Source: Phytohabitans maris (GTDB lineage Bacteria; Actinomycetota; Actinomycetes; Mycobacteriales; Micromonosporaceae). Taken from it: DNA of 64,000 bases. The notes under the pieces are model-generated. The model had not been told where the DNA came from. It worked only from the letters and a program-made list of their open reading frames with translations, and did no database searches. The translations under genes and the position numbers were made by a program. Positions 1 to 64,000 of this stretch are shown here, piece by piece. The first letter of the stretch is position 1; the number at the start of each line of letters is the position of its first letter. The stretch is from contig NZ_JAVHUY010000031.1 in NCBI RefSeq assembly GCF_031085175.1, positions 1 to 64,000 on the forward strand, read 5' to 3'.

Positions 1-1076
1 ACCCGCACCACCGCACCCTCCTCGTGCAACGTGCTGGCCACATCCAACGCCGGCGCATCCCGGATATCGTCCGAGTTCGGCTTGAACGCCGCCCCCAACG
101 CCGCCACCCGCACCCCCACCAGGTCACCACCGACCAGCTCACGGACCAGGTCGACGGTGCGGGCCCGGCGCCGCTTGTTGATCCCGTCCACCTCACGCAG
201 AAACGACACCGCCTGCCCCACACCGAGCTCCTCGGCCCGGTGCATGAACGCCCGGATGTCCTTGGGCAGGCAACCACCACCGAAGCCCAGACCCGGCTTC
301 AGAAACCGGCCACCGATCCGATCGTCATAGGCGAGCGCCGCCGCCAGATCGTGCACATCCGCGCCGGTCCCCTCACACACCTCCGCCATCGCGTTGATGT
401 ACGAAATCTTCGTCGCCAGGAACGAGTTCGCCGCGACCTTCACCAGCTCCGCCGTCGCCAGGTCGGTGACCACCACCGGGGTCCCCTGCGCCAGCACCGG
501 CGCGAAGGCGGCCCGCAGCCGCTCCTCGGCCCACGGCGACGCCACGCCGAAGACCAGCCGGTCCGGCCTGAGGGTGTCGTCGACCGCGAAGCCCTCCCGC
601 AGAAACTCCGGATTCCAGGCCAGCTCCACTTCCTCGCCGGCGGGCGCGAGCCGCCGCACCATGCCGGTCAGCCGGGCGGCGGTACCGATCGGCACGGTCG
701 ACTTGCCGACCACCAGGCTCTTGCTCCGCAGGTGCTGGGCGAGCTCGCTGACGGCCGCGTCGACGTACTGGATGTCGGCGGCGTACGAGCCGGGGCGCTG
801 CGGCGTGCCGACGCAGACGAAGTGCACCTCGCCGAACTCACCCGCCTCGGCATACGACGTGGTGAACCGCAGCCGGCCCGACTCCAGGGCCTTGCTCAGC
901 AGCTCGGGCAGGCCAGGCTCGAAGAACGGCACCTCGCCGGAGTTGAGGCGTTCGACCTTGACCGGATCGACGTCCACGCCCAGGACCTCGTAGCCGAGTA
1001 CGGCCATGCAGATCGCGTGGGTGGCGCCGAGATAGCCGGTGCCGATGACGGTGAGCCTCGGAAGGGTGTGGTCCAT
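1..1076 (-). CDS. UDP-glucose 6-dehydrogenase / GDP-mannose dehydrogenase family, 3' end outside window
   Basis: NAD-dependent nucleotide-sugar dehydrogenase that oxidises the C6 hydroxyl of UDP-glucose (or GDP-mannose) to a uronate, the precursor for an acidic polysaccharide. The visible 358 residues begin with a Rossmann motif (VIGTGYLGATHA), then the family segment around NPEFLREG, and the catalytic cysteine lies in FGGGCLPKD at about residue 269. The C-terminal domain continues past the left edge. ATG at 1074-1076 lies 39 bases after the stop of the beta-helix gene, so it is probably the last visible gene of the exopolysaccharide operon. Sequence alone does not separate UDP-glucose from GDP-mannose as substrate; actinobacterial UGDs commonly carry this form of the cysteine motif. 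Confidence 0.93.
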   Translation of the reverse strand, partial: MDHTLPRLTVIGTGYLGATHAICMAVLGYEVLGVDVDPVKVERLNSGEVPFFEPGLPELLSKALESGRLRFTTSYAEAGEFGEVHFVCVGTPQRPGSYAADIQYVDAAVSELAQHLRSKSLVVGKSTVPIGTAARLTGMVRRLAPAGEEVELAWNPEFLREGFAVDDTLRPDRLVFGVASPWAEERLRAAFAPVLAQGTPVVVTDLATAELVKVAANSFLATKISYINAMAEVCEGTGADVHDLAAALAYDDRIGGRFLKPGLGFGGGCLPKDIRAFMHRAEELGVGQAVSFLREVDGINKRRRARTVDLVRELVGGDLVGVRVAALGAAFKPNSDDIRDAPALDVASTLHEEGAVVR

Positions 1077-1115
1077 GCCAGTCTGCTCCTCGGAAATCTT
1101 CACGGAAACGCGCAC

Positions 1116-2213
1116 TCACGCGCAGTCGATGTTGGCGAGGCCCTTTGCCGCGCCGGTGGCCTTGTTGTCGCAGCCGAGGGTGTTGCCGTTCACCGGGGTG
1201 AAGTTGAAGCCGAACCCCGGCCCGTTCACCTCGGCGACGTTGGCTTTGAAGATGTTGTTGGCGCCCCAGCCGTCGACGACCTCGTGCGTCTGAAAGCCGT
1301 CCTCGCGCGAGTTGCGGCCGGTGTTTCCCTGGATCAGCCAACCGTTGCCCTTGACGTCCACCCAGGAGTCGTTGTGCGAGCCGCTGAGCCGGGCTCCGTC
1401 GAAGGTGTTGTCCAGCAGCTTGCCGCCGGTGGTGCCTTCCTTGATGTCGACCGCCTCCGCGGTGGTGTCGCTGATGGTGTTGCCGCGCACCACGTTGCGG
1501 TCGCTGTTGTCCGGCTTGCAGTTGCTGATCTCGCACCAGTTCGACTCGGCGGTGCCGACGTAGATGCCCTCGCCGAAGGTGTCCCGGCGGTGCCCGGTGT
1601 CCCGTACGGTGTTCGCCTGGACGAGGTTGTCGGTGCTGAAGTTGCGCAGGTGGATGCCCTCGTCGCCGATCTGCTCGACGGTGAGCTGCTGGATCACCGC
1701 ACCCTGGACCTGGTCGGCCATCACGCCCTTCTGGGCGTTGCGCACCGTGAAGCCGACGAGCCGCCAGTGGCTGGCGCCCTTGAGGTGGAAGCCGTAGCCG
1801 CCCTTGACCCCGCCGGCGTCGATGACGGCGCCGCTGCCGCCACAGAGGAAGATCGGCTGGTCCGCCGTGCCCGGGGTGCTGGCGACGAACTTCTCCTCGT
1901 AGACGCCGTCGGCCAGGTGGATGCTGTCGCCCGGCTTGGCCTGCCCGAGCGCGGCGCCGAGCGACTGCGCGTCGGTCACCGTGACGGTCGCCGGCGGGCA
2001 GGTGACGAGCCCGTCGACCGGCGGCGCGACCGCCTGGGTGGGTGCGCTGGTCGCCGGTGCGCCGGTGGTCGGCGGTGCGGGCTCCACGGACGTCCACTCG
2101 CCGGCGGTGGGCTCGTCGGACCCGCCGGTGGCGGCGAGCGTCACGGTGACGGCCAGCGCCGCGCCGGCGACCGCGCCGGCCCCGACCAGGAGCGCGCGGC
2201 TGAGGGCGCTCAT
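1116..2213 (-). CDS. anchored or secreted right-handed parallel beta-helix protein (365 aa)
   Basis: The N-terminus is a hydrophobic signal or anchor (LLVGAGAVAGAALAVTVTLA, about residues 8-27), followed by a Pro/Thr/Ala-rich linker to about residue 65. The rest is a parallel beta-helix of the pectate-lyase/NosD type, with repeated runs such as NFSTDNLVQANTVRDT, NVVRGNTISDTTAEAVDI and GWLIQGNTGRN. Four cysteines in the extracellular part suggest disulfides. ATG overlaps the stop of the upstream beta-helix gene (ATGA at 2210-2213). In the context of a GT2 synthase and a uronate-forming dehydrogenase, a lyase, epimerase or polymer-binding role outside the membrane is an inference; no catalytic residues can be assigned by eye. 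Confidence 0.85.
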   Translation of the reverse strand: MSALSRALLVGAGAVAGAALAVTVTLAATGGSDEPTAGEWTSVEPAPPTTGAPATSAPTQAVAPPVDGLVTCPPATVTVTDAQSLGAALGQAKPGDSIHLADGVYEEKFVASTPGTADQPIFLCGGSGAVIDAGGVKGGYGFHLKGASHWRLVGFTVRNAQKGVMADQVQGAVIQQLTVEQIGDEGIHLRNFSTDNLVQANTVRDTGHRRDTFGEGIYVGTAESNWCEISNCKPDNSDRNVVRGNTISDTTAEAVDIKEGTTGGKLLDNTFDGARLSGSHNDSWVDVKGNGWLIQGNTGRNSREDGFQTHEVVDGWGANNIFKANVAEVNGPGFGFNFTPVNGNTLGCDNKATGAAKGLANIDCA

Positions 2214-4060
2214 CGCGCCACCGCCGGTACGCGGGCCCGGCCCCGGGCGCCGGCGGCCGCGGCGCCGGGAGCCTCGTACATCACCACGGGCAGCGGGGCC
2301 TTGTCCGCGTACGGGTGCCGGATGCCCCGCGCGCGGCGACCGGCGCCCTTGACCGCCGAGAACACGATCAGCAGCAGGATGCCGGCCCACAGCATCGTCA
2401 TCGGGCTGGCGTAGTGCCGGAACCTGATCCAGAAGCTGCTCGTGTCGTGCCAGGCGAACGTCTGGTTCTCCTTGATTTCCACCTTCCCATGAGAGCGCGG
2501 AGTGTCCAGTGCGCTCGGCCCGACCCCGGCGATCACGTTGTACGAGACCTGCGACTTGGCGACGTCGCCGACCAGCGAGATGCCGTGGTTGGTGGCGTCC
2601 TGGACCGTGTTGCCCCGCACCTCGGCGACGGAGTCGCGCAGGTAGATGCCGGTGTCCGCGCCGGTGATCACGTTGCCGGTGACCGTGGCCCCGCTGACGC
2701 TGTCCCGGATCGCGATGCCCTGCCGGCGCTGCCCGCTGAGCTGGTTGCCGGTGATCGCCACCTTGTCGGAGTCGAGCCGGGCCACGATGCCCATGTCGCT
2801 GCCTTCGACCCGGTTGTTCTGCACGCCGACGTCGAAGCCGCCGACGACCTCGATGCCGTACCGGCCGTTGTCGACGGCGACGCTGCTGGAGACCGAGTTG
2901 GAGCCGTAGTTGGCGGTGGACTGGCCGGAGGCGGACGGGCCGTCGGCGAGCGGCGCCCCGCTGAGCGTGAAACCGTTGCCGGCGTTGCCTTCCGCGGTCG
3001 AGCCGGTCACCCGTACCTGCTGGGTGGCGCGGGACATGATGAAGCCGTCGCCGCCGTTGCCCTTGGCGGTCACCCGTTCGACCGCGGCCGCGGTGACGAA
3101 CCGGTGCAGGACGATGCCGTCCTCCAGGCTCCGTTCCACAGTGGTGTCGGCGATCGTGATGCCGTTGCCGCTGGAGATGAAGATGCCGAACGCGTTCCCG
3201 CGCACCACCGACTTTGTGATCTTTCCGGACGTGTACGAGGGATCCAGCCCGTCGAACCGACTGTCCGGTGTGGTCAGTGGGCCGCTCGGCTGCGCCGTGA
3301 CGCCGCCGCTGCCGGGCGCCGGCGGCTTGGTCCCCTCGGGCACCTCGTCCGGCCCCTCGATCTGGCCGGTGTTGGGCCGGTCGGTGCCGGTGAGGCTGAG
3401 CCCGCCGGTCCGTCCACTCCAGAATCCCAGGTCCGACACCTCGGTGTTGGCCATCGCGAACTGCCCGCCGATCGCCCGCAGGTAGGCCCGGCCGTCGGTC
3501 ACGTCGGTGTCCGCCTTGCCGGCCCGCTGGTCCCAGCTGGTGATCTTCACCGGGGCCTGCGCGGTCCCCTCCAGCATGAGCTGCCCGCCGAAGCTGACGA
3601 TCGCCACGAACCCGTTGGTGCCGCTGGCCAGCCGTACAGTCAGGCCGCCCGGGTTGGCGAGCTTGAGCTTGGCGCCGAGGTTGACGTAGATGTTCTCGGT
3701 CAGCAGGTACGACCCGTCGCCCTGCCGCACGAACGTCTGCGGCGCGAGCTTGAGCAGGTCCGTGACCGTGTACGGCTCGCTGCGCTGGGTCAGCACGAGC
3801 GTGTAGCCGCTGCCGGTGTTCAGCCGGTACGGCGTGGTCCACTTCCCGGCCTCCAGGCGGGCCACGGCGGTGACCGCGCGTACCTGGTTGAGCCGGGAGT
3901 CCTCGGCCGCGACGAGGGCGGTCTGCCGCTCGGCCTGCTCCACGGTGAACTCCGGCTTGGGCTCGGGCTCGGCGGCGGCGGGGGTGAGCGGGACGAGGGC
4001 GGCGACCGCGCCCACGGCGATTCCCGCGCCGACCCGCAGCGGTCGGAAGGCGCGCTTCAC
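2210..4060 (-). CDS. secreted parallel beta-helix protein with C-terminal membrane anchor (616 aa)
   Basis: GTG start at 4060, chosen because GGGAGG sits about 8 bases upstream and the codon overlaps the stop of the GT2 gene (GTGA, 4057-4060). The protein has a signal peptide (GAGIAVGAVAALVPLTPAAA, residues about 11-30) and a non-repeat domain to about 250. A beta-helix block follows at about 270-520 (NGITIADTTVERSLEDGIVL, VRVTGSTAEGNAGNGF, VAITGNQLSGQRRQGIAI). A single membrane helix, PMTMLWAGILLLIVFSAV, lies near residue 565 before a short basic and alanine-rich cytoplasmic tail. The topology places the beta-helix outside, held at the membrane beside the synthase. AlgG-type epimerases are beta-helices acting on nascent alginate, so a polymer-modifying role is plausible but inferred. 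Confidence 0.86.
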   Translation of the reverse strand: MKRAFRPLRVGAGIAVGAVAALVPLTPAAAEPEPKPEFTVEQAERQTALVAAEDSRLNQVRAVTAVARLEAGKWTTPYRLNTGSGYTLVLTQRSEPYTVTDLLKLAPQTFVRQGDGSYLLTENIYVNLGAKLKLANPGGLTVRLASGTNGFVAIVSFGGQLMLEGTAQAPVKITSWDQRAGKADTDVTDGRAYLRAIGGQFAMANTEVSDLGFWSGRTGGLSLTGTDRPNTGQIEGPDEVPEGTKPPAPGSGGVTAQPSGPLTTPDSRFDGLDPSYTSGKITKSVVRGNAFGIFISSGNGITIADTTVERSLEDGIVLHRFVTAAAVERVTAKGNGGDGFIMSRATQQVRVTGSTAEGNAGNGFTLSGAPLADGPSASGQSTANYGSNSVSSSVAVDNGRYGIEVVGGFDVGVQNNRVEGSDMGIVARLDSDKVAITGNQLSGQRRQGIAIRDSVSGATVTGNVITGADTGIYLRDSVAEVRGNTVQDATNHGISLVGDVAKSQVSYNVIAGVGPSALDTPRSHGKVEIKENQTFAWHDTSSFWIRFRHYASPMTMLWAGILLLIVFSAVKGAGRRARGIRHPYADKAPLPVVMYEAPGAAAAGARGRARVPAVAR

Positions 4061-5673
4061 TGGTGCCGCACCTCCCGTGGCAGCGTCAGCGTGGCGTCGC
4101 TGTCGTCGCTCCAGCCGTGCCCGGTGTACGGGCGGTCGCCGTACCGCGGGTTGTGCTGCTGCGGCGGCGCCGGGGGCCCGTGTGGCGGCTGCTGCGGGTG
4201 CGCGCCGCGGCCGTCGTCGTCGCGCCACCCCTGGTGCGGTGCGTGGTGCTGGTTCCCCGGCGGTGGCCCGTGGTGGTTCGCCTGACGCGGCACGTGGTGG
4301 GTCGCCTGGTGCACCGCCGGTGGGGGCGCTACCACGGCGCGGGCGGCGGCGACGGCGACCGGAGCCGGAGCCGGCTGGACCGGCCGCGCGGCGGGCGCGG
4401 CCACGGGAGTACGCCGCCGCTGGCGCCCGCCCGCGAGGGAGGCCGCGTTCTGCCCCTCACCGCCGATGCTGTCGCTGGTCCGGGTGATCCAGCCCTGCTT
4501 GTTCATCGTGATGAAGGCGTAGAGCTTGATCGGCAGCGAGATCATCACCACGACGAGGGCGAGCAGTGGCAGCAGCAGGATCTCCTGCGGGTGGCGGCGC
4601 AGGTGCGAGTAGCCGCGGATGCCGCGACCGGCGAGCAGCCAGATCGCCACGAGGATGGCCCCGCGCCCGGTGAGCTCCAGGCGGCTCAACAGCAGGTAGC
4701 CGAGCGCCATACCCATGGTGACCGGGGTCAGCAGGATCTGCAGGACTGTGATCTTGGTGACCAGCGGCACCTTCCACAGCCAGCCCTTCCAGAGGGCGGT
4801 CAGGTAGCAGCGGTACGAGTTGCGGCTCCACCGGACGCGCTGCTTCACGAACGCCGAGAACGAGGTCGGAAACATCGACAGCGCGCGGGCCGAGGACTGG
4901 TGCACGGTCTTGTATCCGGAGGCGAGCACGAGCCAGGTCAGCCGGCCGTCGTCACCGGCAACGCAGCGGCGGCCGAGGAAGAACTCGTTCTCCAGGTTTT
5001 CCAGCACCGGCAGGACGGCCGCCCGGCGGTAGGCGGCGGTGCGGCCGGACAGGCAGGCCACCGCGCCCTTGCGGCTCATGGCCGGCACGTAGTCGTAGTA
5101 ACGGAGGTTGACCAGCCAGTCCGCGATCCGCCGCCAGACGCTGGTGCGGCGCAGGTAGACGTTCTGCTGGGTGCCGACGCCGCCCACGGTCGGGTCGACG
5201 AACGGCATCTGCACCGCGTCCAGCAGGCCGGGCTCCCACCGGGTGTCCGAGTCGACCAGGACGATCAGGTCGCTCGTGGCCGCCCGGATGCCGACGCCGA
5301 GCGCGGAGCGCTTGCCGCGGTGCTCGAAGACCAGCACCCGCACCCGCCGGTCCGTCACCCCCGCGAGCCGCTCCTGGACCTCGGTGTCCTCCACGTCCGG
5401 CACGATGATGACCTCGGTCGGGTTCTGCGCCAGCCAGGTCTCCAGACAGTCCATGAGGATGTCCGGGTCCTCGCGGTACGCCGGCACGACGACCGAGACG
5501 GTGGTGCGAAAGTCGTTGACGACCGGGCGAGCGAAGCGCGACAGAACCGCCCGGACTATCCACAGTAGCCAGACGAAGATGCCGGCGAGCCCGAGCGGCA
5601 CGATCTCGCGCCACGACGTCTCCCCCGCGGCCTCGACGATCCATGACCACACGGCGTCGAAAATGTCCGACAC
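4057..5673 (-). CDS. processive family-2 glycosyltransferase, hyaluronan/alginate/chitin synthase-like membrane enzyme (538 aa)
   Basis: One N-terminal membrane helix (about 24-43) precedes a cytoplasmic GT2 domain with VVPAYREDP, the DSD nucleotide-sugar/metal motif (141-143), GDD as the likely catalytic-base motif (240-242) and QRVRW (278-282), the signature of processive synthases. Several membrane helices follow (about 303-390). The last 140 residues form a Pro/His/Gln/Ala-rich cytoplasmic tail, unusual for the family. GTG start at 5673 with a purine-rich GGGGGAAAGG upstream. It is the first gene of the operon, so it probably makes the polymer whose uronic precursor the dehydrogenase provides and which the beta-helix proteins handle outside. 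The sugar polymerised is not predictable here. Confidence 0.92.
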   Translation of the reverse strand: MSDIFDAVWSWIVEAAGETSWREIVPLGLAGIFVWLLWIVRAVLSRFARPVVNDFRTTVSVVVPAYREDPDILMDCLETWLAQNPTEVIIVPDVEDTEVQERLAGVTDRRVRVLVFEHRGKRSALGVGIRAATSDLIVLVDSDTRWEPGLLDAVQMPFVDPTVGGVGTQQNVYLRRTSVWRRIADWLVNLRYYDYVPAMSRKGAVACLSGRTAAYRRAAVLPVLENLENEFFLGRRCVAGDDGRLTWLVLASGYKTVHQSSARALSMFPTSFSAFVKQRVRWSRNSYRCYLTALWKGWLWKVPLVTKITVLQILLTPVTMGMALGYLLLSRLELTGRGAILVAIWLLAGRGIRGYSHLRRHPQEILLLPLLALVVVMISLPIKLYAFITMNKQGWITRTSDSIGGEGQNAASLAGGRQRRRTPVAAPAARPVQPAPAPVAVAAARAVVAPPPAVHQATHHVPRQANHHGPPPGNQHHAPHQGWRDDDGRGAHPQQPPHGPPAPPQQHNPRYGDRPYTGHGWSDDSDATLTLPREVRHQ

Positions 5674-5779
5674 GAACCCTTTCCCCCTGTTTCCACTGTC
5701 GGATGGGCAGGGTGCCTCCCCCGCACACTGCCCCTGAGTGGCATCTATGAAAAAGCCGACCCGATCGAGCGGCCACCCA

Positions 5780-5816
5780 AAAGACTTGCCTTTTTCGATG
5801 CGAAAGACTTGCCTTT
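5780..5816. promoter_or_regulatory. direct repeat AAAGACTTGCCTTT x2, candidate operator of the polysaccharide operon
   Basis: The identical 14-mer AAAGACTTGCCTTT occurs at 5780-5793 and 5803-5816, 23 bases apart. Its core GACTTGCC recurs at 5850-5857. The AAAG/CTTT ends of each copy are themselves complementary. They lie 107-143 bases upstream of the GTG of the GT2 gene, where an operator or activator site would be expected. That they are bound by a regulator is inference. Confidence 0.5.
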
Positions 5817-5946
5817 ATGAATGGCCATCGAACGGTCGGCCGCCCCCGCGACTTGCCCGCTCCCCCATCGCGAACGGCGTTGAATGTAGCAGTCGATCAT
5901 GACCGCTTGCGAAGCGTGTGGTGTAAATCAACCGTAAAATTGCCAT

Positions 5947-5958
5947 GTCGATATCGAC
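5947..5958. promoter_or_regulatory. perfect 12-bp palindrome GTCGATATCGAC
   Basis: A perfect dyad in the A+T-richer middle of the divergent region, 275 bases upstream of the synthase gene and 350 upstream of the LLM gene. It could be a dimeric regulator site; there is no further support. Confidence 0.3.
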
Positions 5959-6308
5959 TCGCTGTCCGATGCGCACCAAAGATCACCGAAAGCGGGCTTG
6001 ACCTGGCCATCTGTTCGCCCGATGGCGCCACGACGACCGCGTCACACCGCCAGGCCGAGCGCCGATCCGCGCCGCCGAACGGACGATCTCGCAATCGCCG
6101 AATGGCGCCAGGAAAGTGACTTGACCAATTCCGCGAACGGAGCATCAGCGGGTTCCGCTAAAGCACCGATGATTTCCGGCGGATTGCCCACCGATGATAG
6201 CCGTCTCCCGGTTGTCTTTGGGAGCGCTTCCGTCGGGAATGAGCGTACCGGCGCGCCACCGGCGGCCCTGGGGCAGGCGTCCCCGGACGGCGGCGCCACA
6301 ATGTACTC

Positions 6309-7262
6309 ATGACGCGGCTCGACGTACCGTTCGGTCTCGGCTACGCCCTCCCTCAGGTCTTCCCGGACGGTCCGATCGACCCGGCGCTGGTCGGCCGGGT
6401 GGCCCGGGCCGCCGAGGAGGCGGGGTTCGAGAGCCTCTGGACCCAGCAGCAGCCGATCGGCACGGCGCAGTGCCTCGACGCGCTCACCCTCCTGGGCTAC
6501 GTGGCCGCGTTGACCGAGCGCGCCCACCTCGGCGTCTCGGTCCTCCTGCTGCCCCTGCTCGATCCGCTGCAGCTGGCGAAAGCGACCGCCTCGCTCGACG
6601 CGCTCAGCGGCGGCCGGCTGCGGCTCGGGATCGGTCTCGGCGCGCCCCGCTACTACCCGCCGTCCGGGGCGGACGCCGGCACCCGGGTCGCCCGCCTGCT
6701 GGAGGCGCTGGCGGTGTTGAAGGCACTGTGGACAGACGACGTGGTGAGCCACAGCGGCAGGTTCTTCCGGTACGACGGGGTGTCCGTCCGCCCCCACCCG
6801 GTGCGGCGGCCGCACCCGCCGGTCTGGTTCGGCGGGCGGGTCCGGGCGGCGCTGCGGCGCGCGGCCGTGCACGGCGACGGCTGGATGGGCGCGGGCTCCT
6901 CGTCCGGCGCGGACTTCGTGACGCACGCCGCGGTGCTGCGCGAGGAGCTGGCGAGGGCCGGGCGCGACCCGTCGACGTTCCCGGTGTCGAAGCGGGTCTA
7001 CCTGGCGGTGGACGACGACGCGGCGCGGGCCCGGGCGCGGCTGCGGGCCTGGTTCGCGCACGACTACGGCGACGCCGACCTGGCCGACCGGGTCGCCGTC
7101 TGGGGCCGCCGCGACGCGGTCGTCGAGCGGCTGGCCGAGCTGGTCGCCGCCGGCGCCAACCACCTGCTGCTCAACCCCGTCGTCGACATCGCCGAGCACG
7201 TCGAGATACTGCGCGACCTCGTCCCGCCGTCCACTGTGGACAGCGGCGGCGCGAGCGGGTGA
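6309..7262 (+). CDS. LLM-class flavin-dependent oxidoreductase (317 aa)
   Basis: Luciferase-like TIM-barrel enzyme using reduced FMN or F420. The N-terminus (FGLGYALPQVFP), AAEEAGFESLWTQQQ, the LGVSVLLLPLLDP region, GGRLRLGIGLGAP and HPPVWFGGR are typical positions of the family. Substrate unknown. ATG at 6309; no strong ribosome site is seen. The next gene follows after 17 bases and is probably co-transcribed. Confidence 0.88.
   Translation: MTRLDVPFGLGYALPQVFPDGPIDPALVGRVARAAEEAGFESLWTQQQPIGTAQCLDALTLLGYVAALTERAHLGVSVLLLPLLDPLQLAKATASLDALSGGRLRLGIGLGAPRYYPPSGADAGTRVARLLEALAVLKALWTDDVVSHSGRFFRYDGVSVRPHPVRRPHPPVWFGGRVRAALRRAAVHGDGWMGAGSSSGADFVTHAAVLREELARAGRDPSTFPVSKRVYLAVDDDAARARARLRAWFAHDYGDADLADRVAVWGRRDAVVERLAELVAAGANHLLLNPVVDIAEHVEILRDLVPPSTVDSGGASG
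7231..7239. repeat. representative copy of the iterated palindrome CCAC(A/T)GTGG
   Basis: Within the longer perfect dyad GTCCACTGTGGAC (7229-7241) in the LLM gene. Exact 9-bp copies start at 3136, 7231, 7950, 9761, 11373, 15224, 22354, 26173, 26821, 32971 and 36205. All are inside coding sequence and in several reading frames, so codon bias is an unlikely cause. One-mismatch relatives occur further right, for example near 41953, 46342 and 57384. Function unknown. Confidence 0.75.
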
Positions 7263-7279
7263 GAAGGGAACCGACACCG

Positions 7280-8218
7280 ATGGCAGTGAAGTGGATAGCG
7301 CCCGAGTACGGCGGCATCGAGGTCCTCACGCTGGTCGAGGCCGAGGTGCCGCCGCCGGCCGCCGGGCAGGTGACGATCGACGTGCGGGCCGCCGGCGTCA
7401 ACCCGGCCGACTACAAGCACCTCGCCGCCGCCCGCGCCGCCGGCCGACCACTACCGCTGGGCATCGGGTACGAGGTGGCCGGTGTGGTCAGCGCGCTCGG
7501 ACCGGACACCACGATCGCCTCCGGCGGCGGCGCGGTCGGCGACCCGGTCGTCGCGTTCCGGATCCAGGGCGGCTACGCCTCGCGGGTCACCGTGCCGGCC
7601 AAGGACGTCTTCGCCAAACCCGGTGCGCTCGACTTTCCCGCGGCCGCCAACCTGCTGCTCGCCGGGGCCACCGCCGCCGAGGCGCTGCACGTGACCAAGG
7701 TGACGCGGGACGACACGGTCCTCGTGCACGGCGCGTCCGGCGCGGTCGGGGTCAGCGTGCTGCAGCAGGCCCGGGTGATCGGGGCGACCGTGGTCGGCAC
7801 CGCGAGCGAGCACAACTTCGACCTGCTGCGCCGCTTCGGCGCCAACCCGGTCGCGTACGGCCCGGGCCTCACCGGCCGGATCCGCGCGGCCGCATCGCGG
7901 GGCGTCACCGCCGTGGTCGACACCGCCGGCACCGACGACGCATTAGACTCCACAGTGGACCTGCTCGCCGACCGGAGCCGCGCCGTGACCATCGTCCCGT
8001 CGGACCGGTCGCGGCAGGCCGGCATCACCGCGATCGGCGGCACGCTCCCGGCGAGCGCGGCATTCCGCGACGCCGCCCGCGCCCGGCTCGTGACACTGGC
8101 CGCCGAGGGCCGGCTCCTGGTCCCGGTCGCCCGGACCTTCCCGCTCGACAAGGCGATCGAGGCCCTGGAACTGGTCCGCACCGGCCACCCCGGCGGAAAG
8201 GTCGCCCTGATCCCCTGA
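7280..8218 (+). CDS. zinc-independent quinone oxidoreductase / medium-chain NADP-dependent reductase (312 aa)
   Basis: Medium-chain dehydrogenase/reductase of the quinone-oxidoreductase (Qor) branch. It has a GroES-like N-terminal half (AAGVNPADYK, GYEVAGVVSALG) and a nucleotide-binding motif VHGASGAVGVSVLQQA near residues 153-168. The catalytic-zinc cysteine and histidine of alcohol dehydrogenases are absent. ATG at 7280 is preceded by GAGAAGGGAACCG. It probably forms a two-gene unit with the LLM enzyme; both would be NAD(P)H- or flavin-linked reductases of unknown substrate. Confidence 0.88.
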   Translation: MAVKWIAPEYGGIEVLTLVEAEVPPPAAGQVTIDVRAAGVNPADYKHLAAARAAGRPLPLGIGYEVAGVVSALGPDTTIASGGGAVGDPVVAFRIQGGYASRVTVPAKDVFAKPGALDFPAAANLLLAGATAAEALHVTKVTRDDTVLVHGASGAVGVSVLQQARVIGATVVGTASEHNFDLLRRFGANPVAYGPGLTGRIRAAASRGVTAVVDTAGTDDALDSTVDLLADRSRAVTIVPSDRSRQAGITAIGGTLPASAAFRDAARARLVTLAAEGRLLVPVARTFPLDKAIEALELVRTGHPGGKVALIP

Positions 8219-8293
8219 CCGCCCCGTGGGTAGGGAAGCACCCCCGGGCGGACGTGTCGGCGGCGGGACCTACCCAAACCCATTCAATCTTGG

Positions 8294-8368
8294 GCTACCG
8301 CGACGCGCGCGGTGGTCCGGAGCGTTTTCTTGGGGTGCGTTCCCGCGGCCTCACCCCGCGCGTTCGGT
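8294..8368 (+). repeat. left copy of an inverted 3'-flanking element (GCTACCGCGACG family)
   Basis: Begins GCTACCGCGACG and shares 26 of its first 27 bases with the reverse complement of 9221-9280, followed by a second shared block CCCGCGGCCTCACCC. This copy has about 11 extra bases between the blocks. It lies 75 bases downstream of the Qor-like gene and reads in that gene's direction. Confidence 0.7.
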
Positions 8369-8417
8369 CGCGCTGACCCCTTCGCCCCGCCGCGAGGCGG
8401 CAGCGGGCAGGACCCAA

Positions 8418-8442
8418 TGGGCAATGTCCCCGACATCGCCCA
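8418..8442. repeat. imperfect 25-bp palindrome, first of a pair
   Basis: Arms TGGGCAATGTCC and (G/C)GACATCGCCCA with one base between them. It matches the perfect palindrome at 8456-8486 except near the right arm. Two such close copies in noncoding DNA look like a REP-type extragenic palindrome. Confidence 0.6.
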
Positions 8443-8455
8443 CTCAGCGCGCCGG

Positions 8456-8486
8456 CAGTGGGCAATGTCCCGGACATTGCCCACTG
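8456..8486. repeat. perfect 31-bp palindrome (15-bp arms, 1-bp centre)
   Basis: The left arm CAGTGGGCAATGTCC is perfectly complementary to the right arm GGACATTGCCCACTG around a single C. The transcript would form a very stable hairpin on either strand. No T-run follows, so an ordinary terminator is unlikely. A REP-like element or a protein-binding dyad fits better. Confidence 0.7.
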
Positions 8487-8631
8487 CCCCACCCGCCCGC
8501 GGGTCCGCGTGATGGACGGGTTACCGCAGAAAGCGCGGATCTTGAGACGCCCGGCGCCCCGCGCACCCGTGCCGGGCCCCTTGACCGCCGCTCGGCGCCG
8601 CGCGCGCTACGGTCGCGCCCGCCGGCCACCC

Positions 8632-8880
8632 GAGCGGCCGGCCGAGAGCGACCAGACATGCGGGCCCCGCAAGCGGCCGGGGGCGACCGGCGCGCCCCGC
8701 GAGCAGCCGGGGTTGCGGCGACCGGGCACCCGGGCCGCGCGAGCAGCCGGCCGAGGGCGACCAGGCACGCGGACCGCGCGAGCAGCCGGACGGGCCAGGC
8801 ACGCGGGCCGCGCGAGCAGCCGGGGTTGCGGCGACCGGGCACCCGGGCCGCGCGAGCGGCCGGACGGGGGCGCGGGCCGA
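8632..8880. repeat. imperfect tandem array, 7 copies of a 30-40 bp G+C-rich unit
   Basis: Units beginning (G/A)AGC(A/G)GCCGG start at 8632, 8671, 8701, 8741, 8780, 8814 and 8854 (periods 39, 30, 40, 39, 34, 40). The copies at 8701 and 8814 are identical for at least 44 bases. All reading frames give Arg/Ala/Gly/Pro-rich nonsense, so it is treated as noncoding. It is not a CRISPR: the variable parts are themselves related, and no cas gene is near. Confidence 0.7.
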
Positions 8881-8961
8881 CGGGCGCGCGCGGCGGCGCT
8901 TGCGCTCGGGCCCGCCAGCGTCAACTCCGTGATCGACGGCAGTGCCGCGGGCCAGCCTGGT

Positions 8962-9009
8962 GATCGTGGTTCGCCGGTGCCCCTGGAGGGGCACCAAAAG
9001 ACCACGATC
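8962..9009. repeat. compound stem-loop, two 9-bp stems separated by a 5x5 internal loop
   Basis: The outer arms GATCGTGGT (8962-8970) and ACCACGATC (9001-9009) are perfectly complementary. The inner arms GGTGCCCCT (8976-8984) and AGGGGCACC (8987-8995) close a GG loop. The symmetry is far too good for chance in a noncoding region. Possible readings are a structured RNA, an extragenic palindromic repeat or a recombination/replication signal. Confidence 0.65.
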
Positions 9010-9220
9010 TACCAACCGCGGCGCCGATCTTGGGATCTGCGGGGCGGAGGGGCCATGATCGGTGGGTGGCGCGGCCGTGCGTGGTGAGTCGCTGCCCCCG
9101 GTGGGGCGGTTTTCGCCACGGACGCATCACGAATCCGCTTTCCCGCGTCGATCGAGGGAAGGGCGGCGGCCTTCGGGCCGAGGGGTGCGGGCGGGCGAGC
9201 GGGGACGGCCGCGGGTTGTG

Positions 9221-9280
9221 AAGCGCGGAGGGTGAGGCCGCGGGAGCAACGGTCCGGACCACCGCGGGCGTCGCGGTAGC
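9221..9280 (-). repeat. right copy of the inverted 3'-flanking element
   Basis: Reverse complement begins GCTACCGCGACGCCCGCGG and includes CCCGCGGCCTCACCC, matching 8294-8368. It lies 34 bases beyond the stop of the minus-strand LacI gene and reads in that gene's direction. A small hairpin TCGAAG/CTTCGA (9281-9299) sits between the gene and the element. Both copies therefore stand in the same place relative to an upstream gene, suggesting a 3'-end element rather than transposon ends. Confidence 0.65.
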
Positions 9281-9313
9281 TCGAAGTCTTTGGCTTCGAA
9301 CGGGTCGGCGCGG

Positions 9314-10360
9314 TCAGGTGGGTGCCGGAGCGGTGGAGTCGCGGACCAGCAGGCGCGGGGTCAGGCGCACCGAGCGCTCCGTCGAGCCGCGGTCGTCCAG
9401 CGCCTCCACCAGGAGCGAGGCGGCCTGGCGGCCGAGGTCGAAGTAGGGGACGCGGACGGTGGTCAGCGGCGGGTCGACGCGGTGGGTCAGCGGCATGTCG
9501 TTGTAGCCGACGACGCTGACGTCGGCCGGGCAGCGCAGGCCGGCGGCGCGGATGGCGTCGTAGCAGCCGAGGGCCATCATGTCGTTGCCGGTCAGCACGG
9601 CGGTCGGCCGGTCGGGGCGGGCCAGCAGGGCGGCCAGGGCGGCCTCGCCGTCGCGCTCGGAGTAGCCGTCGCAGACCTGCGCGAACTCCGGCGGCAGGTC
9701 GAGTCCGCGGTCGCGGGTGATCTCGCGGAACGCGACCAGCCGCTCGTGGCCGGCGGAGGTCCACAGTGGCACGCCGAGGTACGCGATCCGGCGGTGACCG
9801 AGGCCGATCAGGTGGTCGAGCGCCTGGGCGATGCCGACCGACTCGTCGATCGTGGCCGACGGTACCGGTGTGGCGTCGAGCTTGCGGGACATGAGCACAA
9901 CCGGTACGCCGGAGTTGACCAGTTCGGGGGCGAGCGGCTGGTCGCGGCGGGCGGTGGCCAGGATCAGGCCGGCGACCCGCCAGGACAGGAACATCGCCAG
10001 CCGCTGCGTCTCGGCCGCCTGGTCGTTGTCGGTGTCGGCGAAGAGCGTCGTGTATCCGTGCTGGGCGAGCACCTGCTCGGCCCCGCGCACCAGCGGCGGC
10101 ATCACCGGGTTGGTCATGTCCGGGATCAGCACCCCGATCGCCGGCGTCCGGTGGGTGCGCAGGCTACGGGCCACCTGGTCGGGCACGTAGCCGAGCTTGG
10201 CCGCCGCCTGCCGGACCAGCGCGGCGGTGCGCGGGTTGACCGGCCGGGTCTTCGAGTCGCTCAGCGCGCGCGAGGCGGTGGCGAGGTGGACGCCGGCGGC
10301 GAGCGCCACGTCGCGGAGGGTGGGCTTGGCGCCCGCCGGGTCGGCCATCTCGGTGCTCAT
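9314..10360 (-). CDS. LacI-family transcriptional regulator (348 aa)
   Basis: N-terminal LacI helix-turn-helix and hinge (TLRDVALAAGVHLATASRAL to RSLRTHRTPAIGVLIPD, about residues 14-70) followed by a periplasmic-binding-protein-like effector domain (GLGHRRIAYLGVPL, LTGNDMMALGCYDAIRAAG, VVGYNDMPLTHRVDPPLTTV). ATG at 10360 shares one base with the stop of the upstream dihydroorotase-like gene (TGATG) and has GGGGG about 5 bases before it. Coupling suggests that it controls that gene and perhaps the neighbouring importer. The effector is unknown. Confidence 0.93.
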   Translation of the reverse strand: MSTEMADPAGAKPTLRDVALAAGVHLATASRALSDSKTRPVNPRTAALVRQAAAKLGYVPDQVARSLRTHRTPAIGVLIPDMTNPVMPPLVRGAEQVLAQHGYTTLFADTDNDQAAETQRLAMFLSWRVAGLILATARRDQPLAPELVNSGVPVVLMSRKLDATPVPSATIDESVGIAQALDHLIGLGHRRIAYLGVPLWTSAGHERLVAFREITRDRGLDLPPEFAQVCDGYSERDGEAALAALLARPDRPTAVLTGNDMMALGCYDAIRAAGLRCPADVSVVGYNDMPLTHRVDPPLTTVRVPYFDLGRQAASLLVEALDDRGSTERSVRLTPRLLVRDSTAPAPT

Positions 10361-11826
10361 CACATCCCCCGATCCGCCGCGCCGAACCCGGGCCGGGCGA
10401 CGAACCTGCCGCGGCCGGCGTCCAGGATCTCACGGCCGCGGGCCACCGGGCGGCCCCGCAGGTACGTGGCGACGAGCCGGCCGCGGAGCGTACGGCCGTG
10501 CAGCGGGCTCCAGCCGACCAGCGAGTGCATTGTGGACGCGTCCACCCGCCAGCTCCCGGCCGGGTCGAGCAGCACCAGGTCGGCGTAGCAGCCGGGCGCG
10601 AGCCGTCCCCGGTCGGGCAGGCCGAGGATCCGGGCCGGCGCGGTGGCGAGGGCGTCCGCGAAGCGGCGGGGCGGGAGGCGGCCGGCCAGCAGCGCGTCGT
10701 ACGCCAGCGGCAGCGAGGTCTCCAGCGCCGGGTACCCGGCCGGGGCCGCCCAGGCGTCGTCGCGGCCGGCGTCCTTCTCGGCCCGGGTGTGCGGGGCGTG
10801 GTCGGTGGCGATCGCGTCGATTCCGCCGTCCGCGAGCGCGCCGAGGAACCGTTCGCGGGCGGCGGCGGAGAAGACGGTGGGTAGCACGTACGCGCCGAGG
10901 CGGGGCAGGTCCTCCTCCTCGCTGAGCGCGGGAAAGCAGGACTCCGCGGTCAGTCCGGGATGTCCGGCCCGCGCCTCGAGGAACGCGTCGAGCGCGGCGG
11001 TGCCGTACGCGCTGAGGTGCGCGAGGTGCACCCGCTGGCGCAGGTCGGTGGCGGCGGCGAGGACCGAGCGGAGGCCGGCGAGGTTGCCGGGACCCCGGGT
11101 CACCTCCAGCACCGCCGCCGGGTCGGTGCGGCCGGCGCGGACCAGCGAGTCCCGGTGCGCGTCGCTCGCCGCCTGGTCGCCGGCGTGCACGGAGACCGCC
11201 CAGCCCAGCTCGGCGGAGACCCGCAGCACCCGGCGCACGGCGTCGTCGTCCGGGGAGTACAGCTCCTCGAAGCCGGGCGAGGTGGCCATGTAGACCTTCA
11301 CGCCAATCGCCCCGGCGGCGGCCATCGCGCGCAGCCGCTCCGGGTCGGTGCCGCCCGCCCAGAGCGCGAAGTCCACTGTGGAGCGGCCGGCCCAGGAGGC
11401 GCGCTTCTCCGCGTACCGCTCGGCGGTGGTCACCTGCGGCTGGGTGCTCGGCATGTCGCAGACCAGCGTGGTACCACCGGCCGCGGCGGCCGCGGTGCCG
11501 GTCTCCACCGTCTCCTTGTGGGTCTGGCCGGGGTCGCGCAGGTGCACGTGGAGGTCGATGGCGCCGGGCGCGACGTCCAGCCCGTCCGCGTCCAGCACCG
11601 GCCCGGCGTCGGCGGTACCGGCCGGCTCGACGGCGACCACCCGCTCCCCGCGCAGCACCAGGTCGACGACGGCGGGATCGGCGTCGGCGCGCAGCAGCCG
11701 GCCGCCCCGGACGACCCACGTCTCGTCCGGGTCCGGGTGCCGCTCCGGCCGCGCCCGGCCAGAGCCGCGGGCGCCGGGCGTGAACCGGTCCCCACCTGCG
11801 CTGATAGCCTCGTCAAATGATCTCAT
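10360..11826 (-). CDS. dihydroorotase / allantoinase-like amidohydrolase (488 aa)
   Basis: Cyclic-amide hydrolase of the dihydroorotase-allantoinase-hydantoinase superfamily. Visible motifs are the HxH metal pair in DLHVHLRDPG, the likely carboxylated lysine in GVKVYM, metal histidines in SVHAGDQ and HLAHLSAYG, and the catalytic aspartate in ATDHAPH. The length fits the family, but the first 45 residues are poorly conserved-looking. The chosen ATG (11826) overlaps the divergent SDR start by 10 bases, so a later start is possible. Location with a LacI regulator rather than pyrimidine genes argues for a catabolic (allantoin, hydantoin or other cyclic ureide/amide) substrate; this is inference. 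Confidence 0.88.
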   Translation of the reverse strand: MRSFDEAISAGGDRFTPGARGSGRARPERHPDPDETWVVRGGRLLRADADPAVVDLVLRGERVVAVEPAGTADAGPVLDADGLDVAPGAIDLHVHLRDPGQTHKETVETGTAAAAAGGTTLVCDMPSTQPQVTTAERYAEKRASWAGRSTVDFALWAGGTDPERLRAMAAAGAIGVKVYMATSPGFEELYSPDDDAVRRVLRVSAELGWAVSVHAGDQAASDAHRDSLVRAGRTDPAAVLEVTRGPGNLAGLRSVLAAATDLRQRVHLAHLSAYGTAALDAFLEARAGHPGLTAESCFPALSEEEDLPRLGAYVLPTVFSAAARERFLGALADGGIDAIATDHAPHTRAEKDAGRDDAWAAPAGYPALETSLPLAYDALLAGRLPPRRFADALATAPARILGLPDRGRLAPGCYADLVLLDPAGSWRVDASTMHSLVGWSPLHGRTLRGRLVATYLRGRPVARGREILDAGRGRFVARPGFGAADRGM

Positions 11827-12593
11827 CGGGTGCTCCCTCCGCCCCCTCGGCGGTGCTGGTGACCGGCGCGGCGTCCGGCATCGGCCTGGCCTGCGCACTG
11901 CGCCTCGCGGCGGCGGGACACGGGGTGGCGATGGTGGACCGGGACGCCGACGGGCTCGCCGGGGCGGCCCGCCGCTGCGCCGAACGCGCGTCCACGGCCA
12001 TGCGGATCAGCACGCACGCCGCCGACCTGACCGACCCGGCGGCGACCGCGGCCGCGGTGAACGCGGCGCTCACCGTCCACACCGGACTGTACGGCGTGGT
12101 GAACGCGGCCGGGGCGGTGCGCGGCGGTACCGCCGTCGACACCACCGACGCCGACTGGCGCTGGAACCTCGACACCAACGCCTCCAGCGCGTTCTACGTC
12201 TGCCGGGCCGCCCTCCCGCACCTGGTGGCTGCGGGCCGCGGCGCGATCGTGAACATCGCCTCGCTCACCGCGCTGCGGCCGATCCCGGACCGGGCCGGGT
12301 ACGCCGCGGCGAAGGGCGCGGTCATCGCGTTCACCCGCCAGCTCGCGTACGAGTACGGGCCGCACGGCATCACCGCGAACACGGTCTGCCCCGGCGCGAT
12401 CCGTACCCCGCTGCTGGCCGCCCGCTTCGACCGCGAGCCGGCGGCCGAGCGGGACCTGTCGGCCCGGATCCCGTTGCGCCGCATGGGCGAGCCGGACGAG
12501 CTGGCCGCCCTGGTCGTGCTGCTGGTGACCGGCGGCTGCGGCTACCTGACCGGTCAGACGATCACAGTGGACGGCGGCCTGAGCCTGGTCTGA
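11817..12593 (+). CDS. SDR-family NAD(P)-dependent oxidoreductase (258 aa)
   Basis: Classical short-chain dehydrogenase: TGAASGIG cofactor motif (residues about 17-24), NAAG, NIASL serine region and YAAAKG catalytic Tyr/Lys, ending GQTITVDGGLSLV. FabG-like in sequence. No ribosome site precedes the ATG at 11817, so it may be leaderless. Its first codons overlap those of the divergent amidohydrolase. Tail-to-tail with the iron-ADH-like gene, 32 bases apart. Substrate unknown. Confidence 0.9.
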   Translation: MISSGAPSAPSAVLVTGAASGIGLACALRLAAAGHGVAMVDRDADGLAGAARRCAERASTAMRISTHAADLTDPAATAAAVNAALTVHTGLYGVVNAAGAVRGGTAVDTTDADWRWNLDTNASSAFYVCRAALPHLVAAGRGAIVNIASLTALRPIPDRAGYAAAKGAVIAFTRQLAYEYGPHGITANTVCPGAIRTPLLAARFDREPAAERDLSARIPLRRMGEPDELAALVVLLVTGGCGYLTGQTITVDGGLSLV

Positions 12594-12625
12594 GCGGGTC
12601 CGCCGCGCCGGCGGGAGACGGGCGG

Positions 12626-13591
12626 TCACCGGCCCGCCCAGGCGCGGTCGAGCAGGCCGGTGACGTCTTCGGCGGTCACCGGCGCGGGCAGCCAGGGGAT
12701 GCCGGAGCTGCGCAGCGCGCGGGGCACCGCCCGCTCCAGCAGGCCCCGGTCGAAGCCGGCCTCGCGCAGGGTCTGCGGTACGCCCGCCCGGTCGCGCAGC
12801 TCCCGCAGCCGGTCGGCGACCGCGCCGGCCCGGGGCGGGACGCCGAGCCCGGCGGCCGGGGCGGCCCAGTCCACCCGGTCTCCCCAGAAGTCCACTGTGT
12901 ACGGGGCGAGCAGCGCGTTGACCGTGTCGTGGGTACGGCCGGCGAGCGCGCCGAGCGGGGAGGCGACCGCGTGGGCCAGCCCCAGCCCGGCGGAGGCGAA
13001 CGCCTCGGTGGCGAGGCCAGCGGCCGCCACGTCGCCGGCCGGGTCGTCCGCGGCCAGGGCGGCGAGGGCGGCGGCGGCCAGCGCCCGGCCCCACGGCCCG
13101 GCCCGGCGGCCGATCAGCACCTCGACGGCGTGCACCGCCGAGTCGGCCCGCTGCAGGTGCCGCACGGTCGCGGCCCGGCCGGCCAGCGCCCGCCCGTCGA
13201 TCACGACCAGGCCGCCGCCGAGCGCGTCGTCGCGCCGGGAGACCCGCTCGCCGTCCGGCTCGTAGAGGCTGGTGAACGGCGCGAACGCCCGCCACGGCTC
13301 GGCGCCGAGCGGAGCCAGCACCAGTTCCGGCCGGGCCGGCCCGGGCAGCAGCGTCCAGGCGTGCTTGGCCACGTCGAGGGTGGCGCCGTCGCCGGCCGCG
13401 ACCAGCCGCTCCGGCCGGGTACGGGCGACCCGCTCGGCGAGCGCCTCGGCGTCCCGGGTCCGGGGCGGATACCGCGCCTCGACGGTGCCGGTCGGGGCCG
13501 CCGCGTCCGCGAGGATCAGGTCGCTCGCCGTGTACGCCAGCGGCCCGGTGACGACGGTCCCGCGGAACGAGACCCGGTGCGGTCCGCTCAC
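12626..13591 (-). CDS. iron-containing alcohol dehydrogenase / maleylacetate reductase-like protein (321 aa)
   Basis: GDGATLDVAKHA corresponds to the GGGS-type nucleotide-binding turn of group III alcohol dehydrogenases. The helical metal-site region GLGLAHAVASPLGALAGR...THDTVNALLAPYTVDF matches the maleylacetate-reductase branch. At 321 residues it is slightly short for the group. GTG at 13591 overlaps the stop of the M24 gene (GTGA, 13588-13591). It is the last gene of the importer operon, so it probably reduces or oxidises an intermediate of the imported compound. Confidence 0.82.
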   Translation of the reverse strand: MSGPHRVSFRGTVVTGPLAYTASDLILADAAAPTGTVEARYPPRTRDAEALAERVARTRPERLVAAGDGATLDVAKHAWTLLPGPARPELVLAPLGAEPWRAFAPFTSLYEPDGERVSRRDDALGGGLVVIDGRALAGRAATVRHLQRADSAVHAVEVLIGRRAGPWGRALAAAALAALAADDPAGDVAAAGLATEAFASAGLGLAHAVASPLGALAGRTHDTVNALLAPYTVDFWGDRVDWAAPAAGLGVPPRAGAVADRLRELRDRAGVPQTLREAGFDRGLLERAVPRALRSSGIPWLPAPVTAEDVTGLLDRAWAGR

Positions 13592-14664
13592 AGCTCGCGG
13601 ATCCCGGTGTCCGATGTGGTCAGTGGCGTGCAGCCGGTCTCGGTGACGAGCACCGCGTCCTCGATCCGGGTGCCGCCGACGCCGGGCACGTACACGCCCG
13701 GCTCGATCATCACGACCATGCCGGCCCGGAGCACGGTATCGTCGTACGGCGACAGCAGCGGCGGCTCGTGCTGGTCGAGCCCGATGCCGTGGCCGAGCGA
13801 GTGGTTGAAGAAGCCGTCCAGCTCGTACCGGGCGAGCACCCCGCGGGCGACCGCGTCGACGGCGCTGGCCCGCACCCCGGCCCGGACCGCCGCCATCGCC
13901 TCGCCGTGCGCCTCGGTCACCGCTTGGTGCAGGCGGCGGTACTCCGGCGGAGCGGTGCCGAGGTAGAAGCTGCGGGTGATGTCGGCCCGGTACCCGCGGA
14001 CCACCGGCGAGAGGTCGACCAGCACGGGTTCCCCCTCGCGCAGCGGCTTGTCGGAGGCGGCGCCGTGCGGCATGGTGGAGCGCTCGCCGGAGGAGACGAG
14101 GATCGTGGCGGCGCTGCGCTCGGCGCCAAGGTGCCGCTGGGCGTACTCGATCTCGCCGGCGATCTCGTTCTCCGCCCGCCCCGGGCGCAGCCAGCCGGGC
14201 AGCCGCCGGACCAGCTCCTCGGCGAGGTCGGCGGCGTCGGTGAGCGCGGCGATCTCGTCGGCGTCCTTGACCGCGCGCAGCCCTTCGACCAGGCCGGCGC
14301 AGTCGACCAGCCGCTCCGGGCCGAGCGCGACGGCGAGCGCCAGGTACTGCTCGGCGGTGAGGTTGCGCGGGTCCACGCCGACCCGGGTGCCCGGACGTGC
14401 GGCGAGCCGGTCGGTGGCGGTGGCCCAGAGCCGGGGCGGAGCGCAGTCGCCGTCCACCGGGATGTCCGGGACCTGCTGGCGGGCCTGCGCGCCGTACCGG
14501 AAGTCGACCACCAGCAGCGGTTCGGGGGCGAGCAGCAGCACGCCGGCCGTACCGGTGAAGCCGGTCAGGTACCGGATGTGGGTGAGCTTGGTGACCAGGA
14601 GGATGTCCGCGCCCGCGGCGGCGGCCAGCTCCAGTGCGGCCTCGCGCCGCTTCACGTGTTCCAC
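13588..14664 (-). CDS. M24-family metallohydrolase, Xaa-Pro dipeptidase type (358 aa)
   Basis: Pita-bread fold enzyme with an intact two-metal site: Asp217 and Asp228 (VDLSPVVRGYRADITRSF), His292 (GHGIG), Glu321 (IEPGVYVPG) and Glu335 (GTRIED). The N-terminal creatinase-like domain (LLVTKLTHIRYLTGFTGTAG) is present. GTG at 14664 is preferred because GGGAGG lies 6 bases before it; a GTG at 14655 overlapping the SDR stop is the alternative. Likely cleaves Xaa-Pro or a related amide in the pathway fed by the upstream ABC importer. Confidence 0.9.
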   Translation of the reverse strand: MEHVKRREAALELAAAAGADILLVTKLTHIRYLTGFTGTAGVLLLAPEPLLVVDFRYGAQARQQVPDIPVDGDCAPPRLWATATDRLAARPGTRVGVDPRNLTAEQYLALAVALGPERLVDCAGLVEGLRAVKDADEIAALTDAADLAEELVRRLPGWLRPGRAENEIAGEIEYAQRHLGAERSAATILVSSGERSTMPHGAASDKPLREGEPVLVDLSPVVRGYRADITRSFYLGTAPPEYRRLHQAVTEAHGEAMAAVRAGVRASAVDAVARGVLARYELDGFFNHSLGHGIGLDQHEPPLLSPYDDTVLRAGMVVMIEPGVYVPGVGGTRIEDAVLVTETGCTPLTTSDTGIREL

Positions 14665-15434
14665 GATGGACCTCCCGCGGTGTACCCGCCGTCGACGACG
14701 ATCGTCGCGCCGGTGATGGTGGCCGCCCTGGGCGAGCAGACGAAGGCGATGGTCTCGGCGATCTCCGCCGGCTCGGAGAGGCGGCCGATGGGTTGCAGCG
14801 CGGCGTGCGCGCGTTCGGCGGCGGCCGGGTCGGCGGCCCGCCGGTAGCCCTGCTGGACCAGGTCGGTGCGGGTGGCGCCGGGGCAGACCGGGACCACCCG
14901 GATGCCGTCGGCGGCGCACTCCACGGCGAGCGTGCGGGCCAGCCCGAGCACGCCGGCCTTGCTCGCCGCGTACGCGGTGCGGCCGGGGAGCCCGACCAGC
15001 GCGGTCGTGGACGAGACCGGGACGATCGTGCCGCCGCCCCGGGCCCGCATCCGGGGTACCGCCTCGCGGCACCACCAGAACGTGCCGGTGAGGTTGGTGG
15101 CGAGCGTCTCCGCCCACACCTCGTCGCCGGTCTGCTCGATCGGGTCGATCTGGCCGATGCCGGCGCAGGTGACGAGCGTGTCGAAGCCGCCGAACCCACC
15201 GTCCACCTCGGACGCGGCGGCGGCCACAGTGGACGGTTCGCGTACGTCGGAGCCGACCGCGAGCACGGTGTGGCCGGCGGCGGCCAGCTCGGCGGCGAGC
15301 GCGTCCAGCGCCGGGCCGGGCCGGTCGACCAGCGCCAGCCGGTGGCCGTCGCGGGCGAGGCAGCGGCTGACCGCGGCGCCGATGCCGCCGGCCGCGCCGG
15401 TCACCACCGCCACGGGTGGACCGGTGTCCGTCAT
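14652..15434 (-). CDS. SDR-family oxidoreductase (260 aa)
   Basis: TGAAGGIG cofactor loop (about residues 12-19), TCAGIG, PVSSTTAL, YAASKAG catalytic pair and a GATIVVDGGYTAG C-terminus identify a FabG-like short-chain dehydrogenase. ATG at 15434 overlaps the stop of the permease gene (ATGA at 15431-15434). It is a second SDR in this locus, distinct from the divergent one at 11817. Confidence 0.9.
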   Translation of the reverse strand: MTDTGPPVAVVTGAAGGIGAAVSRCLARDGHRLALVDRPGPALDALAAELAAAGHTVLAVGSDVREPSTVAAAASEVDGGFGGFDTLVTCAGIGQIDPIEQTGDEVWAETLATNLTGTFWWCREAVPRMRARGGGTIVPVSSTTALVGLPGRTAYAASKAGVLGLARTLAVECAADGIRVVPVCPGATRTDLVQQGYRRAADPAAAERAHAALQPIGRLSEPAEIAETIAFVCSPRAATITGATIVVDGGYTAGGPSWNT

Positions 15435-16246
15435 CGGGTGCGTCCTTTCCCGCCCTGCAGCCCCGCCGTCGCCGACGCGCCGGCCGTGGCCAGCACGACC
15501 GCGACGAGCGCGAACGTCGCTCCGATGAGGACGGTGGAGAGGGCGGCGAGCGTGGGGTCCTGGTACTTCTGGAGGTACTGGTACATGGAGACCGGCAGCG
15601 TCACCTGGTCCGGCGCGACGACGAAGACGGTGGCGTCCACCTCGTCAAAGCTGATCATGAAACAGAGCAGGTACGCGGCGAGCAGCGAGCGGCGCAGCTG
15701 GGGCAGGGTGGCGCTGGCGAACGCCCGTACCGGTCCGGCGCCCAGGTCGCGGGCGGCCTGCTCGTAGACCGGCGGGATGCGCACGAGGGCGCCGCCGACG
15801 ATGTTCACCGCGAACGGCAGCAGCAGCACCAGGTGGAGCGCGACCAGGGCCCCGTCCCGGCCGTAGAAGCCGGCCTGCAGGAAGAGGATGAACGCGCCGA
15901 GCCCGATCGCCACCTTCGGCACGATCAGCGGGGCGAGCAGCAGCGACTCGATCAGCCGCCGCCCGGGGTACCGGAAGCGGGTGATCGAGACGGCGGCGGC
16001 GGTGCCGGCGAGCACCGCCCCGAGCGCGGCGAGCGCGGCGACGACCAGGCTCACCAGCGCCGCGGAGAGGAAGCCGTCCTGGTCGGCGAGGCGCTCGTAC
16101 CAGCGCAGCGAGAAGCCCGGTGGGGGCCAGCCGCCGTAGCTGGAGTCGTTGAACGAGTTGACCACCACGAAGACCAGGGGCGCGACGAGGTACGCCAGCC
16201 CGAGCCCGAGCACCGCGATCGTCAACGGCCGGTTACGATCGCTCAT
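15431..16246 (-). CDS. ABC transporter permease, PotC-like (271 aa)
   Basis: Six-helix inner-membrane permease of the spermidine/putrescine (PotC/YdcV) group. It has a hydrophobic N-terminal helix (IAVLGLGLAYLVAPLVFVVV), the FNDSSYGGWPPPGFSLRWYE loop typical of PotC, and an EAA loop (YEQAARDLGAGPVRAFASATLPQL). Start ATG at 16246 (MSDRNRPL) follows a 76-base repeat-like spacer, which also gives a spurious longer frame. Confidence 0.9.
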   Translation of the reverse strand: MSDRNRPLTIAVLGLGLAYLVAPLVFVVVNSFNDSSYGGWPPPGFSLRWYERLADQDGFLSAALVSLVVAALAALGAVLAGTAAAVSITRFRYPGRRLIESLLLAPLIVPKVAIGLGAFILFLQAGFYGRDGALVALHLVLLLPFAVNIVGGALVRIPPVYEQAARDLGAGPVRAFASATLPQLRRSLLAAYLLCFMISFDEVDATVFVVAPDQVTLPVSMYQYLQKYQDPTLAALSTVLIGATFALVAVVLATAGASATAGLQGGKGRTR

Positions 16247-16322
16247 GCCCGTCCTCGCTTCGCTGCGGGCGGCCATGAGGCTCCAGTCGCACTGAGCCTG
16301 ATGATTCGCTCGCTCCGCTCGC
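16247..16322. repeat. 76-bp spacer between permease genes with GAGCGAGCGGAGCGAGCG-type sequence
   Basis: Read on the minus strand, an ATG at 16326 would open a short peptide starting MSERSERIIRLSATG, out of frame with the downstream permease. The spacer has short purine repeats (GAGCGAGCGGAGCGAGCG, GCGAAGCGAGG) and breaks the otherwise overlapping organisation of this operon. I recall similar sequence recurring between genes in Micromonospora genomes, but cannot verify this here. Confidence 0.45.
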
Positions 16323-17192
16323 TCATCGGCTGTGCCTCCCGGTGATCCGGAACGCGAGGTTGACCGCGCCGACGAGCAGGAGCGTGAGGACCAGCAGGGC
16401 GTACGACTGGACGGCCGCCATCGGCCAGTCGACCGCGCCGACGTTGGTGTAGACGAGGCCGCTGAGCACCTGCACCCGGCCGCCGCCGAGCAGGGCCGGC
16501 GTGGCGAACGCGCTGATCGTCAGCGCGAAGCAGAGCTGCCAGGTGAGCACCACGCCGTGCCGGGTGAGCGGAAACGTCACCCGCCAGAAGACCTGCCGCC
16601 GGCCGGCGCCGAGGTCGTACGCGGCCTCCAGGGCGGAGCGGGGCACCTGGGCGATGACGCCGAGCAGCGGGAAGATCGCGAACGGCAGCAGCACGTGCAC
16701 CATCGCGATGACCACGGCCGGGAACTCGTACATGATCCGCAGCGGGGAGTCGATCAGCCCGATCTCGCGGAGCGTCTGGTTGATCACGCCGCCGTCGCCG
16801 AGCAGCACGTTCCAGCCGTACGCCCGCACCACCACGCTGGTCAGCAGCGGCGAGAAGATGAGGAAGAGGGCCAGCGCGCGCAGGGCGCCGCTGCGCAGCC
16901 GGTGCAGCGCCAGCGCCATCGGGTACGCGATCACCACCGTGACCAGCGCGCAGACCACGCCGAGCAGCACGGTGTCGCCGAGGACCCGCCAGGTGTACGG
17001 GTCCTCGGCGAACCGGCGCAGGTTGTCGGTGGTGACGCCGGTCCCGATCCGCCCGTCCCGGAACGGCCGCAGCCCCAGGTCGGCGAGCCGGACCAGGCTG
17101 CCGACGAAGACCAGGGCGAGCGGCACCAGCGCGGGCAGGACGAGCAGGTACCGGGGTGTGCCGGCGCGCAGCCGGGCGGTGGCGTCGGTCAT
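16323..17192 (-). CDS. ABC transporter permease, PotB-like (289 aa)
   Basis: First permease of a polyamine-type importer: an N-terminal helix (YLLVLPALVPLALVFVGSLV), a FSPLLTSVVVRAYGWNVLLG segment very typical of PotB, and an EAA loop (ALEAAYDLGAGRRQVFWRVTFPLT). Starts 6 bases after the binding-protein stop and would pair with the PotC-like protein to form the membrane pore. Confidence 0.92.
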   Translation of the reverse strand: MTDATARLRAGTPRYLLVLPALVPLALVFVGSLVRLADLGLRPFRDGRIGTGVTTDNLRRFAEDPYTWRVLGDTVLLGVVCALVTVVIAYPMALALHRLRSGALRALALFLIFSPLLTSVVVRAYGWNVLLGDGGVINQTLREIGLIDSPLRIMYEFPAVVIAMVHVLLPFAIFPLLGVIAQVPRSALEAAYDLGAGRRQVFWRVTFPLTRHGVVLTWQLCFALTISAFATPALLGGGRVQVLSGLVYTNVGAVDWPMAAVQSYALLVLTLLLVGAVNLAFRITGRHSR

Positions 17193-17197
17193 GACGG

Positions 17198-18310
17198 TCA
17201 GATGTTGGCCTTGACGTCGGAGTCCCAGCGGGCCCGCCAGGCGGTGTTCTGCTTGGCCACCGTCGCCCAGTCGACCGAGATCAGCTTGGCCACGTTCTCC
17301 GCCCGGAAGCCGGGCAGCCCGGCCAGGTCGCCGGGGAGGCTGACGCTGGAGTTGGCCGGGGTCTGCACCGCGGTCTCCGCCCACATCTGGCACCACTTGG
17401 GGCTGAGCATCTCGTTGACGATGTCGACGCAGATCTCCTGCTGGTTGGGGGTGTTGCCCTGCACGGTCTGCAGGTAGACCGGTACGGCGATGGCGCCCTC
17501 GGCGGGTACCACGTAGTCGACCGGCGCGCCGTCCGCCTTGAATTGCAGGCCGGTGCCGTTCCAGCAGCTGGTGATGTCGGCGGTGCCGTTGCTGAGCACC
17601 TGCTGCCACTCCGGGTTGGCGGTGACGAGCGTACGGATGTTGCCCGCCTTCGCCTTCCAGATCTGCCAGCCGGGCTCCATGTTCTCCAGCGAGCCGCCGT
17701 TGAGCTTGGCGGCCATGAAGACCACCTGCCACCAGTAGTCGAAGAGGGTGACCTTGCCCTTGTGCGCGTCGCTCCAGAGGTCGGCCCAGGTGGTCGGCGC
17801 GGTGGTGATGTTCTTGGTGTTGTAGACGATGCCGATCTGGTCGGCGCCGATGCCGATGCCGTTGGAGTTCGGCCGGCGGAACGTGTCGCTCACGCTGGCC
17901 GCGTTGCTCAGCGCCGCGTAGTCCAGCGTGTTCCAGGTGCCGTCGAGGTCGCCCTGTGCGGAGATCTGCGAGTTGAAGAAGCCCATGTTGACCAGGGGCT
18001 TGTCGGGGGTGGTCTGCTTCGCGGCGAGGATCTTCGGGTACCCGACCGCGTTGCTGTCCTCGTAGATGTCGATCTGTACGTTCGGGTGGCGGGACATGTA
18101 GTCCTGGGCGAACGCCTTCGGCATGTCGGCGAGCCGGTTGCCGAGGAAGGCGAAGATGGTGATCTTCTCCTTGCCGCCCGAACCGCCGGACGGCGCGCCG
18201 GTCTCGGGCTGGGGGTCGATGTCCCCGCCGCAGGCGTTGAGCGCCGGGAGCGCCGCCGCCGCGGCCGCCGCGCCGAGCAACCGGCGGCGGCTTATCTGGT
18301 TTCTTCCCAT
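17198..18310 (-). CDS. ABC substrate-binding lipoprotein, PotD-like, Tat signal (370 aa)
   Basis: The N-terminus RRRLLGAAAAAAALPALNAC combines a twin-arginine motif with a lipobox (LNAC). The mature protein would be a lipid-anchored solute-binding protein exported folded. Its body resembles the spermidine/putrescine-binding family (FLGNRLADMPKAFAQDYMSR, QIGIVYNTKNI, WSDAHKGKVTLFDYW). Members of this family bind many cationic or amino-acid-like solutes, so the ligand is unknown. Confidence 0.9.
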   Translation of the reverse strand: MGRNQISRRRLLGAAAAAAALPALNACGGDIDPQPETGAPSGGSGGKEKITIFAFLGNRLADMPKAFAQDYMSRHPNVQIDIYEDSNAVGYPKILAAKQTTPDKPLVNMGFFNSQISAQGDLDGTWNTLDYAALSNAASVSDTFRRPNSNGIGIGADQIGIVYNTKNITTAPTTWADLWSDAHKGKVTLFDYWWQVVFMAAKLNGGSLENMEPGWQIWKAKAGNIRTLVTANPEWQQVLSNGTADITSCWNGTGLQFKADGAPVDYVVPAEGAIAVPVYLQTVQGNTPNQQEICVDIVNEMLSPKWCQMWAETAVQTPANSSVSLPGDLAGLPGFRAENVAKLISVDWATVAKQNTAWRARWDSDVKANI

Positions 18311-18386
18311 CGGTGTCTCCTCTCACGGGCCGGGGTTGCCCGTCGGGTGCCGGCCGCGGGCTCGCGGCCGGGCGGATCGGGAGCGT

Positions 18387-19439
18387 TCAGCTCGGCAGGA
18401 CCACGGCGTCGTCGGGGCGCCACCGCGCCGCGACCTCGGTGCCGACCGGCATCCGGGCGGCGCTGGCCGGCTGGACCGCGCGCACCGTGACGCCCGCGCC
18501 GGTCAGCTCGTACCGGATGGTGGCGCCGAGGTAGGTGGCGGCGGTGACCCGCGCGGCAAAGGCGTTGCCGTCCGCCTCCGCCACCGGGCCGAGCCGGACG
18601 TCTTCGGGGCGGATGGAGACGGCGACGCCGTCGCCGCCGGCGGCGACCTGGAGCTCGGCGTCGCCGATCCGGGCCCGCCCGCCGCGCACCTCGACGTCGA
18701 GCACGTTGGCGTCGCCGATGAACCGGGCGACGAACCGCGACGCGGGGCGCCGGTAGAGCGTCTCGGCGTCGCCGACCTGGCAGAGTTCGCCGTCGCGCAT
18801 GACGCCGATCCGGTCGGAGAGCGTCATCGCCTCGGTCTGGTCGTGGGTGACGAACAGGAACGTGGTGCCCGAGGTGCGCTGCACCTCGCGGAGCACGTCC
18901 TGCATCTGCTGGCGCAGGTTGAGGTCGAGCGCGGCCAGGGGCTCGTCGAGCAGGAGCACGGCCGGGCGGTTGACCAGGGCGCGGGCGATCGCCACCCGCT
19001 GCTGCTGGCCGCCGGAGAGCTGGTCCGGGTACCGGCGCTGGAACCCCTGGAGGTGGACCAGGTCGAGGACCCGGTCGACCTCGGCCGCCCGGCGGTCCTT
19101 GGCGACCCGGCGCAGCCGCAGCCCGAAGTCGATGTTGCGGGCCACGTCGAGGTGCGGGAAGAGGCCGAGGTGCTGGAAGACCATGTTGGTCGGGCGGCGG
19201 TTGGCCGGCCGGTGCCCCATGTCCTCCCCCTTGATCCGTACCGTCCCGGCGGTCTGCTGCTCGAGGCCGGCCACGATGCGCAACGTTGTGCTCTTGCCGC
19301 ACCCGCTCGGCCCCAGCAGCGAGAAGAACTCCCCCTCGCGGAGCTCCAGGTGGACGCCGCGGACGGCGGAGCGGTCCGTGCCGGGGTAGCTCTTGGAGAT
19401 GTCGACAAGCTCGGCGACCGGAACCGGCGGGGTGTCCAT
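18387..19439 (-). CDS. ABC transporter ATP-binding protein, PotA-like (350 aa)
   Basis: Walker A GPSGCGKST, signature LSGGQQQRVAIARAL, Walker B VLLLDEPLAALD and H-loop FVTHDQTEAM are all present, followed by a C-terminal TOBE domain (FIGDANVLDVEV, VSIRPEDVRL). ATG at 19439 with GGAGGG 3 bases upstream. It is the first gene of the importer operon, which runs from here to 12626. Confidence 0.94.
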   Translation of the reverse strand: MDTPPVPVAELVDISKSYPGTDRSAVRGVHLELREGEFFSLLGPSGCGKSTTLRIVAGLEQQTAGTVRIKGEDMGHRPANRRPTNMVFQHLGLFPHLDVARNIDFGLRLRRVAKDRRAAEVDRVLDLVHLQGFQRRYPDQLSGGQQQRVAIARALVNRPAVLLLDEPLAALDLNLRQQMQDVLREVQRTSGTTFLFVTHDQTEAMTLSDRIGVMRDGELCQVGDAETLYRRPASRFVARFIGDANVLDVEVRGGRARIGDAELQVAAGGDGVAVSIRPEDVRLGPVAEADGNAFAARVTAATYLGATIRYELTGAGVTVRAVQPASAARMPVGTEVAARWRPDDAVVLPS

Positions 19440-19653
19440 CAGCCCTCCACGGCGCAACGTTTTGCCCTAGCGCCCTCACCCTGATCTAGGACGAGCGCCA
19501 CCGTCAAGAGGTGGAATCGTCATTTCTTCCTGGTAAAGGCGGGGTTTCGGGGTTGAGGTGGGCTCGGCCAAACGTATTGCTCGCCGAGTTCCTGCCCGAG
19601 CCGCGGGCACAGGGGCGAGCCGCGGCTCGCCCGAGTCGCGGGCGCGGCGGCGG

Positions 19654-20505
19654 TCAGTCGGGGCGGGTGCCGGCGGCCAGGATCGCGTCGGTGAGCGCGG
19701 CCAGCAGGTCGCTCGGGGCGGCCTCGCGGTGCAACAGGATGAACTCCACCTCGCCGAGCGGGGGCAGCCGGTGCCCGGCCGGTGCGGGCACGAGGCCGGG
19801 CGGGATCAGCGCGGCCGAGTGGGCGAGCACGCCGATCCCGGCCTGCGCCGCCGCCACCAGGCCGCCGAGGCTGGTGCTGGTGCAGGTGATCTGCCAGGCC
19901 CGGCCGGCGGCGGCGAGGGTGCCCAGGGCCTGGCCGCGGGAGATGCTCGGCGGCGGGTACGTGACCAGCGGCACCGGCTCGTCCGGGGCGAGGCGGTGCC
20001 CGGGCGCGGCGAGCCAGACCAGCCGGTCGCGCCAGAGCGGCTCGCCCCGGGACTCGCCCGGCGGCCGCTTGGCGAAGACCATGTCGAGGTCGCGCGCGTC
20101 GAACCGGTCGTGCAGCGTGCCGCTCAGGTCGACCGTCACGGCCAGCTCGACCAGGGGATGCCGGTGCCGCAGGTCGCGCAGCACCGGGGGCAGGTGGGTG
20201 GCGACCAGGTCGTCGGAGACGCCGAGGCGCACCCGGCCGCGCACCGGGGCGGCGGCGAAGTGCCGGCGGGCCCGGTCGCCGGCGGCGAGGATGTCGCGGG
20301 CGAAGGTCACCATCGCCTCCCCGTCGACGGTGAGCGCGACGCTGTGCGTGTCCCGCGCGAACAGCGGCCGCCCGACCGCCGCCTCCAGCCGCCGCACGTG
20401 CTGGCTGACCGTCGACTGGCGCAGGTCGAGCCGGTCGGCGGCGCGGGTGAAGCTCAGCGCCTGGGCCACCGCCAGGAAGCTGCGCAGCTGCACGGGGTCG
20501 TACAC
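19654..20505 (-). CDS. LysR-family transcriptional regulator (283 aa)
   Basis: N-terminal winged helix (QLRSFLAVAQALSFTRAADR, LDLRQSTVSQHVRRLEAAVG) and a LysR substrate-binding domain (VRLGVSDDLVATHLPPVLRD). GTG start at 20505. It is divergent from the SBF-type transporter gene with about 145 bases between them, the usual arrangement for a LysR regulator and its target. Confidence 0.92.
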   Translation of the reverse strand: MYDPVQLRSFLAVAQALSFTRAADRLDLRQSTVSQHVRRLEAAVGRPLFARDTHSVALTVDGEAMVTFARDILAAGDRARRHFAAAPVRGRVRLGVSDDLVATHLPPVLRDLRHRHPLVELAVTVDLSGTLHDRFDARDLDMVFAKRPPGESRGEPLWRDRLVWLAAPGHRLAPDEPVPLVTYPPPSISRGQALGTLAAAGRAWQITCTSTSLGGLVAAAQAGIGVLAHSAALIPPGLVPAPAGHRLPPLGEVEFILLHREAAPSDLLAALTDAILAAGTRPD

Positions 20506-20527
20506 CCGACCAGGTTATCGCGAAACA

Positions 20528-20568
20528 TGATCGCAGTCAGCGCACTGATCGCCTTTCCCACTGATCGC
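20528..20568. promoter_or_regulatory. three spaced TGATCGC copies, candidate LysR site
   Basis: TGATCGC starts at 20528, 20546 and 20562. The last two are part of an identical ACTGATCGCC. Spacings of 18 and 16 bases and the location between divergent lysR and transporter genes fit a multi-site LysR operator. Inference from position only. Confidence 0.4.
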
Positions 20569-20650
20569 CCGCCGCCCGAGAATGGGCTGGCCGCGTCGGC
20601 GGCGTACCCCTGGGAGCGGCGGTGCGCCGCCGGCCGGGAGAGGAGTGCGT

Positions 20651-21619
20651 GTGCGCTGGCCGCGCTGGCTGCCGGTCGATCCGTTCATCGCGGCCCTGCT
20701 CGGGACCGTCGTGCTGGCGACGCTGCTGCCGGCCCGGGGGTCGGCGGCGGACGTGGGGCGGGTCGCCGCGACGCTCGCGGTCGCGCTGCTCTTCTTCCTG
20801 CACGGCGCCCGGATCACGCCGCGGGCCGCCTTCGCCGGCGCCCGGCACTGGCGGCTGCACCTCGTGGTGCTGTTCGCCACGTACGCGCTCTTCCCGCTGA
20901 TCGGGCTCGCCGCCGCGCCCTTGCGTCCGGACGTGCTCACCCCCGAGCTGTACCAGGGGCTGCTCTTCCTCTGCGCGGTGCCGTCGACGGTGCAGACCTC
21001 CATCGCGTTCACGGCGATCGCCGGCGGCAACGTACCGGCGGCGGTGTTCAGCGCCTCCTTCTCCAACCTCGCCGGCGTCGTGCTCACCCCCCTGCTGGCC
21101 ACGGCGCTGCTGCACGACACCGGCGCGGCCCGGATGAGCGCCGGCGCGGTCGGCACGGTGGTGCTGCAGATCCTCGTGCCGTTCGCCCTCGGGCAGCTCT
21201 CCCGCCCGCTGACCGCCCGGTGGATCGAACGGCACCGCACGCTGACCAGCCGGGTGGACCGCGGCTCGATCCTGCTCGTGGTGTACACGGCGTTCAGCGC
21301 GGGTGTGGTCGCCGGGGTCTGGGACGAGGTCTCGCCGGCCCGGCTCGGCGTGCTGGTCGCGGTGGTCTGCGTCCTGCTGGCGCTGGTGCTCGGGCTGACC
21401 TACGCCGCCGGGCGCCTGCTCCGCTTCGACCGGGCCGACCGGGCCACGATCCTCTTCTGCGGGTCGAAGAAGAGCCTCGCCACCGGGCTGCCGATGGCCG
21501 CGGTGATGGTCAGCCCGCAACTGCTCGGCCTGCTCGTGCTGCCGCTCATGCTGTACCACCAGATCCAGCTCGTGGTCTGCGCCTGGCTGGCCCGCCGCTG
21601 GGGCGCCCGCCAGGCCTGA
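20651..21619 (+). CDS. bile acid:sodium symporter (SBF/BASS-like) family transporter (322 aa)
   Basis: About ten hydrophobic segments in a BASS-type fold. The YfeH-type signature FCGSKKSLATGLPMA (near residue 277) and QTSIAFTAIAGGNVPAAVFSASFSN are conserved positions. GTG at 20651 chosen because GGGAGAGGAG lies just before it; a GTG two codons earlier is possible. Substrate unknown: organic anions or osmolytes are typical. Probably controlled by the divergent LysR. Confidence 0.88.
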   Translation: MRWPRWLPVDPFIAALLGTVVLATLLPARGSAADVGRVAATLAVALLFFLHGARITPRAAFAGARHWRLHLVVLFATYALFPLIGLAAAPLRPDVLTPELYQGLLFLCAVPSTVQTSIAFTAIAGGNVPAAVFSASFSNLAGVVLTPLLATALLHDTGAARMSAGAVGTVVLQILVPFALGQLSRPLTARWIERHRTLTSRVDRGSILLVVYTAFSAGVVAGVWDEVSPARLGVLVAVVCVLLALVLGLTYAAGRLLRFDRADRATILFCGSKKSLATGLPMAAVMVSPQLLGLLVLPLMLYHQIQLVVCAWLARRWGARQA

Positions 21620-21642
21620 CCCGCGCGCGAGGCGGTCAGGCC
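21613..21642. terminator. 9-bp stem-loop at the transporter stop, terminator-like
   Basis: GGCCTGACC (21613-21621) pairs with GGTCAGGCC (21634-21642) around a 12-base loop and includes the TGA of the transporter. The unit CTGACCCGCGCGCGA is repeated at 21678-21692, where the same GTCAGGCC supplies the stop of the convergent GntR gene. No T-run, as is common in actinobacterial terminators. Confidence 0.5.
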
Positions 21643-21697
21643 GCAGGCGGCTCGGACGGGGGCAGGCGGCGCGCAGGCTGACCCGCGCGCGAACCCG

Positions 21698-22366
21698 TCA
21701 GGCCCAGATGCCGCGGGTGTGGCCGATGTGCTGGCGCATCAGCGCCTCCGCCGCCGCGGCGTCGCCCGCCTCGACCAGGTCCAGCAGGTCGAGGTGCTCG
21801 GCGGCGGAGGCGGTCAGCCGCCCGCTCTCCGCGAGCCGGGTCAGCCCGTACAGCCGGGTCTGCGCCCGCAGGTCGCGCACGATCCCCACCAGCCGGCGGT
21901 TGCCCAGGAGGCCCAGCAGTCCAATGTGGAAGTCGAGGTCGGCCTGGAGGTACCCGATCAGGTCGCCGGCGCCGGCCGCGGCGACGATCGCCTCGGCGGC
22001 GGGGCGCAGCGTGCGCACCCGCTCCCGGTCGCCGGCCCGGGCCACCTCGGCGACGGCCGGCGGCTCCAGCAGCCCGCGCAGCGCGGCTATCTCGTCCATG
22101 TCCCGCTCGGAGACCTCGACGATCCGGAAACCCTTGTTGGGTACCGTCTCCAGCAGCCCGTCCTTGACCAGCTCCAGCATCGCCTCGCGGACCGGGGTGG
22201 CGGAGACGCCGAACCGGACGGCGAGCTTCGGCGCGCTGTACACCTGGCCCGGGCGCAGCTGCCCGGTGACGATCGCGGTGCGCAGCGCCTGCGACACGTC
22301 GGCGCGCAGGCTGGGGCGGCGGGTGAGCTCGACGGCGGGCGGCCCGCCGCCGTCCACTGTGGTCAC
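21698..22366 (-). CDS. GntR-family regulator with FCD domain (222 aa)
   Basis: Winged helix RPGQVYSAPKLAVRFGVSATPVREAMLELVKDGLLE and an FCD ligand domain with the metal or ligand residues in DLDFHIGLLGLLGNRRL and MRQHIGHT. GTG start overlaps the stop of the epimerase gene (GTGA, 22363-22366). It is last in the dapA-like/epimerase unit and probably represses that unit and the divergent FAD enzymes in the absence of hydroxyproline (inference). Confidence 0.93.
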   Translation of the reverse strand: MTTVDGGGPPAVELTRRPSLRADVSQALRTAIVTGQLRPGQVYSAPKLAVRFGVSATPVREAMLELVKDGLLETVPNKGFRIVEVSERDMDEIAALRGLLEPPAVAEVARAGDRERVRTLRPAAEAIVAAAGAGDLIGYLQADLDFHIGLLGLLGNRRLVGIVRDLRAQTRLYGLTRLAESGRLTASAAEHLDLLDLVEAGDAAAAEALMRQHIGHTRGIWA

Positions 22367-23364
22367 AGCTGGAACCCCTCCGGGAACGGGTCTTCGGGGT
22401 CGAGCAGGTACTGGGCCAGCCCGGTGACCCAGGCCCGGCCGGTGATCGTCGGGACCACCGCCGGCCGCTCCCCCACCGTCGTGAGCCCGACCAGCCGCCC
22501 GGTGAACGCGGTGCCGATGAACGACTCGTTGACGAACTCGTCCCCCTCGGCCAGCTCGCCGCGGGCGTGCAGTTGGGCCATCCTGGCGCTGGTGCCGGTG
22601 CCGCACGGCGACCGGTCGAACCAGCCCGGCCAGATCGCCATCGCGTGCCGCGAGTGCCGCGCGTCCGCGCCCGGGGCGAGGAACTGCACGTGGTGGCAGC
22701 CGGCGATGTCGGGCCGCTCGGGGTGCACCGGCTTGGCCTGCTCGTCGATCGCCGCCATCACCGCCAGCCCGGCGTCGAGGATCCGCGGCCCGGCCGCCCG
22801 CTCGAACGGCAGCCCGACCGCGGCCAGCGGCAGGATCGCGTAGAAGTTGCCGCCGTACGCGAGGTCGTAGCGGAGCCGCCCGAAGCCGGGCACGTCGACC
22901 TCGGCGTCGAGCGCGTGGCTGTACGCCGGCACGTTGCGGATCGTCACCGAGCGGGCGGCGCCGCCGGAGACGGCCACCTCCGCCTCGACCAGGCCGGCCG
23001 GGGTGTCCAGCCGGACCGTCGTGACCGGCTCGGTGACCGCGACCATGCCCGTCTCGACCAGCGCCGTGGCGACCCCGATCGTGCCGTGGCCGCACATCGG
23101 CAGGCAGCCGGAGACCTCGATGAAGAGCACGCCCATGTCGGCGTCCGGGCGGGTGGGCGGCTGGAGGATCGCCCCGCTCATCGCGGCGTGCCCGCGCGGC
23201 TCGTACATCAGCAGCCGGCGCAGGTGGTCCATGTTGGCCATGAAGTACTCGCGCCGCCGCGCCATGGACTCGCCGGGAACGACCCCGACGCCGCCGGTGA
23301 TCACCCGGGTCGGCATGCCCTCGGTGTGCGTGTCGACGGCGTGCAGGACGAGCCGGCTGCGCAC
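22363..23364 (-). CDS. 4-hydroxyproline 2-epimerase / proline racemase family (333 aa)
   Basis: Cofactor-independent racemase with both catalytic cysteines: Cys91 in PMCGHGTIG and Cys254 in DRSPCGTGTSA. This rules out the Ser/Thr-containing dehydratase branch. The adjacent DapA-type lyase and FAD oxidases favour trans-4-hydroxy-L-proline to cis-4-hydroxy-D-proline epimerisation over proline racemisation. GTG start, one base after the stop of the dapA-like gene. Confidence 0.9.
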   Translation of the reverse strand: MRSRLVLHAVDTHTEGMPTRVITGGVGVVPGESMARRREYFMANMDHLRRLLMYEPRGHAAMSGAILQPPTRPDADMGVLFIEVSGCLPMCGHGTIGVATALVETGMVAVTEPVTTVRLDTPAGLVEAEVAVSGGAARSVTIRNVPAYSHALDAEVDVPGFGRLRYDLAYGGNFYAILPLAAVGLPFERAAGPRILDAGLAVMAAIDEQAKPVHPERPDIAGCHHVQFLAPGADARHSRHAMAIWPGWFDRSPCGTGTSARMAQLHARGELAEGDEFVNESFIGTAFTGRLVGLTTVGERPAVVPTITGRAWVTGLAQYLLDPEDPFPEGFQL

Positions 23365-23365
23365 G

Positions 23366-24271
23366 TTACGCCCCCGCCGGTACGGGTGGGGCGGGGTAGG
23401 CCAGCGCGGTCGCCAGGTCGGCGCGGACCGCGGCGGCGTCGGCGTCGGCCAGCGGCAGGCGGGGCAGGCGCACCGGCCCGCCGTACCGCCCGACCTCGTC
23501 CATCGCGATCTTGATGGCCTGGATGAACGTGTGCCGCGAGTCCCACCGGAAGATCGGGTGCAGCGCCTGGTACAGCGGCAGCGCCTCGTCGAGCCGGCCG
23601 GCCCGGCCCAGCTCGTAGAGGGCGACCGAGATCTCCGGCAGCGCGTTGGGAAACCCGGCGATCCAGCCGACCGCGCCGCCGACCAGCAGCTCCAGCAGCA
23701 CGTCGTCGGCGCCGGCCAGCACGTCGAGCCGGGGCGCCAGCTCGCGCAGCCGGTAGATCCGGCGTACGTCGCCGCTGAACTCCTTGACCGCCACCACCTC
23801 GGGCACCTCGTCGGCGATCCGGGCGAGCAGCTCCGGGGTCAGGTCGACCCGGGTGTCGTACGGGTTGTTGTACGCCACGATCGGCAGCCCGACCTTGGCC
23901 ACCTCGGCGTAGTGGGCGACCACCTCGTCCGGCCCGGCGCGGTACGCGTTCGGCGGGAGCAGGAGCAGCGCCCCGGCCCCGGCGGAGGCGGCGTGCTCGG
24001 CCCAGCCGCGCGCCTCGACCGCGCCGTACGCGCTGACGCCGGGCACCACCGAGCAGCCGGGCGGTGCCGCCTCGACCGCCGCCCGGACCAGGTCGGCCCG
24101 CTCGGCGTCGGTGAGCACCTGGTACTCCCCGAGGGAGCCGGCCGGGGTGACGCCGTGGCAGCCGGCGCCGGCCAGCCAGGCGACGTGCGCCGCGTAGCGG
24201 TCGAGGTCGAGGGAGAGGTCCGGGCGGAACGGCGTGGCCGTGGCCACCACGACTCCGTGCCAGGGCTGCAT
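23366..24271 (-). CDS. DapA-family lyase, probable pyrroline-4-hydroxy-2-carboxylate deaminase (301 aa)
   Basis: TIM-barrel class I aldolase of the dihydrodipicolinate synthase family with Schiff-base Lys163 (VVAVKEFSGD), Tyr134 (AYNNPYDT) and GSLGEYQVLT in place of the GTTGE motif. In hydroxyproline breakdown a DapA-family enzyme deaminates 1-pyrroline-4-hydroxy-2-carboxylate to 2-oxoglutarate semialdehyde. The partners on both sides make that role likely. First gene of its operon. Confidence 0.85.
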   Translation of the reverse strand: MQPWHGVVVATATPFRPDLSLDLDRYAAHVAWLAGAGCHGVTPAGSLGEYQVLTDAERADLVRAAVEAAPPGCSVVPGVSAYGAVEARGWAEHAASAGAGALLLLPPNAYRAGPDEVVAHYAEVAKVGLPIVAYNNPYDTRVDLTPELLARIADEVPEVVAVKEFSGDVRRIYRLRELAPRLDVLAGADDVLLELLVGGAVGWIAGFPNALPEISVALYELGRAGRLDEALPLYQALHPIFRWDSRHTFIQAIKIAMDEVGRYGGPVRLPRLPLADADAAAVRADLATALAYPAPPVPAGA

Positions 24272-24303
24272 GACGTACCTCCGGGTCTGGGCAGCTCAGC
24301 GTC

Positions 24304-24331
24304 TTGATCGCGACGCCGCGATCAGTAATAT
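24304..24331 (+). promoter_or_regulatory. promoter TTGATC-N16-TAATAT with an inverted repeat between the boxes
   Basis: -35 TTGATC at 24304-24309 and -10 TAATAT at 24326-24331, 16 bases apart. The perfect dyad TGATCGCG/CGCGATCA (24305-24312 and 24317-24324) fills the spacer. ATGTCACAT (24330-24338) covers the expected start point. Expected transcription start is about 24341-24342, the ATG of the FAD oxidase, implying a leaderless mRNA. Either dyad could be the FCD-GntR operator. Confidence 0.65.
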
Positions 24332-24341
24332 GTCACATGGT

Positions 24342-25571
24342 ATGGCTCTCCTCAAGCGCCCGCGGTCCGGGCCGAGCGGCACCACCACGACCCCGCCCCG
24401 CGGCGCGGACGTGGTGGTCGTCGGCGCGGGGATCGTCGGTGCCGCCTGCGCCGACGAGCTCTCCGCCGCCGGCCTGTCCACGGTGGTCGTCGAGCGGGCC
24501 GGGGTCGGCACCGGCACCACCGGCGCGGGCGAGGGCAACATCCTGGTCTCCGACAAGGAGCCCGGCCCGGAGCTGGCGCTCGCCCTGCTCTCCAACGCGC
24601 TCTGGCGGCGGATCGGCGAGGAGGTGGCCGGCTCCCCGGGCGCCGGGATCGCGCTGGAGGCGAAGGGCGGGATCGTGGTGGCGACCGGGGACGCGGAGCT
24701 CGCCGCGCTGCACCGGTTCGCGGACCGGCAGCGGGCGGCCGGGGTCGTGGCCGAACCGCTCGACCCGGCGCGGGCCCGGGAGCTTGAGCCGTACCTGACG
24801 CCCGACCTCGCCGGCGCGGTGCACTACCCGCAGGACATGCAGGTACAGCCGGTGCTCGCCGCCGCCACGCTGCTGCACCGGGCCCGCGCCCGGGGTGCCC
24901 GGCTGGTCACCGGCGCCGAGGTGGTCGGGCTGGCCCGGGACCGGGACGGGCGGATCGCCGCGGTGCGCACCACGGCCGGCGACGTCGCCACCCGGTACGT
25001 GGTCAACGCCGCCGGCCTCGGCGCGCCGGCGGTCGCCGCGCTCGCCGGCGCCCACCTGCCGGTACAGCCCCGGCGCGGCTTCATCCTGGTCACCGAGCCG
25101 CTCCCGCCGATGGTCCACGCCAAGGTGTACGACGCCGACTACGTGTCCAATGTGGCCAGTGACGACAGCGGGCTGCGGACGTCGACCGTGGTCGAGGCGA
25201 CCGACGGCGGCACGATCCTCATCGGCGCCTCCCGGGAACGGGTCGGGCTCGACCCGGGCTTCCGCGTCGACGTGCTCGCAAGGCTGGCCCAGCAGGCGAT
25301 CCGGCTCTTCCCCGCGCTGGCCGGGGTCCGCGCCATCCGGGCGTACCGCGGCTTCCGCCCCTACCTGCCGGACCACCTGCCGGTGATCGGCGCCGAGCCG
25401 GCGGTACCCGGCCTGCTGCACGCCGCCGGCCACGAGGGCGCGGGGATCGGCCTCGCCCCGGCCACCGGCCGGCTGATCCGGCAGCTGGTCACCGGCGAGG
25501 AACCGGCGCTCGACCCGGCCCCGTTCCGCCCGGACCGCCCCGCCCTGCGCCCGAGCGGGGTGCCGGCGTGA
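24342..25571 (+). CDS. FAD-dependent D-amino-acid/glycine-oxidase-type dehydrogenase, probable D-hydroxyproline dehydrogenase subunit (409 aa)
   Basis: DAO-superfamily flavoenzyme: FAD-binding VVVVGAGIVGAACADELSAAG near residue 20, ATRYVVNAAGLGAPAVAALAG, and a C-terminal HAAGHEGAGIGLAPATGRLI. Start at ATG 24342 rather than an ATG at 24330, because the latter overlaps the -10 box. It is translationally coupled to the next gene (GTGA at 25568-25571). The pair resembles heteromeric D-hydroxyproline or opine dehydrogenases, which would oxidise cis-4-hydroxy-D-proline to the pyrroline for the DapA-like deaminase. Confidence 0.87.
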   Translation: MALLKRPRSGPSGTTTTPPRGADVVVVGAGIVGAACADELSAAGLSTVVVERAGVGTGTTGAGEGNILVSDKEPGPELALALLSNALWRRIGEEVAGSPGAGIALEAKGGIVVATGDAELAALHRFADRQRAAGVVAEPLDPARARELEPYLTPDLAGAVHYPQDMQVQPVLAAATLLHRARARGARLVTGAEVVGLARDRDGRIAAVRTTAGDVATRYVVNAAGLGAPAVAALAGAHLPVQPRRGFILVTEPLPPMVHAKVYDADYVSNVASDDSGLRTSTVVEATDGGTILIGASRERVGLDPGFRVDVLARLAQQAIRLFPALAGVRAIRAYRGFRPYLPDHLPVIGAEPAVPGLLHAAGHEGAGIGLAPATGRLIRQLVTGEEPALDPAPFRPDRPALRPSGVPA

Positions 25572-27391
25572 CCGGCCGACCGGAGCTCCCCGGCGAGCTG
25601 CGCAGCGCCGCCGCGCACGAGCGGGCCGGCACCGCGCCCGGCGAACCGTTCGAGATCGGCTACGGGCAGGCGCGGATCCCGGCGCTGCCCGGCGAGACGT
25701 TCGGAGCCGCGCTCACCGCGGCCGGCGTCCGCTCGTGGCGGCGGACCCGGTTCGGCGGCCGGCCGCGCGGGCTCTTCTGCGGCATCGGCGCCTGCTTCGA
25801 CTGCCTGCTCCCGGTCAACGGCGGCCCGCCGGTCCGCGCCTGCCTCACCGAGGCGGCCCCCGGCGACACCGCCGCCCCGCCGGAGGCGCCCCTGCCCCGG
25901 CCGGCCGCGCCACCGCCGGCGGACGACCCGGGACCGCCGCGCGGGTACGACGTCGCGGTCGTCGGCGCCGGACCGGCCGGGCTGGCGGCCGCCCTCGCCG
26001 CGGCGGACCGCGGCCAGCGCGTGGTCCTCGTCGACGCCGGCGCCCGACCCGGCGGGCAGTACCACCGGCAACCCCCGCGGCCGTTCGGCGCCCGCCGCCC
26101 GGAGGCGCTGCAACCCGACGGTACGGCCCGGGCCGCCGAAGCCGCCCTGACCGCGCACCCGCTCGTCACCCTCCACAGTGGGGAGTCGGTCTGGGCCGCC
26201 GAGCCCGCCGCGGACGGCTTCACGCTCCACCTCACCGGCGGCGGCGCGGTGCGGGTCCGGGCCGTGGTGGTCGCGACCGGCGCGCACGACCTGGCGCTGC
26301 CGTTCCCCGGCTGGGACCTGCCCGGCGTCTTCACCGCGGGCGGGGCGCAGGCCCTGGTCAAGGGGCAGCTCACGCTCCCCGGGCGGCGGGTCGTGGTGGC
26401 CGGTACCGGGCCGCTGCTGCTGCCGGTCGCCGCCACGCTCGCCGAGGCGGGGGCCACCGTGCTCGGGGTCTTCGACGCCAACCATCCGGCCCGCTGGCTG
26501 CGCCGGCTCCCGGCCGCCCTCGGGCACGCGGGGCGGCTCCGCGAGGCCGCGCACTACCTGCGGATCCTGCGCCGCCACCGGATCCCGGTGCGGTACCGGC
26601 GGGCCGTGGTGGCCGCGCACGGCGGCAGCGGGGTCGAGGCGGTGACCCTCGCCCGGCTCGCCCCGGACTGGACCCCGCTACCCGGTGCCCGGCACCGCCG
26701 CCGGCTGGCCGCCGACGCGGTCGCGGTCGGGTTCGGCTTCGTCGCGGGCGTGGAGCTTCCGCTCGCGCTCGGCTGCGCCACCGTGCCCGACCCGGCCGGG
26801 CTGCCGGTCGTCGTCACCGACCACAGTGGACGTACCTCGGTCGCCGGCGTCTACGCGGCGGGCGAGGTGACCGGCGTCGGCGGGGCCCGGCTCGCCGCCG
26901 TCGAGGGCGAGCTCGCCGGCCGGGCGGTCGCGGCCGACCTCGCCGCCACGGGACCCGCGCCGGCCACCGGGGCCGACGCCCGCCTGCGCCGCCGGCGCGC
27001 CCGGCTCCGGCGGTTCGCCGCCGCGCTCGCCGAGGTCTACCCGGTCCGGCCGGGCTGGCGCGGCTGGCTCGACGGCGACACGCTGGTCTGCCGGTGCGAG
27101 GAGGTGCCGCTCTCCCGGATCCGGCACGCGGTGGAGGACCTCGCCGCCACCGAACCGCGGGCGGTGAAGCTCACCACCCGCGCCGGCATGGGCATGTGCC
27201 AGGGGCGGATCTGCGGGCCGGCGCTCGCCACGCTGCTGGCGGCCGGGTCAGGCGCCGGCCCGGGCGTCGACGCCACGCCGCTGGCCGGCCGGCCGATCGT
27301 GGCACCGGTCCCGCTCGGCACCGTCGCCGCTGCGGCCCGCCCGCCCGATCCCGGACGGGGCGATCACGGTCTCGACAGCCCGGCACGGTGA
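25568..27391 (+). CDS. fused 2Fe-2S / FAD-NAD(P) oxidoreductase / BFD-type 2Fe-2S protein, D-hydroxyproline or opine dehydrogenase-like (607 aa)
   Basis: Three modules in one chain. The first is an N-terminal ferredoxin-like domain with C-x4-C-x2-C (CGIGACFDC) plus a later Cys. Next is a pyridine-nucleotide disulfide reductase domain (DVAVVGAGPAGLAAALAAAD, VVVAGTGPLLLPVAATLAEA, GVYAAGEVTGVGGARLA). Last is a C-terminal BFD-like cluster site (CRCEEVPLSRIR...GMGMCQGRICG). In HcnABC and several amino-acid dehydrogenases the small 2Fe-2S protein is separate, so the fusion is notable. Electrons would pass from the partner FAD subunit to quinone or another acceptor. Confidence 0.88.
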   Translation: MTGRPELPGELRSAAAHERAGTAPGEPFEIGYGQARIPALPGETFGAALTAAGVRSWRRTRFGGRPRGLFCGIGACFDCLLPVNGGPPVRACLTEAAPGDTAAPPEAPLPRPAAPPPADDPGPPRGYDVAVVGAGPAGLAAALAAADRGQRVVLVDAGARPGGQYHRQPPRPFGARRPEALQPDGTARAAEAALTAHPLVTLHSGESVWAAEPAADGFTLHLTGGGAVRVRAVVVATGAHDLALPFPGWDLPGVFTAGGAQALVKGQLTLPGRRVVVAGTGPLLLPVAATLAEAGATVLGVFDANHPARWLRRLPAALGHAGRLREAAHYLRILRRHRIPVRYRRAVVAAHGGSGVEAVTLARLAPDWTPLPGARHRRRLAADAVAVGFGFVAGVELPLALGCATVPDPAGLPVVVTDHSGRTSVAGVYAAGEVTGVGGARLAAVEGELAGRAVAADLAATGPAPATGADARLRRRRARLRRFAAALAEVYPVRPGWRGWLDGDTLVCRCEEVPLSRIRHAVEDLAATEPRAVKLTTRAGMGMCQGRICGPALATLLAAGSGAGPGVDATPLAGRPIVAPVPLGTVAAAARPPDPGRGDHGLDSPAR

Positions 27392-27511
27392 CGGCCGGCC
27401 GGGGCCCGGCGAGCCCGCCTACCCTCGCGGTGAGCGGGGCGCCGGACGGGCACGGCCGCGCTGTACGCGGACCGCGCGCCGGCCGGCGCCGCTCGTCTAC
27501 CGGGCGCTAGC
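27392..27511. other. convergent intergenic gap, nothing recognised
   Basis: The 120 bases between the ends of two convergent genes contain no clear hairpin with a T-run and no gene. Confidence 0.5.
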
Positions 27512-27676
27512 TCACTGCCAGCCCTTCGCTTCGCGCTTTGCGGTCATCGGCTCGGCGCCCTTGTCGACCTTGCGCAACGCCGCTTGCAGTTCCTTGTCGT
27601 TCATCCTGGAACTGCCCGGAATACCGGCCTCGTGCGCGCGCTGGCGCATGTCGTGGAGCTGTTCGCGACCACCCAT
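27512..27676 (-). CDS. small basic protein, SAP/Rho-N-like (54 aa)
   Basis: ATG at 27676 with GGAGG 7 bases upstream. The sequence is charged and helical (MGGREQLHDMRQRAHEAGIP, MNDKELQAALRKVD), with a pattern like the short Rho N-terminal or SAP-type helix pairs that bind nucleic acid. Homologous short proteins are common in actinomycetes without assigned function. It is encoded alone on the minus strand, 101 bases after the Rieske gene stop. Confidence 0.75.
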   Translation of the reverse strand: MGGREQLHDMRQRAHEAGIPGSSRMNDKELQAALRKVDKGAEPMTAKREAKGWQ

Positions 27677-27777
27677 GTCGGATCCTCCGTTCTGGCGGGA
27701 TGTGCGGAGCAGGGCTCTCCTGCGCCACCGGTTGGTTACCCTCGGCCACGGAGTGAAAACGGCCGGTCGGCGCCCCG

Positions 27778-28632
27778 TCAGGGCAGGGAGACCTGGATGC
27801 GGCCGCCGACCACGCGGGCGCGCAGCAGCGGCTGGTCGCTGGCGGCGGGGCCGTGCACGACCGCGCCGTCGGCGAGCCGGAACGTGCTGCCGTGCCAGGG
27901 ACAGACCAGGCAGTCTTCGCCGTCGACGCTGACCAGCTCGCCGTCGGCCAGCGGGCCGGTCTGGTGGCCGCAGTTTCCGATCATCGCGGTCACCCCGTCG
28001 CCGGTGCGCGTGACGAGCACCGGCACCTCGCCGATCCGGGCCCGCAGCGGCTTGCCGTCGGTGAGGGCCTCCTGCGCGCCCAGGTCCTGCCACCCTTCGG
28101 GGATCTGGCGCAGGAACGCCTCGGCCTGGTTTACCGCCGCCGCCTGCCGGTAGCTCAGGTGGCCGCCGAGGTAGGCGCCGATGCTGGCGCCGGCCATCCC
28201 GGCGTAGGCCAACCGCCGTCCCAGGCGGTGGTCGCCGGTGAGCCGGGCGACCAGGGAACCGGCGTAGAGGCCGACCGCGACGAGGTTGGCGCAGGCGTGG
28301 ACGAGCCCCGTCCGGCGCTGCTCGCGGGAGAGCGACGCCCAGTCGTTGAGGCCCGCGAGCGCCGCCGGGACCGCGCCGGCGGTACCGACGCCGGTGAGCA
28401 CCATCGCGGCGCGCTGGGTGCCGGGGAGGGCGTCGAGCACGGCGGCGCTCAGCCACGCGCCCACGGGTACCTGCACGAGCGCGGGATGCAGCGGATGGCC
28501 CAGCCACACGCCGTGCAGGGCGTCGCGTACCCGCCCGCGCAGCAACGCCTGCACACCGCGCCCCAACGGCTCGCCCACCCGGTCCAGCCAGCCGGCCATC
28601 TCCAGCCGTTCCACCATCGTCCGCAGCGCCAT
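27778..28632 (-). CDS. Rieske [2Fe-2S] protein with N-terminal DUF2231-type membrane domain (284 aa)
   Basis: The N-terminal half has four probable membrane helices (HPALVQVPVGAWLSAAVLDA, AAMVLTGVGTAGAVPAALAG, ACANLVAVGLYAGSLVARL, LAYAGMAGASIGAYLGGHLS). The C-terminal Rieske domain carries both ligand pairs, CGH and CPWH, about 20 residues apart. Start ATG 28632 (MALRTMVERLE) is chosen because the upstream extension is Arg/Pro-rich and not family-like; the ribosome site is weak. An electron-transfer role at the membrane is likely, partner unknown. Confidence 0.85.
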   Translation of the reverse strand: MALRTMVERLEMAGWLDRVGEPLGRGVQALLRGRVRDALHGVWLGHPLHPALVQVPVGAWLSAAVLDALPGTQRAAMVLTGVGTAGAVPAALAGLNDWASLSREQRRTGLVHACANLVAVGLYAGSLVARLTGDHRLGRRLAYAGMAGASIGAYLGGHLSYRQAAAVNQAEAFLRQIPEGWQDLGAQEALTDGKPLRARIGEVPVLVTRTGDGVTAMIGNCGHQTGPLADGELVSVDGEDCLVCPWHGSTFRLADGAVVHGPAASDQPLLRARVVGGRIQVSLP

Positions 28633-28899
28633 GTGCCGGTACGTTCCCCAGCGCGGGCCCGGCAAACCGCGCCGCGCGGACCGTTTCCGGCCCGGGAGCG
28701 GGTCGCGGCGGAGGGCCGCTGGACGGTCCGGTTTGGACGATCGCATGAGACGGCGGGCCATGGCGCCGCCACCTTCGGTAGGTTGCGCCAATACAGCCAG
28801 CCACCGGTCGTTTGCTCTACTACTACGAATCGCCCGCGGAACCACTACGAATCCCGCAGAGCGGTATCGATGTCGTGATGACGATGTGGAGCCTCAATC
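28633..28899. other. divergent intergenic region with direct repeat ACTACGAATC
   Basis: 267 bases between the Rieske gene and the 5'-nucleotidase gene. The 10-mer ACTACGAATC occurs at 28822-28831 and 28844-28853, 22 bases apart (two helical turns), 47-78 bases before the nucleotidase ATG. It is a candidate activator site. Phosphate control through PhoP is conceivable for a secreted nucleotidase, but the sequence does not match the Streptomyces PHO box closely. Confidence 0.4.
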
Positions 28900-30741
28900 A
28901 TGATCGGATTACAGGGGTTGGGCCGGCGTGCCGCGACGCTCGTCGTAGCGACGACCACGGCGCTGGTGTCGGTCACCGCGCTGGCCGGTTCGCCGGCGGT
29001 GAGCGCCCACGGCGACCGGCCGGACTTCACGCTGACCGTGCTGCACAACAACGACGGCGAGTCGCATCTGGTCAGTGCCCCCGGCAACCCCGACTTCGGC
29101 GGCGTGGCCCGGTTCAAGACGCTCGTCGACAAGCTGCGGCGCCAGGCGACAAGCGGGCGGCCGGCGCCGGGGCAGGCGGCGCACCGCGGTGCCCTGATGC
29201 TCTCCTCCGGAGACAACTTCCTGGCCGGCCCGGACTTCAGCGCCAGCCTGGAGAAGGGCGTGCCGTTCTACGACGCGCTGGCGTTGAAGTCGGTCGGCTA
29301 CGACGCGATGGCGATCGGAAACCACGAGTTCGACTTCGGCCCGGACGTGCTGGCCGACTTCATCGCCGGGTTCGGCAAGGACGGCCCGCCGTTCGTCTCG
29401 GCCAACCTGGACATGAGCGACGAGCCCGCGCTGGCCGCGCTGGTCCGCCGGCACACGATCGTCAAGAGCGCGGTCACCCGTACCGGTGGCGAGCGGGTCG
29501 GGATCGTCGGGGCCACCACGCCGGCGCTCCGGACGATCTCCAGCCCGCGCGACGTCGGCGTGCTGCAGGACGTCGCCGGGATCGTCCAGGCCGAGGTCGA
29601 CCGGCTGACCCGGCACGGCATCGACAAGGTCGTCCTGATCAGCCACCTGCAGGGCCTCTCCGAGGACCGGGCGCTGATCCCGCTGCTGCGCGGCGTGGAC
29701 GTGGCGATCGCCGGCGGCGGCGACGAGCTGCTCGCGGCCGACAGCACGCCGCTGGTGCCCGGTGACGCGATCTCCACCGACCCGGCCACCGGCGACAAGC
29801 TGCGCTACCCGCTGTACATCCGGGATGCCGGCGGGCGGGACGTGCCGGTGGTCACCACGGCCGGGGACTACAAGTACGTCGGGCGCCTGGTCGTCACGTT
29901 CGACAAGCGGGGCCGGGTGCTGCGGGTCGACCGGGGCAGCGGGCCGGTGCGCGTCTCCGGCGTGGCCCCGGACGCCGTCGCCGCGAACCCGTACGTGCGG
30001 CGGGCGGTCGTCGAGCCGGTCGTCGCGTACACCGAAGGGCTGGCCGCCACCGTCGTGGCCCAGTCACAGGTCGCCCTGGAGGGCCGCCGGGAGCCGGGCG
30101 TGCGGACCGGCGAGACGAACCTCGGCAGCCTGCTCGCCGACGCGCTGCTGGCGGCGGGGCGGGCCAACGCCGCCACGTACGGGGTCACACCGCCGCGGGT
30201 CGCCCTGCAGAACGGCGGTGGCATCCGCAACAACTCGCTGCTGCCCGCCGGGCCGGTCACCGCGCTGGACACGTTCGCCGTCGCGCCGTTCGGCAACTTC
30301 GTCGCGGTCGTGCCCGACGTGTCCCGGGCCCAGTTCAAGGAAATCCTGGAGAACGCGGTGTCCCGCATACCGGTCGCGGACGGGCGGTTCGCGCAGGTCG
30401 CCGGGTTCCGGTTCGGCTACGACCCCACCGGTACCGCGCAGGTCGTCGACGACGCCGGCACCGTGCTGACGCCCGGCACCCGGGTCCGCTCGGTCGTCCT
30501 CGACGACGGCACCGTGCTGGTCGACGGCGGCGCGGTGGTCGACGGCCCGGCGATCTCGCTGGCCACCAACGACTTCTCCGCCCGCGGCGGCGACCAGTAC
30601 CCGTTCCGGGGCGCGCCGTTCACCACCGTCGGGGTCACCTACCAGCAGGCGCTCGCCGGCTACCTCGCCACCGACCTGGCCGGCGTGGTCAGCGCCGCCC
30701 GCTACCCGGAGGGAGGCACCGGCCGCATCACCCGGCTGTAG
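28900..30741 (+). CDS. secreted 5'-nucleotidase / 2',3'-cyclic phosphodiesterase-like metallophosphatase (613 aa)
   Basis: Signal peptide (LVVATTTALVSVTALAGSPAVSA, residues about 14-36), metallophosphatase domain with LHNNDGESH, SSGDNFLAGPDF, AIGNHEFDFG and a later histidine pair, then a 5'-nucleotidase C-terminal domain (ALQNGGGIRNNSLLPAGPVT, VAPFGNFVAVV, FSARGGDQYPF). The first metal motif is D-x-E rather than the usual D-x-H. Would release phosphate from extracellular nucleotides. ATG preceded by GGAG at suitable distance. Convergent with the acyl-CoA dehydrogenase gene, 6 bases apart. Confidence 0.92.
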   Translation: MIGLQGLGRRAATLVVATTTALVSVTALAGSPAVSAHGDRPDFTLTVLHNNDGESHLVSAPGNPDFGGVARFKTLVDKLRRQATSGRPAPGQAAHRGALMLSSGDNFLAGPDFSASLEKGVPFYDALALKSVGYDAMAIGNHEFDFGPDVLADFIAGFGKDGPPFVSANLDMSDEPALAALVRRHTIVKSAVTRTGGERVGIVGATTPALRTISSPRDVGVLQDVAGIVQAEVDRLTRHGIDKVVLISHLQGLSEDRALIPLLRGVDVAIAGGGDELLAADSTPLVPGDAISTDPATGDKLRYPLYIRDAGGRDVPVVTTAGDYKYVGRLVVTFDKRGRVLRVDRGSGPVRVSGVAPDAVAANPYVRRAVVEPVVAYTEGLAATVVAQSQVALEGRREPGVRTGETNLGSLLADALLAAGRANAATYGVTPPRVALQNGGGIRNNSLLPAGPVTALDTFAVAPFGNFVAVVPDVSRAQFKEILENAVSRIPVADGRFAQVAGFRFGYDPTGTAQVVDDAGTVLTPGTRVRSVVLDDGTVLVDGGAVVDGPAISLATNDFSARGGDQYPFRGAPFTTVGVTYQQALAGYLATDLAGVVSAARYPEGGTGRITRL

Positions 30742-30747
30742 CCGCGC

Positions 30748-31917
30748 TCAGCGAAACGCCTTCTCGCCGGTGAGGGCCTGGCCGATGGTCAGCTGGTGGA
30801 TCTCGGAGGTGCCCTCGTAGGTCAGCACGGACTCCAGGTTGGCGGCGTGCCGCATCAACGGGTACTCGTGGGTGATCCCGGCGGCACCGAGGATGGCCCG
30901 GCACTCGCGGGCGATCGCGATCGCCTCCCGGACCGAGTTGAGCTTGCCGAGGCTCACCTGCTCGGGGCGGAGCTGGCCGGCGTCCTTGAGGCGGCCCAGG
31001 TGGAGGGCGAGCAGCATGCCCTTGCCCAGCTCCAGGGTCATGTCGGCGAGCTTGAGCTGGGTGGCTTGGAACGCGGAGAGCGGGCGGTCGAAGACCTCCC
31101 GCTCTCCGGCGTAGGCCAGCGCCGTCTCCAGGCAGTCCCGGGCCGCGCCGAGCGCGCCGAAGGCGATGCCGAACCGCGCCTCGTTGAGGCAGGACAGCGG
31201 CCCGGACAGGCCGCGCGCCGCGGGCAGCGCGGCGGAGTCCGGCAGCCGCACGTCGTCGAAGACGAGCTCGCTGGTGACGGAGGCGCGCAGGGACATCTTG
31301 CGGGTGATCTCCGGCGCGGAGAAGCCGGGCGTGCCCGCGGGTACGACGAACCCGCGGATCGCGTCGTCGGTGCGGGCCCAGACCACCGCCACGTCGGCGA
31401 CCGACCCGTTGGTGATCCACATCTTGGTGCCGGAGAGGATCCAGTCGGAGCCGTCCCGGCGGGCGCGGGTGCGCATGCCGGCCGGGTTGGAGCCGTGGTC
31501 CGGCTCGGTCAGGCCGAAGCAGCCGATCGCCTCCCCGGCCGCCATCCGGGGCAGCCACTCCTGCTTCTGCTCGGGCGAGCCGTGCCGATGGATCGCGTAC
31601 ATGGCCAGCGACCCCTGCACCGAGACGAGCGAGCGCAGCCCCGAGTCGCCCGCCTCCAGCTCCAGGCAGGCCAGGCCGTACGCGGTGGCGCTGGTGCCGG
31701 CGCAGCCGTAGCCGTCCAGGTGCATGCCGAGCAGCCCGAGCGCGCCCAGCTCCCGGGCCAGCTCGCGGACGGGTGCGCTGCCGCGCTCGTACCAGTCGCC
31801 GACGTGCGGCCGGACCCGGTCGGCGACGAACCGGCGTACGACGTCCGCGATGGCCTTCTCCTCCTCGCTGAGCAGCGAGTCGACGGCGAAGAGGGCGAGG
31901 GGTGGCTGTGTCGACAT
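30748..31917 (-). CDS. acyl-CoA dehydrogenase, glutaryl-CoA dehydrogenase-like (389 aa)
   Basis: FAD-dependent dehydrogenase of the ACAD fold: CFGLTEPDHGSNPAGM, WILSGTKMWITNGSVAD, FDDVRLP, and the catalytic glutamate (about Glu368) in TYEGTSEIHQL. The C-terminal YEGT...IHQL...GQALTGEKAF pattern is that of glutaryl-CoA dehydrogenases, which convert glutaryl-CoA to crotonyl-CoA and CO2. It ends a minus-strand run of amine oxidase, ketimine reductase, ALDH and 2-oxoacid dehydrogenase genes, consistent with the last step of lysine breakdown. Confidence 0.88.
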   Translation of the reverse strand: MSTQPPLALFAVDSLLSEEEKAIADVVRRFVADRVRPHVGDWYERGSAPVRELARELGALGLLGMHLDGYGCAGTSATAYGLACLELEAGDSGLRSLVSVQGSLAMYAIHRHGSPEQKQEWLPRMAAGEAIGCFGLTEPDHGSNPAGMRTRARRDGSDWILSGTKMWITNGSVADVAVVWARTDDAIRGFVVPAGTPGFSAPEITRKMSLRASVTSELVFDDVRLPDSAALPAARGLSGPLSCLNEARFGIAFGALGAARDCLETALAYAGEREVFDRPLSAFQATQLKLADMTLELGKGMLLALHLGRLKDAGQLRPEQVSLGKLNSVREAIAIARECRAILGAAGITHEYPLMRHAANLESVLTYEGTSEIHQLTIGQALTGEKAFR

Positions 31918-31948
31918 TGGACGATCCTTCCGGGGTGCGGCGGCGGGC

Positions 31949-34087
31949 TCACGCCGCGAGGAGTGTGCGGGCGCGGTCGACGATCTGGCTCTCGGCGAGC
32001 AGGACAGCCCCGGCCGCCGGCCCGAGCGGCACGTACGAGTCGTCGCTGGTGACCCGCGCGACCCGGCCCGGGTAGCCGTGGTCGGCCAGCAGCGTGACCA
32101 CGGCCTCGGAGACGCCGCCGCTGCGCCGGGTCTCGTCGACCACGAGTACCCGGGGGAACGCCGCCGCCGCGCGCAGGATGTCCGCCTCCGGGAGCGGGGC
32201 GAGCCAGCGCAGGTCGAGCACAGCGCAGTCGATGCCGTCGCCGGCCAGGCGGTCCGCGGCGCGCAGGGACATCGGCAGGCCGTTGCCGAACGTGACGATC
32301 AGCAGGTCGGTGCCGTCGCGGTGCGAGCGGGCCCGGCCGAAGCAGTCCACCGCCGGGGCGGGCGCGCCGGTCCAGCCGTTGTCGCCGGGCTCGTACAGGT
32401 CGCGGGTGTGGTAGAGCGCGATCGGCTCCACCACGACGCAGACCCGGCCGTGCTCGCGGGCCAGCCGGACGCAGGAGCCGAGCAGGGCGGCGGCGTCCGA
32501 CGGGTGGCTGGGTACGCAGAGCACCAGCCCGGGGATGTCGCGGAGCACCGCCAGCGAGTTGTCGTTGTGGAAGTGGCCGCCGAAGCCGCGCTGGTAGGCG
32601 AGGCCGGCGATCCGTACGACCATGCCGTTGCGGTACTGGCCGTCGGAGAAGAACGCGAGCGAGGCGGCCTCGCCGCGCAGCTGGTCCTCGGCGTTGTGCA
32701 GGTACGCCAGGTACTGGATCTCGGGGATCGGCAGCAGCCCGGCGAGGGCGGCGCCGAGCGCGGTACCGAGGATGGACTGCTCGTCCAGCAGGGTGTCGAA
32801 GACGCGGGTGGCGCCAAAGCGCTTGCGCAGCCCGCGGGTCACGCCGTAGACGCCGCCCTTGGCCGCCACGTCCTCGCCGAAGACGACCGCTTCGCGGTGC
32901 TCGGCGAGCACGCCGGTGAGCGCGTCGTTGAGGGCCTGGGCGAGGGTACGGCCGGCGGCCGGCAGACCGTCCACTGTGGCGGGTGCCGGGGCGGCGGCGA
33001 CCGGCGGGTACGCGATCGGCCGGCGGACGGCGGCCGAGGAGTCCAGCCGCGCGGCGCCGACGAGCGCGCGGGCGCGGGACATCACCTCCTCGCGCGCGGC
33101 CTCGTAGCGGTGCAGGATCCCGGCCGGGGAGGCCAGGCCCCGGGCGACCATCCGGCGGGCGGTGGCGAGGAGCGGGTCGCGGGCGTAGTCGGCGACGATC
33201 TCGGCCCGGGAGCGGTAGGCGAGCTCGGCGTCGGAGCCGGCGTGCCCCATGAACCGGACCGTGCGCAGGTGCAGGATCACCGGCCGGCGCTCGGCGCGGA
33301 CGGTCTCGGCGGCGGACCGGGCCGCGGTGAGTACCGCCTCGGGGTCGGCGCCGTCGGCCGCCAGGTACTCGATCGCGGGAAAGCGGGAGAGCGCGAGCCG
33401 GATCCAGCCGGCCGGCGAGCGGGTGCTGATGCCGATGCCGTTGTCTTCGCAGACCACCAGCAGCGGCAGCGGTACCCCTTGGTGGGCGCACCACGCGGCG
33501 GTGTTGAGCGCGCCGGCGGCGGTCGAGTGGTTGACCGACGCGTCGCCGAGGCTGGTGACCACGACCGCGTCGGCCGGCCACGGCGCGGTCACGCCGGCGG
33601 CGGCCGCGCGGGGCAGCGCGAAGGCGAGCCCGACCGCGCGGGGCAGGTGCGACGCGATCGTGGAGGTCTGCGGGATGACGTGGTACGCGGGATGCCCGTA
33701 CACCTTGTGCCGCCCGCCGGAGATCGGGTCGTCGGCGGCAGCCGTCATGCCGCGCAGCACGTCGGCGACGGGTGTCGCGCCGGGCACCTGGCTTGCGCGG
33801 GCGGCGAAGAACCCGCCGGAGCGGTAGTGGAGCAGGGCCGGGTCGGTCGGTCGTAGGGCGAGCGCGACGGCGGCGTTGCTCTCGTGGCCGGCGGAGCCGA
33901 TCGTGTAGAAGCCCTCCCCCTTCTCCTGCAGCCAGCGGGCGGCGAAGTCGAGGTGCCGGCTCTGCAGCTGGGCGGTGAGGTACGCCGCCAGCAGGTCGGC
34001 GTCGACACCGCCCGGCGCGGCTTGCGGAGGCGTCTCGGTCCAGGAGCCGACCTGCCGCAGGAAGTGGTCGTCGATCGACTCGATCAT
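31949..34087 (-). CDS. 2-oxoacid dehydrogenase E1, fused alpha and beta subunits (712 aa)
   Basis: Thiamine-diphosphate enzyme. The alpha half (about 1-360) has the ThDP motif in SLGDASVNHSTAAGALNTAA...VCEDNG and HYRSGGFFAARA. The beta half has VVFGEDVAAKGGVYGVTRGL, LDEQSILGTALGAALAGLLP, FGNGLPMSLRAADRLA and LRWLAPLP. Fusion of alpha and beta is common in some actinobacteria. No E2 or E3 gene is in the window. ATG at 34087 shares a base with the ALDH stop (TGATG). In this operon 2-oxoadipate is the natural guess; branched-chain 2-oxoacids are the main alternative. Confidence 0.86.
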   Translation of the reverse strand: MIESIDDHFLRQVGSWTETPPQAAPGGVDADLLAAYLTAQLQSRHLDFAARWLQEKGEGFYTIGSAGHESNAAVALALRPTDPALLHYRSGGFFAARASQVPGATPVADVLRGMTAAADDPISGGRHKVYGHPAYHVIPQTSTIASHLPRAVGLAFALPRAAAAGVTAPWPADAVVVTSLGDASVNHSTAAGALNTAAWCAHQGVPLPLLVVCEDNGIGISTRSPAGWIRLALSRFPAIEYLAADGADPEAVLTAARSAAETVRAERRPVILHLRTVRFMGHAGSDAELAYRSRAEIVADYARDPLLATARRMVARGLASPAGILHRYEAAREEVMSRARALVGAARLDSSAAVRRPIAYPPVAAAPAPATVDGLPAAGRTLAQALNDALTGVLAEHREAVVFGEDVAAKGGVYGVTRGLRKRFGATRVFDTLLDEQSILGTALGAALAGLLPIPEIQYLAYLHNAEDQLRGEAASLAFFSDGQYRNGMVVRIAGLAYQRGFGGHFHNDNSLAVLRDIPGLVLCVPSHPSDAAALLGSCVRLAREHGRVCVVVEPIALYHTRDLYEPGDNGWTGAPAPAVDCFGRARSHRDGTDLLIVTFGNGLPMSLRAADRLAGDGIDCAVLDLRWLAPLPEADILRAAAAFPRVLVVDETRRSGGVSEAVVTLLADHGYPGRVARVTSDDSYVPLGPAAGAVLLAESQIVDRARTLLAA

Positions 34088-35688
34088 CAAGCGGCCGGGT
34101 CGGCGAGAGCAGCCGGCTCGGCGAGAGCGGCGTCATCGGTGAGGCGGAAGCCGGGGTCGGCGACGAGCTCGGCGACGTCCATCTGGGCCTTCTGCAGGCG
34201 GCCGGAGTAGTCCCAGTTCATCGACTGCCACCGGGTGAACTGGTCGAGCACCCAGGTGCCGGACTGGCGGCTGCCGTTCCCGGACTTGCCGTTGCCGCCG
34301 AAGGGCAGGTGTGCCTCGGCGCCGGACGTGGAGTTGTTGACGCTGACCATGCCGGCGCCGATCCCGCGCCGGAAGGTGAACGCGTCGTGCGGGTCGGTGG
34401 TGTAGATGGCCGAGGAGAGCCCGTAGCCGGGGGCGTTGGCGAGCCGGATCGCCTCGTCGAGGTCGCGGTAGGCGAGCACGCCGACGATCGGGCCGAACGT
34501 CTCGTTCTGGAAGATGTCGTCGTCCTCGCGGAGCCCGGCCACGATGGTCGGGTGGTAGTAGAGCCCGCCGGCCGGGTCGCCGACGAACCCGGGGCGCGGC
34601 CGCCCGGCGTCGATGCGCCCGAGGTGGGGTGAGCCGCTGACCGTGTGGTGCGGGCGGATCCAGCCGAGGTACTCCTCGAACCGGTCGGCGAAGCGCTGGT
34701 CGAGCATCGGGCCGTAGAGCACGTCCTGGAACGGGTCGCCGATCGCGGCGGCGCGGACGGCGGTGGCGAGGCGCTCCAGGAACTCGTCGTGGCGGGACTC
34801 GTGCACCAGTACCGTCCCGAGCGAGGTGCAGCGCTGCCCGGCGGTGCCGAAGCCGGAGAAGAGCGCTCCCTCGACGGCCAGGGCGAGGTCGGCGCTGGGC
34901 GTGACCACCATCGGGTTCTTGCCGCCGAGCTCCAGGCAGGGCGACTGGAGGTGGCGGCCGCAGAGCTCCCCGATCCGCGCGCCGACCGCGCTGGAGCCGG
35001 TGAAGCCGACCTTGTCGACCAGTCCGGCGTCGAGGGCGCCGGCGAGCCCCTGGTAGGTGGCGTCGCCGCCGGCGAGGACGAGGTTGAGCACGCCGTCCGG
35101 GAGCCCGCCCTTCTGGAACAGGGCGTAGAGGGCGGCGGCGGTGGCGGCGGAGTACTCGGCGGGTTTCCAGACGACCGTGTTTCCGGCCAGCAACGCCGGG
35201 ACGAGGTACCAGGACGGGACGGCGGCCGGGAAGTTGCCGGCGGTGACGACCGCGACCACGCCGACCGGGTTGCGGAAGGTGAACAGCTGCTTGTCCGGCA
35301 TCTCGGACGGGACGGTCTGTCCGTAGAGGCGGCGCCCCTCGCCGAGGAAGAAGTCGCAGGTGTCGACGATCTCGCGGACCTCGCCGAGCGCCTCGCGGTA
35401 GGGCTTGCCGATCTCCCGGGTCATGATCCGGGCGAGCGTCTCGGCGTTCTCCTCGACCAACCGTCCGATGTGGCCGATCGCCCGGCCGCGCACCGGTGCG
35501 GGCACGTCGGCCCAGGCCGGCTGGGCGCGGCGGGCGGACGCGCAGGCCGCGACGAAGAGGTCGGCGTCGCCGAGGGAGACCTCCGCGACCACCTCCCGGG
35601 TACGGGCCGGGTTGACCGAGGTGAGCCGGGGGCCCTCGCCCGCTCCGGCCGGCGCTCCGTCGATCTGGGATGTCACGAGGAGGGTCAT
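34087..35688 (-). CDS. aldehyde dehydrogenase, ALDH7 / aminoadipic-semialdehyde (P6C) dehydrogenase-like (533 aa)
   Basis: NAD(P)-dependent ALDH with Asn152 (GNFP in place of WNFP), Glu253 in LELGGKNP and catalytic Cys287 in GTAGQRCTS. The AGQRCT context and the NETFGPIVGVL and LPFGGNGKSGNG segments resemble ALDH7/AmaB enzymes acting on 2-aminoadipate 6-semialdehyde. Pairing with a ketimine reductase and an FAD amine oxidase supports that role. ATG overlaps the stop of the upstream gene (ATGA, 35685-35688). An alternative is 2-oxoglutarate semialdehyde from the nearby hydroxyproline genes. Confidence 0.85.
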   Translation of the reverse strand: MTLLVTSQIDGAPAGAGEGPRLTSVNPARTREVVAEVSLGDADLFVAACASARRAQPAWADVPAPVRGRAIGHIGRLVEENAETLARIMTREIGKPYREALGEVREIVDTCDFFLGEGRRLYGQTVPSEMPDKQLFTFRNPVGVVAVVTAGNFPAAVPSWYLVPALLAGNTVVWKPAEYSAATAAALYALFQKGGLPDGVLNLVLAGGDATYQGLAGALDAGLVDKVGFTGSSAVGARIGELCGRHLQSPCLELGGKNPMVVTPSADLALAVEGALFSGFGTAGQRCTSLGTVLVHESRHDEFLERLATAVRAAAIGDPFQDVLYGPMLDQRFADRFEEYLGWIRPHHTVSGSPHLGRIDAGRPRPGFVGDPAGGLYYHPTIVAGLREDDDIFQNETFGPIVGVLAYRDLDEAIRLANAPGYGLSSAIYTTDPHDAFTFRRGIGAGMVSVNNSTSGAEAHLPFGGNGKSGNGSRQSGTWVLDQFTRWQSMNWDYSGRLQKAQMDVAELVADPGFRLTDDAALAEPAALADPAA

Positions 35689-36674
35689 GCTGCTCCGTTC
35701 GCTGCGGTGGAGTCGGCTGCGGCCCGCTCCAGGATGGCCAGCGCCGCGGCGGCGTCCTGTACGCCGAGGCCGACGCTGTTGTAGAAGACGATGTCACCGC
35801 CGGCCGCCCGGGCTGGGGTGCCGTGCGCCACGACCGCGCCGAGCTCCAGGATCGCGGAGGGGTCGAGCCCGTGGTCGGCGACGGCGGCGACGACCGGGCC
35901 GGCCTGGCGCAGGGCGGTCGGGAGGTGGTCGACGACGACGCGTCCGGCGCGGGCGGCGAACTCCCCGCTCACTTCGAGCCGGTCGGGGGCGAACGAGCCG
36001 ATGCTCACCACCGTGGCGCCCGGCTTGACCCAGTCCGGCTCCAGCAGCGGGGTCGGGCTGGTGGTGCAGCAGACCACCACGTCGGCCCCGCGTACGGCGC
36101 CGGCGAGCCCGGCGACCGGGGTCACCGGTACGCCGGCCGGGGAGCCGGTGGCGAGCGCGGCCGCCCGGGCCGGGTCGCGGTCCCAGAGCATGATCTCGGC
36201 GACTCCACAGTGGTGGGTCAGCGCGCGCAGGTGGGCGGCGCCCTGTACGCCGCAGCCGGCGACGGCCACCCGCAGCGGCGTCGCCGGGGCGAGGTGCCGT
36301 ACGGCCACCGCGGTCGCGGCGGCGGTGCGCAGCTCGGTGATGGCGTTGCCGTCGAGGATCGCGGCCACGGCACCGGTCCTCGCGTCGAGCACCACGACCG
36401 TCGCCTGTACCGTCGCCAGCCCGCGGGCGGCGTTCTCGTCGTTGACCCCGCCGAGCTTGCAGACCGTACCGGTGCCGGGGCGCAGCCGCGCGGTATAGCT
36501 GAACGTGACCGCGTCGCCGCCGGCCCCGTCGAACACGATCCGCGGCCCGAGGTCGGCGAGCCCCTCGCCGAGGCAGCGGAACGCCTCCCGTTGCGAGGCG
36601 TACGCGGTGTCCGGGTCGAACAGGCGCCGGACCGCGGCGTCGTCGTAGCGCGGCGGTGCCGCCGTTGCCGTCAT
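35685..36674 (-). CDS. ornithine cyclodeaminase / mu-crystallin family, probable cyclic ketimine reductase (329 aa)
   Basis: NAD(P)-binding VAVAGCGVQGAAHLRAL, an upstream KLGGVNDENAARGL lysine region, DGNAITELRTAAATAVA and the ADVVVCCTTSPTPLL loop identify the OCD/mu-crystallin family. Mu-crystallin reduces piperideine-2-carboxylate to pipecolate, which fits between a D-lysine or pipecolate source and the ALDH7-like enzyme. ATG at 36674 is preferred over a start four codons earlier because GAGGAG lies 4 bases before it. Confidence 0.86.
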   Translation of the reverse strand: MTATAAPPRYDDAAVRRLFDPDTAYASQREAFRCLGEGLADLGPRIVFDGAGGDAVTFSYTARLRPGTGTVCKLGGVNDENAARGLATVQATVVVLDARTGAVAAILDGNAITELRTAAATAVAVRHLAPATPLRVAVAGCGVQGAAHLRALTHHCGVAEIMLWDRDPARAAALATGSPAGVPVTPVAGLAGAVRGADVVVCCTTSPTPLLEPDWVKPGATVVSIGSFAPDRLEVSGEFAARAGRVVVDHLPTALRQAGPVVAAVADHGLDPSAILELGAVVAHGTPARAAGGDIVFYNSVGLGVQDAAAALAILERAAADSTAANGAA

Positions 36675-36693
36675 GTCGCTCCTCACGGTGTGG

Positions 36694-37806
36694 CTATATG
36701 ACGTTGGCTTCGGGGCGGGTACGCGCGCCGGCGAAGCGGTCCGCCGACAGTACGCCGAGGTCGAGCGCGGGCGGCCGGCCGGCGACCAGGTCGGCGAGGT
36801 ACTCCCCCACCACCGGCGCCTGCTGAAACCCGTGGCCGGAGAAGCCGGTGGCGTAGTAGAAGCCGGCCGGCTCGGTGGCCGCGCCGACCATCGCGTTGTG
36901 GTCGGGGCTCATCTCGTAGTTGCCCGACCATCCACTTCGGATCGGCAGGTCGGCGAGGGCGGGCAGGCGCGCGACCGCGTACGGCGCCAGGTCGGCCGCG
37001 GTCGGCCAGGGACCGCCGACGATGAGCCCCGGACCCTCGGGGTGCAGGTAGAGGCCGGTGGCGAAGTCGACGGTCAGCGGCAGCGAGGCGGGCAGCGCGC
37101 CGCGCTGGTCGACGAAGTAGATGTACCGCCGCTCGGCGCGCACCGGCAGGTCGACGCCGGCGGTGGCGGCGATCGCCGGCGAGTCGACGCCGGCCGCGCA
37201 GATCACCCGGGAGGTGGGCAGCAGACCCCGGTCGGTCTCCACGCCGGTGACCCGGCCGCCCTCGGTGCGTACCGCCCGGGCGGCGTGGCCGACCAGCGTG
37301 CGGGCGCCGAGGCGGCGGGCCGCGGCGGCGTACCCCTGCACCACCGCCTCGGGCGTGGCGACGCCGTCGATCGGGCAGAACGACGCGCCGGCGAGGCCGT
37401 CGAGGCAGAGGCCGGGCACCCGTTCGGCGGCCTCGGAAAGGCTCATCATCCGGGTCGGCGCGCCGAGCGAGCGCTGCAGGGCGGTCGCCGCCTCGAACGC
37501 CGGCATCATCCGCTCCTCCAGCAGGAACAGGTATCCGTTCTGCCGGAAGCCGATGTCGATGTCGAAGTCGTCGCGGAAGCGGGCGAAGCGCTCGATCCCC
37601 AGCAGCGAGATCTGGACGTTGAGCGCGTCCGAGTACTGCACGCGGATCCCGCCGGCCGCGGCCGAGGTCGAGCCGGCACCCAGCGTGTCGCGTTCCAGCA
37701 GGACGGCGTCGGTGAGGCCGGCGGCGGCCAGGTGATAGAGCGTGCTCACCCCGATGACGCCGCCACCGATCACGACGGCGCTGGCGGCGCGCAGTTCGGA
37801 CTCCAC
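36694..37806 (-). CDS. FAD-dependent amine oxidase/dehydrogenase (SoxB/FOXRED1-like), candidate pipecolate or D-amino-acid oxidase (370 aa)
   Basis: DAO-type flavoprotein: FAD-binding AVVIGGGVIGVSTLYHLAAA, then GAGSTSAAAGGIRVQYSDAL near residues 43-62, SRVICAAGVDSP and the C-terminal YYATGFSGHGFQQAPVVGEY. GTG at 37806 is preferred over TTG 37824 because GAGGGGGG sits 5-6 bases before it. First gene of a five-gene minus-strand unit with a recognisable promoter. Oxidation of pipecolate to piperideine-6-carboxylate would feed the ALDH downstream. Confidence 0.86.
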   Translation of the reverse strand: MESELRAASAVVIGGGVIGVSTLYHLAAAGLTDAVLLERDTLGAGSTSAAAGGIRVQYSDALNVQISLLGIERFARFRDDFDIDIGFRQNGYLFLLEERMMPAFEAATALQRSLGAPTRMMSLSEAAERVPGLCLDGLAGASFCPIDGVATPEAVVQGYAAAARRLGARTLVGHAARAVRTEGGRVTGVETDRGLLPTSRVICAAGVDSPAIAATAGVDLPVRAERRYIYFVDQRGALPASLPLTVDFATGLYLHPEGPGLIVGGPWPTAADLAPYAVARLPALADLPIRSGWSGNYEMSPDHNAMVGAATEPAGFYYATGFSGHGFQQAPVVGEYLADLVAGRPPALDLGVLSADRFAGARTRPEANVI

Positions 37807-37834
37807 CCGTTCCCCCCTCGTCAACGTTCCTGCA

Positions 37835-37864
37835 TCTATACCGATCGCCAGCCAGCTTGGTCAA
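37835..37864 (-). promoter_or_regulatory. promoter TTGACC-N18-TATAGA for the minus-strand catabolic unit
   Basis: On the minus strand -35 TTGACC (37864-37859) and -10 TATAGA (37840-37835) are separated by 18 bases, placing transcription start about 20 bases before GTG 37806. The -35 lies inside CTTGACCAAGC, which recurs on the other strand at 37968-37978. Confidence 0.65.
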
Positions 37865-37968
37865 GGCTCTTGTCCGTTGCAATCCCCTTGTTTCGTACGT
37901 GTTTCGCCTCTAGGGGCCAGCTCAGCGACCCGTTCGGTCATCCGTCGTACCAATCTCGGTAATGGGTC

Positions 37969-37998
37969 TTGACCAAGCCTCGGCGCCGCTGGTTGAAT
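37969..37998 (+). promoter_or_regulatory. candidate promoter TTGACC-N18-TTGAAT for the divergent importer operon
   Basis: -35 TTGACC (37969-37974) and -10-like TTGAAT (37993-37998) with the same 18-base spacer as the opposite promoter and the same CTTGACCAAGC context. It would give a 5' leader of about 225 bases before ATG 38231. Confidence 0.5.
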
Positions 37999-38230
37999 GG
38001 CCGCTCATATGCGGGCCGTGCCTCCGTCCACGCGGCCTGACCAGCAAGAACACGCAGCCTGACCCGCAACAACAAGCCGTCCACAGCGACCGCTCCCGGC
38101 CGCCGTACTCATCGACATCGTCGCGACGTTCGCGGCTAGGCCGGCCCGCCCAGGCGGGGCGGCCCGCGCAGCAGGTGACCGATATTCCCGGCGCGGAGAC
38201 GCGCCGCAGTGCTTTGGACAGGAGACCGTC
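37999..38230. other. probable 5' leader of the importer operon
   Basis: About 230 bases with no gene. It contains G+C-rich complementary runs around 38140-38175 that could fold, but I recognise no known riboswitch class. The ribosome site AGGAG lies just before ATG 38231. Confidence 0.4.
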
Positions 38231-39343
38231 ATGGCGTTGAGATCCGGATCGGCGGTACCGCCCACCGGCGCCCGGCGGGCGGCAGATCGGCGGCGCTCGG
38301 CCGGCGCCGGCCTCGCCGCCCTGCTCGCCGTCGGGCTGGCCGCGAGCGGCTGCACGAGCAGCGGGACGGCCAGCGGCGGGGACGAAGGCACCCGCACGCT
38401 GATCGTCACCTCGTTCGGCGGCTCGTTCGAGACCGCGCAGAAGCAGGTGCTCATCCCCGAGTTCGAGAAGCGCTACAACGCCAAGGTCGAGCTCACCACG
38501 CTGCTGTCCGGGCCGGCGCTGGCCAAGCTCAAGGCCCAGGGCGCCAACAGCGGCTTCGACGTGGTCCAGTTCTCCGGCGGGCAGGAGGTCGAGGCCGGCA
38601 CCCTCAACCTCATCGCCCCGGTCGACGCCGCCGCCGTCCCGAACGCGGCCAGCGTGGTCGAGCAGGCCAAGCGCGGCCAGTACGCGCCGGCGTTCGCGCT
38701 CAACTCGACCGGCATCATCTACAACACCGAGAAGGTCACGCCCGCCCCGACGTCGTGGAACGACCTCTACGACACCAGGTACAAGGGGCGGGTCGGGCTG
38801 CCGGACATCTCCAACACCAGCGGCCTGAACACGCTGTACATGCTCAACCAGATCAACGGCGGCTCCGGCACGAACATGAAGCCCGGGTACGACGCGGTGC
38901 GCCGGCTGATGCCCAACCTGCACTCGGTGTACCGCGACGGCGCCACGATGACCCAGCTGCTCGGCGACGGCACCATCGACATGGCGGTCTTCGACAGCGG
39001 GTACGCGTACCTGCTGCGCCAGCAGGGGCAGAAGGTCGGCTTCGTGCTGCCCAAGGACGGCTCGCTCGTGTACGGCCTGACGATGAACGTCGTGGCCGGC
39101 AGCAAGAACGCCGACCTCGCGCAGAAGCTCATCGACCTCGCGCTCGAGCCGCAGATCCAGGTGGAGTTCGCCAAGGCGGCCGGCTACGTGCCGACCAACA
39201 CCGGCGCGACCCTCCCCGACGACCTGGCGCAGACGCTGCCGGTGCGCTCCGAGATCGAGCGGCTCTCGGTCGCCGACGGCGCCGTGGTCAGCGCCAACCG
39301 GGCCGCCTGGACCGAAGAGTGGAACAAGATTGTCGCCAAGTGA
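38231..39343 (+). CDS. ABC substrate-binding lipoprotein, PotD/PotF-like (370 aa)
   Basis: Signal with lipobox LAASGC (Cys about 41), then a Gly/Ser linker and a polyamine-type binding domain (TLIVTSFGGSFETAQKQVLI, NSTGIIYNTEKV, WNDLYDTRYKGRVGLPDISN). The importer operon continues with two permeases and an ATPase. As an N-acyl-D-amino-acid deacylase is encoded in the same operon, an N-acylated or D-configured amino acid is a reasonable ligand guess rather than a polyamine. Confidence 0.92.
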   Translation: MALRSGSAVPPTGARRAADRRRSAGAGLAALLAVGLAASGCTSSGTASGGDEGTRTLIVTSFGGSFETAQKQVLIPEFEKRYNAKVELTTLLSGPALAKLKAQGANSGFDVVQFSGGQEVEAGTLNLIAPVDAAAVPNAASVVEQAKRGQYAPAFALNSTGIIYNTEKVTPAPTSWNDLYDTRYKGRVGLPDISNTSGLNTLYMLNQINGGSGTNMKPGYDAVRRLMPNLHSVYRDGATMTQLLGDGTIDMAVFDSGYAYLLRQQGQKVGFVLPKDGSLVYGLTMNVVAGSKNADLAQKLIDLALEPQIQVEFAKAAGYVPTNTGATLPDDLAQTLPVRSEIERLSVADGAVVSANRAAWTEEWNKIVAK

Positions 39344-39353
39344 CCGCGCCGGC

Positions 39354-40232
39354 GTGACCGCCGGCCGGACCCGGGGTGGAGCCAGGCGCGCCGCCTGGCT
39401 CCCCCTGGCACCCGTCCTGACGCTCTACGCGATCCAGTTCGTGGTGCCGATGGCGCTGGTCGCGGTCACCAGCTTCCGGCGCCACGAGAGCGCCGGCCAG
39501 ATGGGCGGCTTCACCACCGACAACTTCACGAAGATCCTCCAGGATCCCTACTACCTCGGCATGCTCGGCCGTTCACTGCTGCTGGCCGGCGAGACGGCGG
39601 TGCTCACCGCGGTCCTGGGCTACCCGATCGCGTACGCGCTCGCCCGCGGGCCGCGCTGGCTCAAGGTCGTACTGCTCGTGGTCGTGATGGTGCCGCTGAT
39701 GACCAGCTCGGTCGTCCGGTCGTTCGGCTGGATGGTGCTGTTCGCCCGGGACGGCCTCTTCTCCACCCTCGCCGGGCCGCTCGGCGACGGGCCGGCCGGC
39801 CTGATGTACACCAGCACCGGCGTGCTCGTCGCGACCGCGCACGTGCTGCTGCCGTTCATGGTCCTGACCCTGTACGGCGTGCTCGACCGGCTCAACCCGA
39901 CGCTCGTGCACGCCTCGATGAACCTCGGCGCGTCGCGGACCGGGACGTTCTTCCGGATCACCCTGCCGCTGTCGATGAACGGCGTGGTCGCCGGCATGCT
40001 GCTGGTCTTCGCGACCGCGACGAGCGCCTTCGTGACCCCGCAGCTGATCGGCGGCACCCGCTACCGGGTCGCCGCGACCGAGATCTACGAGCAGTCGATC
40101 AACCTGCTCAACTGGCCGCTGGCCAGCGCCATGGCGGTACTGCTGGTGGCGATCGCGCTGCTCACCATGGCCGTCTACACGCGACTGTCCCGGGACACGG
40201 GCGGCTCCGGCGCGACCGGGATCATCGGATGA
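39354..40232 (+). CDS. ABC transporter permease, PotB-like (292 aa)
   Basis: Six predicted membrane helices, with MTSSVVRSFGWMVLFARDG and the EAA loop NPTLVHASMNLGASRTGTFF typical of PotB. Start uncertain: GTG at 39354 (10 bases after the previous stop) is listed; TTG at 39330 overlapping the binding-protein gene is also possible. Neither has a good ribosome site. Confidence 0.9.
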   Translation: MTAGRTRGGARRAAWLPLAPVLTLYAIQFVVPMALVAVTSFRRHESAGQMGGFTTDNFTKILQDPYYLGMLGRSLLLAGETAVLTAVLGYPIAYALARGPRWLKVVLLVVVMVPLMTSSVVRSFGWMVLFARDGLFSTLAGPLGDGPAGLMYTSTGVLVATAHVLLPFMVLTLYGVLDRLNPTLVHASMNLGASRTGTFFRITLPLSMNGVVAGMLLVFATATSAFVTPQLIGGTRYRVAATEIYEQSINLLNWPLASAMAVLLVAIALLTMAVYTRLSRDTGGSGATGIIG

Positions 40233-41059
40233 CCCGCCGCCTGCTCACCTGGGCCGAGTCGGCCGTCCTGCCGGTCGTGGTGACGGTGCTCGTCCTGTTC
40301 CTGGCCGCGCCGCTGGTGGTGCTCGTCGCGACCGCCTTCACCGAGACCCGCTACCTGGCCTTCCCGCCGCACGGCTTCACGCTCACCTGGTTCGAAGGGG
40401 TGCTGACCGACCCCACCTGGCGGGCCGCGGCCTGGAACAGCCTCATCATCGCGGCGATGAGCGTCGGCGTCGCGGCGGTCGTGGGCGCGCCGGCGGCGAT
40501 CGTCCTGGCCCGCCGCGGGGTCCGGGCCGCGTCGTCGCTCACCCTGCTGATCATGGTACCGATCATGGTGCCGTCGATCATGTACGTGCTCGGGCTCATG
40601 CTCGGCTACAACGAGCTCGACGTCACCGTGCCGACCTGGGGGATCGTGCTCGCACTCGCCGTGCTGACCACCCCGTACCTGGTGCGCACGCTGATGGCCG
40701 CGCTGGAGCAGCTCGACCCGGCGCTGGAGGAGGCCGCGCTGAGCCTGGGCGCGAGCCGGCTGCGGATCTGGGTGGAGATCCTGCTGCCCAACGTCGCCAA
40801 GTCGTTCTTCTCCGGCCTCTCGCTCGCGTTCATCCTCGCCTTCGACGAGCTGGTCGTGCCGCTCTTCCTGGCCGGGCCGGACGTGCCCACGCTCCCGGTC
40901 CGCATCTACAGCTCGGTCGCCTACAACGTCGACCCGTCGGTGGCCGCGGTCTCCTCGCTCCTCGTGCTCGTCAGCGCGCTCGTCGCGGTCCTCTCCGCCC
41001 GCGACAACCTGCGCAAGCCCGTGACCCGAAAGGACGGTACGCCCGATGGCGGAGCTTGA
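40229..41059 (+). CDS. ABC transporter permease, PotC-like (276 aa)
   Basis: ATG overlaps the previous stop (ATGA, 40229-40232). Six helices, PotC-type loop LAFPPHGFTLTWFEGVL and EAA loop EEAALSLGASRLRIWVEILLPN. Partner of the PotB-like permease. Confidence 0.92.
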   Translation: MTRRLLTWAESAVLPVVVTVLVLFLAAPLVVLVATAFTETRYLAFPPHGFTLTWFEGVLTDPTWRAAAWNSLIIAAMSVGVAAVVGAPAAIVLARRGVRAASSLTLLIMVPIMVPSIMYVLGLMLGYNELDVTVPTWGIVLALAVLTTPYLVRTLMAALEQLDPALEEAALSLGASRLRIWVEILLPNVAKSFFSGLSLAFILAFDELVVPLFLAGPDVPTLPVRIYSSVAYNVDPSVAAVSSLLVLVSALVAVLSARDNLRKPVTRKDGTPDGGA

Positions 41060-42119
41060 ACTGGTGGGCCTGTCCAAGCGGTACGGGCGGGACCTGGTCC
41101 TCGACGACGTGTCGCTCTCGGTACAGGAGGGCGAGCTGGTGACCGTGCTCGGGCAGAGCGGCTCGGGCAAGACCACGATGCTGCGCAGCATCGCCGGCTT
41201 CGTCACGCCGTCCGGCGGCGACATCCTCGTACACGGGCGCAGCGTGCTGAACGCCCCGATCAACCAGCGCGGCATCGGCATCGTCTTCCAGAACTACGCG
41301 CTGTTTCCGCACCTGACCGTCCGGCAGAACGTCGGGTACGGGCTGCGGGTCCGGCGGCTGCCCCGGCACGAGATCCGCGAACGGGTGGACCGGGAGCTGG
41401 AGCGGGTGCTGCTCAGCGCGTACGCCGACCGCAAGCCCGCCCAGCTCTCCGGCGGCCAGCAGCAGCGGGTCGCGGTGGCCCGGGCGCTGGTGCTGCGGCC
41501 GCGGATCGTGCTGTTCGACGAGCCGTTCAGCAACCTCGACGCGATGCTCCGGGAGAGCCTGCGGCGGGAGCTGCGCGACCTGCAAAAGCGCCTGCGGTTC
41601 ACGGCGATGTTCGTGACCCACGACCAGCGCGAGGCGATGGCGCTGGCCGACCGGGTCGCCGTCATGCGCGGCGGCCGGCTGGTGCAGATGGGCGCCCCCA
41701 CCGACGTGTACGAGCGGCCGGCGCACCGGGCGATCGCCGAGCTGCTGGGGCGGGCCAACCTGCTGGACTGCCAGACCGCGGCCGGCGAGGACGGGCGGGC
41801 GCTGCTGCGCTGGCACGGGCACACGCTGCGGACCGACGACGACCTCGGTGCCGCCGGTGACGGCGCCTGCGTGCTGCTGCGCCCCGAGCACGTCGCGGTG
41901 CGCCCGGGAGCGCCCGACGCGCCGGCGCCGAACCAGCTCGGCGGCGTGCTGTCCAGTGTGGAGTACCACGGCCCGTCGCGCCTCGCGGTCATCAGCGAGC
42001 CCGGTGGCGGCACGCTCCTGGCCGACCTGCGCTCCGGCCCGGCCGACCCGTACCTCGCACCCGGCGACCCGGTGACCGCCTCGTGGCCCTCGGCCGCGGT
42101 GCGCGTCATCGACGCCTGA
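41046..42119 (+). CDS. ABC transporter ATP-binding protein, PotA-like (357 aa)
   Basis: Walker A GQSGSGKTT, signature LSGGQQQRVAVARAL, Walker B IVLFDEPFSNLD, H-loop FVTHDQREAM and a TOBE-type C-terminus (LLRPEHVAVRP). Overlaps the PotC-like gene by 14 bases. Completes a self-contained importer. Confidence 0.94.
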   Translation: MAELELVGLSKRYGRDLVLDDVSLSVQEGELVTVLGQSGSGKTTMLRSIAGFVTPSGGDILVHGRSVLNAPINQRGIGIVFQNYALFPHLTVRQNVGYGLRVRRLPRHEIRERVDRELERVLLSAYADRKPAQLSGGQQQRVAVARALVLRPRIVLFDEPFSNLDAMLRESLRRELRDLQKRLRFTAMFVTHDQREAMALADRVAVMRGGRLVQMGAPTDVYERPAHRAIAELLGRANLLDCQTAAGEDGRALLRWHGHTLRTDDDLGAAGDGACVLLRPEHVAVRPGAPDAPAPNQLGGVLSSVEYHGPSRLAVISEPGGGTLLADLRSGPADPYLAPGDPVTASWPSAAVRVIDA

Positions 42120-42167
42120 CCCCCCGACCGTCCAACCAGGACCCGTCCGTCCAACTAGGAGGAAACC

Positions 42168-43871
42168 ATGTCCAGGCAGCTCGACCTGCTGATCACCAAC
42201 GGGCTCGTGTTCGACGGCAGCGGAAGGCCGGGATACCGCGCCGACGTGGGCGTACGCGGCGACGAGATCGTCCTGGTGGGTCGGGCCGGGGACGTGCCCG
42301 CCGCGCGTACCGTCGACGCGGCCGGCAAGGTGGTCTGCCCCGGCTTCGTCGACATCCACGGCCACTCCGACTATCTGCTGCTCATGGACCCATCCTGCGA
42401 CTCGAAGATCACCCAGGGGATCACCACCGACGTGGGCGGCAACTGCGGCCTCTCGCCGGGGCCGTTCTCCGACGTCTGGTACGTCGACTGGTGGGTGGAC
42501 AACCCCCGCAACTTCCACTCCGTGCCGATCACGCAGGGGCGGGAGATCCTGCGCGAGCACGGGCTGGAGCTGGACTGGCAGGACCTCGGCGGCTTCTTCG
42601 ACCGGCTGGACGGCGCCGGGCTCGGCCCCAACTACGCCGGCCTGGTCGGGCACTACGTGCTGCGCTCCACCGCGTACGGCGAGCCGGGCACCCAGCCGGC
42701 CCGCCCGGCGACCCGGGACGAGATCGGCAGGATGAAGGACCTCGTCCGGCAGGCGATGGAGCAGGGCGCCCGGGGCGTCTCCTGCGCGTTCCACCACACC
42801 GACCCGGAGCTGGACGTGTCGCCGGAGGAGTTTCGCGAGCTGGGCCGGGTGGTCGCCGAGTACGACGGGATCTTCGCGTTCCACCTGCGCTCGTACACCG
42901 ACCTGCTGCTCTCCAGCGTGCGCGAGGCGATCGAGCTGGCCGACACCGTCGGCGTGCGGACCACCGTCTCGCACCTGATGGCCGACGGCAAGGAGTACTG
43001 GGGCAAGCTCTCCTACGCGCTGGACAAGATCGCCAAGGCGCGGGCCGAGGGCGTGCCGATCTGGACCGACGTCATGCTCACGCTCCAGGCCCGCAACTAC
43101 ATGTCCGGCGGGCTGCTGACGATGATGCCCGACGCCACCGTCGCGGCGGCCGGGGAGGACTGGGCCGGCTACTTCGCCGACGCGAGCCGGGTGGCCGACA
43201 CCGCCGAGGCGATCCGCAAGGGCGGTGCCAACCGCTGGTACAAGGCGCGCTTCAACCCCTCCTCGTACTGGCCGCTCTGGGACGAGATGCTCCGGGTGAT
43301 CCGCAGCCCGCGCCAGCCGGAGTTCGAGGGGCTGATGCTCTACGACGTCGGCCGCCTGCTCGGCTGCGACTCGTACGAGGCGATGTGCCACCTGCTCCGG
43401 ATCAACGACGGCGACGCCGACACCATCCTGGAGCGCTCGGACGAGGGCGACATCGTCGACGTGCTCCAGCACCCGATGAGCATGGTCGGCACCGACGGCA
43501 GCCCGGTCCTGCCGATCCGCAGCCCGCGCCCGCCGAACCCGCGCCTCTACGCCTCCTACCCCATGCTCTTCGGGCACTACGTGCGGGAGCTGGACGCGCT
43601 GCGGTTCGAGGAGGCGGTCATGAAGTCGACCTCGATCCCGGCCCAGTTCCTGGGGCTGCGCGACCGGGGCGAGCTGCGCCCGGGCTACAAGGCCGACATC
43701 GTCGTCATGGACGCCGCCCAGGTGCGCGGCCACCAGCACCTGACGGCCCGGCCGAACGACTACCACGAGTACTCCGAAGGCGTCACCCACGTCGCCGTCA
43801 ACGGCCAGCTCGTGGTCGACGGCGGCGAGCTGACCGCCAACCGCCCCGGACAGGTGCTGCGCCTGCGCTGA
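42168..43871 (+). CDS. N-acyl-D-amino-acid deacylase / D-aminoacylase family amidohydrolase (567 aa)
   Basis: Amidohydrolase with the metal motif HGHSD (His64, His66, Asp68) and the GNCG motif (Cys93) that marks D-aminoacylases, then AFHLRSYTD, TTVSHLMADG, VGTDGSPV and the GxLRPGYKADIVVMD C-terminus. Strong ribosome site TAGGAGGAAACC before ATG. It would hydrolyse N-acyl-D-amino acids taken up by the preceding importer, giving free D-amino acids for the divergent FAD oxidase/ketimine reductase unit (inference). Confidence 0.9.
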   Translation: MSRQLDLLITNGLVFDGSGRPGYRADVGVRGDEIVLVGRAGDVPAARTVDAAGKVVCPGFVDIHGHSDYLLLMDPSCDSKITQGITTDVGGNCGLSPGPFSDVWYVDWWVDNPRNFHSVPITQGREILREHGLELDWQDLGGFFDRLDGAGLGPNYAGLVGHYVLRSTAYGEPGTQPARPATRDEIGRMKDLVRQAMEQGARGVSCAFHHTDPELDVSPEEFRELGRVVAEYDGIFAFHLRSYTDLLLSSVREAIELADTVGVRTTVSHLMADGKEYWGKLSYALDKIAKARAEGVPIWTDVMLTLQARNYMSGGLLTMMPDATVAAAGEDWAGYFADASRVADTAEAIRKGGANRWYKARFNPSSYWPLWDEMLRVIRSPRQPEFEGLMLYDVGRLLGCDSYEAMCHLLRINDGDADTILERSDEGDIVDVLQHPMSMVGTDGSPVLPIRSPRPPNPRLYASYPMLFGHYVRELDALRFEEAVMKSTSIPAQFLGLRDRGELRPGYKADIVVMDAAQVRGHQHLTARPNDYHEYSEGVTHVAVNGQLVVDGGELTANRPGQVLRLR

Positions 43872-43911
43872 CGCGGGGCGAACGGGAAGGGTAAGGATCG
43901 GTCTTCGACGT

Positions 43912-44688
43912 ATGCTGCACAGCGTGTTTCGCCCGGTACGCACTCGGCGCCCGTTCGAGGAGGCCGTCGCCCAGATCGCCGATGCCATCCGCGCCGGCGA
44001 CCTGGGCCTCGGCGACCGGCTCCCACCGGAGCGGACCCTCGCCACCCAGCTCGACATCAGCCGCCCCACCCTCCGGGAGGCGGTCAAGGTGCTGGTCAAC
44101 GCCGGCGTGCTCGACGTCAAGCCGGGGCCGGCCGGTGGCATCTTCGTCCGCTCCGACGTCATCCCGCGCGAGGTCAACGCCGAAGACTGGCAGGTGCGCA
44201 TCGGCGAGGTGACCGACCTGCTCGAAGCGCGCCGGCTCATCCAGCCGCGGGTGGCGCAGCTCGCCGGGCTGCGGGCGACCGAGGCCGACTTCGAGACGAT
44301 GTCGACGACCCTCGACCTGCTGGGCGGCAGCATCAAGGACCGCAGTCGCTTCCTCCAGCTCGACGAGCGCTTCCAGCTCGCCATCGCCCGCGCGGCGCAC
44401 AACCGCGTGCTGCTGGAGCAGATGCGCAACCTGCTCTACCAGCTGCGCAGCGCCAAGGACTACGCCCTGCGCGACGGCATCGCCGACTCGCAGTGGGCGC
44501 TGGACTCGCTCAACCGGCTGCTGCGGGCCATCATGCGGCGCGACCCGCGCCTGATCGAGCAGGAGATGGACGAGCATCTGTCCTATCTGGAGAAACTCTG
44601 GGCCGAGGAGACCAGCCGGGCGCAGGTCCGCGAGATCCCCGAGTTCATGATGCCGTTTCGCGATCGGCGGTCGGCGCCCGGCGGTTGA
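43912..44688 (+). CDS. GntR/FadR-type regulator with FCD domain (258 aa)
   Basis: Winged helix LGDRLPPERTLATQLDISRPTLREAVKVLVNAGVLDVK (residues about 36-70) and an FCD domain (LLEARRLIQPRVAQLAG, LDERFQLAIARAAHNRVL, MDEHLSYLEKLW). ATG start. It closes the importer/deacylase operon and overlaps the convergent LysR gene by 44 bases. Likely controls this operon and perhaps the divergent catabolic unit. Confidence 0.92.
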   Translation: MLHSVFRPVRTRRPFEEAVAQIADAIRAGDLGLGDRLPPERTLATQLDISRPTLREAVKVLVNAGVLDVKPGPAGGIFVRSDVIPREVNAEDWQVRIGEVTDLLEARRLIQPRVAQLAGLRATEADFETMSTTLDLLGGSIKDRSRFLQLDERFQLAIARAAHNRVLLEQMRNLLYQLRSAKDYALRDGIADSQWALDSLNRLLRAIMRRDPRLIEQEMDEHLSYLEKLWAEETSRAQVREIPEFMMPFRDRRSAPGG

Positions 44689-45607
44689 TCCGGCGGCCGA
44701 GGCTGCCGGCGGCCCGCCGCAGCGCGTCGACCGTGGCGGGCACCAGCGGTGTCGCGCGGTCCGGGCGGTGCAGCACGAAGACCTCCCGCCGGGCCGGCGC
44801 GCCGCGCGGGCCGGCCGCCGGGCGCTGGTGGACCCCGCTGGCGGTGCCGAGGGCGTCCGCCAGCGCCGGTACGAGCGCGACGCCGAGGCCGGCGCGGACC
44901 AGCTCGCGGACGACCGTGTAGTCGTCGCTGCGGAACGCGACCCGGGGCGTGAACCCGGCGTCGGCGCAGAGCCGGGCGAGGTTTCGCGCGCCGGCGCTGG
45001 TCTCCCGGCTGGCGATCCAGGTCTCGCCGGCGAGGTCGGCCAGGCCCCAGGACGGCCGGGTCACCACCGGGTGGTCCGCGCCGACCGTCAGCCGCAGCGG
45101 GTCGTCCAGCAGCGGCGTGGCGACCACGTCCGGCGGCCACCGGCGCGGGCTCAGCGGGTAGCGGTACACCACCGCCACGTCGACCGCGCCGCTCGCCAGG
45201 GCGGCGACCAGGTCGTCCGGCTCCCCCTCGTCGAGCAGCACCGCCAGGTCCGGAGCGCGGCGCAGCAGCCGGGCGATGGCGCCGGGAACGATCGCCGCGC
45301 TCGCGGTCGGGAAGCTGCCGACCCGGACCACCCCGCTCGCCCCGGCGGCCAGCGCCCGCGCGTCCCGCTCGACGGCGGTGAGCTGGTCGACCAGGCCGGT
45401 GCTGCGGCCGGCCAGGTGGCGCGCGGCGGTCGTCGGGCGGGCGCTGCGGGCCCCGCGCTCGAACAGGACCAGGCCGGTCGCCCGCTCCAGCGCGGTCATC
45501 TGCTGCGAGACCGCCGAGGCCGTGTAGCCCAGCGAGGCCGCCGCGGCGGCGAACGAGCCCGTCGCGACCACCTCGGCGAGCGTCCGCAGGTGGTGCACGT
45601 TGAGCAT
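44645..45607 (-). CDS. LysR-family transcriptional regulator (320 aa)
   Basis: Winged helix HHLRTLAEVVATGSFAAAAA, LGYTASAVSQQMTALERATG, and a LysR effector domain (VVRVGSFPTASAAIVPGAIA, GETWIASRETSAGARNLARL). ATG 45607 lies inside a dyad that is probably its own operator; a GTG two codons earlier is possible. Divergent from the Glu/Leu dehydrogenase gene, its likely target. Confidence 0.92.
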   Translation of the reverse strand: MLNVHHLRTLAEVVATGSFAAAAASLGYTASAVSQQMTALERATGLVLFERGARSARPTTAARHLAGRSTGLVDQLTAVERDARALAAGASGVVRVGSFPTASAAIVPGAIARLLRRAPDLAVLLDEGEPDDLVAALASGAVDVAVVYRYPLSPRRWPPDVVATPLLDDPLRLTVGADHPVVTRPSWGLADLAGETWIASRETSAGARNLARLCADAGFTPRVAFRSDDYTVVRELVRAGLGVALVPALADALGTASGVHQRPAAGPRGAPARREVFVLHRPDRATPLVPATVDALRRAAGSLGRRINRRAPTADRETAS

Positions 45608-45625
45608 TAGCACATCTTATGCTCA
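45601..45625. promoter_or_regulatory. 25-bp dyad covering the LysR start codon
   Basis: The arms TGAGCATTAG (45601-45610) and CTTATGCTCA (45616-45625) match at 9 of 10 positions around CACAT. The dyad includes ATG 45607, and on the minus strand its TAAGAT could serve as the -10 for a leaderless lysR transcript. A typical location for an autoregulatory LysR site that also controls the divergent gene at 45714. Confidence 0.55.
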
Positions 45626-45713
45626 CCGGGTCAGGTTTGCGCCCATCGCGGGTTCCCCCACCGGTCCACCGGCTGGCAGCGTGATCACGTCAGCGGTACG
45701 ACGGAGGTGGGCG

Positions 45714-46895
45714 GTGCCGGCGGAGGGCGAGCGGGGCGACATCCTGGCCGCGATGGACGAGTGGGGTCCGGAGAAGGTCGTCTGCGTGCACGACCGGCGC
45801 CTCGGCATGCGCGGCGTACTGGTCGTCGACAACACCGCGCGGGGCATGGGCAAGGGCGGCACCCGGATGAGCCCGACCCTGACCGTCGCCGAGGTGGCCC
45901 GCCTGGCCCGGGCGATGACCTGGAAGTGGGCCGCGGCCGACCTGCTCTTCGGCGGGGCGAAGGCGGGCATCCGGGCCGACCCCGGGTCCCCGGCCAAGGA
46001 GGAGATCCTGCGCTCGTTCGCCCGCCGGCTCGCCAACGAGGTCCCCCGCGAGTACGTCTTCGGCCTCGACATGGGGCTGACCGAACGCGACGCCGCGATC
46101 GTCGCGGACGAGCTGGGACCGGGCAGCGCGGTGGGTACGCCGGCCGACCTCGGCGGCCTCCCCTACGACGAGCTCGGCATCACCGGGTACGGCGTGGCCG
46201 AGGCCGCCGACTCCGCGGCCACCCGGCTCGGCCGGCCGCTCGCCGGTTCGCGGATCGCGGTCCAGGGGTTCGGCGCGGTCGGCCGGGCCGCCGCCCGCCG
46301 GGTCACCGAGCTGGGCGGGACCGTCGTCGCGATCTCGACCGTCCACGGTGGACTGCACCGCCCCGGCGGGCTCGACGTCGCGGCGCTCACCGCGGCCGCC
46401 GGGGCGCACGGCGACCGCTTCGTCGAGGACCCGTCGGCCTTCGACGCCACCGCCGTGAGCGCCCGCGAGGTGCTCTTCGTCGACGCGGACGTGCTGATCC
46501 CCGCCGCCACCCAGGACGTGCTCGACGCCGCCGACGCCGACCGGGTACCGGCCCGCCTCGTCGTGGAGGGCGCCAACCTCCCCACCACGGCCGCCGCCCA
46601 AGCATCACTCGCCGGGCGCGGCGTCACCGTCGTACCCGACATCGTGGCCAACGCCGGCGGTGCGATCGCCGCGGGCTATGCCATGGACGCGCGGGCGTCC
46701 GCGTTCCCGCCGGATCCGGCGGTCGCGTTCGACGCGGTGGCCCGCAAGATCCGGTCGAACACCGACCGGGTCCTGGCCGCCGCGGCCCGCGACGGAGTGA
46801 CGCCGCACGCCGCGGCGCTCGGCCTGGCCCGGGACCGCGTGCGGCGCGCGATGCTCCACAAGGGACAGATCAGGGCCGGTGCCGGTGAGCGCTGA
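45714..46895 (+). CDS. Glu/Leu/Phe/Val dehydrogenase family protein (393 aa)
   Basis: NAD(P)-dependent amino-acid dehydrogenase: KGGTRMSP, MTWKWAAADLLFGGAKAG with substrate Lys71 and catalytic Lys83, GITGYGVAEA and the nucleotide fold VQGFGAVGRAAAR. Glutamate-dehydrogenase-like in the N-terminal pattern; exact substrate not determined. GTG at 45714 with GGAGG 6 bases upstream. Overlaps the MmgE/PrpD gene by 17 bases, so the two are one unit under the divergent LysR. Confidence 0.9.
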   Translation: MPAEGERGDILAAMDEWGPEKVVCVHDRRLGMRGVLVVDNTARGMGKGGTRMSPTLTVAEVARLARAMTWKWAAADLLFGGAKAGIRADPGSPAKEEILRSFARRLANEVPREYVFGLDMGLTERDAAIVADELGPGSAVGTPADLGGLPYDELGITGYGVAEAADSAATRLGRPLAGSRIAVQGFGAVGRAAARRVTELGGTVVAISTVHGGLHRPGGLDVAALTAAAGAHGDRFVEDPSAFDATAVSAREVLFVDADVLIPAATQDVLDAADADRVPARLVVEGANLPTTAAAQASLAGRGVTVVPDIVANAGGAIAAGYAMDARASAFPPDPAVAFDAVARKIRSNTDRVLAAAARDGVTPHAAALGLARDRVRRAMLHKGQIRAGAGER

Positions 46896-48231
46896 GGAGC
46901 CCGCCGCGCGGCGCCTCGCCGGCTTCGCCGCGGGACTGCGCGCCGCCGGCGTACCGGCACCGGTGCTGGCGCACGCCCGCGACCTCGTGCTCACCACGAT
47001 CGGCGTCGGCCTGGCCGGCGCCACGCATCCGATGGTGGCCGCGGTCCGGCGCGCGGTGCTCGCCCGACCGGCGGCCGGCGGGGCGGCGCTCTGGGATGCG
47101 CAGGAGACCGCCGACGCCCCGGACGCGGCGCTGGTCAACGCGACGGCGGCGCACGTCCACGACTACGACGACACCCACGCCGAGGGCGGCGTGCACGTCG
47201 GCGCCGTCGTCGTGCCCGCCGCGCTGGCCGCGGCGGCGCAGCGGGAGGTCGACGGGGCGCGGTTCCTCGCCGCGGTCGTGGCCGGGGTCGAGGTGACGGT
47301 ACGGCTGGGCGCCGCCGCCTCCCACCGCTTCACCGAGCGCGGGCTGCACGCCAGCTCCTGCTGCGGCACGGTCGGCGCGGCCGTCGCCGCCTCGGTCGTC
47401 GCCGGCCTGCCCGCCCCGCGGATCGCCGACGCGATCGGGATCGCCTGCAGCCAGTCCAGCGGCGTGATCCAGACCGTCGTGGAGGGCGGCGACCTCAAGT
47501 CGCTGCACCTGGGCTGGGCGGCGCACGCCGGGATCTGGGCGGCCCGCCTCGCCGAGCAGGGGGTCACCGGCCCGGCCGGGGCGATCGACGGCACGCACGG
47601 CCTCTTCGCCGCGCTGATCGGCGAAGGCTGGAGCCGGCACCGCCTCACCCGGGAGCTGGGGAGCACCTGGGACGGCGCGGACGTGATCCTCAAGCCGTAC
47701 CCGTGCTGCCAGTTCCTGCACGCGCTGGTCGACGCGGCGTGCGCGTTCCGCCGGGAACGGCCGGGCGCGGTGCCGGAGCGGATCCTCCTGCGGCTCCCCA
47801 CCCCGGCCCGGTACGTCGTCTGCGAACCGTGGGCTGACAAGCTCCAGCCGCGCACGCCGTACGCGGCGAAGTTCAGCGCGCCGTACTGCGTCGCCGCGGC
47901 CCTGCTCGACGGCCCGCTCGGCCTGCGGCACTTCACCGGGGCGGCGCTGGCCCGCCCTGACGTACGCGGGCTGATGTCCCGGGTCGGCTACGAGCTGGCC
48001 GACGACCCCGAGCTGACCCGCGCGTACGGCGCGGAGCTGCGGATCGTCGACGCGGCCGGCGAGCGGTGGTCCCGGCGCGTCGCGCACCCCACCGGTTCAC
48101 CCGGCGCGGACCCGACCGACCCGGTCCGCAAGTTCGACGACGCGGCCTCGACCGTCCTCGATGGACGGCGCCGGGCCGACCTGGTGGCCCGGGTCGCCGC
48201 GCTGCCCGGCGGCGCTCCCCCATCCTGGTGA
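46879..48231 (+). CDS. MmgE/PrpD family protein (450 aa)
   Basis: Belongs to the 2-methylcitrate dehydratase / cis-aconitate decarboxylase / iminodisuccinate epimerase family: HVHDYDDTHAEGGVHVGAVV, SQSSGVIQTVVEGGDLKSLH, YPCCQFLHALVDA and PYAAKFSAPYCVAAALLDG are characteristic. Not surrounded by methylcitrate-cycle genes. Coupling to an amino-acid dehydrogenase suggests an amino- or imino-dicarboxylate substrate, which is speculative. Starts at GTG 46879 or 46885. Its stop lies within a long hairpin. Confidence 0.88.
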   Translation: MPVSAEEPAARRLAGFAAGLRAAGVPAPVLAHARDLVLTTIGVGLAGATHPMVAAVRRAVLARPAAGGAALWDAQETADAPDAALVNATAAHVHDYDDTHAEGGVHVGAVVVPAALAAAAQREVDGARFLAAVVAGVEVTVRLGAAASHRFTERGLHASSCCGTVGAAVAASVVAGLPAPRIADAIGIACSQSSGVIQTVVEGGDLKSLHLGWAAHAGIWAARLAEQGVTGPAGAIDGTHGLFAALIGEGWSRHRLTRELGSTWDGADVILKPYPCCQFLHALVDAACAFRRERPGAVPERILLRLPTPARYVVCEPWADKLQPRTPYAAKFSAPYCVAAALLDGPLGLRHFTGAALARPDVRGLMSRVGYELADDPELTRAYGAELRIVDAAGERWSRRVAHPTGSPGADPTDPVRKFDDAASTVLDGRRRADLVARVAALPGGAPPSW

Positions 48232-48282
48232 TCGAAGCTCCCGTCACGTCGTTCTAGCGACGTGGGGGGAGCTTCGATCACC
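48227..48282. terminator. 16-bp stem hairpin overlapping the MmgE/PrpD stop codon
   Basis: GGTGATCGAAGCTCCC (48227-48242) is perfectly complementary to GGGAGCTTCGATCACC (48267-48282). An inner stem ACGTCG/CGACGT (48246-48251 and 48258-48263) closes the top. The TGA stop (48229-48231) is in the left arm. No T-run follows. It may end transcription or protect the 3' end of the mRNA. Confidence 0.6.
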
Positions 48283-48461
48283 GACCGTGGGGCGACCACT
48301 GTCCGAAGTGAGACAAGTCTCGACCGTGCCTGCGCGTGGTATGTGCTTTCGCCGAGCCGCGTGCGATCATGCCCACACCCCCACGCGCCGAATTCGCGCT
48401 GACCCGGTCGACCGCGCCGGGCGCGAGGATGGGCGCGTAACGCCTTCCTTGGAGGGATCGG

Positions 48462-51400
48462 ATGCGCCAAAAGAAGTGGCTGCGAGCCGGTTTCGCGGCC
48501 GCGCTCACTCTCCCGATGGCGTTGGTGACCTGGGCCAATCCCAGTGTCGCCGCGCCCAATAACGGTTACAGCGTCGAGCAGAGCCTCCAGCCGGCCGACC
48601 GGGTGTCCGCCGCGAAGGCGCCCACCAGCCGCTTGGCGCAAACCGACCCGACACTGCTGAACCGTACCGAATCCACCCGGATCCCGGTCCTGGTCAAGCT
48701 GGACTACGACCCGGTGGCGACATACAGCGGCGGCGTCGCGGGTCTGGCCGCGACCAGCCCCACCGAGACCGGGCGCAAGCTCGGCCGGGACACCGCCGTG
48801 CGGGCGTACGAGCAGCACGTCGCGCGCCGCGAGCAGGAGATCGTCACCGGCCTCACCAAGGCGGTGCCCAGCGCCGACGTGCGGCAGCGGCTGCGCACCG
48901 TGTACGGCGGCGTGTCGGCCACCGTGCCGGCCAACAAGGTCGGCGACCTGCTGAAGGTCGACGGCGTCGTGGCGGTGCAGAAGGACCAGCTGCGCCAGCC
49001 GCTGACCGACGCCAGCGCCGCGTTCATCGGGGCCACCAGCACGTACGGCGCGCTGGGCGGCAAGAAGAACGCCGGCGCCGGCATCATCTTCGGCGTCATC
49101 GACACCGGCGCCTGGCCGGAGCACCCGTCGTTCGCCGACAACGGCAACCTGAACCCGCCCCCGGCCAAGGCCGACGGTACGCCCCGCGAGTGCGACTTCG
49201 GCGACAACCCGCTGACGCCGCAGACCGACGTGTTCGCCTGCAACAAGAAGCTCATCGGCGGCGCGGCGTTCCTCGACACGTACCTGGCCCTCAACGACGG
49301 CGAGGACTACGAGTCGGCGCGGGACAGCGGCGGCCACGGTACGCACACCGCGTCCACCGCCGCCGGCAACGTGCTCGGCTCGGCCCCGGTCTTCGGCGTG
49401 GAGCGCGGCCCGATCCAGGGCATGGCGCCGGGTGCCTGGATCTCGGTCTACAAGGGGCTGGGCGAGCAGGGCGGGTACGACTCCGACCTGGCCGCCGCGA
49501 TCGGGCAGGCGGTGCTCGACGGGGTCGACGTCATCAACTACTCGATCTCCGGTGGCGCCAGCCCGTTCACCGACCCGGCCGAGCTGGCGTTCCTCGACGC
49601 GTACGCGGCCGGCGTCTTCGTCGCCGCCTCCGCGGGCAACTCCGGCCCCGGCTCGGCGACCACCGACCACGTCTCGCCGTGGGTCACGACCGTCGCGGCC
49701 TCGACCCAGACCCGCGAGTTCAACTCCTCGCTGACGCTCACCAGCGGCGGCGACACGCTGACCCTCAAGGGCGCCTCGATCACCGCCGGCGTCACCGCGC
49801 AGACCCCGGTCGTGCTGGCCGAGTCGGTCTCCGGCTACCCGGCGCTCTGTAGCGAGCCGGCGCCGGCGGGCGGGTTCACCGGGAAGATCGTCGCGTGCCA
49901 GCGCGGCGTGAACGCCCGCGTCGACAAGGGCTACAACGTCCTGCAGGGCGGCGCGGTCGGCATGGTGCTCTACAACCCGACGCTGGCCGACATCGAGACC
50001 GACAACCACTGGCTGCCCTCGGTGCACCTGGCCGACGGCACGCAGTTCACGGCGTTCATGACCGGACACACCGGCGTGACCGGCACGTTCACCGCCGGGC
50101 AGAAGGAGAACGGCCAGGCGGACGTGATGGCCGCGTTCTCCTCGCGCGGACCCGGCGGCTTCGGCATCAAGCCGGACATCACCGCGCCCGGCGTGCAGAT
50201 CCTGGCCGGCAACTCGCCGACGCCGGACGCGGTCGAGCTCGGCCCGCCCGGCGAGTACTTCCAGGCGATCGCCGGCACGTCGATGTCCGCGCCGCACATC
50301 GCCGGGGCGGCGGTCCTGCTCAAGGCGCTGCACCCGGGCTGGAGCCCGGGCCAGATCAAGTCCGCGATGATGACCACGGCCTACCAGGACGTGGTCAAGG
50401 AGGACCTGACCACGCCGGCCGACCCGTTCGACTACGGCAGCGGCCGGGTCGACCTGAAGAAGGCCCAGAAGCCGGGCCTGACCTTCGACGAGACGGCCGA
50501 GCGGATGCTCGCCATCGGCAACGACCCGGTCAACGCGGTGCACCTCAACCTGCCGTCGGTGAACGCGCCGGTCATGCCCGGCCGGCTCACCACGGTCCGG
50601 ACCGCGAAGAACGTGACCAGCGGCAGCCAGACCTACCGGGCGCACGTCAAGGCGCCGGCCGGCAGCAAGATCACGGTCACGCCGAGCGTCTTCACGCTGG
50701 GCGCCGGGAAGTCGAAGGACCTGACGATCACCATCACCTCGAAAGCGAGCGGCCAGCAGTTCGGCCAGGTGATCCTCGATCCGGTCCAGTCCGACCTGCC
50801 GACGCTGCACCTGCCGGTGGCCTTCGTGCCGCAGCAGGGTGACGTCACCCTGGCCAGCGAGTGCGCGCCGGCCGACCGGCTGGTCTTCCAGAGCACGGCG
50901 GAGTGCACGATCACGGCGACCAACGAGTCGTTCGGCGACGCCGTGGTCGACTTCCAGACCACGCTGAACGAAAACCTCAAGTTCTCCGGGGTCGACGGCG
51001 CGACCATCGTGGCCCCGCGCCGCGTGGTGAAGAACGACGTGCCGCTCGCCGGCGCCGAGCCGAGCGTGCCGTCGCTGGACCCGGGCACCATCGCCGGGTA
51101 CCTCCCGCTGGCCGACTTCGGCGTGGCGCCGACCCCGATCGGTGACGAGGAGGTCCTCAACTTCAACGTGCCGCCGTTCGTCTACGGTGGACAGACGTAC
51201 ACCCGGATCGGGATCGACTCCAACGGGTACGCGGTCGTCGGCGGCGGTACGTCCGAAGACAACAACTGCTGCGAGCTGACCCAGATCCCGGACCCGGCCC
51301 GGCCCAACAACGTGTTGGCGCCGTTCTGGACCGACCTGGACGGCTCCAGCGACGAGGGCATCCGGGCCACCGTCCTCACCGACGGCGTCAACCGCTGGCT

Positions 51401-51797
51401 CGTCGCCGAGTGGCAGGTGGACGTCTGGGGTACCAACTCCAACCGGCACTTCCAGATCTGGATCGGGCTCAACGGCGAGCAGGACATCGTCTTCGCCTAC
51501 GACCCGGCCGCCCTGCCCGGCGCACCGACCGGTCAGGACCTGATCGTCGGCGCCGAAAACAGCAACGGCAGCGGCGGTGAGCAGCTTCCGGCCGGCACCC
51601 TGCCGACCGAGGACCTGCGGATCACCAGCAGCCCGCCCACGCCGGGCGCCTCGGTCTCGTACACCGTCCAGGTGACCGGGGTCGGTCTCGGCAAGGGCGT
51701 GGTCACCACCGAGATGACCGCGACCACGGTCCCGGGCGTCACGGTGGTCAGCTCCGAGCTGGCGGTCCGGCTCCGCCCCGGAGGCATCGTCCAGTAG
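48462..51797 (+). CDS. secreted subtilisin-like serine protease with PA-type insert and C-terminal beta domains (1111 aa)
   Basis: Signal peptide (AALTLPMALVTWANPSVAA, about 13-31), inhibitor-like propeptide to about 190, then the S8 catalytic domain with Asp214 (GVIDTGAWPEHPSF), His292 (GGHGTHTA) and Ser607 (GTSMSAPH). Oxyanion-region Asn is in SAGNSGPGS. Between His and Ser lies a PA-like insert (PALCSEPAPAGGFTGKIVAC...AVGMVLYN). After about 680 come fibronectin-like and TSP-like beta domains. Ribosome site TTGGAGG. An extracellular digestive protease, possibly supplying peptides for the Dpp-like operon that follows. Confidence 0.94.
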   Translation: MRQKKWLRAGFAAALTLPMALVTWANPSVAAPNNGYSVEQSLQPADRVSAAKAPTSRLAQTDPTLLNRTESTRIPVLVKLDYDPVATYSGGVAGLAATSPTETGRKLGRDTAVRAYEQHVARREQEIVTGLTKAVPSADVRQRLRTVYGGVSATVPANKVGDLLKVDGVVAVQKDQLRQPLTDASAAFIGATSTYGALGGKKNAGAGIIFGVIDTGAWPEHPSFADNGNLNPPPAKADGTPRECDFGDNPLTPQTDVFACNKKLIGGAAFLDTYLALNDGEDYESARDSGGHGTHTASTAAGNVLGSAPVFGVERGPIQGMAPGAWISVYKGLGEQGGYDSDLAAAIGQAVLDGVDVINYSISGGASPFTDPAELAFLDAYAAGVFVAASAGNSGPGSATTDHVSPWVTTVAASTQTREFNSSLTLTSGGDTLTLKGASITAGVTAQTPVVLAESVSGYPALCSEPAPAGGFTGKIVACQRGVNARVDKGYNVLQGGAVGMVLYNPTLADIETDNHWLPSVHLADGTQFTAFMTGHTGVTGTFTAGQKENGQADVMAAFSSRGPGGFGIKPDITAPGVQILAGNSPTPDAVELGPPGEYFQAIAGTSMSAPHIAGAAVLLKALHPGWSPGQIKSAMMTTAYQDVVKEDLTTPADPFDYGSGRVDLKKAQKPGLTFDETAERMLAIGNDPVNAVHLNLPSVNAPVMPGRLTTVRTAKNVTSGSQTYRAHVKAPAGSKITVTPSVFTLGAGKSKDLTITITSKASGQQFGQVILDPVQSDLPTLHLPVAFVPQQGDVTLASECAPADRLVFQSTAECTITATNESFGDAVVDFQTTLNENLKFSGVDGATIVAPRRVVKNDVPLAGAEPSVPSLDPGTIAGYLPLADFGVAPTPIGDEEVLNFNVPPFVYGGQTYTRIGIDSNGYAVVGGGTSEDNNCCELTQIPDPARPNNVLAPFWTDLDGSSDEGIRATVLTDGVNRWLVAEWQVDVWGTNSNRHFQIWIGLNGEQDIVFAYDPAALPGAPTGQDLIVGAENSNGSGGEQLPAGTLPTEDLRITSSPPTPGASVSYTVQVTGVGLGKGVVTTEMTATTVPGVTVVSSELAVRLRPGGIVQ

Positions 51798-51814
51798 CGA
51801 CCGAACGAACCACG

Positions 51815-51858
51815 GCGTGCGCCGTGACCGGGTCACCGGTCACGGCGCACGCTTTTTT
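51815..51858 (+). terminator. Rho-independent terminator, 17-bp stem and T6
   Basis: GCGTGCGCCGTGACCGG (51815-51831) pairs perfectly with CCGGTCACGGCGCACGC (51836-51852) around a 4-base loop, followed directly by TTTTTT (51853-51858). It lies 18 bases after the protease stop. Confidence 0.95.
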
Positions 51859-52117
51859 GCCCGGCGAGCTCTCTCACCGGCGACGTCCCGGTCCGCCCGG
51901 CGTCCCGGTCCGCCCGGCCTCGCGGTCGGCGGCGGCCCGGCTCGGCCGCGTCCCGGTCGGCCGCGGCCGGCTCGGCGGCGTCGCGCGGGGCCATCGGATC
52001 GCGAAACGGATTCTGTCGTTACGACACCGTAACGGACCGGATTTCTTCACAGTATTGACTGCGGATGACTGATCCTGGCACGGTCTGGCTAGTTGTGAAT
52101 CATGAAGGGAGCCCGGC
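51859..52117. other. intergenic region with short tandem repeat and CGTTACG dyad upstream of the dipeptidase operon
   Basis: A 17-base unit CGTCCCGGTCCGCCCGG is duplicated in tandem at 51884-51917. Nearer the gene, CGTTACG/CGTAACG (52017-52023 and 52028-52034) form a perfect dyad with a 4-base centre. TTGACT at 52055-52060 could be a -35, but I see no good -10. The dyad is the best operator candidate for the downstream Lrp-type regulator. Confidence 0.45.
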
Positions 52118-53329
52118 GTGCTGGAACCCGCCACCCGATACACCGGCTACCGGTCCTACGGCTACCTCGAGGCCGGCGCCGACTACCGTGAGTTCAAGCT
52201 CGCGCCCGAGTTGGGGCGCGTGCCCGCGTACGAGGGGACGGCGCTCACCGGCGACCAGCGCGAGCGGGTGCGGCGGCTGCTCACCGACAACGTCGTCATC
52301 TCGCTGCACGACCACCCCTCGGTCTTCCCGGACGACATCCGGGAGACGGTGGAGTACAACCGGACCGGGCGCCACCACACCGGCTACGACGGGCTGGCCC
52401 GCTCCGGCATGACCGCCGTCTTCGACAACTTCATGGACGGCACCTGCTGCGTCACCAGCCAGATGGGCTGGAAGTGGAGCGACGTCATCGCCGACGTCGG
52501 CACCCGCCTGTCCGACATCGCGCACCAGGACTACCTGGTCAAGGTCGAGCGGCTGGCCGACATCACCGAGGCCCACGCCACCGGCCGGATGGGGCTCGTC
52601 GTCGCCACCGAGGCCGCCACCATGATCGAAAACGAGGTGGACCGGCTGGACATCCTGTACGGCTTCGGCGTACGGCAGATGGGCATCGCCTACAGCGAGG
52701 CGAACGCGCTCGGCAGCGGCCTGAAGGAGCGGGGCGACGGCGGCCTGACCTACTTCGGCGAGCGGGCCGTGCGCCGGATGAACAAGCTGGGCATCGCGAT
52801 CGACGTCTCGCACTCCGGCGACCGCACCTCGCTGGACACCATCCGGCACTCCACCAAGCCGATCTTCATCACCCACGCCGGCGCCCGCACGGTCTGGCCG
52901 ACCAACCGGATGAAGCCGGACGAGGTGATCCGGGCCTGCGCCGAGCGCGGCGGGGTCATCGGCATCGAGGCGGCGCCGCACACCACGCTCTCCCCCGCCC
53001 ACCCGCGACACAGCATCGAGTCGGTGATGGACCACTTCACGTACTGCGTGGACCTGGTCGGCATCGACCACGTGGCCTTCGGGCCGGACACCCTCTTCGG
53101 CGACCACGTCGGCCTGCACGACACGTTCGCCGGTCACCTCTCCATCGCCGAGGCGCACGGGCACGTCGAGCACCCCCGGGTGCCGTACGTGGACGGGCTG
53201 GAAAACCCGGCCGAGTGCTACTGGAACATCACGTCCTGGCTGGTCGCCCGGGGCTACTCGGACGACGAGGTCGTCAAGGTCCTGGGGGGCAACATCATGC
53301 GCGTCCTCGAGGAGGTCTGGCACCAATGA
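52118..53329 (+). CDS. membrane dipeptidase family (M19, renal dipeptidase-like) (403 aa)
   Basis: Zinc amidohydrolase fold: ISLHDHPSVF near residues 62-71 supplies the N-terminal metal motif, later GVRQMGIAYSEANALGSG, GIAIDVSHSGDRTS, IFITHAGAR and VLGGNIMRVLEEVW at the C-terminus. M19 enzymes cleave dipeptides including those with a C-terminal D-residue. No signal peptide, so it acts in the cytoplasm on imported peptides. GTG with AAGGGAG upstream. First gene of a seven-gene unit coupled by overlaps. Confidence 0.9.
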   Translation: MLEPATRYTGYRSYGYLEAGADYREFKLAPELGRVPAYEGTALTGDQRERVRRLLTDNVVISLHDHPSVFPDDIRETVEYNRTGRHHTGYDGLARSGMTAVFDNFMDGTCCVTSQMGWKWSDVIADVGTRLSDIAHQDYLVKVERLADITEAHATGRMGLVVATEAATMIENEVDRLDILYGFGVRQMGIAYSEANALGSGLKERGDGGLTYFGERAVRRMNKLGIAIDVSHSGDRTSLDTIRHSTKPIFITHAGARTVWPTNRMKPDEVIRACAERGGVIGIEAAPHTTLSPAHPRHSIESVMDHFTYCVDLVGIDHVAFGPDTLFGDHVGLHDTFAGHLSIAEAHGHVEHPRVPYVDGLENPAECYWNITSWLVARGYSDDEVVKVLGGNIMRVLEEVWHQ

Positions 53330-54924
53330 GACGCACCCTGCTCGCCCTCGCGGGTATCGCCTCGGTAACGCTGGCGGCCTGCTCACCCGGCAACCCCGAC
53401 AGCGGCTCCTCCGCCAGCGGTGGCGGGGCCGGCCGGCTCACCATCGGCACCACCGCCGACGTGGTCAACTACAACCCGCTGCTCGGCAACAGCCGCACCG
53501 ACACCTGGGTCACCAACCTGATGTACCCGCGCCTGATGAGCATGGACCTGGAAGGCAAGCGGACGCCGTACCTGGCGACCAGATGGGAGTACGCCGACGG
53601 CGGGCGGACGGCCAAGGTGACCCTGCGGGACGACTTCACCTGGAGCGACGGCACGAAGGTGACCGCCGACGACGTGATCTTCACGATCGACGCGGTGGCC
53701 AAGGAGAAGATCGGCATCGTGGCCGGCCTGATCCCGTCGTACACCGGGGCGACCGCGGTGTCGCCGACCGAGATCGAGTTCCACCTGTCCCAGCCGGACG
53801 GCACATTCCTGGAGAACGTGGGCTTCTGGATGCCGGTGGTGCCCAAGCACGTGTTCGAGAAGGCGCCGAGCGTGCAGAAGTTCGCCAACGACGCCAACTG
53901 GGTCTCCGCCGGGCCGTACAAGCTGGAGAGCGCCGAGCGCGGCCAGCGGTACGTGCTCAAGCGGGTCGACTCGTACCCGCTGGTCGAGGGCGGCAAGCCG
54001 GCCGTCGAGGAGGTCGTGTTCCGGGTCTTCCCGGACGTCAACACCGAGGCCCTCGCGCTGCGCAACGGCGAGATCGACCTGATCGCCAACGTGGTGCCGC
54101 CCGCGCTGGCCAAGACCCTCGACGGCAACGACAAGATCAAGACGGTGAAGGTGCCGTCGCTCGGCTGGGCGCACATGCAGTACAACACCCAGCGCAAGCC
54201 GCTGGACCGGCTCGAGGTACGCCAGGCGCTGGCGGCCGCGGTCGACTACGAGGCGATCCGGCGGGTGGCGTTGCAGGGCTCGGCGGTCACCTCGAACTCC
54301 TCGGTGCTCACGCCGACGCTCAAGCAGTGGCAGGACACCAGCGCCAAGGAGTACACGTACGACACGGCCCGGGCCAAGCAGCTGCTGACCGGCGCCGGCT
54401 ACCGGGACGGCGACGGCGACGGGCTCTTCGACGGCCTCAGCTTCCGGATGATCTTCGACCAGGCCGACCCCAACATCGCCAAGTGGGCCCAGCTCGTGCG
54501 CGACTCCGCCAAGCAGGCCGGCGTCGACATCAAGCTGGAAGGGCTGGAGCGCAACACGTACGTCGCCAAGTACCAGGAGCGGGACTACGACATCTACGCC
54601 GGCTCGTGGGCCATCATGGACAACCCGCCGGCCAACCTGGCGCTCGCGTTCAAGTGCAAGGGTTTCATCAACTACGCCAACGCCTGCGACCCGGAGCTGG
54701 ACAAGCTGATCGACCAGGCCCGGGCCCAGCTCGACCAGGCCGACCAGAAGCCGCTGATCCAGCAGGCCGCCAAGATGATCAGCGACAAGGTGTACGACAA
54801 CGTGCTCTACGTCGAGGAGTTCACCATCGCGCACTCCGCGCAGTGGTCGAACTTCCTGGTCCAGCCGAGCGAGCTGCTCTCCATCGTCAACCCGCAGTCG
54901 CTCGCCCAGGCCAAGAAGGGCTGA
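53326..54924 (+). CDS. peptide/opine-type ABC substrate-binding lipoprotein, SBP family 5 (532 aa)
   Basis: Signal with lipobox TLAAC (Cys19) and a DppA/OppA-type body: WEYADGGRTAKVTLRDDFTWSDGTKVTADDV, GPYKLESAERGQRYVL, HMQYNTQRKPLDRLEVRQAL and DIYAGSWAIMDNPPANLALA. ATG overlaps the dipeptidase stop (ATGA). Di- or oligopeptide binding is likely from the context. Confidence 0.93.
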   Translation: MRRTLLALAGIASVTLAACSPGNPDSGSSASGGGAGRLTIGTTADVVNYNPLLGNSRTDTWVTNLMYPRLMSMDLEGKRTPYLATRWEYADGGRTAKVTLRDDFTWSDGTKVTADDVIFTIDAVAKEKIGIVAGLIPSYTGATAVSPTEIEFHLSQPDGTFLENVGFWMPVVPKHVFEKAPSVQKFANDANWVSAGPYKLESAERGQRYVLKRVDSYPLVEGGKPAVEEVVFRVFPDVNTEALALRNGEIDLIANVVPPALAKTLDGNDKIKTVKVPSLGWAHMQYNTQRKPLDRLEVRQALAAAVDYEAIRRVALQGSAVTSNSSVLTPTLKQWQDTSAKEYTYDTARAKQLLTGAGYRDGDGDGLFDGLSFRMIFDQADPNIAKWAQLVRDSAKQAGVDIKLEGLERNTYVAKYQERDYDIYAGSWAIMDNPPANLALAFKCKGFINYANACDPELDKLIDQARAQLDQADQKPLIQQAAKMISDKVYDNVLYVEEFTIAHSAQWSNFLVQPSELLSIVNPQSLAQAKKG

Positions 54925-54927
54925 GCG

Positions 54928-55893
54928 GTGGGCGGCAGCGCTCGGTTCCTGGTCCGCCGCCTGCTGCGCGGGCTGCTGACCCTGTGGTTCGCGGCGACGG
55001 TGACGTTCCTGCTGCTGCGGTTGCTGCCCGGCGACCCGGCACTGGCGGTCGCCGACCCGGCGATGACCGAGGAGCTCTACGCCGACCTGCTGCGCGACTA
55101 CGGCCTGGACAAGTCGCTGCCGGTGCAGTACTGGCACTTCCTGGCCCAGCTCGCCCAGGGCAACCTCGGGGTCTCGTTCCGGCAGAACCAGCCGGTGCTG
55201 GACATCCTGCTCGAACGGCTGCCCTGGACGCTGCTGCTGGCCGGGTCGGCGCTGCTGGTCACGGTGGCGGTGGGCATCCCGCTCGGGGTGCTCGCCGCCA
55301 CCCGGGCCAAGGGCTGGCTGGACCGGCTCGTCCAGGTCGGCGGGGTCACCGGCCAGTCGCTGTTCGTGCCGAGCGTCGGTGTGCTGCTGCTGTACCTGTT
55401 CGGGGTCCGGTTCGGGCTGCTGCCGATCGGCGGCGCGATGGACGACGACGTCACCGGCCTGACCGCCTGGGCCAGTATCGGCCGGCACCTCGTGCTGCCC
55501 TGCCTGTCGCTGGTGCTGGTGCAGCTCGGCTCGTACGTGCTGACCCTGCGCAGCACGCTGATCGAGGCGCTCGGCGAGGACTACTGCCGGCTGGCCCGCG
55601 CCAAGGGCCTGCCCAACCGGCGGGTGGTGTGGCGGCACGCGCTGCGCAACGCCCTGCTGCCCACCACCACGCTCGTCGGGCTGCAGCTCGGGTTCCTGGT
55701 CGGCGGCGCGGTGCTCACCGAGTCGATCTACGCGTACCCGGGCGTCGGCCGGGCCGTCTACGACGCGGTGGCGCAGCTCGACTTCCCGGTGCTGCAGGGG
55801 GCGTTCATCATGCTCGCGTTCACGGTGATCGTGGCCAACCTGGTCACCGACATCGCGTACGGCGTGCTCGACCCGCGGGTGCGCGCGTCGTGA
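54928..55893 (+). CDS. peptide ABC transporter permease, DppB-like (321 aa)
   Basis: N-terminal LVRRLLRGLLTLWFAATVTFLLLRLLPGDP is the classic DppB opening, with EAA loop DYCRLARAKGLPNRRVVWRHALRNALLP and C-terminal LLTESIYAYPGVGRAVYDA-type sequence. GTG start 3 bases after the previous stop. Confidence 0.94.
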   Translation: MGGSARFLVRRLLRGLLTLWFAATVTFLLLRLLPGDPALAVADPAMTEELYADLLRDYGLDKSLPVQYWHFLAQLAQGNLGVSFRQNQPVLDILLERLPWTLLLAGSALLVTVAVGIPLGVLAATRAKGWLDRLVQVGGVTGQSLFVPSVGVLLLYLFGVRFGLLPIGGAMDDDVTGLTAWASIGRHLVLPCLSLVLVQLGSYVLTLRSTLIEALGEDYCRLARAKGLPNRRVVWRHALRNALLPTTTLVGLQLGFLVGGAVLTESIYAYPGVGRAVYDAVAQLDFPVLQGAFIMLAFTVIVANLVTDIAYGVLDPRVRAS

Positions 55894-56741
55894 CGGTGAC
55901 CCGCGCGCACGAGTCGCCGGGGCGGCTGACCTGGCAGGCGTTCCGGCGCAACCCGCTCGGCCCGTCCGCGGTGGCGGTGCTGCTGCTGATGGGCGTGGTC
56001 GCGCTCTGCGCGCCGCTGATCGCCGACTACCCGAGCGGGTACGGCGAGCAGGTGCTCGCCCCGCCCGGCGGCGGGCACTGGTTCGGCACCGACGACCTGG
56101 GGCGGGACGTCTTCGCCCAGGTGGTCTGGGGCACCCGGGTCAGCATCGTCGTCGGGCTGGCGGCCAGCGCGCTGGCCATCGTCGCCGGCGTGGTGGTCGG
56201 CGTCGCGGCCGCCTACTTCCGGCGGGCCGACGCCGCGCTCGGCGTGGTCGTGGACCTGTCCCTGTCGCTGCCGGTGCTGCCGCTGATGATCCTCGTCGCC
56301 GCGCTGGCCGGGCCGAGCGTACCCACGCTGGTCGTGGTCATCGCCGCGTTCAGCTGGCCGGAGGTGGCCCGGGTGGTGCGCTCGCAGGGGCTCGCGGTCG
56401 TGCCGATGCCGTACGTCTCCGCCTCGCACGCGCTCGGCGGCTCGCACCTGTGGATCATCCGCCGGCACGTGCTGCCGGGCGTCGCGCCGGTGGTCGCCGT
56501 CTCGGTCGTGCTGACCACCTCGCGCGCGGTGCTCGCCGAGGCGGGGCTGTCGTTCCTCGGCCTCGGCGACCCGGACAGCTGGTCGTGGGGGACGATCCTG
56601 CACAACGCCCAGCGCTCCGGGTCGCTGGCGACGGCGTGGTGGACCACGCTCTTTCCGTCCCTGGCCATCCTGCTGCTGGTCGTCTCCGCCACGCTCGTCG
56701 CGGTGGCCTACAACGACGCCAGCGACCCGCGCACGAGGTGA
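55890..56741 (+). CDS. peptide ABC transporter permease, DppC-like (283 aa)
   Basis: GTG overlaps the DppB-like stop (GTGA, 55890-55893). Carries HWFGTDDLGRDVFAQVVWGTR and LSFLGLGDPDSWSWGTILHNAQ, both hallmark DppC segments. No DppD or DppF ATPase gene follows; the next gene is a hydrolase. Confidence 0.94.
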   Translation: MTVTRAHESPGRLTWQAFRRNPLGPSAVAVLLLMGVVALCAPLIADYPSGYGEQVLAPPGGGHWFGTDDLGRDVFAQVVWGTRVSIVVGLAASALAIVAGVVVGVAAAYFRRADAALGVVVDLSLSLPVLPLMILVAALAGPSVPTLVVVIAAFSWPEVARVVRSQGLAVVPMPYVSASHALGGSHLWIIRRHVLPGVAPVVAVSVVLTTSRAVLAEAGLSFLGLGDPDSWSWGTILHNAQRSGSLATAWWTTLFPSLAILLLVVSATLVAVAYNDASDPRTR

Positions 56742-56744
56742 CCG

Positions 56745-57902
56745 ATGCGACTGGCCCCCGCCTTCCACACCGAGCTCCACAGTAGACTCCGCGCCGACCT
56801 CGACGCGGCCGGCCTGGACGCGCTCGTGCTCGACGACCCGCTCGACGTGGCGTACGTGACCGGTTTCGCGCACTTCCCGAACGAGCGCCCGGTCGTCGCC
56901 TACGTGCCCCGGGAGGGCGAGGTGCTGCTGCTCGTCCCCGACCTGGAGCGCGAGTACGCCGCCGACCAGCGGGCCAGCGCCACCCTGGTCGTCTACCCCG
57001 AGTTTCCCGGCGAACGGTCACCCTTCGCGGTGCTCCGCGACGCCGTCGGGACCCGGCCGCACCGCGCGGCGCACGCGCCGTCGACGTCCTTTTCCCGGGT
57101 ACGGGAGCTCGCCGTCACCTTCGAGGGTGCGGAGTGGACGGTCAGCGACCTGGTCGCCGGGCACCGGATGCGCAAGACGCCGGAGGAGATCGCGCTGCAC
57201 GTCGAGGCGGCCCGGATCGCCGACGCGATGGTGGCCGAGGGTGCCCGCCTGGTCGCCACCGCCACCGGCGAGCTGCCCACCGAGGCGGAGCTGGCCGCGC
57301 ACGTGACCCGGTTCGGCGCCGACCTGATGCACGCCGAGCACGAGGACGTGGTCGTCGTGCCGATGCTCACCGGCGGCCTGGTCTACAGTGGAGCGAACTC
57401 GGCCCAGCCGCACCGGCTCCCCGGCGGCGACCGGCTGCGCCGCGGCGAGCCGTTCATGCTGTCGCTGGGCTGCGCGGTCGGCGGGCGGTTCGTGGAGAGC
57501 GAGCGGACGTTCCTGCTCGGCGAGCCCACCCGTGCGCAGCGCCACTACTACACGGTCGTGCGCGAGGCGCAGGAGGTCGGCACCGAGGCGCTGCGCCCCG
57601 GCGTCCGCTGCGTCGACGCCAACCGCGCCTGCCTCGACGTGATCCGCCGGGCCGGGCTCGCCCGGTACCTGCGGCACCGGCAGGGGCACGGGATCGGGCT
57701 CGGCTTCCACGAGCCGCCCTGGGTGGCCGACGGCGACGAGACCGTGCTCGCGCCCGGCATGGTGCTCTCCAGCGAGCCCGGCCTGTACGTCCCGGGACAC
57801 GCCGGATACCGCATCTCGGACACCGTGCTGGTGACCGCGGGCGGGCCGCGGCGGCTGACCGGGTACCCGCGCGACCTGTCCGACATCGTGATCGGAGCCT
57901 GA
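56745..57902 (+). CDS. M24-fold hydrolase with degenerate metal site, creatinase/ectoine-hydrolase-like (385 aa)
   Basis: Creatinase N-terminal domain plus pita-bread domain (MRKTPEEIALHVEAARIADA). Compared with the intact M24 protein at 13588-14664, three of five metal ligands are changed: Ser240 for Asp, Glu251 for Asp and Ser358 for Glu (RISDTV). His315 (GHGIG) and Glu344 (SSEPGLYVPG) remain. The local sequence LSLGC...VESERTF resembles metal-independent creatinase-type enzymes. Probably a C-N hydrolase that does not use the di-metal mechanism, or an enzyme with altered metal use. Within a peptide-use operon. Confidence 0.87.
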   Translation: MRLAPAFHTELHSRLRADLDAAGLDALVLDDPLDVAYVTGFAHFPNERPVVAYVPREGEVLLLVPDLEREYAADQRASATLVVYPEFPGERSPFAVLRDAVGTRPHRAAHAPSTSFSRVRELAVTFEGAEWTVSDLVAGHRMRKTPEEIALHVEAARIADAMVAEGARLVATATGELPTEAELAAHVTRFGADLMHAEHEDVVVVPMLTGGLVYSGANSAQPHRLPGGDRLRRGEPFMLSLGCAVGGRFVESERTFLLGEPTRAQRHYYTVVREAQEVGTEALRPGVRCVDANRACLDVIRRAGLARYLRHRQGHGIGLGFHEPPWVADGDETVLAPGMVLSSEPGLYVPGHAGYRISDTVLVTAGGPRRLTGYPRDLSDIVIGA

Positions 57903-57903
57903 G

Positions 57904-58752
57904 ATGGACGTCGAGATCAACGGAAACCGGCTCAACGTGGAGGTGCTCGGCGACGCCCCGGGCAAGCCCACGATGATCGTCCACCATGGAGCTCCGGGCC
58001 TGGGCTCGATGGCGGAGCCGCGCGCCTCGTTCGGGCCGTTCGCGGACGCCTACCGGGTGGTGGTCTTCGACGCCCGCGGCAGCGGCGCCAGCGAGGGCCG
58101 GGGTCCGTTCACGCACGAGCAGTGGGCCTGCGACGTGGACGGGCTGCGCGCCTGGCTCGGCGCCGAACGGATCGTCATGGCCGGCGGGTCGTACGGCGGC
58201 TTCGTCGCGATGGAGTACGCGATCCGCTACCCGCGGCGGGTGGCCGCGCTCGTGCTGCGGGACACCGCCGCCGACAGCTCCAACCAGGACGCCGCGCTGC
58301 GCAACGCGCTCTCCTCGGCGCGGGTGCGGGTCGACCGGGACAAGCTCGACCGCATCATGTCCGGTACCGTCCGGGACGACGCCGACCTGCGCGACTGCTG
58401 GGCCGAGATCCTCCCGCTCTACGACCACGACCTCGACTGGGACAAGGTCCGCGAGCGTGTGGCGTCCACACCGTACCGGTACGAGACACACAACTACGCG
58501 TTCGCGGTCAACCAGCCGGGCTACGACATCAAGGCCGACCTGCCCCGCATCACCTGCCCCACGCTGGTGACCGTCGGCCGGCACGACTGGATCACGCCGG
58601 TGGAGTGCGGCGAGGCGATCGCGTCGCTGATCCCCGGCGCCCAGCTCGTCGTGTTCGAGAAGTCCGGACACTCCCCGCAGCTGGAGGAGGCGGAGCTGTT
58701 CCAGTCGACGGTCCGGCGGTTCCTCGCGAACGTGGGGCCTGTTACGGCATGA
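57904..58752 (+). CDS. alpha/beta hydrolase, proline iminopeptidase-like (282 aa)
   Basis: Nucleophile Ser96 in AGGSYGG, acid Asp228 in VGRHDWITP and base His256 in KSGHSPQLEE. The oxyanion segment HHGAPGLG (residues 27-34) is the proline-iminopeptidase-type HGGPG variant. Would remove N-terminal proline or act on amides or esters. ATG two bases after the M24 stop. Confidence 0.87.
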   Translation: MDVEINGNRLNVEVLGDAPGKPTMIVHHGAPGLGSMAEPRASFGPFADAYRVVVFDARGSGASEGRGPFTHEQWACDVDGLRAWLGAERIVMAGGSYGGFVAMEYAIRYPRRVAALVLRDTAADSSNQDAALRNALSSARVRVDRDKLDRIMSGTVRDDADLRDCWAEILPLYDHDLDWDKVRERVASTPYRYETHNYAFAVNQPGYDIKADLPRITCPTLVTVGRHDWITPVECGEAIASLIPGAQLVVFEKSGHSPQLEEAELFQSTVRRFLANVGPVTA

Positions 58753-59744
58753 TGCCGGTGGACATGTACGCGCACCTCGACTCGACCGACCGGCGCATCG
58801 TCGCCGCGCTCCAGGTCAACGGACGGGCCAGCTGGACCGACATCGCCCAGCTCGCCGGCGTCTCGGTCAACACCGTGGCGCGCCGGGGCCAGCAGCTGTT
58901 CGCCGCCGGCCTCATCCGGGTCGCCGCCGTGCCCCTGCCCGGCGCCACCGACGTGCTGATCACCCGGATCCAGTGCGCGGCGGGCACCCAGCTCAGCACC
59001 GCGCAGGCCCTCGCCGCGATGCCCGAGGTGCGGTTCGTCGCGCTGGTGACCGGCGCCTACGACCTGGTCGCCGAGCTCGTCGTGCCCAAGGGCGCCGGCC
59101 TGCACCCCATCCTGCTCGACGGCGTGCAGGCGATCGCGGGGGTGCGCAGCAGCGTGGCCGACCTGGAGCTGCACCTGTACAAGTCCACTCACGAGTGGAG
59201 CCGCCACCTGCTGCCGGACGCCAGCCAGCTCGGCCCGCCGCCGGCGGTGCACGACTGCGCGCCGGACCACATCGACGCGATGGGCGAGCAGATCGTCGAC
59301 GTCCTGCGGGAGGACGGGCGGGCCAGCTTCCAGGCCGTCTCCTCGCGGCTCGGGGTCAGCGAGAGCACCGTCCGGCGCCGCTTCGAGGCCCTGCACGGCA
59401 CCGGCTGCGTACAGGTGATCACCCTGGTACCGGCGGCGGCGCTCGGCTTCGAGGCGGAGGTCCTCTTCTGGCTGTCGGTGGCACCGGCCCGCCTGGACGC
59501 GGTCGCCCGCGAGCTCGCCGAGCTCCCCGGCGTACGGTTCGTGGCCGCCACCCTGGGCCAGCAGTCGCTGATGTGCGAGGTCATCCTCCCCACCCACCAG
59601 GACCTCTTCCAGTTCACCACCCACACCCTGGCCGGCATCGACGGCATCCAGTCCTGGACCGCCAACGTCGAGCTGCTGACCGTCAAGCGCGGCTTCGTCG
59701 TCACTCCGTGGGCCGCCCGCCAGCTGGCCCCGCAGCCGTCCTGA
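58749..59744 (+). CDS. Lrp/AsnC-family regulator with two HTH/RAM modules (331 aa)
   Basis: Two tandem Lrp modules. The first helix-turn-helix is DSTDRRIVAALQVNGRASWT...VSVNTVARRGQQL (about 9-50), with a RAM-type ligand domain to about 150. The second HTH is HIDAMGEQIVDVLREDGRAS...VSESTVRRRFEAL (about 172-215), with a second ligand domain. Standard Lrp proteins have one module of about 150 residues. ATG overlaps the hydrolase stop (ATGA). Likely senses an amino acid released by the operon's peptidases and controls the operon. Confidence 0.9.
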   Translation: MMPVDMYAHLDSTDRRIVAALQVNGRASWTDIAQLAGVSVNTVARRGQQLFAAGLIRVAAVPLPGATDVLITRIQCAAGTQLSTAQALAAMPEVRFVALVTGAYDLVAELVVPKGAGLHPILLDGVQAIAGVRSSVADLELHLYKSTHEWSRHLLPDASQLGPPPAVHDCAPDHIDAMGEQIVDVLREDGRASFQAVSSRLGVSESTVRRRFEALHGTGCVQVITLVPAAALGFEAEVLFWLSVAPARLDAVARELAELPGVRFVAATLGQQSLMCEVILPTHQDLFQFTTHTLAGIDGIQSWTANVELLTVKRGFVVTPWAARQLAPQPS

Positions 59745-59778
59745 CCCCGCGCCGCGGGTCGGCCGGCGGGCCGCTGAC

Positions 59779-60042
59779 TCATCGCGACGGCCGGCGTTCC
59801 CGCTCGCGGAGCGCGTCGCGCCAGCGGGTCAGGCCGTGGAAGTGCGGGCTCAGCACGGCGTCGTACGCCTCCGAGCGGGCCGCCTCGCGGAGCGTGACGT
59901 GGCCGGCCAGGACGTCGGCGGCGAACCGGCGCAGCTGCGGGTCCGGCGCCTCCTGCGCCATCCGGCGCAGGCCGTCCAGCAGCTTCCGGGCGGCCTCCCG
60001 GTCGCCGCCGGTCATCGACACGAGCTCCTCGTACGCGGTCAT
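59779..60042 (-). CDS. small conserved-looking protein coupled to the WXG100-like gene (87 aa)
   Basis: ATG overlaps the stop of the upstream gene (ATGA, 60039-60042). Charged, helical sequence (MTAYEELVSMTGGDREAARK, FAADVLAGHVTLREAARSEA) ending in RERERRPSR. Not recognised. Tight coupling to a WXG100-like protein suggests an accessory, chaperone or immunity-type partner; this is inference. Confidence 0.75.
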   Translation of the reverse strand: MTAYEELVSMTGGDREAARKLLDGLRRMAQEAPDPQLRRFAADVLAGHVTLREAARSEAYDAVLSPHFHGLTRWRDALRERERRPSR

Positions 60043-61118
60043 GTGACTCCCGGGTGGTCGTACGGGTGGTCGGGCATCGGCAGGGACTTGAGGCCGCCCA
60101 GGTCGGTCATCCCCAGCACCACGCCGGCGATGGCCGAGAGCGCGCTGCCCGCGTTCTGGATGATGCCGGTCGCCTCGTGGATGAGGCGGGTGATGCGGAC
60201 CACCTGGCTGCCGGCCAGGGTGCCGCCGGCCCAGGCGCCGATCCCGGTCCAGCCGAACAGGGTGCCGAGGCCGGCGCCGATCCCGCCGAGCATCGCCGCG
60301 TCGGTGATCCCGGTGATCACGCCGGCGGCCTGGTTGGCGAAGAGCCAGTTGCCCCGGGCCGCCTCCTTGTACTGCCCGGACAGCTCCCGCAGCGCCGCCT
60401 GCGCCGCCGCGCACGCGGCCGCGACCTCGGTGAAGTAGGCCAGGGCGCTGCTGGCCGCGTTGCCGCTCCAGTGCCGGGCCACCTCGTCCCGGGCGTACCG
60501 GAGGTTGTCGCCCACGGCGCCGATGCAGTCGCCCAGCTTCCCCGCCGCGATGCCGAACCGGGCCAGGGCCCGCCAGTCCCCGGTGAACTGCTTGGTGATC
60601 CAGCCGATCACGTCGAAGCCGAAGGTCTCCTTGAGCAGCCAGTTCAGCCAGGACGCCGGGCTGACCAGCTCGAAGACCTGGAGCGGGTCGACGTACCCGT
60701 CGCCGATGCTGGCCTCCGGCTCGCCCGGGTCGGTCAGGTGTACCCGCGGTTCGCTCCACGCCGACGCCGGCGAGTACGGGTCCGGCGCCTCCGGCCGCAG
60801 CGGTGTGTACAGCTGCGGCGCCCCGTCGAAGGTGCCGTCCATCGCGATCGCCGACTCGACGTCGGTGTGGACGTAGTAGTGCTCGGCGAAGCGCAGCTCG
60901 AAGGCGGACTTGTCGAGCAGGTACTCCAGGTGCCGCAGCGCGTCGTCGACCTCGGCGGCCGCGTTCTCGTGGGCGGAGCGGAGCAGGCCGATCAGCCCGT
61001 CCTCCAGCCAGCTGAAGTCCGCGTAGTCGCGGATGTACCGCCGGCCCGCCGCCACGTCCAGCCCGAGGCCGTGGACACGCGACGCGAACGTGGCGAGCGC
61101 GGCGGCGTCGACCTGCAT
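60039..61118 (-). CDS. WXG100/ESX-like protein, candidate type VII secretion substrate (359 aa)
   Basis: The N-terminal 90 residues are helical and resemble Esp/DUF2580-type ESX-associated domains (DAAALATFASRVHGLGLDVA, SAHENAAAEVDDALRHLEYL). Around residue 217 a second helical region has the W-x-G turn (VARHWSGNAASSALAYFTEV). Hydrophobic Gly/Ala-rich segments follow (GGIGAGLGTLFGWTGIGAWA). ATG 61118 with GAGGAG 5 bases upstream. No ESX core gene (EccC, EccD) is visible, and no toxin domain is recognisable. Confidence 0.75.
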   Translation of the reverse strand: MQVDAAALATFASRVHGLGLDVAAGRRYIRDYADFSWLEDGLIGLLRSAHENAAAEVDDALRHLEYLLDKSAFELRFAEHYYVHTDVESAIAMDGTFDGAPQLYTPLRPEAPDPYSPASAWSEPRVHLTDPGEPEASIGDGYVDPLQVFELVSPASWLNWLLKETFGFDVIGWITKQFTGDWRALARFGIAAGKLGDCIGAVGDNLRYARDEVARHWSGNAASSALAYFTEVAAACAAAQAALRELSGQYKEAARGNWLFANQAAGVITGITDAAMLGGIGAGLGTLFGWTGIGAWAGGTLAGSQVVRITRLIHEATGIIQNAGSALSAIAGVVLGMTDLGGLKSLPMPDHPYDHPGVT

Positions 61119-61279
61119 CGGATCTCCTCGCCTGCGGGGACACGGCCTCCGCGACGGTATCGGCGGCGCCGCGGGCGTGGTGTCAGGCGAACACCCCACA
61201 CTCCGTTCACGTCCGCGACGGCATCCGGGGTTAGGGTGCAGCCAACCGGGTCCGGTGGGCGGAGGGCGGTGGAGCGGGC

Positions 61280-62404
61280 GTGAGCGGCGCGGGCGGCGAG
61301 TCCGTGGCGTTGCTGTCCCGGTACGGGCGCCACCTGGCCGCCGGGGTCCGGATCGCGGTCTTCGGCCCGGTCGCGGTCGTCGGGCTGGTCCGGGCGACCG
61401 GCGAGCACGCGGCACCGACCGCGGTCGTGGTCGCCGGGGTCGGCGCCTGGAGCGCGGTGTACGTGTGGTGGCTGCTGCGCCGCACCGGCCTCTGGGCGAC
61501 CGCCGTCGACGTCGCCGTGCTGGTGCTGGTCTGCCTGAGCATCTTCTGGACCGACGCCGCCGCGCAGAGCAACGTGGGGTGGATCCGGCTGCTGGTGAGC
61601 TTCGCCTGTCTGGCGTACCAGTGGTATACGCCGCTGGCCTACGGCGTGACGGCCACCGGGGTGGCCGCCGGGACGCTGCTGGCCGTCGTGGTGGTCACCG
61701 AGCCGGCCAGCGACGTGGTCAACGCGGCGGTCTGGGTGCTCGCCATCGCGGCGCTGTCCCGCACCGCGTGGACGCTCGTCATGCGCGGCGCCCGGAGCGC
61801 GGACCGGCTGGCCGTGGAGGCGGAGCGGGCGCGTACGGCGCGGCGGGTCGCCGAGGCGGTCCGGGCCGACGAGCGCGACCTGGTCAACGCGCTGCACGAC
61901 ACGGCCGCCACCACGCTGCTGATGGTCGGCAGCGGCCAGGTCCGGCCCGGGGACGGCTGGCTGCCGACGCGGGCCCGGCGCGACCTGGACATGCTGCGCG
62001 CGTACGGCCAGCAGGCACCGGCCGAGGCCGACCTGGTACGGCTGCTGCGGGCGGAGGTGGAGGCGGTCAGCCAGCTCCCGGTGCGGTTCGCCGGGCCGCC
62101 GGACCTGCCGGTGCCGTACCGGGTGGCGCGGGCGGTCGCGGACGCCGCGCGGGAGGCGCTGAACAACGTCGTCCGGCACGCCGGCGCCGGCCAGATCCAG
62201 GTGCGGCTGAGCGGTGACCCGGGCGACCTGCGGGTGGAGGTCGTCGACGACGGCCGGGGCTTCGCGCCGGACCGGGTACCGGCGACGCGGCGGGGGCTGC
62301 GCGACTGCGTCCACGGCCGGCTGGCGGCGGTCGGCGGCGCCGCGCGGGTGGCCTCCCGGCCGGGCGCGGGCACCACCGTTTCCCTGGAGTGGCGCGATGG
62401 CTGA
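61280..62404 (+). CDS. NarL/DesK-type sensor histidine kinase (374 aa)
   Basis: Four or five N-terminal membrane helices (about 25-165), then a HisKA_3-like dimerisation helix with the phospho-acceptor His206 (LVNALHDTAATTLL). The HATPase domain has N-box REALNNVVRHAGA and G-box DDGRGFAPD, ending SRPGAGTTVSLEW. GTG start. Overlaps the next gene by 8 bases. Pairs with the response regulator at 63503. Confidence 0.9.
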   Translation: MSGAGGESVALLSRYGRHLAAGVRIAVFGPVAVVGLVRATGEHAAPTAVVVAGVGAWSAVYVWWLLRRTGLWATAVDVAVLVLVCLSIFWTDAAAQSNVGWIRLLVSFACLAYQWYTPLAYGVTATGVAAGTLLAVVVVTEPASDVVNAAVWVLAIAALSRTAWTLVMRGARSADRLAVEAERARTARRVAEAVRADERDLVNALHDTAATTLLMVGSGQVRPGDGWLPTRARRDLDMLRAYGQQAPAEADLVRLLRAEVEAVSQLPVRFAGPPDLPVPYRVARAVADAAREALNNVVRHAGAGQIQVRLSGDPGDLRVEVVDDGRGFAPDRVPATRRGLRDCVHGRLAAVGGAARVASRPGAGTTVSLEWRDG

Positions 62405-63530
62405 CGACCCCCGGATCGCCATCGAGCGGGCCACCCGGGCCCAGCTGACGTCCCGGCTGCGGGTGGGGATCCTGGCCACGGCGTCCGCGGGGCTGACGCT
62501 GCTGTGCCTGCCCAACATCGTCCGCGGCTGGGAGCACTACCAACCCGCCTGGGTACAGCTGGTGTCGTTCACGATGCTCGCCGGCGTGCTCGGCGTCGAG
62601 GCCGCCCTGGTCGTGCGCGGCCGGCTCTGGCCGGCCGCGTGGCGGTGGCCGGCGGTGGGCGTCGTGGTCCTCGCCGCGGTCCTCTCCTACTCGGCGCTCC
62701 CCCACGGCCACGCCGCGTCCGCCGGCGACTGGGTCTTCGGCGAGGCGACCTGGGTCGGGCTGGTGGTGCTGCTGAGCCGCCCGCTCCGGGTCCACCTGGC
62801 CTTCCTCGGCCTGCACTGGGGCGTCGCGCTGGCCAACATGCTGCTCACCACCGACGTCGACCGGACGACGGTGCTGCGGTTCGCGACCGGGTCGATCGGC
62901 GTCATCGGGTACCCACTGTGCATGGCGGTGACCGCCGCCGCCTTCCGCGGGATCGCCCGGTCGGCGGCGGCCGCGAAGTGGGAGACCGAGCAGGTCGCCG
63001 CCGCCGAGGCGGCCGCGGCCGAGTCGCACCGGCGCCGGCAGCAACGCTTCGCGGACCTGGACCTGAGCACGATGCCGCTGCTGGAGGGGCTGGCCAGCGG
63101 GCGGCTGGACCCGGCCGACCCGGCCGTACGGCGGGAGTGCGCCGTCGAGGCGGCCCGGATGCGGCGGCTCTTCGCCGAGGTCGACGTCGTGCCCAACCGG
63201 CTGCTGCACGAGCTGCGGCACTGCGCGGAGGTCGCCGACCGCAAGGGCGTACTCGTGGAGCTGGACGCCCGCGGCCAGTGGCCGGACCTGCCGCTGCCGG
63301 TCCGGCGCGACCTCACCGAGGCCCCGCTGACCGTGCTGGCCACGGCCGCCTCGTGGGCCCGGGTGACCGTGGTCGGCGGCCCCGACCTGGTCAGCGTCAA
63401 CGTGCTGGCCGACTGCGGCCCGCTGGACCTGCCGCGACCGGCCGCGCCCGGCGTGCGGCTGGAGGCGTTCGGTACCGGGGAGCGGCTGTGGGTGGAGGTG
63501 CGGTGGCAGGCGACCACATCACCGCGGTGA
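62397..63530 (+). CDS. membrane protein between kinase and regulator, kinase-like without H-box (377 aa)
   Basis: Several membrane helices (about 24-180), then a cytoplasmic part with a helical Ala/Glu/Arg-rich linker (about 190-230) and a region (DLPLPVRRDLTEAPLTVLATAASWARVTVV) that lies where a histidine-kinase ATPase domain would have its N-box helix. No phospho-acceptor histidine motif, G-box or N-box asparagine is seen. It may be a degenerate kinase acting as a co-sensor. Translationally coupled on both sides. Confidence 0.72.
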   Translation: MADDPRIAIERATRAQLTSRLRVGILATASAGLTLLCLPNIVRGWEHYQPAWVQLVSFTMLAGVLGVEAALVVRGRLWPAAWRWPAVGVVVLAAVLSYSALPHGHAASAGDWVFGEATWVGLVVLLSRPLRVHLAFLGLHWGVALANMLLTTDVDRTTVLRFATGSIGVIGYPLCMAVTAAAFRGIARSAAAAKWETEQVAAAEAAAAESHRRRQQRFADLDLSTMPLLEGLASGRLDPADPAVRRECAVEAARMRRLFAEVDVVPNRLLHELRHCAEVADRKGVLVELDARGQWPDLPLPVRRDLTEAPLTVLATAASWARVTVVGGPDLVSVNVLADCGPLDLPRPAAPGVRLEAFGTGERLWVEVRWQATTSPR

Positions 63531-64000
63531 TCGTCGACGACCACGCGGCGATCGCGGCGGGCGTGCGGTACTGGTGCGAGCGGGCGGAGCCGCCGATCGA
63601 GCTGATCGACGCGCGGGCCAGGATGGCGAACGTCTGGACCGGGCCGGGCGCGCTCGCCGACGTGGTGATCTTCGACCTGGAGCTGGTGCCCGGCAACCCG
63701 GCCTTCGGCGAGCTGCGGCGGCTGGTCGACGAGGGGCGGCGGGTGGTCGTCTACTCCCAGCACGCGGAGAGCGGCACGGTGCTGAAGTGCGTCAACCTCG
63801 GCGCGCTGGCGTACCTGACGAAGACCGAGGGGCCCGAGCATCTGGTACCGGCGATCCAGGCGGCCGCGGCCGGCCGGGCGTACACCGGGCCGTCGCTCGG
63901 CGGTGTGCTGGTCGCCGACGACGATCCCAACCGCCCCCGGCTCTCCCAGCGCGAGGTGGAGGTGCTCCGCGCCTGGTTCGCGTCCTCCTCGAAGGAGCTG
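63503..64000 (+). CDS. LuxR/NarL-family response regulator, C-terminus cut by window end
   Basis: Receiver domain with acidic pair Asp12-Asp13 (AVIVDDHAAIAAG), phospho-acceptor Asp58 (VVIFDLELVPG) and Lys107 (YLTKTEG). The GerE-type HTH begins (LSQREVEVLRAWFASSSKEL) and runs off the right edge. GTG at 63503 with GGAGG 4 bases upstream; a GTG at 63527 overlapping the previous stop is an alternative. Output protein of the two-component unit starting at 61280. Confidence 0.9.
   Translation, partial: MAGDHITAVIVDDHAAIAAGVRYWCERAEPPIELIDARARMANVWTGPGALADVVIFDLELVPGNPAFGELRRLVDEGRRVVVYSQHAESGTVLKCVNLGALAYLTKTEGPEHLVPAIQAAAAGRAYTGPSLGGVLVADDDPNRPRLSQREVEVLRAWFASSSKEL

Follow-up and report, generated by a model that had tools for sequence, protein, structure and literature searches.

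A conserved gene block in Phytohabitans maris for a predicted route from pipecolate to glutaryl-CoA and crotonyl-CoA

The gene block described here is likely catabolic, serving a pipecolate- or lysine-derived compound and leading from pipecolate to glutaryl-CoA and crotonyl-CoA through middle steps whose predicted enzymes form an unusual combination. It lies in a 64,000-nucleotide stretch of Phytohabitans maris DNA (contig NZ_JAVHUY010000031.1; hereafter the window), and its features are collected in Table 1. We observed the gene content, the family membership of the proteins, conservation of the block in one congener and mutually exclusive partner genes at both ends of the P6C-to-2-oxoadipate segment. 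Each reaction, like the substrate taken up, is predicted from sequence. A PotD/PhnS-type ABC system would import the compound and the amidohydrolase would hydrolyze it. The OCD/mu-crystallin protein may convert P2C to L-pipecolate, the FAD oxidase would form P6C, which opens to AASA, and the aldehyde dehydrogenase (ALDH) would yield L-2-aminoadipate. Deamination by a Glu/Leu-type dehydrogenase would give 2-oxoadipate, which the fused E1, together with E2 and a presumptive E3 from other parts of the genome, could turn into glutaryl-CoA, the presumptive substrate of a glutaryl-CoA dehydrogenase forming crotonyl-CoA. The predicted core (pipecolate, P6C/AASA, 2-aminoadipate, 2-oxoadipate, glutaryl-CoA, crotonyl-CoA), whose run to glutaryl-CoA the initial annotation had already claimed, is supported by the exclusive partners (L-lysine 6-transaminase (LAT) or FAD oxidase, E1 or CoA-transferase) and by the scores of the acyl-CoA dehydrogenase (ACAD).

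Table 1. Features of the block, with positions in the window and the basis of each prediction
Feature	Position	Strand	Basis
ACAD, predicted glutaryl-CoA dehydrogenase (glutaryl-CoA to crotonyl-CoA + CO2)	30748..31917	-	634 bits to 3SF6
Fused E1 alpha-beta, predicted 2-oxoadipate dehydrogenase E1	31949..34090	-	E1_dh + Transket_pyr + Transketolase_C; in other genera adjoins ALDH and LAT or FAD oxidase
ALDH, predicted AASA/P6C dehydrogenase	34087..35688	-	NCBIfam and PDB scores; adjoins LAT in other genomes
OCD/mu-crystallin protein, predicted ketimine reductase (P2C to L-pipecolate)	35685..36674	-	PDB scores; Phe at catalytic-Asp position
DAO-family FAD oxidase, predicted L-pipecolate oxidase	36694..37806	-	PF01266; 1Y56_B 166 bits; alternates with LAT beside ALDH
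CTTGGTCAAG, candidate operator	37856..37865	.	CTTGRYCAAG match, kept in G003
CTTGACCAAG, candidate operator	37968..37977	.	CTTGRYCAAG match, kept in G003
Solute-binding protein (SBP), PotD/PhnS-like	38231..39343	+	SBP_bac_8; top NCBIfam PotD 68 bits, below cut-off
ABC permease	39354..40232	+	BPD_transp_1, PotB-like
ABC permease	40229..41059	+	BPD_transp_1
ABC ATPase with TOBE_2, PhnT/PotA-like	41046..42119	+	Profile matches
D-aminoacylase-like amidohydrolase, substrate uncertain	42168..43871	+	217 bits to 3GIP, 190 to 1M7J; retains metal-site motifs, lysine of SHHK replaced
FCD/GntR regulator	43912..44688	+	Profile matches
LysR regulator, in conserved core	44645..45607	-	Homologs adjoin ALDH/E1 in other genomes
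Glu/Leu/Phe/Val-type dehydrogenase, predicted 2-aminoadipate dehydrogenase	45714..46895	+	ELFV domains; nearest PDB glutamate dehydrogenases, 170 bits
MmgE/PrpD protein	46879..48231	+	17-bp overlap with dehydrogenase gene; 82% identity in G003 block

All genes named by the initial annotation were found where it had placed them, and eleven ORFs are open. The eleven genes within 30748-44688 have a GC3 of 0.93-0.98 and their Pfam families were confirmed; start codons were our choice, made with a codon model trained partly on these same genes. Spacings on the minus strand from the FAD oxidase through OCD, ALDH and E1 to ACAD are 19, -4, -4 and 31 bp, so these genes probably form one operon; on the plus strand, from SBP to FCD/GntR, they are 10, -4, -14, 48 and 40 bp. 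A genome of the same genus (G003) keeps 14 genes, from ACAD (30748) to MmgE/PrpD (48231), in identical order and at 82-97% identity. The edges 30748-44688 are thus too narrow for the predicted functional unit, which would span 30748-48231 and include the LysR, Glu/Leu-type dehydrogenase and MmgE/PrpD genes. Since the genes for the FAD oxidase, OCD protein, ALDH, E1, LysR and Glu/Leu-type dehydrogenase are again found clustered in other genera, their grouping is more than chance.

The two divergent units that the initial annotation had joined do co-occur, as one block in G003 and, across six genomes of the genus, with the amidohydrolase and the FAD oxidase both present in two and both absent in four. 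Chance or a recent transfer could have placed the amidohydrolase and importer next to the pipecolate operon, with some amide outside this pathway as their substrate, but we judge this improbable. In its favor, a close amidohydrolase was found in two genomes only; against it, a single block has been kept, with two palindromes in its divergent promoter region, and identity to G003 is 92-97% for the importer, amidohydrolase and FCD genes, compared with 82-94% for the remaining block genes. At 21.7-27.4 kb lies a hydroxyproline-type module whose homologs adjoin the pipecolate cluster in Actinomadura (L023, L028); we left it out of the unit because the 19.9 kb retrieved from G003 on the far side of ACAD did not reveal it.

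The palindrome pattern CTTGRYCAAG, chosen after being seen, has just two matches in the 64 kb, against 0.06 expected, and both lie within the divergent promoter region and are conserved in G003. A scan of the intergenic stretches of 18 clusters showed the loose form TTG-N2-CAA in seven (the window, L105, L022, L023, L027, L028 and L129); three of these seven, the window, L105 and L027, have the full CTTG-N2-CAAG. With 7/18 clusters positive, the idea of one regulator motif shared by every cluster was dropped, and CTTGRYCAAG is best regarded as a candidate operator at genus level only.

For partner counts we used 60 loci fetched around ALDH orthologs, with identity thresholds set after the maps were seen. 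LAT occurs in 21 of them and the FAD oxidase in 12, never together (Fisher one-sided p 0.003, shared ancestry uncorrected), and the 15 E1-found loci that hold the ALDH divide into five with LAT, six with the FAD oxidase and none with both (p 0.04, also uncorrected for ancestry). Such exclusion is expected if both feed P6C. Against this reading, 17 of the 60 loci hold no partner scored in this count, two of these 17 having the CoA-transferase family, and eight of the 60 hold E1 and LysR only. Three LAT proteins tested all exceed the TIGR03251 cut-off, and no LAT above it was found in the window genome.

Scored against the curated models for P6C dehydrogenase, P2C reductase and pipecolate oxidase, the ALDH, OCD and FAD proteins respectively all fall far short of the cut-off. 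For the ALDH, the top NCBIfam model is L-P6C dehydrogenase NF050084 (345 bits, cut-off 730), followed by alpha-ketoglutaric semialdehyde dehydrogenase (331 bits). The claim that it is ALDH7-like holds in part: by PDB scores, Pcd (298 bits) and ALDH7 (antiquitin, 273 bits) are probably its nearest characterized families, but the P6C dehydrogenase equivalog cut-off is missed and the closest PDB chain, ahead of both, is 6FJX (505 bits), a Thermus ALDH with no assigned role. The FAD enzyme, an amine oxidase in the initial annotation, is better read as a predicted L-pipecolate oxidase than as the catalyst of a first amine oxidation, given its alternation with LAT beside ALDH. It reaches 36 bits against L-pipecolate oxidase AmaA (NF050086, cut-off 600), so the predicted function rests on gene context; its nearest PDB chain, 1Y56_B, is listed as sarcosine oxidase and is a subunit of an archaeal L-proline dehydrogenase.

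The OCD protein looks like a ketimine reductase rather than a cyclodeaminase, as the initial annotation proposed. It scores 108 bits against 4BV8 (mu-crystallin type) and 107 against Pyr2C reductase, compared with 78 for ornithine cyclodeaminase (1U7H) and 62 for lysine cyclodeaminase. The G-x-D position of the cyclodeaminases' catalytic Asp (Asp228) is Phe in 14/14 aligned OCD proteins; alanine dehydrogenase 1VLL has Asp at this position, as does a different OCD homolog beside the FAD oxidase in Kribbella (L050, outside the 14), whose nearest relative is alanine dehydrogenase. The top model of the block's OCD protein is the generic OCD family (149 bits, cut-off 417), and the protein falls below the P2C/Pyr2C reductase cut-offs of NF004793 (147 versus 322) and NF045512 (108 versus 400). 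A lysine cyclodeaminase would let L-lysine enter directly as L-pipecolate, and three loci (L128, L131, L135) carry members of an APC-type amino acid permease family, one of them scanned, close to OCD, but the Asp position and the scores make this role very unlikely.

Almost every block enzyme has a C5 (proline/glutamate) counterpart, an observation that counts against the pipecolate reading. The block could then encode a proline/ornithine-type route of Pyr2C reductase, L-proline dehydrogenase, P5C dehydrogenase, glutamate dehydrogenase and 2-oxoglutarate dehydrogenase E1, consistent with the closest matches of the FAD oxidase and the Glu/Leu-type dehydrogenase and with the nearby hydroxyproline-type module. 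We give such a route little chance: it has no place for a glutaryl-CoA dehydrogenase, and ALDH orthologs adjoin L-lysine 6-transaminase.

On the exit side of the preferred pipecolate route, the initial annotation had expected an aminoadipate transaminase from elsewhere. None need be sought there, since the Glu/Leu-type dehydrogenase, whose gene at 45.7-46.9 kb lies beyond the coordinates first considered, probably fills the place of the missing transaminase. Both ELFV domains are present in this protein, and 19/19 aligned sequences, the window's included, keep the motifs K-GG-x-R, T-W/Y-K and GGAK. It occurs in 12 of the 60 ALDH loci, 11 times with the FAD oxidase and never with LAT. A 448-aa gene between the FAD oxidase and this dehydrogenase in L127, taken by eye for a VOC protein, was rejected as such, since neither a Pfam family (at 1e-5) nor a PDB chain (at 0.01) matched it.

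The fused E1 occurs in 21 of the 60 loci, and 14 hold a TPP decarboxylase, a CoA-transferase family member or both; no locus combines the E1 with this second set, and 25 have neither (p 9e-4, run on the loci where the pattern was noticed, shared ancestry uncorrected). This is the pattern to be expected of two alternatives that each use up 2-oxoadipate. A single CoA-transferase was scanned, and its top NCBIfam model is succinate-glutarate CoA-transferase (345 bits, cut-off 750). Against the assignment of the window E1, the clade that contains it (17 members, support 1.0) includes, besides the window and G003 proteins, 15 members that lack such an ALDH nearby, so its own substrate could differ. 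Its top models are PDH E1 beta, below cut-off. As foreseen, E2 domains are encoded elsewhere in the window genome. HglS (PF07063) at the 2-oxoadipate step was dropped because PF07063 has no match in that genome. Among 18 genomes searched it exceeds its cut-off in one, G377, which has the HGLS gene elsewhere than its E1 cluster (L129), so a single genome may carry both routes.

The ACAD is supported as of the predicted glutaryl-CoA dehydrogenase type, again as first annotated. Its top ten PDB chains score 346-634 bits, with 3SF6 best and the next chain at 226; nine of the ten are named (putative) glutaryl-CoA dehydrogenase and the tenth, 4W9U (369), just acyl-CoA dehydrogenase, while 3MPI, also named glutaryl-CoA dehydrogenase, gives merely 175 bits. 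Arg and catalytic Glu positions (human Arg94 and Glu370) align with 3SF6 in DSGLRSLVSVQ and TYEGTSE. The protein passes no NCBIfam ACAD model (highest FadE, 229 versus 600) and misses GlutCoADH_Des (191 versus 470 bits), which appears to represent another branch.

The initial annotation started the route from N-acyl-D-lysine, imported, deacylated to D-lysine and oxidized to P2C before the pipecolate steps, which we now consider rather unlikely. The amidohydrolase is nearest to N-acyl-D-glutamate deacylase and D-aminoacylase with its metal-site motifs kept, it is jointly present or absent with the FAD oxidase in the six genus genomes, and a ketimine reductase would be needed downstream of D-lysine oxidation. 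However, it lacks the SHHK lysine common to two solved relatives, the substrate-binding residue in D-aminoacylase, and neither a D-lysine oxidase nor a transaminase is encoded in the block unless its sole FAD oxidase serves, leaving no pipecolate oxidase. A close amidohydrolase was found in 1/397 genomes of the order (E 1e-100; a sample that cannot have included G003), and the samples searched yielded close relatives in two genomes only. No amidohydrolase homolog above 60 bits was seen in the other mapped loci except G003's own; by this distribution the amidohydrolase is outside the conserved core. With so few relatives, the SHHK lysine absent and no clear P2C-forming enzyme in the block, N-acyl-D-lysine entry is weak. 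The DAO gene at 24342-25571 is a candidate for the D-lysine transaminase/oxidase role.

More tentatively, we hypothesize a modular actinobacterial pathway around one P6C/AASA dehydrogenase, entered through LAT or through ketimine reductase plus pipecolate oxidase, and left from 2-oxoadipate through the fused E1, a new type of 2-oxoadipate dehydrogenase, or through a TPP decarboxylase working with a glutarate CoA-transferase. On the pipecolate branch, the transaminase would give way to a new L-2-aminoadipate dehydrogenase resembling glutamate dehydrogenase. The importer and D-aminoacylase-like amidohydrolase would, in this genus, widen the pathway to an amide of an imino acid derived from lysine, with P2C perhaps supplied by a neighboring D-imino-acid dehydrogenase, inverting D-pipecolate to L. 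If true, this would assign the fused E1 and short Glu/Leu-type dehydrogenase groups of Actinobacteria to 2-oxoadipate and 2-aminoadipate, explain pipecolate use by actinobacteria without LAT and provide a test set of genomes with swapped entry and exit modules. Such breakdown could matter in production strains, since 2-aminoadipate and pipecolate are precursors of antibiotics and immunosuppressants in these organisms (PMC9854754).

Pseudomonas putida catabolizes D-lysine and pipecolate through D-lysine aminotransferase, DpkA, L-pipecolate oxidase, P6C dehydrogenase and HglS, as described in two papers (PMC6667623, PMC7286885). The predicted route shares the logic of P2C to L-pipecolate, P6C/AASA, 2-aminoadipate and 2-oxoadipate but differs in its OCD-type reductase, in the Glu/Leu-type dehydrogenase at deamination and in the fused E1 and glutaryl-CoA dehydrogenase that stand in place of HglS. 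DpkA is of another family than OCD. With the actinobacterial LAT-Pcd route (Streptomyces clavuligerus type) the block would share the P6C/AASA dehydrogenase step, although the window genome has no LAT above cut-off and the block's ALDH is closer to 6FJX than to Pcd. The amidohydrolase shares family and metal-site motifs with 1M7J and 3GIP but differs in the replaced SHHK lysine and in an extra segment near residues 300-375. In the animal lysine pathway, as predicted here, 2-oxoadipate proceeds through glutaryl-CoA to crotonyl-CoA (DHTKD1, GCDH), and mu-crystallin, which the block's OCD protein resembles, is the ketimine reductase; DHTKD1 has the OGDH-type E1 architecture, whereas the block's E1 is an alpha-beta fusion of PDH/BCKDH-type domains.

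Every gene that the initial annotation had placed in two divergent units was confirmed: each exists, is in frame and carries the right family name. The edges of its unit had to be moved, as it had left the LysR, Glu/Leu-type dehydrogenase and MmgE/PrpD genes outside. The same-genus genome G003 carries the same 14 genes in identical order, from the glutaryl-CoA-dehydrogenase-type acyl-CoA dehydrogenase (ACAD) to MmgE/PrpD, at 82-97% identity. Beyond ACAD, 19.9 kb of G003 were compared, and none of the called genes of the window has a match above 90 bits there; on the PrpD side (19.5 kb compared), the only matches above this score are to ABC genes, at 37-45%. Because the G003 block includes all three genes and its flanks differ, they belong to the unit. 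The 14-gene block is real and conserved in one congener, and its predicted function is most likely, and quite probably, pipecolate-to-glutaryl-CoA catabolism. MmgE/PrpD has no role in the proposed route. CTTGRYCAAG occurs just twice in the whole 64 kb (0.06 expected, for a pattern picked after being seen), both times within the 424-bp divergent region between the two units, and both copies are kept in G003.

Positions and make-up of the features in the window
Feature	Position	Strand	Details
Block shared with G003	30748-48231		14 genes, ACAD to MmgE/PrpD
Minus-strand unit	36694-37806 down to 30748-31917	-	5 genes; gaps 19, -4, -4, 31 bp
Plus-strand unit	38231-44688	+	6 genes; gaps 10, -4, -14, 48, 40 bp
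MmgE/PrpD	46879-48231		overlaps Glu/Leu-type dehydrogenase gene
Hydroxyproline-type catabolic module	21698-27391		FCD/GntR regulator, proline-racemase family, DHDPS family, DAO-type oxidase, fused 2Fe-2S/FAD protein
Second importer	14652-19439		SBP_bac_6-type binding protein; permeases and ATPase by eye; SDR gene; LysR-like gene adjoining importer

ACAD scored 634 and 630 bits against the glutaryl-CoA dehydrogenases 3SF6 and 3SWO, which we take to be mycobacterial. Of the ten PDB chains that reached at least 346 bits, nine go by the name of (putative) glutaryl-CoA dehydrogenase and 4W9U by that of acyl-CoA dehydrogenase; a further chain labelled glutaryl-CoA dehydrogenase, 3MPI, scored 175 bits. 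For the aldehyde dehydrogenase (ALDH), the best NCBIfam model was P6C dehydrogenase (345 bits, below the cut-off of 730), followed by alpha-ketoglutaric semialdehyde dehydrogenase (331 bits), and its PDB matches included the aldehyde dehydrogenase 6FJX (presumably from Thermus; 505 bits), Pcd (298) and antiquitin (273). The nearest solved relatives of the OCD protein were the mu-crystallin-type 4BV8 (108 bits) and a reductase of Pyr2C, the C5 counterpart of P2C (107), against 78 bits for ornithine cyclodeaminase and 62 for lysine cyclodeaminase, and the Asp position is occupied by Phe in all 14 aligned OCD proteins. The PDB chain nearest to the FAD oxidase was 1Y56_B, at 166 bits; its entry names it sarcosine oxidase, and it presumably belongs to an archaeal L-proline dehydrogenase. 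Against the AmaA model the FAD oxidase scored only 36 bits.

ALDH orthologues (E 1e-140) turned up in 56 genomes of the order (397 searched) and in 71 of the phylum (396 searched), each figure including the window genome. We fetched 60 ALDH loci, picked non-randomly by rank and variety: 40 of the 55 remaining order genomes contributed, and 19 of the 70 remaining phylum genomes supplied 20 of the loci; partner identity thresholds were fixed after the locus maps had been seen. Within 9 kb of ALDH, L-lysine 6-transaminase (LAT) was found in 21 loci, the FAD oxidase in 12 and both in none (Fisher one-sided p 0.003). Restricting the count to the 50 loci whose flanks extend 4 kb or more in each direction gave 15, 12 and none (p 0.007). 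A separate E1 search yielded 80 loci, 15 of them with ALDH at 60% identity or more, and here the counts were 5, 6 and none (p 0.04), in species that may overlap with the larger set. The three LAT proteins scanned clear the TIGR03251 cut-off of 521 bits with scores of 674-692; the 15 LAT-family matches in the window genome all fell below it (best 149 bits). LAT converts L-lysine to P6C/AASA and pipecolate oxidase converts pipecolate to P6C, and the presence of one or the other, never both, beside one ALDH is what a shared product P6C predicts. Counting against this reading, seventeen of the 60 loci had none of the scored partners and eight had E1 and LysR only.

The Glu/Leu-type dehydrogenase was present in 12 of the 60 ALDH loci, with the FAD oxidase in 11 and with LAT in none. 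Its K-GG-x-R, T-W/Y-K and GGAK motifs are kept in 19 of 19 aligned proteins, and its nearest PDB matches are glutamate dehydrogenases (170 bits; leucine dehydrogenases, 92). The lysine of K-GG-x-R presumably binds the side-chain carboxylate in glutamate dehydrogenase. Since this lysine is kept and glutamate dehydrogenases are nearest, an acidic substrate such as 2-aminoadipate is preferred in our prediction from sequence, and glutamate itself is a less favoured candidate. In L127, a locus without E1, a 448-aa protein (L127:6744-8090) with no Pfam match (1e-5) and no PDB match lies between the FAD oxidase and this dehydrogenase.

Anywhere in the 60 ALDH loci, the fused E1 was found in 21, TPP-enzyme and/or class III CoA-transferase families in 14 (nine with both families), E1 together with either family in none, and neither in 25 (p 9e-4); the 50 flanked loci gave 19, 12, 0 and 19 (p 0.001), these p values being a guide only because the pair was noticed and tested in the same loci. 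Both sets are consistent with a conversion of 2-oxoadipate to glutaryl-CoA, each as an alternative to the other. Both families were defined by BLAST clustering, with one member of each scanned: the CoA-transferase best matched succinate-glutarate CoA-transferase, at 345 bits where the cut-off is 750, and the TPP enzyme best matched acetolactate-synthase/2-oxoacid-decarboxylase-like models, below cut-off among the 25 matches listed. The CoA-transferase family occurs without E1 in L126, L133, L134, L138, L144, L146, L152, L153, L155 and L162, accompanied by the TPP-enzyme family in all but L133, and a decarboxylase/glutarate CoA-transferase exit from 2-oxoadipate is possible in these ALDH loci. 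The 14 loci comprise eight with LAT, three with the FAD oxidase, one with the Glu/Leu-type dehydrogenase without FAD oxidase and two without a scored partner, and entry and exit therefore vary separately.

Against the proposed route, a tree built from 100 E1s out of 103 puts the window E1 into a 17-member clade (support 1.0); apart from the window and G003, the other 15 members all lack an ALDH of this type in their vicinity; the role of E1 by context is therefore firmer for other genomes than for the window's. A close glutaryl-CoA dehydrogenase (GCDH) lies within five genes of E1 in eight of 103 E1 loci (window, G003, L021, L029, L033, L068, L073 and L122), and four PF00198 (E2) loci lie elsewhere in the window genome. 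In L021, L029 and L033, a mycobacterial cluster joins an amidohydrolase to a GCDH homologue (73-75%) and the fused E1, and the ALDH is absent. Also within five genes of E1 are a GlcD-like FAD-linked oxidase family (L020, L022, L129, L130, L131, L132, L140) and, in ten loci, an Amidohydro_3 family protein (one member scanned) unlike the window's (L020, L074, L079, L139, L143, L145, L149, L150, L151, L158).

The window's amidohydrolase scored 217 bits to N-acyl-D-glutamate deacylase and 190 to D-aminoacylase, with metal-site motifs kept and SHHK reading SHLM. The co-occurrence of the two units, implied by a possible N-acyl-D-amino acid start, holds as one block in G003 and within the genus, where FAD oxidase (E 1e-60) and close amidohydrolase (at least 97%) were both present in two of six genomes and both absent in four, the remaining amidohydrolase matches being 35-37% identical; outside the genus the importer/amidohydrolase half showed no conserved association in the order and phylum genomes searched. 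The amidohydrolase was found in one of 397 order genomes at 1e-100, a sample that cannot have included G003; at 1e-60, four of the 296 genomes searched in the phylum gave a match, and three of these matches are 33-35% identical.

The hydroxyproline-type module lies outside the G003 block. Its proline-racemase-family protein has both cysteine motifs and scored 368 bits against the 4-hydroxyproline epimerase cut-off of 376. Homologues of this module's DAO, DHDPS and FAD genes adjoin the pipecolate cluster of two Actinomadura loci, L023 and L028, the latter also having a racemase homologue there. L089 and L090 have an OCD-family gene, 36-38% identical to that of the window, with a DAO homologue of 55-56% identity immediately after it. 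Because of these neighbours, its D-imino-acid dehydrogenase is a candidate source of P2C.

Titles and abstract starts of the papers listed in searches of the open-licence literature, whose coverage leaves out most subscription journals, gave no description of this gene set, no fused E1 acting on 2-oxoadipate and no bacterial 2-aminoadipate dehydrogenase. In PMC6667623 a legend assigns the name amaB to the pipecolate oxidase and amaA to the P6C dehydrogenase; the naming in NCBIfam is the other way round.
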